Shown: positions 1 to 29,676 of the stretch, piece by piece | Layout: each line of letters opens with the position of its first letter | Numbering within the stretch: position 1 is the first letter of the stretch | DNA from: a virus | Strand: one strand, 5' to 3' | Length of the DNA: 29,676 nt | IMG/VR virus record: IMGVR_UViG_3300027906_002511 | Coordinates: 1 to 29,676 of that record | Program-made: the position numbers and the translations under genes | Notes under the pieces: generated by a model | What the model was told of the DNA's origin: nothing | Database searches by the model: none | The model's input: the letters and a program-made list of their open reading frames with translations, nothing else

Positions 1-2
1 GT

Positions 3-161
3 GACTCCAACAATCTTTGGGTGGATAGGTATTTAGATTATGTTGCCCCATCCACTGTAAGACAAGGTTTTAATTATGTGGGGTCTGGAAAGAATCCATA
101 TGAATTGCAAAGAGGGTTTAATTATAATACCCACGAACCAATAGTAGACAACAGTTTTTAA
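3..161 (+). CDS. C-terminal end of an unidentified protein (5' truncated)
   Basis: An open frame enters from the left edge with its first full codon at position 3 and ends at TAA 159-161, giving 52 residues. It is rich in Asn, Tyr and Gly, with a repeated local pattern (QGFNY, then RGFNY). No start codon or domain is visible. The next gene follows after 26 nt with its own ribosome binding site. It may be the tail of a larger structural or metabolic protein, but I do not recognise it. Confidence 0.55.
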   Translation, partial: DSNNLWVDRYLDYVAPSTVRQGFNYVGSGKNPYELQRGFNYNTHEPIVDNSF

Positions 162-187
162 CATACCATGCAGATAAGGAAAATAAC

Positions 188-319
188 ATGGAAAACATTG
201 AAATGGAACATCAAGAACATCGTAATCGCTTTAATAGGAAAAAGGTCGATGATCAGAAGAAGGTGATTGAAGACCAGATCGAAAGGATTATGGAACTTTT
301 ATACAAGAAAGATGAATAG
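188..319 (+). CDS. Small charged protein, 43 aa
   Basis: The ATG at 188 is preceded by an AAGGA-type ribosome binding site at about 176-180. The product has 43 residues, is strongly charged (alternating Lys/Arg and Glu/Asp) and probably forms a helix or coiled coil over its second half (KKVIEDQIERIMELLYKK). Its stop at 317-319 overlaps the ATG of the next gene at 312, which supports translational coupling. No family recognised. Confidence 0.6.
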   Translation: MENIEMEHQEHRNRFNRKKVDDQKKVIEDQIERIMELLYKKDE

Positions 320-1571
320 TAAACCAGAAGCTTATCTTTATTTAATAACAATTACATTTTTAGATGGATTGATAAAATATTATTTGGGATGGCACAAATT
401 AGATAGAGGACTCTATGATGATGGATACTTACATTCCTCAAAAGATAAAGAATTAATAAAAGATTTCACTAACCCAGACAATGAGGTTACAAGAAAAATA
501 ATTGCAGAAGGTACAGAAGAAGATATGGCATATATGGAATATTCCAGACTTCAAAAGGCCGATGCAATAAGGAATCCGCTTTGGTACAACAAGTCTCATG
601 GTGGTGGGGTTAATTTAAAAAAACATGGGAATATAAAAATGATAGATGAACTATGGGAAGATATAAAGGCTAAGAAGTATTTACAGGATACTCAAAGAGA
701 TATGGACGATATACTTAAATGTAGAAGATGGCAAACTAGGTTAAAACCTCTCATTCCATCACATGTTCAAGCGATCACTGATAAAATCATTGCCCTAAAA
801 TGCAACATGTCTACATGGGAACCAATAATTTTCCTTGAAGATTTTGACGGGCCAGGTAAAGATTTGCTTTATCAAGGATGTCATACAACAGCAGCTGCAG
901 AGAAAACAAAAAGAGTAGGCTCAATTCCTCAGCAACTAATTCCAAAAAAAGTTTGGAGTAAACTAAGTGAGATGGAATTAAAAACTCTTTGTAAAAGATT
1001 AAATCCACAAATTGAAAAACCATCAGAACCAACATCACCAGATGAGGCTGCACAATGGATGGCAGACAACTGGGAAAAGAATGGTGTTTCTGTAGAAGCA
1101 GAATCAAACTTTGTTGAATTAGAAAAATGGGGATTTGAAAGATATACTATCAAAAGGTCTTTGATTCCAAAAGCAGAGAAACTAATTGCAAAATTAAGAG
1201 CAATCCCATCAGACCATATCCAAATTGATTATACTTCTGGAACAGATAAGAAACATTTAGATGGGTTGGTTGCTGATGCAAAACGAGGAAAAACACACTC
1301 TATGGCATTTTCTTCTTCATGGTTTAAGATGGATGAAGTTTTAGCCTTCCTTCTTAGAAATAAAAAGAAAAAGCAGAAAGATAGAATGAACTTTATTAAA
1401 TTTTATATACACCATACTGATGCTATAAACAAATCAAAATGGCAAAAAGAGTATGGTGCTAAAATTCATGAAGAATTAACAGAATTGAATGATTATGCAA
1501 AAGAAGAATACGCGGTTGAATTTGATATTGAAGAACTTGCATTCACAAGACCAAACCCTATTAAAATTTAA
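312..1571 (+). CDS. GIY-YIG-like nuclease domain joined to a ParB-like domain, 419 aa
   Basis: The first ~90 residues fit a divergent GIY-YIG nuclease fold: YLI at 10-12, then YLG at 24-26 inside KYYLGWHK, then GYLHSSKD, and a downstream Asn/Gly segment ending in SHGGG. Around residues 187-200 the motif YQGCHTTAAA, followed by SIPQQLIPKKVW, resembles the substrate-site helix and following strand of ParB/sulfiredoxin-like domains. The remainder is helical, Lys-rich and unassigned. The ATG at 312 is chosen over an in-frame TTG at 267 because it overlaps the upstream stop. GIY-YIG proteins in T4-like phages are often homing (Seg-type) endonucleases. A homing or DNA-processing role is inferred; there is no sign that it interrupts another gene. 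Confidence 0.6.
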   Translation: MNSKPEAYLYLITITFLDGLIKYYLGWHKLDRGLYDDGYLHSSKDKELIKDFTNPDNEVTRKIIAEGTEEDMAYMEYSRLQKADAIRNPLWYNKSHGGGVNLKKHGNIKMIDELWEDIKAKKYLQDTQRDMDDILKCRRWQTRLKPLIPSHVQAITDKIIALKCNMSTWEPIIFLEDFDGPGKDLLYQGCHTTAAAEKTKRVGSIPQQLIPKKVWSKLSEMELKTLCKRLNPQIEKPSEPTSPDEAAQWMADNWEKNGVSVEAESNFVELEKWGFERYTIKRSLIPKAEKLIAKLRAIPSDHIQIDYTSGTDKKHLDGLVADAKRGKTHSMAFSSSWFKMDEVLAFLLRNKKKKQKDRMNFIKFYIHHTDAINKSKWQKEYGAKIHEELTELNDYAKEEYAVEFDIEELAFTRPNPIKI

Positions 1572-1572
1572 C

Positions 1573-1600
1573 TTGACAGATAAGGAATCTGTAGTATACT
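1573..1600 (+). promoter_or_regulatory. Sigma70-type promoter with internal dyad (class I)
   Basis: TTGACA at 1573-1578, a 16-nt spacer and TATACT at 1595-1600. A perfect inverted repeat ACAGATaaggaATCTGT spans 1576-1592, overlapping the -35 element and filling the spacer. The predicted +1 at about 1607 lies on the next start codon at 1608. It should drive the DUF3310 gene and the sliding clamp. Confidence 0.85.
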
Positions 1601-1607
1601 GAATAGT

Positions 1608-1907
1608 ATGAATATAGAAATTAACTATAAATTTAATGAAGACAACCTTTTGGGTGAAATTAAAGATTATGTCGATGAAACTTATTCCCAACATTATGGT
1701 GGTGGTAAGTATCAAGCAACAGATATGATTCTTGATTCTGGACATGGGGAAGGCTTTGCAATCGGTAACATTATGAAGTACGCAATGAGGTATGGAAAAA
1801 AGGGTGGGAAGAATCGTCAAGATATTTTGAAGGTTGTTCACTATGCTTTGATCGCATTGCATAACCACGATGAAACTATAAATGAGGTAAATCATGAATC
1901 TAAGTAG
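1608..1907 (+). CDS. DUF3310-family protein, 99 aa
   Basis: Residues ~28-92 carry the DUF3310 signature common in phages: HYGGGKYQATDMI, then a Gly/His-containing turn, then the helix GNIMKYAMRYGKKGGKNR, then DILKVVHYALIAL. The function of this family is not established. The gene begins within about 1 nt of the predicted transcription start of the promoter at 1573-1600, so its mRNA is probably leaderless. Its 3' end overlaps the start of gp45 by 14 nt, and a GAGGT ribosome binding site for gp45 lies inside it. This points to co-expression with the replication clamp. Confidence 0.85.
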   Translation: MNIEINYKFNEDNLLGEIKDYVDETYSQHYGGGKYQATDMILDSGHGEGFAIGNIMKYAMRYGKKGGKNRQDILKVVHYALIALHNHDETINEVNHESK

Positions 1908-2559
1908 TGAAACTATTAACCTTTTACAAAACTTCGGTAGTATCAATTCTGGTATTACAGTAAAAGTTGGGAATGAATTGAAAACAATTAGTCCCATGAA
2001 GAATATATTTGGTAAGGCAACTATTGCTGAAGACTTTGATCGAGAGTTTTCAATTTATGACTTATCAGAATTTTTAGCAACCATATCATTATTTGATACA
2101 CCAACTTTCGATTTTGGTGACACTTCTGTGACTTTGAGTGGAGACTCTTCAAAAGCAGTTTATAATTATGCTGATTCAGCAATGATAATTTCTCCAGAGA
2201 AAGATATCACTATGCCAAATCCAGAAATTATATTTGAACTTGATAAAGAAACTCTTACAAAAATGGTCAAAAGTTCTGCCGTACTATCTCTTCCAGACTT
2301 AGTGTTAGAATCTGATGGAACAGATGTAACCTTAACAGTTAAAGATCGTAAAAACTCTTCAACTAATAAGTATGGAGTTAGAGTTGCTGATGGAGATAAC
2401 AGTGTATATTCAATGAATTTTAAGATAGAGAATCTTAAAGTTGTATCAGACGATTATACAGTTTATGTATCATCTAAAGGTATCTCACACTTTGTTGCAG
2501 TCAACAAGGGTGTTGAATACTTTATTGCTTTGGAACCAGATTCAAAGTATGGTGTCTAA
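1894..2559 (+). CDS. 45: DNA polymerase sliding clamp gp45
   Basis: Trimeric processivity clamp that encircles DNA, is loaded by gp44/gp62 and tethers gp43; in T4 it also activates late transcription. The 221-residue product (T4: 228) matches the gp45 family from its start (LSSETINLLQNFGSINSG) through the acidic clamp body (DFDREFSIYDLSEFL) to the C-terminal segment (YTVYVSSKGISHFVAVN, then YFIALEPDS). The start at 1894 has GAGGT about 8 nt upstream and overlaps the DUF3310 gene. Since the window holds T4-type late-promoter sequences, the late-transcription role may be conserved, but that is an inference. Confidence 0.95.
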   Translation: MNLSSETINLLQNFGSINSGITVKVGNELKTISPMKNIFGKATIAEDFDREFSIYDLSEFLATISLFDTPTFDFGDTSVTLSGDSSKAVYNYADSAMIISPEKDITMPNPEIIFELDKETLTKMVKSSAVLSLPDLVLESDGTDVTLTVKDRKNSSTNKYGVRVADGDNSVYSMNFKIENLKVVSDDYTVYVSSKGISHFVAVNKGVEYFIALEPDSKYGV

Positions 2560-2706
2560 GTCATATAAATATGACTGTAGATACTAAGACATTGGTATTA
2601 AGGGATTTGCAATCAACTCTCATATCTAGGGATTGCATTCGTGCCTGAAAGGTGGGTTTCAGACATTTTACTAATAATGGAGTCGTAAAGACTAGGAAAT
2701 TATATT
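2560..2706 (+). promoter_or_regulatory. Hairpin-rich gap between gp45 and gp44; possible late promoter and RegA site
   Basis: This 147-nt gap contains TATAAATA (2564-2571, the T4 late -10 consensus) inside a small dyad GTCATAtaaaTATGAC. A 7-bp inverted repeat TGCAATC...GATTGCA follows with a ~16-nt loop, then CTGAAAggtgggTTTCAG, then AGTCgtaaaGACT. It ends in AGGAAATTAT just before the gp44 ATG, which resembles my recollection of the T4 gene 44 RegA target. A 25-codon ORF (2571-2648) lacks a ribosome binding site. A structured leader controlling clamp-loader translation is the most economical reading. Confidence 0.45.
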
Positions 2707-3636
2707 ATGAAAGACTTTTTATGGGTAGAAGAATATAGACCTCGTACAATCGAGGATTGTGTTCTGCCCTCTCAAATCAAACAAACCTTTTTTGATCTAA
2801 AGGATGAAATTCCAAACATGATTTTATCTGGTTCTGCTGGAACTGGAAAAACTACTGTTGCAAGAGCATTGTGTGATCAAATAGGTGCAGATATGATGTT
2901 CATCAATGGATCAGAGGAATCTGGTATTGATGTACTCAGAACCAAGATCAAAAACTTTGCCAGCACTGTGTCGTTACAGGGTGGGAACAAAGTTGTAATT
3001 ATTGATGAAGCAGATTATCTAAATCCCCAATCAACTCAACCAGCCCTTCGTGGGTTCATCGAAGAATTTCACAAGAACTGTAGATTTATTCTTACTTGTA
3101 ATTACAAGAACAGAATCATACAACCTCTACATTCTCGATGTACTGTAATAGACTTTAAGATACCATCTGAGGAAAGACCAAGACTTGCAAGTGTATTTCT
3201 TGCTAGGATTATGACAATACTAACTGAGGAAGGTATCAAATTTAATGTGGAAGTATTACAGGAATTGGTACTCAAGTTCTTTCCAGACTTTCGTAGAACG
3301 ATAAACGAACTACAAAGATATTCTGTAAGTGGAGAAATCGATGTAGGTATTCTCACTAATGTTGCAGAAGAAAGTATGAGAGAATTATTGTCTCATGTTA
3401 AAACAAAAAGATTTACAGATATGAGAAAGTGGGTTGCACTGAATTCAGACAATGACCCAGTTATGTTATATCGTAAGTTATATGATACCTTGTATGATAC
3501 AGTTGATAAATCTAGTATCCCACAAGCAGTATTGATCATTGCAGATTATCAATATAAATCTGCTTTCGTAGCAGACCAAGAGGTGAATCTGGTCGCATGT
3601 TTAACTGAATTAATGATGGAGTGTAAATTCAAATGA
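2707..3636 (+). CDS. 44: Clamp loader large subunit gp44 (AAA+ ATPase)
   Basis: ATPase subunit that opens gp45 and loads it at primer-template junctions together with gp62. The 309 residues (T4: 319) begin with the family signature WVEEYRPRTIEDCVLP. Walker A is GSAGTGKTT at 42-50, Walker B is VVIIDEAD with D100/E101, sensor 1 is LTCNYKNRI, and the SRC arginine-finger motif follows. The C-terminal part is the helical collar domain. The ATG has a weak AGGA site. The gene ends in an ATGA overlap with the next small gene. Its usual partner gp62 is not adjacent but lies ~5 kb downstream. Confidence 0.96.
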   Translation: MKDFLWVEEYRPRTIEDCVLPSQIKQTFFDLKDEIPNMILSGSAGTGKTTVARALCDQIGADMMFINGSEESGIDVLRTKIKNFASTVSLQGGNKVVIIDEADYLNPQSTQPALRGFIEEFHKNCRFILTCNYKNRIIQPLHSRCTVIDFKIPSEERPRLASVFLARIMTILTEEGIKFNVEVLQELVLKFFPDFRRTINELQRYSVSGEIDVGILTNVAEESMRELLSHVKTKRFTDMRKWVALNSDNDPVMLYRKLYDTLYDTVDKSSIPQAVLIIADYQYKSAFVADQEVNLVACLTELMMECKFK

Positions 3637-3791
3637 AAACTATTAGGAACCAAACTACTGGGGTAATTGAAAGAGTAAAAGATAATGTTGCATCTGAAAG
3701 GGTAAAAGGTAAATCACAGGCTTCGTCATTATCTGGTGGTTGGAAATATTGTTCTAAGGAAGAATGGAAGAAGGAAGTTCGTGATGTCTGA
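3633..3791 (+). CDS. Small basic protein, 52 aa
   Basis: The ATG overlaps the gp44 stop codon (ATGA at 3633-3636), implying coupled translation. The product has 52 residues, with a Lys/Arg-rich N-terminal half and a C-terminal SGGWKYCSKEEWKKEVRD segment. It occupies the position that gp62 holds in T4 but shows no similarity to gp62, which is clearly present at 8670. Its stop overlaps the next start. No function can be assigned. Confidence 0.6.
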   Translation: MKTIRNQTTGVIERVKDNVASERVKGKSQASSLSGGWKYCSKEEWKKEVRDV

Positions 3792-3981
3792 TTGGGATTT
3801 ATTATATTATGTTTGTTTTATAGGGGTTGTCGTTGGTGCCTATATACATGGACATAAGTTAGGAATTAAACAAGGTGCAGCCACAATGTATGAACACATA
3901 TATTCACAAGGAACTAGAAAGAATGATGTAGTCATTGTTGAATTGGAATATGAGTCAAGGGCAAAAACCAAAGAATTTTAA
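3784..3981 (+). CDS. Small single-pass membrane protein, 65 aa
   Basis: Residues ~6-22 form one hydrophobic segment (LLYYVCFIGVVVGAYI) followed by GHKLGIKQGAATMYEHIY and a charged tail, so one membrane span is predicted. The ATG at 3784 is preferred over an upstream in-frame alternative at 3736 because it gives an 8-nt overlap with the preceding stop. Function unknown. Confidence 0.55.
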   Translation: MSDWDLLYYVCFIGVVVGAYIHGHKLGIKQGAATMYEHIYSQGTRKNDVVIVELEYESRAKTKEF

Positions 3982-3982
3982 T

Positions 3983-4744
3983 ATGAAGAAGTTAACTTTA
4001 GAAAATGATTTCAATATAAGAATGAATCTGGGTATTGACTATAAATCAATGACAGGATGGTGTGTTGAAAACGAAAATCATCCAGCACTATCCCATCAAG
4101 AGGATGGTATACAAGTACCAAACCAATTTAGTGATACTCTTAGATCATATGTAAGGGGTGCAACTGAGGGATCAAATCCAGATGAACATGATTGTATCGA
4201 TGATGAACAATCAAAAGAAATTCAATTCTACCAAACATATAATCCATTTACTTTTGGAATACCTTGTTTTGCAGACTTGTATTGGGCATTGAACAAGTTC
4301 TTTTATGAACATGATCAAGTCAAAGAGGCTGGAGAACCATATTACATACATGGGTGGTTTAATGTTTATCATTCAAAGGTGGGTGAAGAGGGTTACGATC
4401 ATATTCCGTGGCACAGGCATTTACATACTTTACATCCTCATATCTATCATGGATTTTATTGTGCAAATGTACAACCATCTGAAACTTGGTATCGATACTC
4501 TGCCCAATCACCAGAAGAAGATATCGTTAAGATTCCAGACTATGATGATATGTTAATCTTCTCTCAGAGTGGATATGAACATTGTTCATCTGCATGGAAG
4601 GGTGAAGTTCCACGAGTAACAGTTGCATTTGATATTATGCCAGAATCAGTCTATCTTGGACTCCAAGAGATAGGAGATTCAGATTATCATTGGAGTTTAG
4701 ATAGTAAACAATACCAAGCAATACCATTTCCATATTTACCATGA
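3983..4744 (+). CDS. Putative Fe(II)/2-oxoglutarate-type oxygenase, 253 aa
   Basis: The C-terminal half looks like a double-stranded beta-helix oxygenase: IPWHRHLH supplies H144-x-H146, then GYEHCSSAW gives a distal His (H200), then VPRVTVAFDI gives Arg211, 11 residues after the distal His as in the other oxygenases here. The first metal motif is HxH rather than the commoner HxD. The start is uncertain: ATG 3983 follows the upstream stop by 1 nt, while ATG 3950 would add 11 residues; neither has a good ribosome binding site. The gene ends in an ATGA overlap with the methyltransferase, so it may belong to the modification block. The substrate is unknown. Confidence 0.55.
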   Translation: MKKLTLENDFNIRMNLGIDYKSMTGWCVENENHPALSHQEDGIQVPNQFSDTLRSYVRGATEGSNPDEHDCIDDEQSKEIQFYQTYNPFTFGIPCFADLYWALNKFFYEHDQVKEAGEPYYIHGWFNVYHSKVGEEGYDHIPWHRHLHTLHPHIYHGFYCANVQPSETWYRYSAQSPEEDIVKIPDYDDMLIFSQSGYEHCSSAWKGEVPRVTVAFDIMPESVYLGLQEIGDSDYHWSLDSKQYQAIPFPYLP

Positions 4745-6006
4745 GATATTTTCAATACACATTAAAAGATTTAGAAACCAATTCTGCAAGGAAAGAATTT
4801 AATTACATTACATTCTTTGCTGGTGGTGGTGGAAGTTCTTGTGCATATAAACTCTCTGGTGGTGATGTGAGGTATATGAATGAATTTCAACAGGTACATG
4901 TTGATACTTATCTTGCAAACTTCCCAAATACAGTTCATGAATGTAAAGACATTAAACAAGTGACTGGTAAAGATATATTAGAAATGACTGGACTCAAGAA
5001 AGGTGAATTAGATATTATGGATGGTTCACCACCATGTCCACCATTCTCAGTTGCTGGAACTAAACGAGAAGGTTGGGGAAAAGAGAAAGTTGCATATGGA
5101 ATGAAACAACAAAACATAGAAGACCTTACATGGGAAATGATTAGGATTGCAGAAGAAGTAATGCCTAAAGTTATCGTATGTGAAAATGTAAAAGGTCTAT
5201 CAATGGACTATGCAAGAGATCATCTTATTAGGATGATAACAGATTTTGAAAAACTTGGGTACTCAGTGACTTGGAAAGTTATGAAAGGACATGAACATGG
5301 AGTACCTCAGAAAAGAGAAAGGGTATTCATGGTTGGTGTTCGTGATGATGTACTAGATGCAATTGGATTACCTTTTATGTGTTTAAGTGGATTGTTTCCA
5401 GAGGCAAGTGATGAAAGAATATCAATAGGTGAAGCAATAGATGATCTAATGCACGATGAAGAGAATATCTTTGTTGGTGCTGATCTTGAGACTGAAATGT
5501 TAAAATCATCTAAAGCACATTGGATAACTGGATTTGAAAAACATCCAGACCCAGACCTTGCACATTGTGGCCCATGTGAAGGATTAGACCCAGTTCTAAA
5601 AAGGAAATCTAATGCAGCCTATATATCTATAGGTGATGATATTGTTGGGCCATGGTTTCAAGAACAAGTCAAGAATGGTCATGTAAAACCAGAAGATGCA
5701 AAACATTCTTATTACATGTCAAGGATTGTTCCAAAAACTCTTCCAGCACATTCATTAACTGAACAGGGTTGTCAACCAAAGTTTATGGGTGGTAATCATT
5801 TTCATTACAATGGTAGGAGAATATACACACCAAGAGAAATGGTAAGGTTAATGACTCTACCAAACGATTATAAAATGACTGGAGACATTAACGAGAAAGG
5901 TGCAAGGATAGGTTTAATGGTTGCACCATTGTGTCTACATTATCTAGTAGAACAAATAAAAGAACAGGTATTAACGCCATGGAATTTACTGCAAGAAAAG
6001 ACTTAG
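4741..6006 (+). CDS. DNA (cytosine-C5) methyltransferase, 421 aa
   Basis: Transfers a methyl group from S-adenosylmethionine to C5 of cytosine in DNA. Motif I is TFFAGGGGSS, motif IV is GSPPCPPFSVAG with catalytic Cys99, motif VI is ENVKGL, motif VIII is QKRERVFMVGVR, and a motif IX/X-like C-terminus includes YTPREMVRLMTLP. The domain set appears complete. No restriction endonuclease lies next to it. The following gene is a TET/JBP-like dioxygenase overlapping by 28 nt, so the probable role is the first step of phage DNA hypermodification rather than a restriction partner. The start at 4741 overlaps the upstream stop. Confidence 0.93.
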   Translation: MRYFQYTLKDLETNSARKEFNYITFFAGGGGSSCAYKLSGGDVRYMNEFQQVHVDTYLANFPNTVHECKDIKQVTGKDILEMTGLKKGELDIMDGSPPCPPFSVAGTKREGWGKEKVAYGMKQQNIEDLTWEMIRIAEEVMPKVIVCENVKGLSMDYARDHLIRMITDFEKLGYSVTWKVMKGHEHGVPQKRERVFMVGVRDDVLDAIGLPFMCLSGLFPEASDERISIGEAIDDLMHDEENIFVGADLETEMLKSSKAHWITGFEKHPDPDLAHCGPCEGLDPVLKRKSNAAYISIGDDIVGPWFQEQVKNGHVKPEDAKHSYYMSRIVPKTLPAHSLTEQGCQPKFMGGNHFHYNGRRIYTPREMVRLMTLPNDYKMTGDINEKGARIGLMVAPLCLHYLVEQIKEQVLTPWNLLQEKT

Positions 6007-6980
6007 GTAAAAAAGAAACTCACGAAGGATTTAATGGTCAGTGGTTAGGGACATCTTCATATGATGATGTAGTTAGTTCTATAGGAGTTGATGAAGAGAT
6101 CATAAAGATTTATAAACCTTTTGCATCACTGGGAGAGAAACCTCTCCTTGCATGTATTGTTAAAGGTCTGTATAAGGGTGACACATATAAAGAAGTTAAA
6201 GATACTTTAATGTCTATCGATGATACTTCTACCATGAGAGCAAATGCATCAGGGCCTATCGACCATAAAGAAATGGAAGATAAGGGTTTGGTTGAAGGTA
6301 AAGATTACAAACTCAGAACAAAGAATTCCTATTATCCACTGAAAAAGAATGGACAGTGGAACATGATTGCAGAAGCAAATGCAATTCATTCAGTCTTTGC
6401 TGGTTATAAACGAGGTAGATTCACAGGTATGATAGGATTATCTAACTGGTGTGAGAAGAAATCTAATGTAGATAAGTGGGAAAAGATGAAAAAGATTGCA
6501 CAGGTTAATGAGATTGCACTTAAAAAAGGTTGTCCAGATATCTGGAAACTACAAAGAACATATGCAGATGAATGTATTGATGAACAATATCAATTAGGTG
6601 GAGCTCCAATTACAACTCTATCTGCAAACAAATATACTACTGGTGGAACTCAAAAGATGTCTGCACATGTAGATGGTAAAGATTTAGAATTTGGTATGAC
6701 TACAATGTGTGTTTTCAGAGAAGGTAATTTTGGTGGGGCATACTTATGTTTCCCAAGATATGGAATTGCCATTGAGGCAGATGATGGTGATGTGCTGATT
6801 GCAGATTCAAATGAGATACATGGAGTCACTCCTATCACTGGAGAAGGTATAAGGTTATCTTGTGTTGCATATTGTTCAACTGATGTTGCAACTAAAGGTA
6901 GAGGTGGTAAACCAGAAAAACCTATTGGTCAACATGCAAACAAAAAACAGAATAGAGGAACATTAGGAGACTTCTTATGA
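5979..6980 (+). CDS. TET/JBP-like Fe(II)/2OG dioxygenase, probable 5-methylcytosine hydroxylase
   Basis: The 333-residue product carries a TET/JBP-type oxygenase core: H230-V-D232 metal motif (SAHVDGKD), GGAYLCFPRYGIAI, GDVLIADSNEIHGV with the distal ligand H281, and R292 (IRLSCVAYC) for 2-oxoglutarate binding. The N-terminal ~190 residues are family-specific. The start ATG at 5979 is chosen because the longer reading (from 5931) extends deep into the methyltransferase without a ribosome binding site. Phage TETs oxidise 5mC to 5hmC, and the overlap with a C5-methyltransferase and downstream sugar enzymes fits that role. Oxidation state and sequence preference cannot be read from sequence. Confidence 0.85.
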   Translation: MEFTARKDLGKKETHEGFNGQWLGTSSYDDVVSSIGVDEEIIKIYKPFASLGEKPLLACIVKGLYKGDTYKEVKDTLMSIDDTSTMRANASGPIDHKEMEDKGLVEGKDYKLRTKNSYYPLKKNGQWNMIAEANAIHSVFAGYKRGRFTGMIGLSNWCEKKSNVDKWEKMKKIAQVNEIALKKGCPDIWKLQRTYADECIDEQYQLGGAPITTLSANKYTTGGTQKMSAHVDGKDLEFGMTTMCVFREGNFGGAYLCFPRYGIAIEADDGDVLIADSNEIHGVTPITGEGIRLSCVAYCSTDVATKGRGGKPEKPIGQHANKKQNRGTLGDFL

Positions 6981-7681
6981 AAATAGTAATTACAGGTTCT
7001 AGGGGATTTATAGGAACATACTTACTAAGTGCTTTAGATAAACATGAAATTGTAGAATGGGATAGAAAATTAGATAGGGATATAAAAAATTTCTACCTTG
7101 AAGGTGATGAAGATTTTGTTATTCATCTTGCTGGATTAATCTCACCAAGAGATTCTATTAATGAACCACATGATTACTGGTTGCAAAATGTAGAATACAG
7201 TAAAAAACTATTTGATGTATGTAAAGATGTTCCAATGGTTTATGCTTCAAGTGCAGCTGCAAAAGAATATTGGAGAAGTCCATATGGAACAACTAAAAAA
7301 GTTTTAGAAACACTTGCACATAAAGGTCATGTTGGATTAAGATTTGAAAGTATCTATGGTGATGGTGCATCAGACATAGGATTAATAACTAGAATCAAAA
7401 ATGGAACTATTAAGTATCATACAAATCATATAAGAGACTTTGTTCATATAGATGATATCATAAATTCTATCTTATTGTTTATAGAACAAGGAACACGAGA
7501 TAAACTACCATATTATGAAGTTGGAACTGGTAAAGAACATTTAGTTTCAGATGTAGTAAAACATTTCGGAGTAGATGTTCCAGAAAAAGAAGGGGACAAT
7601 ATTGAAATATTTCGTAGTGTTGCAGACACAACAGAAATAGAAAAGTTAGGTTGGAAAGCGGAGAAGAGTGTTTATGATTGA
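6977..7681 (+). CDS. NAD(P)-dependent epimerase/dehydratase (extended SDR), 234 aa
   Basis: Rossmann nucleotide-binding motif GSRGFIG at residues 7-13 (GxxGxxG), a VIHLAGLIS strand, catalytic-type SSAAA and Y103-x3-K107 (YGTTK), and HIRDFVHIDDI typical of sugar-nucleotide epimerases. It is shorter than most GalE-like enzymes (~310 aa). It overlaps the TET gene by 4 nt (ATGA) and the glycosyltransferase by 8 nt. The inferred job is to prepare a nucleotide sugar for the glycosyltransferase that follows; the substrate is not visible. Confidence 0.85.
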   Translation: MKIVITGSRGFIGTYLLSALDKHEIVEWDRKLDRDIKNFYLEGDEDFVIHLAGLISPRDSINEPHDYWLQNVEYSKKLFDVCKDVPMVYASSAAAKEYWRSPYGTTKKVLETLAHKGHVGLRFESIYGDGASDIGLITRIKNGTIKYHTNHIRDFVHIDDIINSILLFIEQGTRDKLPYYEVGTGKEHLVSDVVKHFGVDVPEKEGDNIEIFRSVADTTEIEKLGWKAEKSVYD

Positions 7682-8492
7682 TTTAGTTATATGTACATTT
7701 AAGAGATTGGATAAACAGATTACTCTGGGAAATATTCCAGAGAAGTTTAGAGATAATGTAACTCTTGTAGTCCAACCACAAGAGGAAGAAGAAGCAAAAA
7801 AAGTTCATTCTAATATATTTGTTCTTAATGGGGATAATATTGGATATGCAAAAACTATCGAACAGACAACAAAAGAATTTGCAGTAAATCGTAATAATCA
7901 TTTTTGGTTGTTTGATGATGATTTAACTTTTAGATTCAATGAGGAAATAGAAGTAGGGGTCAAGGGAAAGAAACATAAATTTACAGAACAACATTTTGAA
8001 CAAATGTTAATAGAAATTGAAAAAGAATTAGACTCTGGAATGATGCATGGTGCATTAGGAACAACTTGGGTATTTCCTTGGGGCAAACTTCCATATGTTG
8101 AAAACAGTAGAATGTGTGGAAATAAAATCTACAATAAAGACCTTGCAAAAGTCTGGAACGATATTGACTGGGTTGGATGTTGTGGTGCAGAAGATTTCTT
8201 TGTAAACATACAATTATTAACTATGGGATATTCAAACAAGGTATGGTATAATTATGTTATTGATCCCGGCCACAGTTATCAAGATGGTGGTTGTTCTGAT
8301 TATAGAGATTTAGAATACCACAATAAAGCATGTAAAGACCTTGCAGAATTATATCCACAGTTTACTAGACTTAAAACTAATATTCAAAAGTCTGGGCCTT
8401 GGAAGGGTGTAGAAAAATTAGGAGTTCATGTGCAATGGAAAAAAGCATATGAATCATCAAAGGTCTCGACAATAACAGATTTTATGGTATAA
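7674..8492 (+). CDS. GT-A-type glycosyltransferase, TET-associated (TAGT-like), 272 aa
   Basis: The start MIDLVICTFKR is typical of nucleotide-sugar-binding GT-A folds. The metal-binding acidic motif is FDDD (D81-D83) in NHFWLFDDDLTF. A central block GALGTTWVFPWG, then CCGAEDFFVNIQLLTMGY, completes a compact transferase. Proteins of this size and layout next to phage TET genes have been described as TET/JBP-associated glycosyltransferases (TAGT). Context suggests it adds a sugar to the 5-hydroxymethylcytosine made by the two enzymes upstream. The ATG at 7674 is preferred over GTG 7668. Sugar identity and family membership need a profile search. Confidence 0.8.
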   Translation: MIDLVICTFKRLDKQITLGNIPEKFRDNVTLVVQPQEEEEAKKVHSNIFVLNGDNIGYAKTIEQTTKEFAVNRNNHFWLFDDDLTFRFNEEIEVGVKGKKHKFTEQHFEQMLIEIEKELDSGMMHGALGTTWVFPWGKLPYVENSRMCGNKIYNKDLAKVWNDIDWVGCCGAEDFFVNIQLLTMGYSNKVWYNYVIDPGHSYQDGGCSDYRDLEYHNKACKDLAELYPQFTRLKTNIQKSGPWKGVEKLGVHVQWKKAYESSKVSTITDFMV

Positions 8493-8493
8493 T
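8466..8493 (+). promoter_or_regulatory. Promoter upstream of the 56-aa gene, gp62 and regA
   Basis: TCGACA (8466-8471), a 16-nt spacer and TATAAT (8488-8493). The -35 has one mismatch from TTGACA and the spacer lacks the clear dyad of its relatives. The predicted +1 at 8500 is the A of the next ATG. It lies at the end of the glycosyltransferase gene and would separate gp62/regA expression from the modification block. Confidence 0.7.
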
Positions 8494-8499
8494 AGATAT

Positions 8500-8670
8500 A
8501 TGAACTCAACAAACGAAAACATTCTTCAAATTATTCAATCATTTAAACTTCTTAATCCAGAGGATCAAGAAGTAGTTTTAAAGACTTTACAGAATGTAAA
8601 GACAGATTCAAATCATTTTAAAAAAGATATTGATTCTTATCGTGCAAAGTTAGTAAGGTCTACTAAGTAA
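8500..8670 (+). CDS. Small protein, 56 aa, preceding gp62
   Basis: The ATG at 8500 coincides with the predicted transcription start, and no ribosome binding site precedes it, so leaderless translation is expected. The 56-residue product is polar and helical (NENILQIIQSFKLLNPED...). Its TAA shares a base with the gp62 ATG (TAATG at 8668-8672), making coupled translation likely. No family recognised. Confidence 0.65.
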   Translation: MNSTNENILQIIQSFKLLNPEDQEVVLKTLQNVKTDSNHFKKDIDSYRAKLVRSTK

Positions 8671-9047
8671 TGAACCCATTTGATTATGTCAATGCATTGA
8701 CCTTCACTAAGAAGGACATTATGGTTGACAGACAAGCAGAACGAGAGTACGCTCCCTTTATCACAAACAGGACACTTTCGTACCACCAAGATTGCATCAT
8801 GTATGCAAACGAAATAAATCGTAGACACCACCTAGATTCTCGTCTACAATTCCATTATTTCCTAAATACTCTAAGAAAACGAAAAAGGTTTGCCAAATGG
8901 ATCAAACCAAATGTTTTGGAAGATATGAAGGTTATCCAATCATATTATGGATGTTCTAAATCTAAGGCAGAAGAATACTTAAATATTCTTTCTTCTGAAC
9001 AGATTGTAGAACTTAATGAGAGAATGAAAAAAGGTGGGAGACAATAA
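8670..9047 (+). CDS. 62: Clamp loader small subunit gp62
   Basis: Non-ATPase subunit that joins the gp44 tetramer in the clamp loader. The 125 residues match the short gp62 form I associate with marine T4-like phages: MNPFDYVNALTFTKKDIM at the start, CIMYANEINRRHHLDSRLQF in the middle, and RKRKRFAKWIKP, which parallels the RGKRYGKWAK segment of T4 gp62. T4 gp62 is longer (187 aa). RegA follows after 3 nt, as gp62-regA does in T4, but gp44 is separated by the modification block. Confidence 0.88.
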   Translation: MNPFDYVNALTFTKKDIMVDRQAEREYAPFITNRTLSYHQDCIMYANEINRRHHLDSRLQFHYFLNTLRKRKRFAKWIKPNVLEDMKVIQSYYGCSKSKAEEYLNILSSEQIVELNERMKKGGRQ

Positions 9048-9050
9048 AAA

Positions 9051-9449
9051 ATGAGTTACGACCTCTCCGACATGGTAGAGGTAGAGTTGAAGGAATCCGA
9101 TGACTTTCTAAAAGTCAAAGAGACATTAACAAGAATTGGTGTTGCATCTCGGAAAGAGAAGATACTCTATCAATCGTGTCATATATTACACAAACGCGGG
9201 AAATACTATCTCGTACATTTTAAAGAATTATTTGCCTTAGATGGTAAAGATTCTTCTATAACTGAGTCCGATTTAGGACGAAGGAATGCAATATCAAAGT
9301 TATTACAGGAGTGGGGACTGTTAAAAGTCATTAGTAATAACATCGAAAGTCCAATGGCTCCAATGAGTCAGATCAAGGTTCTTCCATACAAAGATAAAGA
9401 AGAGTGGGAACTAGTACCAAAGTACAACATTGGTGTAGTTAACAAGTAA
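9051..9449 (+). CDS. regA: Translational repressor RegA
   Basis: RNA-binding protein that represses early phage mRNAs at their translation starts. The 132 residues (T4: 122) share long identical stretches with T4 RegA: DFLKVKETLTRIGVAS, ILYQSCHILHKRGKYYLVHFKE, then the WGLLKV strand and a C-terminal EWELVPKYNIG. The N-terminus is ~10 residues longer than in T4. It follows gp62 closely. If RegA acts on start-site RNA as in T4, the leaderless mRNAs predicted in this window would offer it unusual targets. Confidence 0.96.
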   Translation: MSYDLSDMVEVELKESDDFLKVKETLTRIGVASRKEKILYQSCHILHKRGKYYLVHFKELFALDGKDSSITESDLGRRNAISKLLQEWGLLKVISNNIESPMAPMSQIKVLPYKDKEEWELVPKYNIGVVNK

Positions 9450-9462
9450 GGGGGGATGCCTT

Positions 9463-10386
9463 ATGGCATTACTGAAATTCAACGACACATATAAAGGGGT
9501 GACGAATTCTCCTACTATGGAAATTAAGAATAGAACTATGAGTAAGATATTCAAACTAAAAGAAGTAGAAAGAAGAGTTTTATTTGCAGAGTTTGCTCAA
9601 GCTGCATATTGGAATAGTGCAAAAGCAAAGACCTTTGGTAAGTCAAAGGGTATGACTGCACATACCTTAATCGACATAGAAGGTGCTCAGGTGCATGTAT
9701 GGCACTCTAATGAGGACTTAATTATAGGTGCAAGGGGTACAGAACCCACAGAAATGAATGACATTTATGCAGATTTAGAAGTATTTAAAGACGATGCATT
9801 TACAGGTGTAGGACAAATACATCAAGGTTTCAGAGAAGAAGTAGATAAGGTCTGGGACAAAGTATTTGGAAGAGTAAACAAATACGGAATGAAAGGTAAG
9901 GTTGCAAAGAAAATGTGGGTATGTGGTCATTCACTAGGTGGTGCAATGGCAACCCTTATTGCATCCAGACTAGAATATAATGCAAAAGAAAAATTTAATA
10001 ATGGTATGGAGTTAGTACATTCACCAATCAATGGTTGGGATGTTGATACTCTTTACACATATGGTTCACCAAGAGTTGGTGGCCCTGTGTTCTCGAAATG
10101 GTGTGATAAACATTTAAACCATCAAAGATTCGTGAACAATAACGATGTTGTACCTTGTGTACCATCTGTTCTCAGATGGAAACATAATGGTAATTGTAAG
10201 TATATAATGAGTACAGGTGAAGTAACAAATCTAGGTCGATGGTCTATGAAGAGAATCAAAGACAAGGGTTGGAGTTTACTAACTACCATCATCAAAGGAA
10301 GATTAGATATCGTTGCCGATCATAATATACAAGATTACATTGATCATTTAACCAACGATATGGAAATAAAACAAGTACAGAGGTAG
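9463..10386 (+). CDS. Class 3 lipase (alpha/beta hydrolase), 307 aa
   Basis: Lipase_3-type fold: ARGTEPTEMNDIYAD (oxyanion-loop region), nucleophile elbow GHSLGGAMA with Ser157, YGSPRVGG, catalytic acid Asp228 in NNNDVVPCVP, and probable catalytic His287 in DHNIQDY. No signal peptide is apparent, so the product is expected in the cytoplasm or in the virion. A strong purine run (AAGGGGGG, 9448-9455) serves as ribosome binding site. Neighbouring genes are RegA and a membrane protein. Membrane-lipid hydrolysis during lysis or infection is plausible but unproven. Confidence 0.88.
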   Translation: MALLKFNDTYKGVTNSPTMEIKNRTMSKIFKLKEVERRVLFAEFAQAAYWNSAKAKTFGKSKGMTAHTLIDIEGAQVHVWHSNEDLIIGARGTEPTEMNDIYADLEVFKDDAFTGVGQIHQGFREEVDKVWDKVFGRVNKYGMKGKVAKKMWVCGHSLGGAMATLIASRLEYNAKEKFNNGMELVHSPINGWDVDTLYTYGSPRVGGPVFSKWCDKHLNHQRFVNNNDVVPCVPSVLRWKHNGNCKYIMSTGEVTNLGRWSMKRIKDKGWSLLTTIIKGRLDIVADHNIQDYIDHLTNDMEIKQVQR

Positions 10387-10390
10387 TAAC

Positions 10391-10729
10391 ATGTATATGT
10401 TACTCATCCTCGCACTCAAGAGTATTCTCTCGACAGTTATAGGTTCAACATTTTACAAATGGTTCCAGTCAACTAAGGTTGGAGTTTGGTTTCAGCTTAA
10501 GGTGAACAAATTCATGGAATATTTGTCAACTAAATATGATATAGAGATTACCAAGAAAGACGCAAAGTGGAGACAAGATTATCCATTACTTGCAGATAGG
10601 GTCGATAAACTAGAATCTATGGCACATCCTAAATGTGGATTAGATGGTTTCGATGGTTATCAACCTCTTGTTAATCGAATTGAAAAACTTGAACAGGAAC
10701 TTAAAAATGTCAAAAAAGGAAAAACCTAA
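10391..10729 (+). CDS. Membrane-anchored coiled-coil protein, 112 aa
   Basis: An N-terminal hydrophobic segment (about residues 2-22, MLLILALKSILSTVIGS) is followed by a basic region and a C-terminal heptad-like stretch (PLVNRIEKLEQELKNVKK). The ATG is 5 nt after the lipase stop and has AGAGG just upstream. It overlaps the COQ4-like gene by 23 nt. No family recognised; a membrane scaffold is possible. Confidence 0.6.
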   Translation: MYMLLILALKSILSTVIGSTFYKWFQSTKVGVWFQLKVNKFMEYLSTKYDIEITKKDAKWRQDYPLLADRVDKLESMAHPKCGLDGFDGYQPLVNRIEKLEQELKNVKKGKT

Positions 10730-11723
10730 TCATTATGTCGTTGGAAGATGGACTTCTAACTGGCACCAACTTAAACTATTTCTAACAGTCTTATTCAAAA
10801 GACTAGATACTTCAAAGAACGAATCTCAACACGAATTTGGTGATGCAGTCACAATGTTCTTTGGTATTGGAGAACAACAAGGTCGTGGAATTGCATTCAA
10901 ATGGGCAACTGCACAACCACCTCAGGCAAAAAATATTACTGATGGTCATTGGTATGCAGATACAGAACTGTTAGAAGATTTCGATGCATTAAAAAAGTAT
11001 AAGAAGAATACACTTGGTAAACGATATCAAGAATTTTTTCAATACTACAACGATTACATGAATAAGAAGTTGGGTATTAATAAATGGATACCACAAGTAT
11101 CAATGCATAGGAGATCCGCAGAGATGTTAGAAGCAGACCAAAGAAAATCTTTCTTAGGTCAAACTGCAAATGAAAAGAATACCAAGTCCTTTGATAATAA
11201 AAAGGATGACCCATTGAATATTGGATTGAACCCTGCTGTTGTAAACTACTATCTTACATCACCTACAGTACATCCTCATATGAAAAGAGATGTACAAAGA
11301 CTGGGAATGATGAAGGCAGTTAGGAAAAGAATGGGAGATCGTTTCTTTGGAATCCATGATTTATATCATGTACTACTTGGAGTTGGTAGAGACCAACTTG
11401 GAGAGATGTGTATTCAATGTAAGAATGCTGTTGACTCTGGATTGTATGGATTACATCTAGTGACATGGTTAGAAGCATGTAGAGAAGCAGTAATACATTT
11501 ATCATTAACTCCATTCAAAATTAGAAAAGAAGCATATAGACTTGCAAAACTATCAGAGGATTTATTAGTTCAAGACTATAAAAAACTATTAAAGGTTGAT
11601 GTTGATAAGATTCGTAAAGACCTCAACATACAAGAAAACAAAATCTATCAAGACTTTTGTGGGGTGACTCACGAGAATGATTTACCAAAAGGTAAGTATA
11701 GAGTAGGAGAATATGGTATTTAA
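10707..11723 (+). CDS. COQ4-like protein with HDxxH-x11-E motif, 338 aa
   Basis: The C-terminal half contains GIHDLYHVLLGVGRDQLGE, which gives H217-D218-x2-H221-x11-E233, the exact zinc-binding signature of COQ4, a protein required for ubiquinone biosynthesis. Total length (338) is close to yeast Coq4 (335). Surrounding residues (RFFGIHDLYH, then QCKNAVDSGLYG) also follow the family pattern, and the N-terminal ~150 residues are less recognisable. The ATG at 10707 is chosen over an upstream extension because it overlaps the previous gene only slightly. A role in host quinone metabolism is inferred from the motif alone. Confidence 0.7.
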   Translation: MSKKEKPNHYVVGRWTSNWHQLKLFLTVLFKRLDTSKNESQHEFGDAVTMFFGIGEQQGRGIAFKWATAQPPQAKNITDGHWYADTELLEDFDALKKYKKNTLGKRYQEFFQYYNDYMNKKLGINKWIPQVSMHRRSAEMLEADQRKSFLGQTANEKNTKSFDNKKDDPLNIGLNPAVVNYYLTSPTVHPHMKRDVQRLGMMKAVRKRMGDRFFGIHDLYHVLLGVGRDQLGEMCIQCKNAVDSGLYGLHLVTWLEACREAVIHLSLTPFKIRKEAYRLAKLSEDLLVQDYKKLLKVDVDKIRKDLNIQENKIYQDFCGVTHENDLPKGKYRVGEYGI

Positions 11724-11745
11724 GGGTTCTTAAAATCCTAAATGT

Positions 11746-11753
11746 TATAAATA
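11746..11753 (+). promoter_or_regulatory. T4-type late promoter TATAAATA
   Basis: An exact match to the T4 late -10 octamer TATAAATA, 18 nt before the ATG at 11772, with no -35-like element required. This spacing leaves room for the GAG-type ribosome binding site just before the ATG. Confidence 0.6.
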
Positions 11754-11771
11754 AGACTACTGAGTGAAATT

Positions 11772-12005
11772 ATGTCTGTAAAATGGAAACCAGATAGTAT
11801 CGAAGTCCTTCGGGGCGTAAGAGGTACTACTTCGAGAAAAGTGAGATTCCCAATAGCGGGAGTTAAGACTTCGGAGCTGTTGGAACTTGTTAACAAGAGT
11901 AAAGAGGATTGTAAACCCATTGAGCGTAAGCGAAGAGGGAAGGCGATCAAGGAACTCGATAAACGGAGAAAACTGTATGGACTTTCTAAAAGAAAGACTG
12001 TCTGA
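11772..12005 (+). CDS. Small, very basic protein, 77 aa
   Basis: The product has 77 residues, about one third Lys or Arg, with a C-terminal run of basic helices (ERKRRGKAIKELDKRRKLYG). It has no signal peptide or membrane segment. It follows a late-type promoter, so a late structural or nucleic-acid-binding role is possible. Its 3' end overlaps the next small membrane protein by 29 nt. Not recognised. Confidence 0.55.
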   Translation: MSVKWKPDSIEVLRGVRGTTSRKVRFPIAGVKTSELLELVNKSKEDCKPIERKRRGKAIKELDKRRKLYGLSKRKTV

Positions 12006-12135
12006 GGTTTCGACTTTAGATGGCGGTGTCATTTTGGCACTTAGTCTAGGTATCCTGTTTCTAGGCCCTATATTGAAATATTTAGCATATGCTGGTGTTT
12101 TATATGGTGCATGGAAAATGCTTAAAAAAGGATAA
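11977..12135 (+). CDS. Small hydrophobic membrane protein, 52 aa
   Basis: The ATG at 11977 has GGAGA 8-12 nt upstream. The 52-residue product contains a long hydrophobic stretch (GGVILALSLGILFLGPILK then YLAYAGVLYGAW) and a basic tail KMLKKG, giving one or two membrane spans, an arrangement shared by small holins. Longer in-frame starts are rejected because they overlap the upstream gene extensively without a ribosome binding site. The holin idea is only a possibility. Confidence 0.55.
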   Translation: MDFLKERLSEVSTLDGGVILALSLGILFLGPILKYLAYAGVLYGAWKMLKKG

Positions 12136-12219
12136 TCCTATGCTTTGATGGAGAGAAGAACCCATCCACAAAAACAAAAAGGAGAATTCCGTATAGGATA
12201 CTTCCTTCATCGATTTTTC

Positions 12220-12250
12220 AAACCCACAGGAATGTGGGTTTTTTTTTTGA
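12220..12250 (+). terminator. Strong rho-independent terminator
   Basis: A 9-bp perfect stem AAACCCACA/TGTGGGTTT (12220-12228 with 12233-12241) closed by a GGAA tetraloop and running into an unbroken T tract to 12248. It ends the 11772-12135 transcript and insulates it from the late promoter at 12280. The rest of the 12136-12308 gap holds only an ORF that reads through this terminator. Confidence 0.93.
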
Positions 12251-12279
12251 TAGAAAAACATAAATGAAAGGTCAAAAAA

Positions 12280-12287
12280 TATAAATA
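12280..12287 (+). promoter_or_regulatory. T4-type late promoter TATAAATA before the curli block
   Basis: An exact TATAAATA octamer 22 nt before the ATG at 12309, which has its own AGGAG site at 12299-12303. It lies directly downstream of the terminator at 12220-12250 and would start a transcript covering the small membrane proteins, csgF, csgG, the curlin-like genes and the cyclase. Confidence 0.7.
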
Positions 12288-12308
12288 CTAGAGTAATTAG
12301 GAGATATC

Positions 12309-12623
12309 ATGGACTTTGTACAATTTCTGAGTGATGTGGGAGTCCCAATTGGCGGTGCAGTAGTCATGGGGTTCTTTATATTTTTAGTATTAAAACAGAT
12401 ACTAGATGGACTGGTGGATACAATAAAAACCCTTACTGGGTTTGCAAAAATGCTTGAAGATCGTGCCCGAGTGGGTTGTAATGAGTTAGTTAAGATTGAC
12501 TTGTTGGTTTCGTCTGCATTAGAACTTACTCCACCAATTGATAGGATTGCTCGTGCAGAGAATTACAGGACTAATGAGAAAGGTGAACCTCAGAATGTCA
12601 AACTTGATGTGAGGAGAGACTAA
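12309..12623 (+). CDS. Small membrane protein with helical tail, 104 aa
   Basis: A short N-terminal segment is followed by one membrane span (about residues 12-32, VPIGGAVVMGFFIFLVLKQIL) and an amphipathic helical region. The layout matches the next gene product (same length, span in the same place, FPxVM/IGGAVVM-like start), so the two look like diverged paralogues. The topology also recalls small BhlA/UviB holin-like proteins. It opens the late transcript that contains the curli genes. The AGGAG site and ATG are clear. Confidence 0.6.
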   Translation: MDFVQFLSDVGVPIGGAVVMGFFIFLVLKQILDGLVDTIKTLTGFAKMLEDRARVGCNELVKIDLLVSSALELTPPIDRIARAENYRTNEKGEPQNVKLDVRRD

Positions 12624-12937
12624 TGGAAGAATTAGCAGCTGCTATATCAGAATTTGGTTTCCCAGTGGTCATGGCTGGTGGGATGGGGTATTTTATATAC
12701 TTTGTATGGAAGTTTGTTGTAGACAAATTAGAACCAGAGTTAGACACTATGCACCTTGCACTTATAAAGTGTATTGATGCAAATAGAATGTTAGATAATG
12801 ACATGATAAGACTCCAACAGAAAGTGCAAGTGGTCTTGGAGTATCGAGAAAGACAGAACATGTTGGAAGATGCAGAAGAAAAAGAGGCACTAGCAGAGGT
12901 AAGAAAGAATGAAAAGAAAGGAAAAAATCCTAAGTAG
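12623..12937 (+). CDS. Small membrane protein with coiled-coil tail, 104 aa
   Basis: The ATG shares its A with the preceding TAA. One membrane span (about residues 11-30, FGFPVVMAGGMGYFIYFVW) is followed by a heptad-rich tail (MLDNDMIRLQQKVQVVLEY) ending in a Lys/Glu-rich segment. This is the one-span-plus-coiled-coil layout of BhlA/UviB-type holin-like proteins, but sequence identity to them is not evident by eye. Its last 29 nt overlap the csgF start, and the csgF ribosome binding site lies inside it. Confidence 0.6.
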   Translation: MEELAAAISEFGFPVVMAGGMGYFIYFVWKFVVDKLEPELDTMHLALIKCIDANRMLDNDMIRLQQKVQVVLEYRERQNMLEDAEEKEALAEVRKNEKKGKNPK

Positions 12938-13415
12938 TATATTCATATTAGTTGTTTTATTTTTACATGCATCTAATGTGTATTCAGACGAGATAGTACA
13001 TAAGTTCAAATCTCCAAGTTTTAGTGGAGTAGGAACTTCTGCACATTATCTTACAATCGATTCACAAGAACAGGGTCGAAGAGAGGCAATCAAGTCAGAT
13101 ATAGAAGCTGCACTATTGGCTGCAAAGAGAGAAGAAGATAACAGTACACTTGCTAAATTTATTAGAAATCTGGAGAGCAGAATTTATTCCCAACTTTCTA
13201 AACAATTAGTTGAGTCACTATTCTCTGGAGATGGTGCATCATTTGGTAGTTTCATGTTAGAAGGTAGTACAATAACATACCAAGTACAACCTTGTGATAA
13301 TCCAGCTGCATGTACTGTAGGTGAAGATGTAATTGTAATGACAATTACAGCTGAGGACGGAACAGTCACCTCTATAACTATTCCAATAGGAAGTGGAAAC
13401 TGGGGAACTGGTTAG
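12909..13415 (+). CDS. csgF: CsgF-like curli assembly factor, 168 aa
   Basis: Secreted accessory protein of the curli (type VIII) secretion pore; in E. coli CsgF binds the outer face of CsgG and couples secretion to nucleation. A signal peptide (about residues 1-25, ending VYS|DE) precedes the family's N-terminal motif HKFKSPSFSGVGTSA and the helix LESRIYSQLSKQLVESLF, followed by a beta-rich C-terminal domain with a Cys pair (CDNPAAC). E. coli CsgF is 138 aa. GAGGT lies 9-13 nt before the ATG. csgG follows directly, as in bacterial csg operons. Confidence 0.88.
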   Translation: MKRKEKILSSIFILVVLFLHASNVYSDEIVHKFKSPSFSGVGTSAHYLTIDSQEQGRREAIKSDIEAALLAAKREEDNSTLAKFIRNLESRIYSQLSKQLVESLFSGDGASFGSFMLEGSTITYQVQPCDNPAACTVGEDVIVMTITAEDGTVTSITIPIGSGNWGTG

Positions 13416-14399
13416 GTGAATGTTAAACTTTTATCGTCATTAGCACTATTAGTCATCCTTACAACAGGGTGTGCTAGTATTCCCAGCACAAGAGATTCAT
13501 GCACCAAAATAGTCATGAAAGAATTCGGAATCTGCGTGGAAGAACCAGTAAGTTTGGAATTACCCACACACGAGAAATTAAAACAATTACCACCAGCGGA
13601 AAAACAACCAGTAGTTGCAGTCTATTCATTCTTGGATAAGACTGGTCAGAGGAAACAGAAAGATGGTGCTGCTCTCTTTTCTACAGCAGTAACACAAGGT
13701 GCAGAAACAATGTTAATAGATGCATTGAAAACTGCTGGAGATGGGACATGGTTTAGAGTAGTTGAGAGAGTTGGTATAGATCACTTAACTAGAGAAAGAC
13801 AAATTGTAAAATCAACCAGACAGTCATTGGAAGAACCTACAGGGTTAGCTCCTTTGTTGTTTGCTGGGATGATTTTAGAGGGTGGTATCGTAGGCTTCGA
13901 TACGAACCTAGAGACAGGCGGTAGGGGTGCAAGAACATTAGGTGTTGGTGCTCAGAACGCATATAGAAAGGATGTTGTCACAATATCCCTTCGAGCAGTT
14001 AGTACATTGACTGGAGAAATATTACTTAATGTACAGACAACTAAATCGATTTTGGCAGTCGCAAGCGGTTATGATGTCTTTAAATTTATCGATATGGATA
14101 CTCAACTAATTGAGGTTGAGGATGGAATGACTGAGAATGAAAGTGTAACCAGAAGTGTTCGATCTGCGATTGAACAAGCTGTTTACGAATTAATTCTTCA
14201 AGGTGAGGAGAGAGATTTTTGGAAAATCAGTTGGGCAATACCAGAAAGTAAGATTAAAGAAGGTATTAACGAAATTATGGAAGATGTAGAAATTGAAGTA
14301 ATTACCGAAGAAGATATAATAGAAGTTGATCCACCAGATGAGTTACCATTAGGTATCCCAAATGTGGATGAAAAAACCCTCGAAGAAATACGAGGATAG
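13416..14399 (+). CDS. csgG: CsgG-like outer-membrane curli secretion channel, 327 aa
   Basis: Outer-membrane lipoprotein that forms the nonameric curli export pore. A GTG start directly after the csgF stop gives a lipoprotein signal ending in LTTGC (Cys19). The CsgG domain aligns by eye with E. coli CsgG: VAVYSFLDKTGQ, FSTAVTQGAETMLIDALK, ILEGGIVGFDTN, GGRGARTLGVGA, LRAVSTLTGEILLNVQTTKSI, FIDMDTQLIEVEDG. At the pore constriction only the Phe is kept (F88, E. coli F56); the Tyr51 and Asn55 positions read Asp and Leu. An acidic tail of ~50 residues extends beyond E. coli CsgG. Confidence 0.95.
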   Translation: MNVKLLSSLALLVILTTGCASIPSTRDSCTKIVMKEFGICVEEPVSLELPTHEKLKQLPPAEKQPVVAVYSFLDKTGQRKQKDGAALFSTAVTQGAETMLIDALKTAGDGTWFRVVERVGIDHLTRERQIVKSTRQSLEEPTGLAPLLFAGMILEGGIVGFDTNLETGGRGARTLGVGAQNAYRKDVVTISLRAVSTLTGEILLNVQTTKSILAVASGYDVFKFIDMDTQLIEVEDGMTENESVTRSVRSAIEQAVYELILQGEERDFWKISWAIPESKIKEGINEIMEDVEIEVITEEDIIEVDPPDELPLGIPNVDEKTLEEIRG

Positions 14400-14409
14400 A
14401 GGATAAGAA

Positions 14410-15135
14410 ATGAATAACTTCAAAAAAATAGTTATGATGTTATTATTGAGTCCTATGGCAGTGTTTGGTGCAGTCACAACAGATAATGAAATTGCTTTAC
14501 AGCAAGTTGGTGATACCCTAACACTTACAATTGACCAAATCGGATATGGCAACAAGTTGGGTGGTACAATATCATCTGGAGTTGTTGGAAGTGATTGGAT
14601 ATTAACAGGTACAAGTTTAAATGTTAATATTGATATGATCGGAAACAGCAACCAAATCTTCGGGCCAACCATCTTAGATAGTTCTACATTATCAGTCACA
14701 ATGACTGGTTCTAGTAATATCTGGGATTGGACTGTTGGTGCTTCTGGAAGTGCAGATTCAAGTAATTTACTTGCTGCTATAACTGGTTCATCAAACACAT
14801 TCGATATCGATTGGGGTGCAGCTGCATCTGCTGAAAGGTTAGATATGGATTTAGATATTATTGGAAGTTCCAATGTATTTACAATCGATTGGGAGTCAGA
14901 TGATATTGACTGGAATGTTGACATTACAGGTGATTCAAATGATGTTTTAACTCACATATCTGATGGTGCTTACCATGAATTTAAACTAGATCACACTGGA
15001 GACAGTGGAAACATTGACATTATAATGTCAAGTGGAACATGTTCTGGAATATCTTCGTGTAAGTCTACTATTGATATAGACTCGACAAGTGATAATGCTA
15101 CAATTACAATTAATCAAAAAGATACTGGGGATTAA
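14410..15135 (+). CDS. Secreted curlin-like repeat protein 1, 241 aa
   Basis: A Sec signal peptide (MNNFKKIVMMLLLSPMAVFG|A) precedes imperfect repeats carrying a G-x-S-N turn between beta strands (DQIGYGNKL, DMIGNSNQI, TGSSNIW, TGSSNTF, IGSSNVF, TGDSNDV), about seven in all, with alternating hydrophobic residues. This resembles curlin repeats of bacterial amyloids but is richer in Asp and poorer in Gln. A Cys pair lies near the C-terminus. It is encoded 10 nt after csgG with a GAGGAT site, so it is the likely substrate of the CsgG/CsgF pore. Amyloid formation is inferred. Confidence 0.75.
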   Translation: MNNFKKIVMMLLLSPMAVFGAVTTDNEIALQQVGDTLTLTIDQIGYGNKLGGTISSGVVGSDWILTGTSLNVNIDMIGNSNQIFGPTILDSSTLSVTMTGSSNIWDWTVGASGSADSSNLLAAITGSSNTFDIDWGAAASAERLDMDLDIIGSSNVFTIDWESDDIDWNVDITGDSNDVLTHISDGAYHEFKLDHTGDSGNIDIIMSSGTCSGISSCKSTIDIDSTSDNATITINQKDTGD

Positions 15136-16255
15136 TCTCCTTCTACTATCTTTTGGTTCTTTCGTATATGCAGACTCCATAATAGGAGACATCACTGAAC
15201 ATAAAGGTAGTGGGGGATTAACCAGACAATCTGGGGAATCCCTAACTACTGCTGTGGATGTAGATATCGAGTCGTTAGACCATATCGAGACTGCAAATGG
15301 TAGGATGAAGATAAAGTTTGTTGATGATACAAACCTATCTTTAACTGAGCATACAGAAGTTACGATAGACGAATATTATTTTGATCCAAATCCATCAAAG
15401 TCAAAGATGACAATGAGATTTGTATCTGGAACTGCAAGGTTCTCTACTGGTAAATTGGGATTAGTTCCTAGAGAGAATATTGTAATTCAAACTCCAACTG
15501 CAACCATTGGTGTGCGTGGAACAGATTTCACAACCACAGTGGATGAATTGGGAAGAAGCTTAGTGTTGTTGCTACCAGACGGCAAGTGTGAGTTTCCAAT
15601 TTTGGGTGAATGTAAACCAAGTGGTGAAATTACAGTAACAAATGAAGGTGGAACTGTAAGTTTAACTGAGGCATATCAAGCAACTATGGTTGCAAGTATT
15701 GCTACACCACCAATTCAACCCATAGTAATGGATAACATAAATGTATCCATGATAAACAATATGTTTATCGTAAGTCCACCTCAAAAGATTGTTGATGCAC
15801 AAGAAGAACAATCTGATAGTGGAGATTCTTCTCAAGTTAGTTTATTAGACTTTACTGATTTAGATTTTGATGCACTAGAAGAAGATTGGGAAGGTGAAGA
15901 CGATTTAGAATTTACAGAACTCGATATTGATCTCCTCGATGTCGATTTCTTACAAGATGTGTTGGTCACACTAGAGGCAATCGATGTTTTAAGTCGATCG
16001 CGAGGTGGTGGTGGTGGAGATCAAGGGGACATTGTTGGTACAACTGTAGGGTTTGATAAAGAGACCCAGTACAATACCATCATTGATCAAGGTGCTGGAG
16101 AAATCTGGTTCTATAGAGAGGTCAATGGTGTGATAAGTATCAGAATACCAATAACGACACAATTAACATTGGACAGTGAAAATGAAGGGAAGAAAAATAC
16201 TATTATTGTTGGGGATGGTCAGTCTGTTCTCATCACAATCCGTCAGAGCGGGTGA
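15095..16255 (+). CDS. FecR-domain secreted protein with acidic C-terminal region, 386 aa
   Basis: A signal peptide (MLQLQLIKKILGINLLLLSFGSFVYA|D) is followed by a FecR-type domain over residues ~30-150: VDIESLDHIETANGRMKIKF, DDTNLSLTEHTEVTIDEY, FVSGTARFSTGK, then the signature TPTATIGVRGTDFT. The C-terminal half is highly acidic (DFTDLDFDALEEDWEGEDD), with a Gly run at GGGGG. FecR domains in periplasmic or surface proteins are commonly encoded next to CHASE2-cyclase genes, as here. The signal peptide region overlaps the previous gene by 41 nt; ATG 15095 is preferred over GTG 15089. Role unknown. Confidence 0.8.
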   Translation: MLQLQLIKKILGINLLLLSFGSFVYADSIIGDITEHKGSGGLTRQSGESLTTAVDVDIESLDHIETANGRMKIKFVDDTNLSLTEHTEVTIDEYYFDPNPSKSKMTMRFVSGTARFSTGKLGLVPRENIVIQTPTATIGVRGTDFTTTVDELGRSLVLLLPDGKCEFPILGECKPSGEITVTNEGGTVSLTEAYQATMVASIATPPIQPIVMDNINVSMINNMFIVSPPQKIVDAQEEQSDSGDSSQVSLLDFTDLDFDALEEDWEGEDDLEFTELDIDLLDVDFLQDVLVTLEAIDVLSRSRGGGGGDQGDIVGTTVGFDKETQYNTIIDQGAGEIWFYREVNGVISIRIPITTQLTLDSENEGKKNTIIVGDGQSVLITIRQSG

Positions 16256-16991
16256 TAACGAAATAAAGATTGAACAATTATCATCAGATGGTGATAATTT
16301 AGTTCTTTTAATAGATCAGATCGGACATGACAATACAGTCGATTTTACTATAGATCATGCCTCTAATGAGATTGAAATAAAACAGACAGGTCAAAACAAT
16401 ATCATTTCTTATGTCTCTTACTGGGGTTCTGGTAAGAATTGGGGTGGAGATTTAGATGGGTCTGGTAATGACCTATACTTTGAACAATTAAATACTTTAG
16501 GTTCAGAAACAAATAGAATTGGATTCCACATTCCAGGCGATAACAATACACTTAAAATAGGACAAGGTTGTACTTTCAATAGTATGGCTGATGTTTCATG
16601 TGGTGATAACTCATCATCAGAATATGGTGGTCATACATCAAATATAGATATCCATTCAGACAATGTGACTATAAAAGGTGGTCAACAAACAGGATCAGGC
16701 AGTGCAGAACATGATGCAAAAGCATACTTCTATGGTGCAGATAATTCTTCTTTCTTCTATAGACAAATGGGTAATGGAGATAAGACACTAACATATGTTA
16801 CCTACCAAGACAATAGTGAGGGAACAGTCCACCAACGAGGAGATGGTGATCATACTGCAACAATAACATTAACTGGATCACAACCTACCACTTTAAACCT
16901 AAATCAAAATTCATCAACCAACCAGACATATTCACTATCACAAAATTGTCAGACCTCTGGTGGGTGTTCAGTCACAGTAACGCAGAACTAA
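16182..16991 (+). CDS. Secreted curlin-like repeat protein 2, 269 aa
   Basis: The ATG at 16182 encodes a signal peptide (MKGRKILLLLGMVSLFSSQSVRA|G) lying entirely inside the 3' end of the FecR gene (74-nt overlap). The mature part has curlin-type motifs: IDQIGHDNTVD, IKQTGQNNIIS, HIPGDNNTLKIGQ, YRQMGNGDKT, VHQRGDGDHTATI, LNLNQNSSTNQ. It ends in the Cys-pair segment NCQTSGGCSVTVTQN. Compared with the first curlin-like protein it is richer in Gln/Asn and closer to the classical I-x-Q-x-G-x-x-N pattern. It is probably a second exported fibre subunit or nucleator, in a role like CsgB versus CsgA. Confidence 0.8.
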   Translation: MKGRKILLLLGMVSLFSSQSVRAGDNEIKIEQLSSDGDNLVLLIDQIGHDNTVDFTIDHASNEIEIKQTGQNNIISYVSYWGSGKNWGGDLDGSGNDLYFEQLNTLGSETNRIGFHIPGDNNTLKIGQGCTFNSMADVSCGDNSSSEYGGHTSNIDIHSDNVTIKGGQQTGSGSAEHDAKAYFYGADNSSFFYRQMGNGDKTLTYVTYQDNSEGTVHQRGDGDHTATITLTGSQPTTLNLNQNSSTNQTYSLSQNCQTSGGCSVTVTQN

Positions 16992-18878
16992 ATGGGTAAA
17001 TTCCTAACATCCTTCTGGATGGTCATTTTAGTTCTAGGTGGATTAACAACTCTTAGAATTGCAGACCCAGAGCCAATACAAAAGTTGCGAAATATAAATT
17101 TCGATTACTACCTTACATCTAAAGAAACTACCACTTCAAGTGACATTGTACTACTTGATGTTGCAGAAAGTAGTTTAGAACTCAAAGGTCAATATCCATT
17201 TCCCAGAACAGAATGGGCTCAAATGATTTCAGATTTAAGAAATGCAAATGCTGGAATGATTGGATTTACAGTAATGTATCCAGAAATTGATAGGTTTGGG
17301 GGTGATGAGGTTTTCGTCTCGTGGGTTAATGGTAATGGTATCATTTTATCCCAGACTTCATCACCTAAAGGTAGGAGTGATATTGCACCATTTGTAGGAA
17401 CTGCCGTCTTAGGGGATGGAGACCCATATAATTTTGCATATGAATATCAAGGTGTAGTCACTAACATTCCAAAACTAGAAGAAGCTGCATGGGGTGTTGG
17501 TATGTTAAATTCTGCACCAGAGGTGGATGGAATCGTAAGACGAATACCTTTAGTCACTCAAGTTAATAATCAATTATATCCAAGTTTCCCTATGGAAGTT
17601 ATTCGTGCAACTCAACAGAATAAAGGATACACCATGAAGGTAGAACCTTCTGGGATAGAGAATTTTAGAATACCACCTTATGAACCAGTGGTGACAGATG
17701 AAACTGGTAGTTTATATGTAGACTGGTCTAAGTCTTTTCCTCGACATGAGTACGGGCAACCACTTCCCAATCTTGAGGGACGAACAGTGATTGTTGGTTT
17801 GACAGCAGAGGGCATAGTTCCCATTGTTTCGAGTCCGATGGGTGGGGTGTATCCTCATGATATTCAGGCATCTGCGATTCAGACAATATTGGATGGGGTC
17901 TCCATTTCTCGTCCTTATTGGGGTTCCCTTCTGGAAATAGTTTTAACTCTAATTGGGTCTCTGGTCTTGGTATTTTCGATTTATCGATTCTCCGTTTTAA
18001 CATCTGCACTCGTCTCCGGCCTTGTCGTTGCTGGTGTAGGTTTCTTGCCCTTGTTCTTCTGGACTTCATCAAGTTTCCTTATTGATTTAACATTCCCAAT
18101 TATAACACTAATACTCATATTTAGTCAATCGAGTTTTAATAACTTCTATGTACAGTTCAAATTAAGACAACAAATTAAAGGTCAGTTTGGTACTTACCTA
18201 TCACCAGACATGGTAGACATGCTGGTCAAAGACCCATCATTAATGAAACTAGGTGGGGATAGAAAAGAGATGACATTCTTATTCGCAGACATTGTAGGGT
18301 TCACTCCTATAAGCGAGTCTTATATGAAGAGGGATGATCCAGAAGGTTTAGTAGAACTTATCAATATGTTCTTAGATAGAATGACAAAGGTTATTCTCAA
18401 AAATGGTGGAACCATCGACAAGTATATGGGCGATTGTATCATGGCTTTCTGGAATGCTCCTCTACCATGTGAAGATCATGCAACTTTAGCGGTTAAAACT
18501 GCAATGGAAATAGAATTACTTACGGAACAAATGAATAAAGAGATTAAAGAGTCTGGATTAGAATTACCACCAGTGGTTATTGGTACAGGTATTAATACTG
18601 GCCCATGTATCGTAGGAAATATGGGAAGTGAATCCAGATTTGATTATTCAGTGGTCGGCGATGCTGTGAATCTGGGTGCTAGATTAGAAGTACAAACTAG
18701 GACATATGATACACCTATCCTACTATCTGAATACACTTACATGCAATCTGATGTACCTTGTAAAGAACTTGACACTATTAAGGTAAAGGGTAAGGATGAA
18801 CCAGTTAAAATATTTGCACCATTGTTTGAAATGCCTTTTGGGAATAGAAAAGAAGTACGGAAGTTAATTAAAACTTGA
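16992..18878 (+). CDS. CHASE2-domain class III adenylate cyclase, 628 aa
   Basis: Converts ATP to cAMP. Layout: one N-terminal membrane segment (about 5-23), an extracytoplasmic CHASE2 sensor region (about 30-310), three membrane spans (about 315-400), then a complete class III cyclase domain (about 420-610). Catalytic residues are intact: metal-binding D433 (LFADIVGFT) and D481 (DKYMGD), adenine-selecting K477, and N560/R564 in SVVGDAVNLGARLE; Ser553 sits where Thr or Asp is usual. The ATG follows the upstream stop directly, so it closes the curli operon. A membrane-embedded, apparently active cyclase is rare in a phage. Confidence 0.92.
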   Translation: MGKFLTSFWMVILVLGGLTTLRIADPEPIQKLRNINFDYYLTSKETTTSSDIVLLDVAESSLELKGQYPFPRTEWAQMISDLRNANAGMIGFTVMYPEIDRFGGDEVFVSWVNGNGIILSQTSSPKGRSDIAPFVGTAVLGDGDPYNFAYEYQGVVTNIPKLEEAAWGVGMLNSAPEVDGIVRRIPLVTQVNNQLYPSFPMEVIRATQQNKGYTMKVEPSGIENFRIPPYEPVVTDETGSLYVDWSKSFPRHEYGQPLPNLEGRTVIVGLTAEGIVPIVSSPMGGVYPHDIQASAIQTILDGVSISRPYWGSLLEIVLTLIGSLVLVFSIYRFSVLTSALVSGLVVAGVGFLPLFFWTSSSFLIDLTFPIITLILIFSQSSFNNFYVQFKLRQQIKGQFGTYLSPDMVDMLVKDPSLMKLGGDRKEMTFLFADIVGFTPISESYMKRDDPEGLVELINMFLDRMTKVILKNGGTIDKYMGDCIMAFWNAPLPCEDHATLAVKTAMEIELLTEQMNKEIKESGLELPPVVIGTGINTGPCIVGNMGSESRFDYSVVGDAVNLGARLEVQTRTYDTPILLSEYTYMQSDVPCKELDTIKVKGKDEPVKIFAPLFEMPFGNRKEVRKLIKT

Positions 18879-18902
18879 CAGATCAAGAATCTGTAGTATA
18901 CT
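18875..18902 (+). promoter_or_regulatory. Class I promoter with perfect internal dyad
   Basis: TTGACA (18875-18880), a 16-nt spacer and TATACT (18897-18902). The inverted repeat ACAGATcaagaATCTGT (18878-18894) occupies the spacer, nearly identical to the promoter at 1573. It overlaps the end of the cyclase gene, with +1 at about 18909, and would drive the 43-aa gene and Hsp20. Confidence 0.85.
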
Positions 18903-18913
18903 GGTAAGTATAA

Positions 18914-19045
18914 ATGATAAAAGTAAAAGACCCTCTACTTGAATTTAGATTAGGTAGTCTAAAAAGAGCAGAGAAGAGAGCAAAAAATCCAGAATTTAAA
19001 GAATTGTGGAAAAATATTGCAAAAAACTTGAAAAATAAGGATTAG
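18914..19045 (+). CDS. Small basic protein, 43 aa
   Basis: ATG about 5 nt after the predicted transcription start; no ribosome binding site fits in so short a leader. The 43-residue product is basic and helical (FRLGSLKRAEKRAKNPEF). Its stop codon sits in the loop of a 7-bp hairpin (ATAAGGAttagTCCTTAT, 19035-19052). Function unknown. Confidence 0.5.
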   Translation: MIKVKDPLLEFRLGSLKRAEKRAKNPEFKELWKNIAKNLKNKD

Positions 19046-19143
19046 TCCTTATATATAATAGTAGGTATTAAGAAATACCTATTTTAGAAGACTTGCCCAT
19101 TTTTGGGGAGTCATATAACAACCTTGCTTAACAGGAGGCAATT
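19035..19143 (+). promoter_or_regulatory. Structured leader upstream of hsp20
   Basis: Two stem-loops in tandem: ATAAGGAttagTCCTTAT (19035-19052) and a 10-bp stem AGTAGGTATT/AATACCTATT (19060-19083) with an AAGA loop and a short T run after it. Then GCCCATTTTTGGGG and a strong AGGAGG site next to GCAA, which can pair with the upstream TTGC. It could be a weak attenuator plus an RNA-thermometer-like leader for the heat-shock gene; function not shown. Confidence 0.45.
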
Positions 19144-19605
19144 ATGGTCAAATTAACGACTAATGATCTATTCGATCAAATGTGGAGAAGGTCTTCTCCA
19201 TACACAATAGGGTTTGATAACATCTTTGAAGATTTAAAGTTTGTATCAAACAATCAACAACCCTCATATCCACCTTACAATATCGTAAAGAAAAGTGATG
19301 AACTATTCTTAATCGAAATTGCAGTGGCAGGATTCGGAGAAGATGATCTGGATATCGAAGTTCAAGAAAACGAACTTAGAGTGACAGGTGAGATTCTCGA
19401 TGAAGAGGAATCAGATGAAAATATCCATAAAGGTATTGCAAATAGAAAATTCAGAAGAATCTTCAAACTTGCAGAAGACCTTGTGGTTAATTCTCCATCA
19501 TTAAAGAATGGAATGCTAAGTATTCCATGTGAGAGGATAATACCAGAGGAAAAGAAAGCAAGAAAACTAGAGATAGTAGATACTGCTGAATTTTTATCAG
19601 AATAA
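19144..19605 (+). CDS. hsp20: Small heat-shock protein Hsp20 (IbpA-like), 153 aa
   Basis: ATP-independent holdase chaperone; an Hsp20 gene is a regular component of marine T4-like phages. The alpha-crystallin domain spans about residues 38-142: YPPYNIVKKSDELFLIEIAVAGF, the variable loop DEEESDE, the arginine strand FRRIFKLAEDLVV, then SPSLKNGMLSIPCERIIPEE with the NGML turn. The N-terminus (FDQMWRRSSPYTIGFDNIF) is typical of the IbpA class. A strong AGGAGG site lies 7-12 nt upstream. It follows a leader with two hairpins and precedes a class I promoter. Confidence 0.93.
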   Translation: MVKLTTNDLFDQMWRRSSPYTIGFDNIFEDLKFVSNNQQPSYPPYNIVKKSDELFLIEIAVAGFGEDDLDIEVQENELRVTGEILDEEESDENIHKGIANRKFRRIFKLAEDLVVNSPSLKNGMLSIPCERIIPEEKKARKLEIVDTAEFLSE

Positions 19606-19618
19606 GAGGATTTTTCCC

Positions 19619-19646
19619 TTGACAAATCTCCATTCTGTGGTATTAT
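19619..19646 (+). promoter_or_regulatory. Class I promoter overlapping a late TATAAATA motif
   Basis: TTGACA (19619-19624), a 16-nt spacer and TATTAT (19641-19646). The dyad is only partial (ACAAAT...TTCTGT). The -10 overlaps TATAAATA at 19644-19651, the T4 late consensus, so the peroxiredoxin gene may be read by both the early and the late transcription programmes. A 14-codon ORF (19657-19701) starts just downstream and overlaps the real start. Confidence 0.7.
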
Positions 19647-19688
19647 AAATATAACTATGAAATTAATTAAATATCGCAGAGTGGAGCT

Positions 19689-20636
19689 ATGTCAACAATA
19701 ACAGAAGAAACAACATATTCAACCCCAACGGATGTACAACCAAAACATCAATCAATTCCTTCTATGGAATTTCACAACAGAACAGATGATAATTTTGAAA
19801 TGATACATTCACATTCAGCCTTTCTAGGTAAGAAAGTAATCGTATTTGGATTGCCTGGCGCATTTACACCAACTTGTTCAACACAACAAGTACCAGCATA
19901 CGAAGACATGTATGATAAATTTATCGATGAAGGAATCGATGAAGTTTATGTCACCTCAGTCAATGATGGTTTCGTCATGAAATCATGGTTAGAATCACTG
20001 GGGATAACCAAAGTTAAACCTCTATCAGATGGTAGTGGTGCATTTGCAAGAGCAATGGGTATGTTAGTTGCAAAGGATAATTTAGGATTTGGAATGAGAT
20101 CATGGAGATATTCTATGATGATCGATGATGGAATTATTCAACACTTTAATGCAGAACCTGGCCTGACAGATAATTGTCAAGACGATCCATACGGGCAATC
20201 TATTCCAGAGGTAATTTTAGAACAAATAAAACAAGACAAAGTTATGACCCCATATGATACTCTACCCAGAGGAATTGGAACAGAGGATCACATGGAACTG
20301 ATAGGTCAACCAACTCCACAACACGAACCTACATTTGAAAAGGGGAGTTTACATGGTGACTCAACAATCGATCACAAAACAAATATACACGATCTAATAG
20401 GGGATGCTCAAATTAATGATGTAACCTTTGGATTAGTAGAAACTTATTTATTAGACAATGGACTCACTGATGAATGGGTTCAAGAATATAATGAGATGGT
20501 GCAACAATTACCAGCATTTAATCTCGAAGAAACTCAATCAACTGAACATGATGAATCTGATGACTTAGAGGATGCAAAGAAAGTTGAAGAGGGTATACCA
20601 AGTGGAACCACATCAAGTGGATCACTAGGTATATAA
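19689..20636 (+). CDS. Peroxiredoxin (Prx5-like) with long C-terminal extension, 315 aa
   Basis: Thiol peroxidase domain over about residues 20-185: VIVFGLPGAFTPTCSTQQVPAYE with peroxidatic Cys63, then VTSVNDGFVMKSWLES, LSDGSGAFARAMGM, and Arg in RSWRYSMMIDDG. A second Cys (C163) could be the resolving one. Ordinary Prx5 proteins are ~160 aa; the remaining ~130 residues are acidic, low-complexity and unassigned, ending in a Ser/Gly tail. The ATG at 19689 has GTGGAG upstream. The likely role is protecting the infected cell from peroxides; the extension could be a virion or complex tether. Confidence 0.88.
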   Translation: MSTITEETTYSTPTDVQPKHQSIPSMEFHNRTDDNFEMIHSHSAFLGKKVIVFGLPGAFTPTCSTQQVPAYEDMYDKFIDEGIDEVYVTSVNDGFVMKSWLESLGITKVKPLSDGSGAFARAMGMLVAKDNLGFGMRSWRYSMMIDDGIIQHFNAEPGLTDNCQDDPYGQSIPEVILEQIKQDKVMTPYDTLPRGIGTEDHMELIGQPTPQHEPTFEKGSLHGDSTIDHKTNIHDLIGDAQINDVTFGLVETYLLDNGLTDEWVQEYNEMVQQLPAFNLEETQSTEHDESDDLEDAKKVEEGIPSGTTSSGSLGI

Positions 20637-20662
20637 TTTAATAATGATAAGAGGACTATATT

Positions 20663-20920
20663 ATGTCATTTTGGAAAAGCATAGTTGACTTTTTTAACGA
20701 ACCAGTTCAGGCTCCTACTCCTAAACCACAATCAAAAGTGGCCAAGAAAGTTGCTAAAAAGACTGCACCAGTTGAAACAAAAGTCACAAGAACATCAAAG
20801 GCAAATCTAGGTAAACTTACTAAACTTCAATTAGAGAAGAAAGGTAGGGAACTAGGTATTGAAATTGATCGTAGAAAATTAAAAGCTACCCTAGTGAACG
20901 AAGTTTACAAGGCACAATAA
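20663..20920 (+). CDS. Basic protein with SAP/Rho-N-like C-terminus, 85 aa
   Basis: A Lys/Pro-rich N-terminal half (PTPKPQSKVAKKVAKKTAP) is followed by a helix-turn-helix of SAP or Rho-N type (LTKLQLEKKGRELGIEID, then RRKLKATLVNEVY), a fold that binds nucleic acids. It has an AGAGGA site upstream, and the next gene begins directly after its stop. A DNA- or RNA-binding role is inferred. Confidence 0.7.
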   Translation: MSFWKSIVDFFNEPVQAPTPKPQSKVAKKVAKKTAPVETKVTRTSKANLGKLTKLQLEKKGRELGIEIDRRKLKATLVNEVYKAQ

Positions 20921-21226
20921 ATGAATCTCCCAGATTACAAAATTGTTGTTAATCAACAAGGCGAACAGGGAATTGAAATTTGTGAAGGGAATTATACAGG
21001 GGTTGTTTTCACCTATGGTAAGGTTGAATTCATACCTAAAGAGGAATCAGAACAACCCAGTATAAATTTTAGTCGTGCTGTCAGAGCATGTCCAGAAGAA
21101 CTTAGAGAATCCATATCAGAGGATAAAGAATTTAATCAACTGATGGGAGATATTCTAGTCCAACTATTAGAACAGGAAGGCGATAACGCCGTGGAACTAT
21201 TAAGAGATGAATCTACAGAAACTTAA
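20921..21226 (+). CDS. Acidic hypothetical protein, 101 aa
   Basis: A beta-rich start (YKIVVNQQGEQGIEICEG, GVVFTYGKVEFIP) leads into an acidic helical C-terminal half (DKEFNQLMGDILVQLLEQEGD). ATG directly after the preceding stop; its end overlaps the lysozyme gene by 20 nt. No family recognised; its place in the cassette supports a real gene. Confidence 0.65.
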   Translation: MNLPDYKIVVNQQGEQGIEICEGNYTGVVFTYGKVEFIPKEESEQPSINFSRAVRACPEELRESISEDKEFNQLMGDILVQLLEQEGDNAVELLRDESTET

Positions 21227-21647
21227 AGAAGAAATCATAAGAGACGAAGGTGTCGTTTATGAAATTTATAAAGATCATTTGGGGTATCCTACATTTGGCA
21301 TAGGTCATTTAGTTAAGGATGGAGACCCAGAACAGGGACAAGAGGTTGGAACACCAGTATCAAAAGAAAGATGCGATGAAGTGTTTGAACATGATTGTGC
21401 AGAACACATACAAGAGTGTAAAAATTTATTTACAGAACTGGATTCATATCCAGATGATGTACAAAGAGTATTGGTCAATATGACCTTTAATATGGGAGTC
21501 ACAAGACTATCGAAGTTTAAAAACTTTGGAGCTGCAATAAGATCGAATGATTGGAAAAAGGCTGCAGTCGAAGGTCGTGATTCTCGTTGGTATAATCAAG
21601 TAACCAATCGTGCAGAACGATTAATGGTAATGTTAGAGAATATATAA
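21207..21647 (+). CDS. T4-type lysozyme (GH24 endolysin), 146 aa
   Basis: Peptidoglycan muramidase. The GH24 triad is placed as in T4 lysozyme: E14, D23 and T29 (E-x8-D-x5-T; T4 E11, D20, T26) within IIRDEGVVYEIYKDHLGYPT, followed by FGIGHLV and the C-terminal WYNQVTNRAERLMVML, matching the NRAER motif of the family. No signal peptide is visible, so release would need a holin; candidate small membrane proteins lie at 11977, 12309 and 12623. It could also serve as a virion enzyme. Confidence 0.93.
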   Translation: MNLQKLKEEIIRDEGVVYEIYKDHLGYPTFGIGHLVKDGDPEQGQEVGTPVSKERCDEVFEHDCAEHIQECKNLFTELDSYPDDVQRVLVNMTFNMGVTRLSKFKNFGAAIRSNDWKKAAVEGRDSRWYNQVTNRAERLMVMLENI

Positions 21648-21970
21648 TGAAAAGTGAAGTAAAATTATTCCAGTTTGTGACTGGAGAAAATGTAGTTGGT
21701 GAGATAGAGATGAATAACTTCTCTTCTGATGCAATTGTCACAGTAAAGAACCCTTTATTTGTAGTTGCACAACCAACAGAAGATGGAAAGAGTGTTTCAA
21801 TTCAATTGATGCCTTATTCCAATCTTGCAAAGGATAATACCATTGAGGTGGTATTCAAAAATGTAGTGTGGTATTCAACTCCAGAAGATAGACTTGCAAA
21901 TCAATATGCACAGATATTTTCTACAATAGTTAAACCATCACCAGAACAAACTAAGATAGTGTCATCATGA
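21647..21970 (+). CDS. Conserved phage protein, possible Sm-like fold, 107 aa
   Basis: Short beta-strand-rich protein: KLFQFVTGENVVGEIEM, IVTVKNPLFVV, VSIQLMPYSNLA, EVVFKNVVWYSTPED, NQYAQIFSTIV. This pattern recalls small Sm-like proteins common in marine T4-like phages, but I cannot confirm the family. ATG shares its A with the lysozyme stop (TAATG). The gene ends in an ATGA overlap with the next. Confidence 0.65.
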   Translation: MKSEVKLFQFVTGENVVGEIEMNNFSSDAIVTVKNPLFVVAQPTEDGKSVSIQLMPYSNLAKDNTIEVVFKNVVWYSTPEDRLANQYAQIFSTIVKPSPEQTKIVSS

Positions 21971-22194
21971 GTAGAGAATATAGAGACGAAATCCTTAAAG
22001 CAACTAAATTAAGGTATGAAAGTGAAATACTATCTTCTAAAGTAAATATTGATATTATATTGTCAAATGCACAAGGTGTTGCAGAACATCCAGATTTCAT
22101 AGCAACAGTTGATGTTGAACTAGATAGAATTGCAAGTGCAGAAGATAAACTTGCAGTTATAAAAAATCATTTTACTCCACCTAAGATACCATAA
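21967..22194 (+). CDS. Small helical protein, 75 aa
   Basis: Starts in an ATGA overlap with the preceding gene. The product is charged and helical (EYRDEILKATKLRYESEIL, VDVELDRIASAEDKLAVIKNHF). Function unknown; its end abuts the DNA polymerase promoter. Confidence 0.65.
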   Translation: MSREYRDEILKATKLRYESEILSSKVNIDIILSNAQGVAEHPDFIATVDVELDRIASAEDKLAVIKNHFTPPKIP

Positions 22195-22199
22195 ACCCC

Positions 22200-22227
22200 T
22201 TGACAGATAGCAGTTCTGTAGTATAAT
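22200..22227 (+). promoter_or_regulatory. Class I promoter for DNA polymerase gp43
   Basis: TTGACA (22200-22205), a 16-nt spacer and TATAAT (22222-22227). The dyad ACAGA-N7-TCTGT lies at 22203-22219. The predicted +1 (about 22234) falls on the gp43 ATG at 22235, so the mRNA should lack a leader. Confidence 0.88.
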
Positions 22228-22234
22228 AGGTACT

Positions 22235-24721
22235 ATGCACTTTTATACTAATGTTTCACGATATAAGAACCTAATCCTTGTTCGAGAGTTCAAGGATGGG
22301 AAGAACACTCCTAGAAAGATTGAGTATAAACCTACTCTATATCTTCCAACCAACAAAGATAGTTCATTCAGAAGTATCTCTGGGCAAAACCTAGAACCTA
22401 AAAAGTTCAATAGCATTTCTTATACAAGACCCTTCATCCACAAATATGCTGATGTTGAGGGTTTTGATATACATGGGTTTGACAGATATGAATATACATG
22501 GGTGTCTGATACATTTAAAAATGATATTGAATGGAGTATGAGAAACATCAAGATAATGAATCTTGATATTGAGTGTGAATGTGAATATGGATTCCCAGAA
22601 CCAACTCTTGCACCAGAACCAATTAATGCAATAACCTTTAAGATGTTTGGTCAACCTACCAAGTATGTTTTTGGTACTCAAGAATGGGAACATGGGGATG
22701 AAAATATCCAATACTTTCATTGTCAGAATGAAGTGCATCTTCTTAAAACTTTCATAGAAGAATATCGTAAAGTTATGCCAGATATTATTACTGGTTGGAA
22801 TGTTGATACTTTTGATATTACATATTTAATGAATCGTATCACTAAGGTAATTGATGAAAGGACTGCAAATCAACTCAGCCCTTGGGCAATAACTTCAAGT
22901 AGGGAATGGGAAACTTTTGGAAACAAACAACAATCCTACAACCTTGTAGGAGTTGAGACGATAGACTACCTTAAACTATACAGAAACTTTACTTTCAAAA
23001 ATAGAGATTCTTATAAACTGGAAAACATTTCCCAGATAGAATTGGGAACTGGTAAGATAGATTATTCAGAGTTTGGTGCAATGCATCTATTCTATAAAGA
23101 GAACTATCAAAAGTTCTTAGAATATAATGTTCGTGATGTTGATCTAGTAGAACAACTTGATAATAAGTTGGGTCTTATGGGACTAATGTGTCAGATGGCA
23201 TATACTGCAAAGTGTAATTATTCAGATACATTTGGTATGGTTAAGTATTGGGATATTCTTATATACAATCGTTTAAGACAACAGAATATTATGGTTCCAC
23301 CTAAACCTCATGGGAATAAGAGTTCTAAGTTTATTGGTGCGTATGTCAAAGACCCACAAGTTGGTTTACATGAATGGGTTATGTCTTTTGATTTGAATTC
23401 ACTATATCCTCATTTGATTATGCAGTACAATATTAGTCCAGAGACTATGCATAAGAGAAGTCAAGTTGGTGGTTATGGTGTTGATGCATTCTTAAACAAA
23501 CAAGTTGAAGTGACTGGTAGTGCAACTATATGTCCAAATGGTGCAAGATTTAATAAGAATAAACAAGGGTTCCTTCCAGAGATACTTGAGTCTTTATATG
23601 ATGAAAGGGTAATTTGGAAGAATAAGATGCTTGAATATCAAAAAGAATTTCAAGATACTCAAGACCAGAGTAGAAAAAATGAGTTAAATCGTGAGATTGC
23701 AATTGCACACAACAACCAGATGGTAAGAAAGATTGCATTGAACTCTGCATATGGTGCTATGGGTAATCAGTGGTTTAGATATTTTGATCTAAAACTTGCA
23801 GAGGCAGTAACAACAAGTGGTCAACTTGCAATTAAGTGGGTAGAGAAAGCAGTTAACCAGTGGTTAAATGGATTACTCAAAACAGATGATGTAGATTATG
23901 TTATTGCAATCGATACAGATTCTATCTATGTAAGGTTTGATGAAGTAATTAAAAAGGTTAATCCACCAGACCCACTTCAATTTCTGGATGATATATCCAT
24001 TAAACATTTTGAACAGGTTGTTATTAAAGATGCATATCAAGAACTTGCAGAATATACCAACGCATACAAGAACAAGATGCAGATGGGTAGAGAAATTATT
24101 GCAGACAAGGGAATTTGGACTGCAAAGAAAAGATATATTCTTAATGTTCTCGACAATGAAGGTGTCAGATTAAAAGAACCTAAACTCAAGATGATGGGTA
24201 TTGAAACTGCAAAGACTTCAACACCTCAGTGGGTTCGTGATAAACTCGAAGATGCACTTAAAGTTGTAATGTTGGGTGATGAAAATGCAATTCATACTTT
24301 TGTAAATGAGGCAAGAGAACAGTTTAGAAAATTACCAGTTGGTGATATTGCTTTCCCTCGTTCAGTAAATGGACTTGTTGAATATTCTAATCCCAAAACA
24401 ATCTATAACAAATCTACACCAATGCATGTTAGAGCATCTTTATTATTTAATCATTATCTTAAAGAGAATAACCTTTTAAATGTTCATCCAAGTATTCAAT
24501 CTGGTGAGAAAATTAGATTTGTACATCTAAAAATACCAAATCCAATTCAAGAGAATGTCATAGGTTTTATAAATACTTTACCAGAGGAGTTTGATTTGGA
24601 TAACTACCTTGATTATGATAAACAATTTGATAAATCTTTCATCGAACCACTAAAACTTATACTTGAGAAGATCGGATGGTCAACAGAACCACAATCTTCC
24701 TTAGAGGATTTTTTTGGTTGA
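22235..24721 (+). CDS. 43: Family B DNA polymerase gp43
   Basis: Replicative polymerase with 3'-5' proofreading exonuclease. The 828 residues (T4: 898) show exonuclease motif I (NLDIECE, D111/E113), ITGWNVDTFDITYL as exonuclease II, polymerase motif A (FDLNSLYPHL, D386), motif B (KIALNSAYGAMGN, starting K499) and motif C (IDTDSIYV, D560/D562). The C-terminus ends SSLEDFFG, a likely clamp-binding peptide of the kind that docks gp43 on gp45. The gene has no ribosome binding site and starts on the predicted transcription start. In T4 this mRNA is autoregulated through a leader hairpin, which cannot exist here. Confidence 0.97.
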   Translation: MHFYTNVSRYKNLILVREFKDGKNTPRKIEYKPTLYLPTNKDSSFRSISGQNLEPKKFNSISYTRPFIHKYADVEGFDIHGFDRYEYTWVSDTFKNDIEWSMRNIKIMNLDIECECEYGFPEPTLAPEPINAITFKMFGQPTKYVFGTQEWEHGDENIQYFHCQNEVHLLKTFIEEYRKVMPDIITGWNVDTFDITYLMNRITKVIDERTANQLSPWAITSSREWETFGNKQQSYNLVGVETIDYLKLYRNFTFKNRDSYKLENISQIELGTGKIDYSEFGAMHLFYKENYQKFLEYNVRDVDLVEQLDNKLGLMGLMCQMAYTAKCNYSDTFGMVKYWDILIYNRLRQQNIMVPPKPHGNKSSKFIGAYVKDPQVGLHEWVMSFDLNSLYPHLIMQYNISPETMHKRSQVGGYGVDAFLNKQVEVTGSATICPNGARFNKNKQGFLPEILESLYDERVIWKNKMLEYQKEFQDTQDQSRKNELNREIAIAHNNQMVRKIALNSAYGAMGNQWFRYFDLKLAEAVTTSGQLAIKWVEKAVNQWLNGLLKTDDVDYVIAIDTDSIYVRFDEVIKKVNPPDPLQFLDDISIKHFEQVVIKDAYQELAEYTNAYKNKMQMGREIIADKGIWTAKKRYILNVLDNEGVRLKEPKLKMMGIETAKTSTPQWVRDKLEDALKVVMLGDENAIHTFVNEAREQFRKLPVGDIAFPRSVNGLVEYSNPKTIYNKSTPMHVRASLLFNHYLKENNLLNVHPSIQSGEKIRFVHLKIPNPIQENVIGFINTLPEEFDLDNYLDYDKQFDKSFIEPLKLILEKIGWSTEPQSSLEDFFG

Positions 24722-24763
24722 CAATAATGTCTCTCCTTTAATACTTAACAAAAGGAGAGAATT
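24718..24763 (+). promoter_or_regulatory. Ribosome-site-sequestering hairpin and possible promoter
   Basis: TTGACA overlaps the gp43 stop (24718-24723), followed by TAATAC (24739-24744, 15-nt spacer), a weaker candidate promoter. A perfect 10-bp inverted repeat TCTCTCCTTT (24730-24739) / AAAGGAGAGA (24751-24760) with an 11-nt loop buries the AGGAGA site of the next gene. Transcripts starting in or after the loop would escape the hairpin, as in T4 gene e. Confidence 0.6.
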
Positions 24764-25321
24764 ATGTATGAGTATAGAGTAAAAGTAGAAAGAGTTGTTG
24801 ATGGCGATACTGTTGATGTTGATATCGATTTAGGCTTTGGAGTTCAACTAAATGATGAACGAGTTAGAATAATGGGAATAGATACGCCAGAGAGTCGAAC
24901 TTCTGATAAGGTAGAAAAAGTATTTGGTAAAGCTGCAAAACAAGCATTAGTAGATATGTTGGGTGAAACTGCAATCTTAAAAACACAAATTAACAGAGAT
25001 GGTGAAGACATGAAAGGAAAATTCGGAAGAATTCTCGGTGACTTTACTGTTGAACATAATGGTGTAATGAAAGGTGTGACAGAAGCACTAATAGAAGATG
25101 GACATGCAGTTCCATATTTCGGTGGGTCTAAAGATGATACTCAAGCACAACATATGATTAATCGTAAAAGATTGATTGATGAAGGTTTGGTTGAAATGTC
25201 TTATGAAGATGCTGGTGTTGTGCAAGAACCTTCTGTATCAGAAGAGTTGCAAGCAGAGTTAGAACCAATAGACACTATGCATGCCCCAGTTGACGCAAAC
25301 GGAAGTCCAGTCGAAGAATAA
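24764..25321 (+). CDS. Staphylococcal-type nuclease (SNase), 185 aa
   Basis: Calcium-dependent OB-fold nuclease domain over about residues 4-140: RVVDGDTVDVDID, then RVRIMGIDTPESR with catalytic R35, D40 and E43 (the same numbers as staphylococcal nuclease), then KFGRILGDF with R89. The C-terminal ~40 residues are acidic. No signal peptide, so it acts inside the cell; host DNA degradation or recombination are possible jobs. Its ribosome binding site lies inside a 10-bp hairpin, so translation is probably regulated. Confidence 0.9.
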   Translation: MYEYRVKVERVVDGDTVDVDIDLGFGVQLNDERVRIMGIDTPESRTSDKVEKVFGKAAKQALVDMLGETAILKTQINRDGEDMKGKFGRILGDFTVEHNGVMKGVTEALIEDGHAVPYFGGSKDDTQAQHMINRKRLIDEGLVEMSYEDAGVVQEPSVSEELQAELEPIDTMHAPVDANGSPVEE

Positions 25322-25325
25322 AGAC

Positions 25326-25353
25326 TTGACAGATGGGAGTTTCGTAGTATAAT
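25326..25353 (+). promoter_or_regulatory. Class I promoter for uvsX
   Basis: TTGACA (25326-25331), a 16-nt spacer and TATAAT (25348-25353). The dyad is degenerate (ACAGAT...TTTCGT). Unlike its relatives it leaves a leader of about 26 nt before the uvsX ATG at 25386. Confidence 0.85.
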
Positions 25354-25385
25354 AGATATATTACTGAAAAATTTGAGACTATATT

Positions 25386-26444
25386 ATGGATTTATTAAAA
25401 GACCTTGCAAAAGCAAGTGGAAATGACTTAGCAGGAAAAGTATCTGATGGAATCGTGGCAGGTGATGTCGATGGTTATTTGGATACTGGTTCCTATATTT
25501 TAAATGCACTAGTAAGTGGTAGTATCTACAAGGGGATTCCCTCTAATAAGATTACTGCACTTGCTGGTGAATCTGCAACAGGTAAGACCTTCTTTGCACT
25601 AGGAATTTGTCAAAAGTTCCTTCAAGATAACCCAAAAGGTAATATCGTTTACTTTGAATCGGAATCTGCATTAACCAGAGAAATCATAGAAGAAAGAGGT
25701 ATAGATTCCTCTCGTGTTCTATTGGTTCCAGTGACTACAATAGAAGAGTTCAGAACTCAAGCAGTTAACATCATAGATGAATATGATAAACAAAAAGGAG
25801 AAGATGAAAAACTTCTATTTGTTTTAGATTCACTTGGTATGTTATCAACCAACAAAGAAACCCAAGACATAGCATCTGGAAAAGATGTTAGGGATATGAC
25901 CAAAGCACAAGTTATCAAAGGAACATTTAGAGTGTTAACTTTGAAACTTGGAAGAGTAGGTATTCCAATGATTGTGACAAATCACACATATGATGTGATT
26001 GGTTCCATGTTTCCACAAAAGGAAATGGGTGGTGGAAGTGGTCTCAAATACGCAGCTTCATCTATTGTCTATCTTTCCAAAAGGAAAGAGAAGGATGGAA
26101 CCACAGTCATTGGTAATGTGATTCATTGTAAGAATCAAAAATCAAGACTCACAGTAGAGAACAAGATGGTTGATGTATTATTAACTTATGATAAAGGTTT
26201 ATCAAAGTATTATGGTCTTCTTGATCTTGCAATCAAGTATAATATCTTTAAACAGGTATCGACAAGAATTGAACTTCCAGATGGTAAAACACAATTTGGA
26301 AAAACTATCAACAACAATCCAGAGACTTATTTCACACCAGAAATCTTAGATCAATTGGATGAATGTGCTCAGAAAGAATTCAAGTATGGAACTTTTCAAC
26401 AAGAGATCATTGACGAAGAAACTGGTGAAGTAATTGCAGACTAG
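25386..26444 (+). CDS. uvsX: Recombinase UvsX (RecA/Rad51-like)
   Basis: Strand-exchange ATPase for recombination-dependent replication. The 352 residues (T4: 391) include Walker A GESATGKT (61-68), the YFESESALT stretch after the first strand, Walker B-type [11 protein letters not shown], and [12 protein letters not shown], followed by the DNA-binding loop region [17 protein letters not shown] typical of phage UvsX. The C-terminus ends in an acidic [11 protein letters not shown]-like tail. Only a weak ribosome binding site precedes the ATG. gp41 overlaps its last 11 nt. Confidence 0.95.
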
Positions 26445-27813
26445 ATTAGAACTATTAATATTAAAGAATCTATTTACTGAGGATGAATTTTCTCGTAAAG
26501 TAATTCCATATATTAAAACAGATTTCTTTTCTGAACGAGAGGAGAGATTAGTATTTGATCAGATTAGGTCATACTTCGATAAGTATAACGAATGTCCTAC
26601 CCATGAAGCATTAACTATTCAAATGAATGAGACTAGTGGTCTTAATCAAGATGAATTGAATAGTGCAAATGGAGTAGTTAATCAATGTAAGTTATCTAAA
26701 GAAGATACACCACAAGAATTCTTAATAGACGAGACTGAGAAGTGGTGTAAAGATCGTGCAGTTTATAATGCAGTTATGGATTCAATTACAATACTGGATA
26801 AGGACTCTAAGAGGGAGAAAGGTGAGATTCCAGACATCCTTAAAGAAGCACTTGCAGTATCTTTTGATGCACATATTGGTCACGACTTCTTAGATGATTC
26901 TGAGAATAGATTTGATTTCTATAATACAGAAGAAGATAAACTACCATTTGATCTTGATCTATTAAACAAGATCACTAAGGGTGGATTACCCAATAAGACT
27001 CTGAACATTTGTATGGCTGGAACAGGGGTTGGTAAATCTCTATTCATGTGTCATTGTGCAGCCAACAATCTAATGATGGGTAAGAATGTACTTTATATTA
27101 CATTAGAAATGGCAGAAGAGAAGATTGCAGAAAGAGTAGATGCAAATCTATTGAATGTTCCTATTCAACAACTTGCTGATCTTCCAAAGGATATGTACAA
27201 TAAAAAGATCAAAGGTATCCGAGAGAAAACTACAGGTAAGTTGATTGTTAAAGAATATCCAACTGCATCTGCAAATACAGGACACTTTAGACATCTATTA
27301 CAAGAGTTAAATCTCAAGAAAGATTTCAAACCAGACATCATCTATATTGATTACTTAAACATTTGTGGTTCATTTAGAATGAGAATGGGTGGTAGTGTTA
27401 ACTCTTACATCTTAGTTAAGAGTATTGCAGAAGAACTCAGAGGACTTGCTGTAGAGTTTAATCTACCAATAGTATCTGCAACACAAACAAACAGAACTGG
27501 ATTCGTATCTACAGATGTAGGTCTGGAAGATACATCAGAATCATTTGGATTACCAGCAACAGCAGACTTGATGTTTGCATTGATATCTACAGAAGAACTT
27601 GAAGAGTTAGATCAGATGATGGTAAAACAATTGAAGAATCGTTATAATGATCTATCATACTACAGAAGATTTGTAATTGGTGTAGATCGTTCAAGAATGA
27701 AATTGTATGATGTAGAACAATCTGCACAGGATGATTTACATGATGTTAATGTCATGGATTCATCAGATACAGGTAAAAGGATTAAATCAGAAACATCTGA
27801 TTGGGACATATAA
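26434..27813 (+). CDS. 41: Replicative DNA helicase gp41 (DnaB-like), TTG start
   Basis: Hexameric 5'-3' helicase. Length 459 (T4: 475). The N-terminal helical domain begins [16 protein letters not shown]; the RecA-like core has Walker A AGTGVGKS (ending K201-S202), [28 protein letters not shown] (Walker B), SATQTNRTG and [11 protein letters not shown]. The first in-frame ATG is far inside the conserved N-terminus, so translation must begin at TTG 26434, which has GGTGAAG upstream and overlaps the end of uvsX. No primase gene (gp61) is in the window. Confidence 0.93.
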
Positions 27814-28487
27814 TGGGACAAAATCCAAAAATAGTAGAAGGTAAGAAACTTGAAGTAAATCTAATCGATGCAGTTGAGCATGATATTACTATTAAAGAAA
27901 GACAAATTATTCATACCTTTCAAGCACCACCAGATATCATGAAATTAAATGAAAGAATAGTTGAAATAATTCATGAAGAAGATGGAAAAGGAGTAGGAAC
28001 CAGTGATACCATCAATGCAAATGTATCTCTATTCACAGGATGGAAAACCTTTGAACCAGAAGAATTCCAAATATTAATGGAATGGGGTGGTGCATGTATC
28101 CAAGAGGTTTCTAGGTCAAGATTTTCCATAGAAATTCTTCCAATTTATACCCATTGTTGGGGTATGAAATATAATGATGGAGATTGCACTCCAGCACATG
28201 GCCATTTTCCATCTCTCTGGAGTTGGACATATTATCCAAAAGTAGATGATAATACCAGTCCTCTACAAATATGTAGTAGTTTAGAAGGTCTGGAAAAGAC
28301 AGAAAGGTTGGATAGTAAGAGATTTGATCAAAATCCAGCATTATCCATAACACCAAAAACAGGACAATTAGTCCTATTTCAATCCCACATATACCACCAA
28401 GTTCCATTGGTGGAAGGTCAATACGACAGATATTGTGTTGCTGCAAATGCATCTCATGATCTCTGGAGAGACGATCAACCATTTTAG
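27813..28487 (+). CDS. Putative Fe(II)/2OG oxygenase, 224 aa
   Basis: The beta-helix core is visible: CTPAHGHFPSLWSWTYYP gives H129-x-H131, TPKTGQLVLFQSHIYHQVP gives the distal H195, and R206 follows 11 residues later in DRYCVAANAS. This matches a family of small putative 2OG-Fe(II) oxygenases common in marine T4-like phages; the HxH in place of HxD is shared with the protein at 3983. Substrate unknown. The ATG shares its A with the gp41 stop (TAATG). It ends 4 nt before the tRNA gene. Confidence 0.75.
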   Translation: MGQNPKIVEGKKLEVNLIDAVEHDITIKERQIIHTFQAPPDIMKLNERIVEIIHEEDGKGVGTSDTINANVSLFTGWKTFEPEEFQILMEWGGACIQEVSRSRFSIEILPIYTHCWGMKYNDGDCTPAHGHFPSLWSWTYYPKVDDNTSPLQICSSLEGLEKTERLDSKRFDQNPALSITPKTGQLVLFQSHIYHQVPLVEGQYDRYCVAANASHDLWRDDQPF

Positions 28488-28491
28488 GTTA

Positions 28492-28567
28492 GGGGCTGTA
28501 GCTCAGTAGGGAGAGCGACTGGTTTGCATCCAGTAGGTCGTAGGTTCGATTCCTATCAGCTCCACCA
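28492..28567 (+). tRNA. tRNA-Ala (UGC) with encoded CCA
   Basis: A complete cloverleaf: acceptor GGGGCTG/CAGCTCC (one G-U), D arm GCTC...GAGC, anticodon arm ACTGG-TTTGCAT-CCAGT with anticodon TGC, variable loop AGGTC, T arm GTAGG-TTCGATT-CCTAT, discriminator A and encoded CCA. It is transcribed with the upstream oxygenase gene and lies just before a class II promoter. It would supply Ala-GCA decoding. Confidence 0.97.
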
Positions 28568-28584
28568 AAATTCATCAAATAAGT

Positions 28585-28614
28585 TTGACACTAGGGTACA
28601 TAAAAGTGTATAAT
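28585..28614 (+). promoter_or_regulatory. Class II promoter (18-nt spacer)
   Basis: TTGACA (28585-28590), an 18-nt spacer and TATAAT (28609-28614). The spacer contains GGGTACATAAAAGTG, nearly the same as the promoter at 29295, with an inverted repeat TACA-N6-TGTA reaching the -10. The predicted +1 (about 28621) is 4 nt before the next ATG. Confidence 0.85.
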
Positions 28615-28624
28615 GTATACATAG

Positions 28625-28813
28625 ATGGAAAAAAGTATCAAGAAATTAACCAAAAAAGTCGTGGGTTCGTTGCCCATCCACCTTAGAGTTGGAACCAAAA
28701 GATTAGTAACCCTAATTGAGGCAGACAAAATTGGTTTGATACCAGTCCTAACTTCGACGCCTTTGATGTGGTCTCTCAAGTTAGGGCTGAATTTCAACTT
28801 ATTTAAGACATGA
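28625..28813 (+). CDS. Small protein, 62 aa, over a structured RNA region
   Basis: ATG about 4 nt after the predicted transcription start. The product has a basic N-terminus (KSIKKLTKKVVGSLP) and a hydrophobic C-terminal half (IGLIPVLTSTPLMWSLKLGL). The gene ends in an ATGA overlap with the next, supporting a coding role. However, an 11-bp inverted repeat (AGTCCTAACTT/AAGTTAGGGCT, 28744-28784, one G-U) lies within it, so a structured RNA is an alternative. Function unknown. Confidence 0.45.
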   Translation: MEKSIKKLTKKVVGSLPIHLRVGTKRLVTLIEADKIGLIPVLTSTPLMWSLKLGLNFNLFKT

Positions 28814-28911
28814 GAGTTCCAAGAGCAAAAAAGGAAGTTATTAACTCTCTATCAAGGAAAGAAAAAAAGAAGAACAAAAAACTCTCAAATAAGAGAGTTC
28901 GTAAATTATGA
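28810..28911 (+). CDS. Tiny basic peptide, 33 aa
   Basis: Enclosed by ATGA overlaps at both ends, suggesting coupled translation. Of 33 residues nearly half are Lys or Arg (SRKEKKKNKKLSNKRVRKL). The coding region also includes the inverted pair AACTCTC...GAGAGTT. Function unknown; nucleic-acid binding is possible. Confidence 0.45.
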   Translation: MRVPRAKKEVINSLSRKEKKKNKKLSNKRVRKL

Positions 28912-29117
28912 ATAAATTGGTTGTATCAAAAAACGGAATTCCAAGAGATATCATTCTCAATTCAAAGGAATGTCAGTTGATTTCTGATAAAACAAATATC
29001 AATGCATCATGGGATTTATGTTGTAAGTCCATAAAATCAAGGACAGGATTAGACATTATCGGAAATTTTGATCTAGTATCAGTAACTATTGAAGGAAATA
29101 CATGGCCTCTACACTAA
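28908..29117 (+). CDS. Hypothetical protein, 69 aa
   Basis: Starts in an ATGA overlap with the preceding gene and overlaps the next by 16 nt. Mixed alpha/beta composition (NKLVVSKNGIPRDIILNSK, DLVSVTIEGNTW). No family recognised. Confidence 0.55.
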   Translation: MNKLVVSKNGIPRDIILNSKECQLISDKTNINASWDLCCKSIKSRTGLDIIGNFDLVSVTIEGNTWPLH

Positions 29118-29323
29118 CATATTTAAAGGAAATTACAGTTTGGGATAAGTGTGATTTTAATGTCCCAAATCATACCTATATTTTTGATGAAAAAGGTAAG
29201 AATGTTGGGTATATAAAAACAGGGACAAAGGAAGAAATATTCTTCCCAAAACCATCTATCCAGTTCTCTAAGGCAAGACGAAGGTTCATAAAACTTGACA
29301 GAGGGGTACATAAAATTGTATAA
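29102..29323 (+). CDS. Hypothetical protein, 73 aa
   Basis: Beta-rich small protein with a conserved look: VWDKCDFNVPNHTYIFDE, then KGKNVGYIKTGTKEEIFF, then a basic end (QFSKARRRFIKLDRG). Its 3' end contains the -35 and nearly the whole -10 of the class II promoter for the KOW-like gene. No function can be assigned. Confidence 0.6.
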   Translation: MASTLTYLKEITVWDKCDFNVPNHTYIFDEKGKNVGYIKTGTKEEIFFPKPSIQFSKARRRFIKLDRGVHKIV

Positions 29324-29324
29324 T
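29295..29324 (+). promoter_or_regulatory. Class II promoter embedded in the 3' end of a gene
   Basis: TTGACA (29295-29300), an 18-nt spacer with GGGGTACATAAAATTG, and TATAAT (29319-29324). The same TACA-N6-TGTA dyad occurs in the promoter at 28585. The predicted +1 (29331) is exactly the A of an ATG opening a 10-codon ORF (29331-29363). Confidence 0.88.
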
Positions 29325-29330
29325 ACTTGT

Positions 29331-29363
29331 ATGGTAAATAATTTTTTAATAAGGAGAAAATAG
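29331..29363 (+). CDS. Possible 10-aa leader peptide before the KOW-like gene
   Basis: A leaderless ATG at the predicted +1 reads MVNNFLIRRK and stops at TAG 29361-29363, overlapping the GTG start of the next gene by one base. The next gene's AAGGAG site lies inside this ORF. It may be a coupling or attenuation peptide, or a chance ORF. Confidence 0.3.
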   Translation: MVNNFLIRRK

Positions 29364-29638
29364 TGAAAAATATTATTAATGGTATAAACGGAATCGATAA
29401 CATGGCAGATTTAAATGTCATAATTTCGGTGATAAAATCGAAACAAAAATCACTTAGGGCATCTAACAATGCAGTTGCTAAAGCTGGGTTTTCAGTTGGT
29501 GATAAAGTTATAATTGATGGAAGACATGGTGACATGAACGGAGTGATCACCAAAATAAACAGAACAAGAGCAATTTGCTCAATTGGTGATGCTGGAATGT
29601 CATACAATGTTCCATTTTCAATAATGAGGGCTGCATAA
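29363..29638 (+). CDS. KOW-like small protein, GTG start, 91 aa
   Basis: Starts at GTG 29363 with AAGGAG (29351-29356) at ideal spacing. The N-terminal half is helical (NVIISVIKSKQKSLRAS), and the C-terminal half is an SH3/KOW-type barrel: FSVGDKVIIDGRHGDMNGVITKINRTRAICSIG, a pattern known from small marine-phage proteins. RNA or ribosome binding is suggested by the KOW motif only. The stop shares a base with the next ATG. Confidence 0.75.
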   Translation: MKNIINGINGIDNMADLNVIISVIKSKQKSLRASNNAVAKAGFSVGDKVIIDGRHGDMNGVITKINRTRAICSIGDAGMSYNVPFSIMRAA

Positions 29639-29676
29639 TGGCACAATATCCAAATTTAAATGATCTAAATGTCGAT
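29638..29676 (+). CDS. Start of an unidentified gene (3' truncated)
   Basis: ATG at 29638 overlaps the preceding TAA (TAATG). Thirteen codons (MAQYPNLNDLNVD) run to the window end. Too short to identify. Confidence 0.5.
   Translation, partial: MAQYPNLNDLNVD

Follow-up and report, generated by a model that had tools for sequence, protein, structure and literature searches.

Results

The window, a stretch of 29,676 nucleotides of viral DNA (IMG/VR record IMGVR_UViG_3300027906_002511, positions 1 to 29,676), comes from a marine T4-like virus and carries on its (+) strand an eight-gene operon, which reads TM1, TM2, CsgF, CsgG, Cur1, FecR, Cur2 and cyclase and would be transcribed from end to end as one transcript. 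Three genes lie between positions 15095 and 18878; their products are the secreted FecR-domain protein, the curlin-like Cur2 and a CHASE2 class III cyclase. The gene order supports the original prediction that the FecR-domain protein and the cyclase share an operon with csgF, csgG and curlin-like genes. The cyclase does not directly follow the FecR gene, as had been stated, because the Cur2 gene (16182..16991) intervenes.

A T4-type late promoter, TATAAATA (12280..12287, + strand), lies 29 nt upstream of TM1. Of 46 related loci, 34 have the site in this position, where chance would give 0.022 per 200 bp; at the operon start it occurs in none of 59 CsgG-scan loci, a control group of phages without T4 genes (T4 marker genes in 0/77 such loci of at least 5 kb). 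Its support comes from the conserved position only, because the window as a whole has no more TATAAATA sites than chance would give (5 versus 3.7; 32 of 100 shuffles reach 5). Some relatives have additional late promoters before Cur2 (6/40) or before the cyclase (6/74). This conservation supports expression of the operon late in infection, as had been proposed. An intrinsic-terminator-like hairpin of nine pairs with a T run (12220..12241, + strand) precedes the operon; such sites are not significant by number, since there are 5 between 11 and 20 kb versus 4.4 in shuffles.

The first two genes, TM1 (12309..12623) and TM2 (12623..12937), encode proteins of 104 aa that belong to phrog_18771 and have one membrane helix each, N-terminal in TM1. 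They apparently correspond to the gene(s) published as a 'histidine kinase', a match made by description and not by sequence. Genes before csgF in phage relatives have products of 82–116 aa, and Pfam detected no kinase domain in nine small one-helix proteins from this position. In 16 phage records, mainly incomplete contigs, HATPase_c was absent, with all controls positive (14/14). We thus reject a histidine kinase before csgF in favour of small one-helix membrane proteins.

CsgF (12909..13415; Pfam E 5.5e-11) has a signal-peptide-like N-terminus by hydropathy, and CsgG, a homologue of the outer-membrane pore (13416..14399; Pfam E 5e-49), has one that looks by eye like that of a lipoprotein; the window thus holds the pair by which curli, or type VIII, secretion is recognized. 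No CsgE, the accessory gate, was found in ten phage records, of which eight may be fragments, with a positive E. coli control; CsgC, D and E are absent in Alphaproteobacteria too, according to the part of PMC9599517 available to us. Cur1 (14410..15135) and Cur2 are curlin-like secreted proteins. Neither of the window's own copies matches Curlin_rpt, which was detected in relatives: 10 of 17 Cur1 family members (E up to 1; best 8.6e-6) and 18 of 32 Cur2 family members (E up to 1; best 2.9e-5). The Cur2 model is mostly beta, and a PDB fold search with it returned nothing under E 0.001.

The FecR gene (15095..16255) starts at ATG 15095 or at GTG 15089 (ORF 15089-16255). Pfam FecR matches residues 65-165 (E 6.7e-13) and the N-terminus is of the export type, consistent with the secreted FecR-domain protein predicted originally. 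Hydropathy and a structural model show a hydrophobic N-terminus (1-19), the FecR domain (~30-205), an acidic linker of low model confidence and a C-terminal beta domain, which finishes in a curlin-like strand. A PDB sequence search gave no meaningful match. In a fold search, the best match was the signalling domain of PupR (6ovk, Z 15.1); the model also matches 5ix9, a 'Cell surface anchoring domain', over 74 of 76 residues (Z 11.1), a structure for which a literature search found no paper. The fold cannot separate an anchoring from an anti-sigma reading, because the PupR domain is itself that of an anti-sigma regulator. The periplasmic FecR domain expected of a FecIR-type system is present by Pfam and by fold, but the N-terminal cytoplasmic anti-sigma part is absent, the FecR fold beginning at about residue 30. 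We therefore set aside an iron-type anti-sigma factor, with which the fold alone would be compatible.

Nearly all phage FecR ORFs (135 of 136; 72 of 73 when identical tails are counted once) end in a curlin-like motif, compared with 8 of 1,107 unrelated ORFs; the motif is short and was picked after the sequences had been viewed. The profile of the C-terminal domain compares weakly with Cur1 (P 0.008) and Cur2 (P 0.004), and equally well with CsgF (0.006); Curlin_rpt had no match in 35 FecR family members. We do not retain homology of the tail to curlin, for which the evidence is strong in the short motif only.

The cyclase (16992..18878; 628 aa) consists of a CHASE2 domain (residues 21-325, Pfam E 5.1e-32) and a Guanylate_cyc domain (residues 425-604, E 6.5e-18, passing the cut-off), and its PDB sequence matches include CyaB (3r5g, E 1.8e-33) and other cyclases. 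Hydropathy gives four membrane spans (3-21, 312-330, 339-357 and 360-378), not the three first described: one ahead of CHASE2 and three behind, the layout of a CHASE2 receptor. This placement of CHASE2 between spans supports the envelope-sensor architecture that had been suggested. D433, K477, D481 and R564 are present in all 83 viral cyclases, and N560 in 82. We take D433 and D481 to be the metal-binding Asp pair, K477 the substrate Lys, and N560 and R564 the transition-state Asn and Arg; K477 together with S553 presumably indicates ATP as the substrate. The class III domain thus looks as intact as first described and, judging from the sequence, the enzyme probably makes cAMP late in infection.

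Two separately assembled contigs (L001 and L002) share phage genes with the window on both flanks of the module, and six module proteins (CsgF, CsgG, Cur1, FecR, Cur2 and the cyclase; TM1 and TM2 lay outside the test) are under purifying selection by dN/dS, which argues that the module is not there by chance. Median dN/dS was 0.051 for the FecR domain, 0.082 for CHASE2 and 0.083 for the cyclase domain (41 pairs), all from a second pair set, as non-independent, saturated pairs gave higher values (0.52 for CHASE2). Among loci from the cyclase scan with at least 5 kb upstream, the order CsgF–CsgG–FecR–cyclase on one strand was seen in 44 of 44, and tblastn detected CsgF, CsgG, Cur1 and FecR together in 43 of 44. 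Loci from the CsgG scan contained FecR in 73 of 73 cases and the cyclase in 36 of 36 where enough DNA was present.

The cyclase profile matched 245 of 385 alphaproteobacterial genomes, partial matches included; the cyclase tree, after thinning, comprised 43 of 135 viral and 40 of 80 bacterial rows. Of 73 near bacterial relatives, 27 have a FecR-domain ORF immediately before the cyclase gene and on its strand, so the pairing that the original prediction attributed to bacteria holds for part of them, and also appears in the text seen of PMC9239204. These upstream ORFs are mostly giant (907–3,080 aa in 24 of 27); of seven FecR proteins scanned, three carry extra adhesin/RTX (RTX/cadherin) domains and four FecR alone, and HlyD was found in four of eight other upstream neighbours scanned. 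Of the 73 loci, 36 lack both a FecR ORF and a giant ORF directly upstream, and none of 10 stretches around more distant cyclases of small alphaproteobacterial genomes has FecR nearby. Curli genes were absent from all 80 bacterial cyclase loci (3.3–22 kb examined each). Conversely, CsgF was found in 6 of the 385 genomes, and none of five curli loci examined (the weakest omitted) has FecR or the cyclase within ~10 kb. Neighbourhoods of FecR, CHASE2 cyclase and curli genes, for which a search had been proposed, were found in phages; among these bacterial loci we saw none uniting all three.

We found no phage-encoded cNMP-binding (cAMP) receptor in eight phage records, six of which may be fragments. 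Among 12 small alphaproteobacterial genomes taken as possible SAR11, 6 have a cNMP-binding protein and 11 a cyclase domain. The GC content of stretches from 11 of the 12 is 33–48%, which does not fit SAR11; we therefore base no claim about the host on them.

Discussion

Our preferred reading, to which we give about even odds, is an envelope sensor coupled to the fibre: FecR would signal to the CHASE2 cyclase that the fibre is being exported. Late in infection, the curlin-like proteins would be exported through CsgG/CsgF and the FecR protein secreted, routes that are predicted for the module proteins, with its N-terminal anchoring/signalling-fold domain remaining near the periplasm. Its C-terminal beta tail may join or abut the curlin chain, a contact that we infer. 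The CHASE2 domain would read the FecR protein, and cAMP, the putative product, would report whether the fibre had been exported or attached, acting via a candidate host receptor; the FecR–CHASE2 contact is likewise a predicted one. More tentatively, FecR and the CHASE2 cyclase may form a portable fibre-state sensor, with the FecR domain anchoring an exported surface fibre on the cell side and CHASE2 reading that anchor. It would serve giant adhesins in Alphaproteobacteria and would have been moved by marine phages to curli, the FecR protein gaining a curlin-like tail, so that the infected cell would answer its own phage-encoded fibre with cAMP late in infection.

The cyclase could instead be active without any link to the fibre. 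It would then act as a general envelope sensor of the CHASE2 type, change host physiology via cAMP and share the operon for late timing only. We consider this possible but unlikely: similar cyclases are common in Alphaproteobacteria and often lack an upstream FecR or giant ORF, but in phages cyclase and FecR travel with the curli genes in constant order. We give still less credence to CsgG/CsgF as a pinholin- or secretin-like lysis or release pore, with the remaining operon timing lysis. This idea was put forward for Melnitz (in the portion of PMC9004378 seen), and it would suit a late operon that starts with two small one-helix proteins and has a lysozyme gene nearby (its start 2.3 kb downstream of the cyclase in the window; ~1.2–1.5 kb before TM1 in five relatives, L008, L009, L010, L013 and L037). 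It leaves unexplained, however, two conserved curlin-like families, FecR and the cyclase. The published reading, set out in the discussion of PMC9599517, is that curli expression is under the joint control of an iron-type FecR regulator, a histidine kinase and cAMP. The PupR match agrees with it, but we think it improbable, as the FecR domain follows the export-type N-terminus at once, so that a cytoplasmic anti-sigma part would not fit, and neither HATPase_c nor a pre-csgF gene of more than 116 aa was found in the phage records. An inactive passenger or decayed cyclase is very improbable: the transition-state Asn is lost in Melnitz, but all except one of 83 viral cyclases retain the catalytic positions, and dN/dS is low. 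A chimeric assembly, suggested by bacterial-type genes inside a phage window and named originally as a refutation, can be dismissed, as L001 and L002 share both flanks and cultured HTVC008M and Melnitz carry the module.

The late promoter, the reassigned 'kinase' and the link of FecR to adhesins together give a testable pathway for the fibre-coupled sensor: export the fibre, sense it in the periplasm and make cAMP. If this is true, the phage endows a host that reportedly lacks curli genes with a signalling circuit running from the surface to the cytoplasm.

The pairing in alphaproteobacterial loci, with a FecR ORF directly before the CHASE2 cyclase on the same strand, resembles that in the phages; in the bacteria, FecR mostly sits within giant ORFs, some with RTX/cadherin domains, and some loci have a gene for the type I secretion protein HlyD alongside, without curli genes in the DNA examined. 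The Campylobacterota cluster of PMC9239204 also combines a FecR-domain envelope protein with a CHASE2 adenylate cyclase, together with TPR and phosphodiesterase genes, in a passage that mentions no curli genes, and in a biofilm operon FecR accompanies a CHASE2-kinase (PMC5192318, in the portion seen).

The locus belongs to a phage curli (type VIII secretion) module that is already known. The original remark that no described phage system combining these genes was known is not supported: what we have of PMC9599517 (2022) describes csgF–csgG–curlin–FecR–curlin–cyclase, in an order identical to that of the window, in pelagiphages, podo- and myophages, and reports it from each of the 65 ocean stations in a worldwide virome survey. 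One podophage record, MW574966, has no curli annotation in 50,000 of its 59,769 bases. The records of HTVC008M (a Pelagibacter phage, gp014–gp019) and Melnitz (a Methylophilales phage, genes 99–104) annotate the cyclase and have the gene order of the window, in another genome neighbourhood, before tail/baseplate genes. Their cyclases are 43% and 34% identical to that of the window, respectively, over 97% of its length; that of Melnitz differs by N560S and a longer C-terminus. Infected cells did not clump, according to the Melnitz authors (PMC9004378, in part). Phage papers, as far as their text was available, read the module variously as an amyloid fibre, an uptake pore or a means of lysis timing. 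For PMC9599517, FecR is a regulator that depends on iron, and the gene(s) at the start of the module, which in the window encode small one-helix proteins, code for a histidine kinase; in the available text of that paper the words CHASE2 and promoter each occur 0 times. To this known module our analysis adds a conserved late promoter, a new assignment for the 'kinase' gene, the FecR structure and the bacterial FecR–cyclase pairing.

Conservation of the module

Eight plus-strand genes, tightly packed or overlapping, occupy positions 12309-18878. The first two encode small one-helix membrane proteins (TM1 and TM2; phrog_18771) and are followed by CsgF (Pfam E 5.5e-11), CsgG (5e-49), a FecR protein (6.7e-13) flanked by two curlin-like genes, Cur1 and Cur2, and a 628-residue cyclase (CHASE2, 5.1e-32; Guanylate_cyc, 6.5e-18). 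Curlin_rpt gave no match in the window's own Cur1 or Cur2; in relatives it matched (E up to 1) 10 of 17 Cur1 rows (best 8.6e-6) and 18 of 32 Cur2 rows (best 2.9e-5).

We compared the module with the best 80 of at least 597 loci in IMG/VR related to its cyclase. Of these 80, 44 reach 5 kb or further upstream of the cyclase; CsgF, CsgG, FecR and the cyclase were ordered on one strand in all 44; CsgF, CsgG, Cur1 and FecR were all detected by tblastn in 43 (in the exception, L076, Cur1 was detected by HMM), TM1 or TM2 was present in 43 (L057 is without), and Cur2 matched in 30. A second scan, with CsgG as query (best 80 of 127 relatives, with at least one contig in common with the first), found, in loci with enough DNA, a small membrane gene in 52/52, CsgF in 64/64, a curlin-like gene in 78/78, FecR in 73/73 and the cyclase in 36/36. 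Like gene order and promoter, selection on the module was observed: median dN/dS over independent close pairs was 0.083 for the cyclase domain and 0.082 for CHASE2 (41/44 pairs usable for each), 0.051 for the FecR domain (35/36) and 0.094 for CsgG (36/36).

A chimeric assembly is excluded in practice, because the phage genes that flank the module in the window, upstream and downstream alike, recur in L001 and L002, which are separate contigs. From 8.7 kb onward the window, a virus record of 29,676 bases, matches related phage contigs in gene content and order, and its T4-like genes, assigned by eye from translations, are those for clamp, clamp loader, DNA polymerase, UvsX and helicase. The window also encodes a DNA cytosine-5 methyltransferase (4741-6006; NCBIfam dcm, E 1.1e-43), a Coq4-like protein (10644-11723; Pfam E 4.8e-8; 40% identity in L001 and L002), tRNA-Ala (tgc; 28492-28567) and, directly 3' of the module, an IbpA-like small heat-shock protein (19144-19605), which L001-L004 have too. 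A lysozyme-like gene (21207-21647; named by eye, with a weak NCBIfam endolysin match, E 2.2e-5) begins 2.3 kb beyond the cyclase, and in five related loci (L008, L009, L010, L013 and L037) one begins about 1.2-1.5 kb before TM1; a link to lysis is possible.

A late promoter before the first gene

The sequence TATAAATA, the T4 late promoter, lies at 12280-12287, upstream of the first module gene and downstream of a terminator-like hairpin. Its count in the window (5 versus 3.7 by chance) is not above chance. It was found no more than 200 bp before the first gene in 34 of 46 related loci (expected, 0.022), including that of the cultured phage Melnitz; the cultured Pelagibacter phage HTVC008M, also among the 46, is without it. 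As a control, it was rare before the other module genes (CsgF 1/45, CsgG 0/47, Cur1 1/51, FecR 0/51; in the same loci, Cur2 6/40 and cyclase 6/74), a minority of T4-like phages having a late promoter of their own at Cur2 or the cyclase. Part of PMC9004378 names TATAAAT as the T4-like late promoter.

In contrast, none of 59 CsgG-scan loci (best 80 of 127 relatives) had TATAAATA before the first gene. Judged by their markers, these loci are a phage group distinct from the T4-like one, because 16 T4-type proteins matched in none of the 77 of at least 5 kb (best 80 of 127), versus 45/80 cyclase-scan loci (best 80 of at least 597). Since TATAAATA is kept before the first gene, rare before the others and absent from the non-T4 group, the operon of T4-like phages, small proteins included, appears to be a late unit, which supports the original prediction of late infection.

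Published descriptions

The claim that no such phage system had been described was wrong, because csgF and csgG in phages are described in parts of PMC9599517 (which has the whole module, cyclase included), PMC7029224 and PMC9004378, and GenBank annotates the cyclase in its HTVC008M and Melnitz entries. Passages of PMC7029224 and PMC9004378 suggest sibling capture, an uptake pore or a lysis pore as roles for phage csgF/csgG.

The genes before csgF are presumably the 'HK' genes of PMC9599517. A histidine kinase at this place was rejected: the one-helix proteins encoded there have no kinase domain, and HATPase_c, the kinase ATPase domain, was found in none of 16 phage records (0/8 and 0/8), 14 of which are contigs and possibly fragments, while 14/14 controls were positive. 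The records searched include L239, one of whose proteins shares 44% identity with the head-to-tail connecting protein of MW574966, a phage from PMC9599517; seven other contigs tried had no match to this connector. L194, a 53-kb contig, matched neither the connector nor T4 markers and may represent a third phage lineage with the module; a 1,256-residue tail-tip-like protein (4964-8734; weak Ig_J_second match, E 0.054) is encoded there immediately upstream of the curli module. CsgG also matched OR851715.1 (1,499 bp, unannotated, labelled Salmonella phage), which is possibly bacterial DNA labelled as phage.

The cyclase and the FecR protein

The residues at the metal (D433, D481), substrate (K477) and transition-state (N560, R564) positions of class III cyclases were each kept in at least 82 of the 83 viral rows. 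At position 553, 80 rows carry Ser, two Thr and one Asp. The cyclase of Melnitz, a Methylophilales phage (L082, 9998-12049), is the sole case with Ser at the N560 position, and its C-terminus is longer. Leading PDB sequence matches were 6fht (bacteriophytochrome-adenylate cyclase) and CyaB 3r5g. The viral cyclases may have a single origin, because a branch with support 100 divides them from the 40 bacterial rows kept; the trees in PMC9599517, as reported there, place the origin in Alphaproteobacteria.

In the FecR protein, an export-type N-terminus leads straight into the FecR domain. In its AlphaFold model (mean pLDDT 74.5, pTM 0.48) the FecR domain and the C-terminal beta domain are confident, and the linker between them is of low confidence. 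Structural matches to the FecR domain were PupR (6ovk, Z 15.1), 4m0n, a putative anti-sigma factor (Z 13.7), and 5ix9, whose title is 'Cell surface anchoring domain' (74/76 residues, rmsd 2.4, Z 11.1), presumably the N-terminal anchor of an RTX ice-binding adhesin. A hydrophobic-x-hydrophobic-x-Gln tail, resembling the final strand of a curlin repeat, ends 135 of 136 phage FecR ORFs (72/73 distinct tails), 49/53 Cur2 and 40/134 Cur1, as against 8 of the 1,107 unrelated ORFs with 150 residues or more; it was absent from CsgF, CsgG, cyclase, TM1 and TM2 ORFs. Physical contact of FecR with the fibre is suggested rather than demonstrated, because the motif was picked after the sequences were seen, profile comparison of the FecR tail domain with Cur1/Cur2 was weak (no better than with CsgF), and Curlin_rpt matched no FecR member.

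FecR and CHASE2 in bacteria

The pairing of FecR and cyclase noted for bacterial genomes held in part. Among 73 bacterial loci with enough DNA, the ORF immediately before the cyclase encoded FecR in 27 and was neither FecR nor a giant ORF in 36. These loci are not independent, since they were picked for similarity to the phage cyclase and many come from Bradyrhizobium. In the remainder a giant ORF ran off the available stretch (7/73) or was without FecR (3/73). Of the 27 FecR ORFs, 24 were 907-3,080 residues long; among seven bacterial FecR proteins scanned, three carried RTX, cadherin or Ig-type domains and four FecR alone. Eight other upstream neighbours scanned comprised four HlyD type I secretion proteins, an aminotransferase, a giant protein with cadherin/Ig domains and two without any match. 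FecR was not found near any of 10 less closely related cyclases from small genomes.

Discussion

We propose that FecR would be a cell-side reporter of the exported fibre and CHASE2 its reader, so that cAMP would follow fibre export late in infection; FecR-CHASE2 contact, export and cAMP production are all inferred. Eight phage records, including two complete genomes, yielded no cNMP-binding protein; therefore cAMP action would need a host receptor.

FecR is reported alongside CHASE2 cyclases in Campylobacterota (PMC9239204, in part) and with CHASE2 in a Burkholderia biofilm kinase (PMC5192318, in part). Unlike FecR regulators, the phage FecR protein is without a cytoplasmic anti-sigma part, because its FecR domain stands directly behind the export-type N-terminus.
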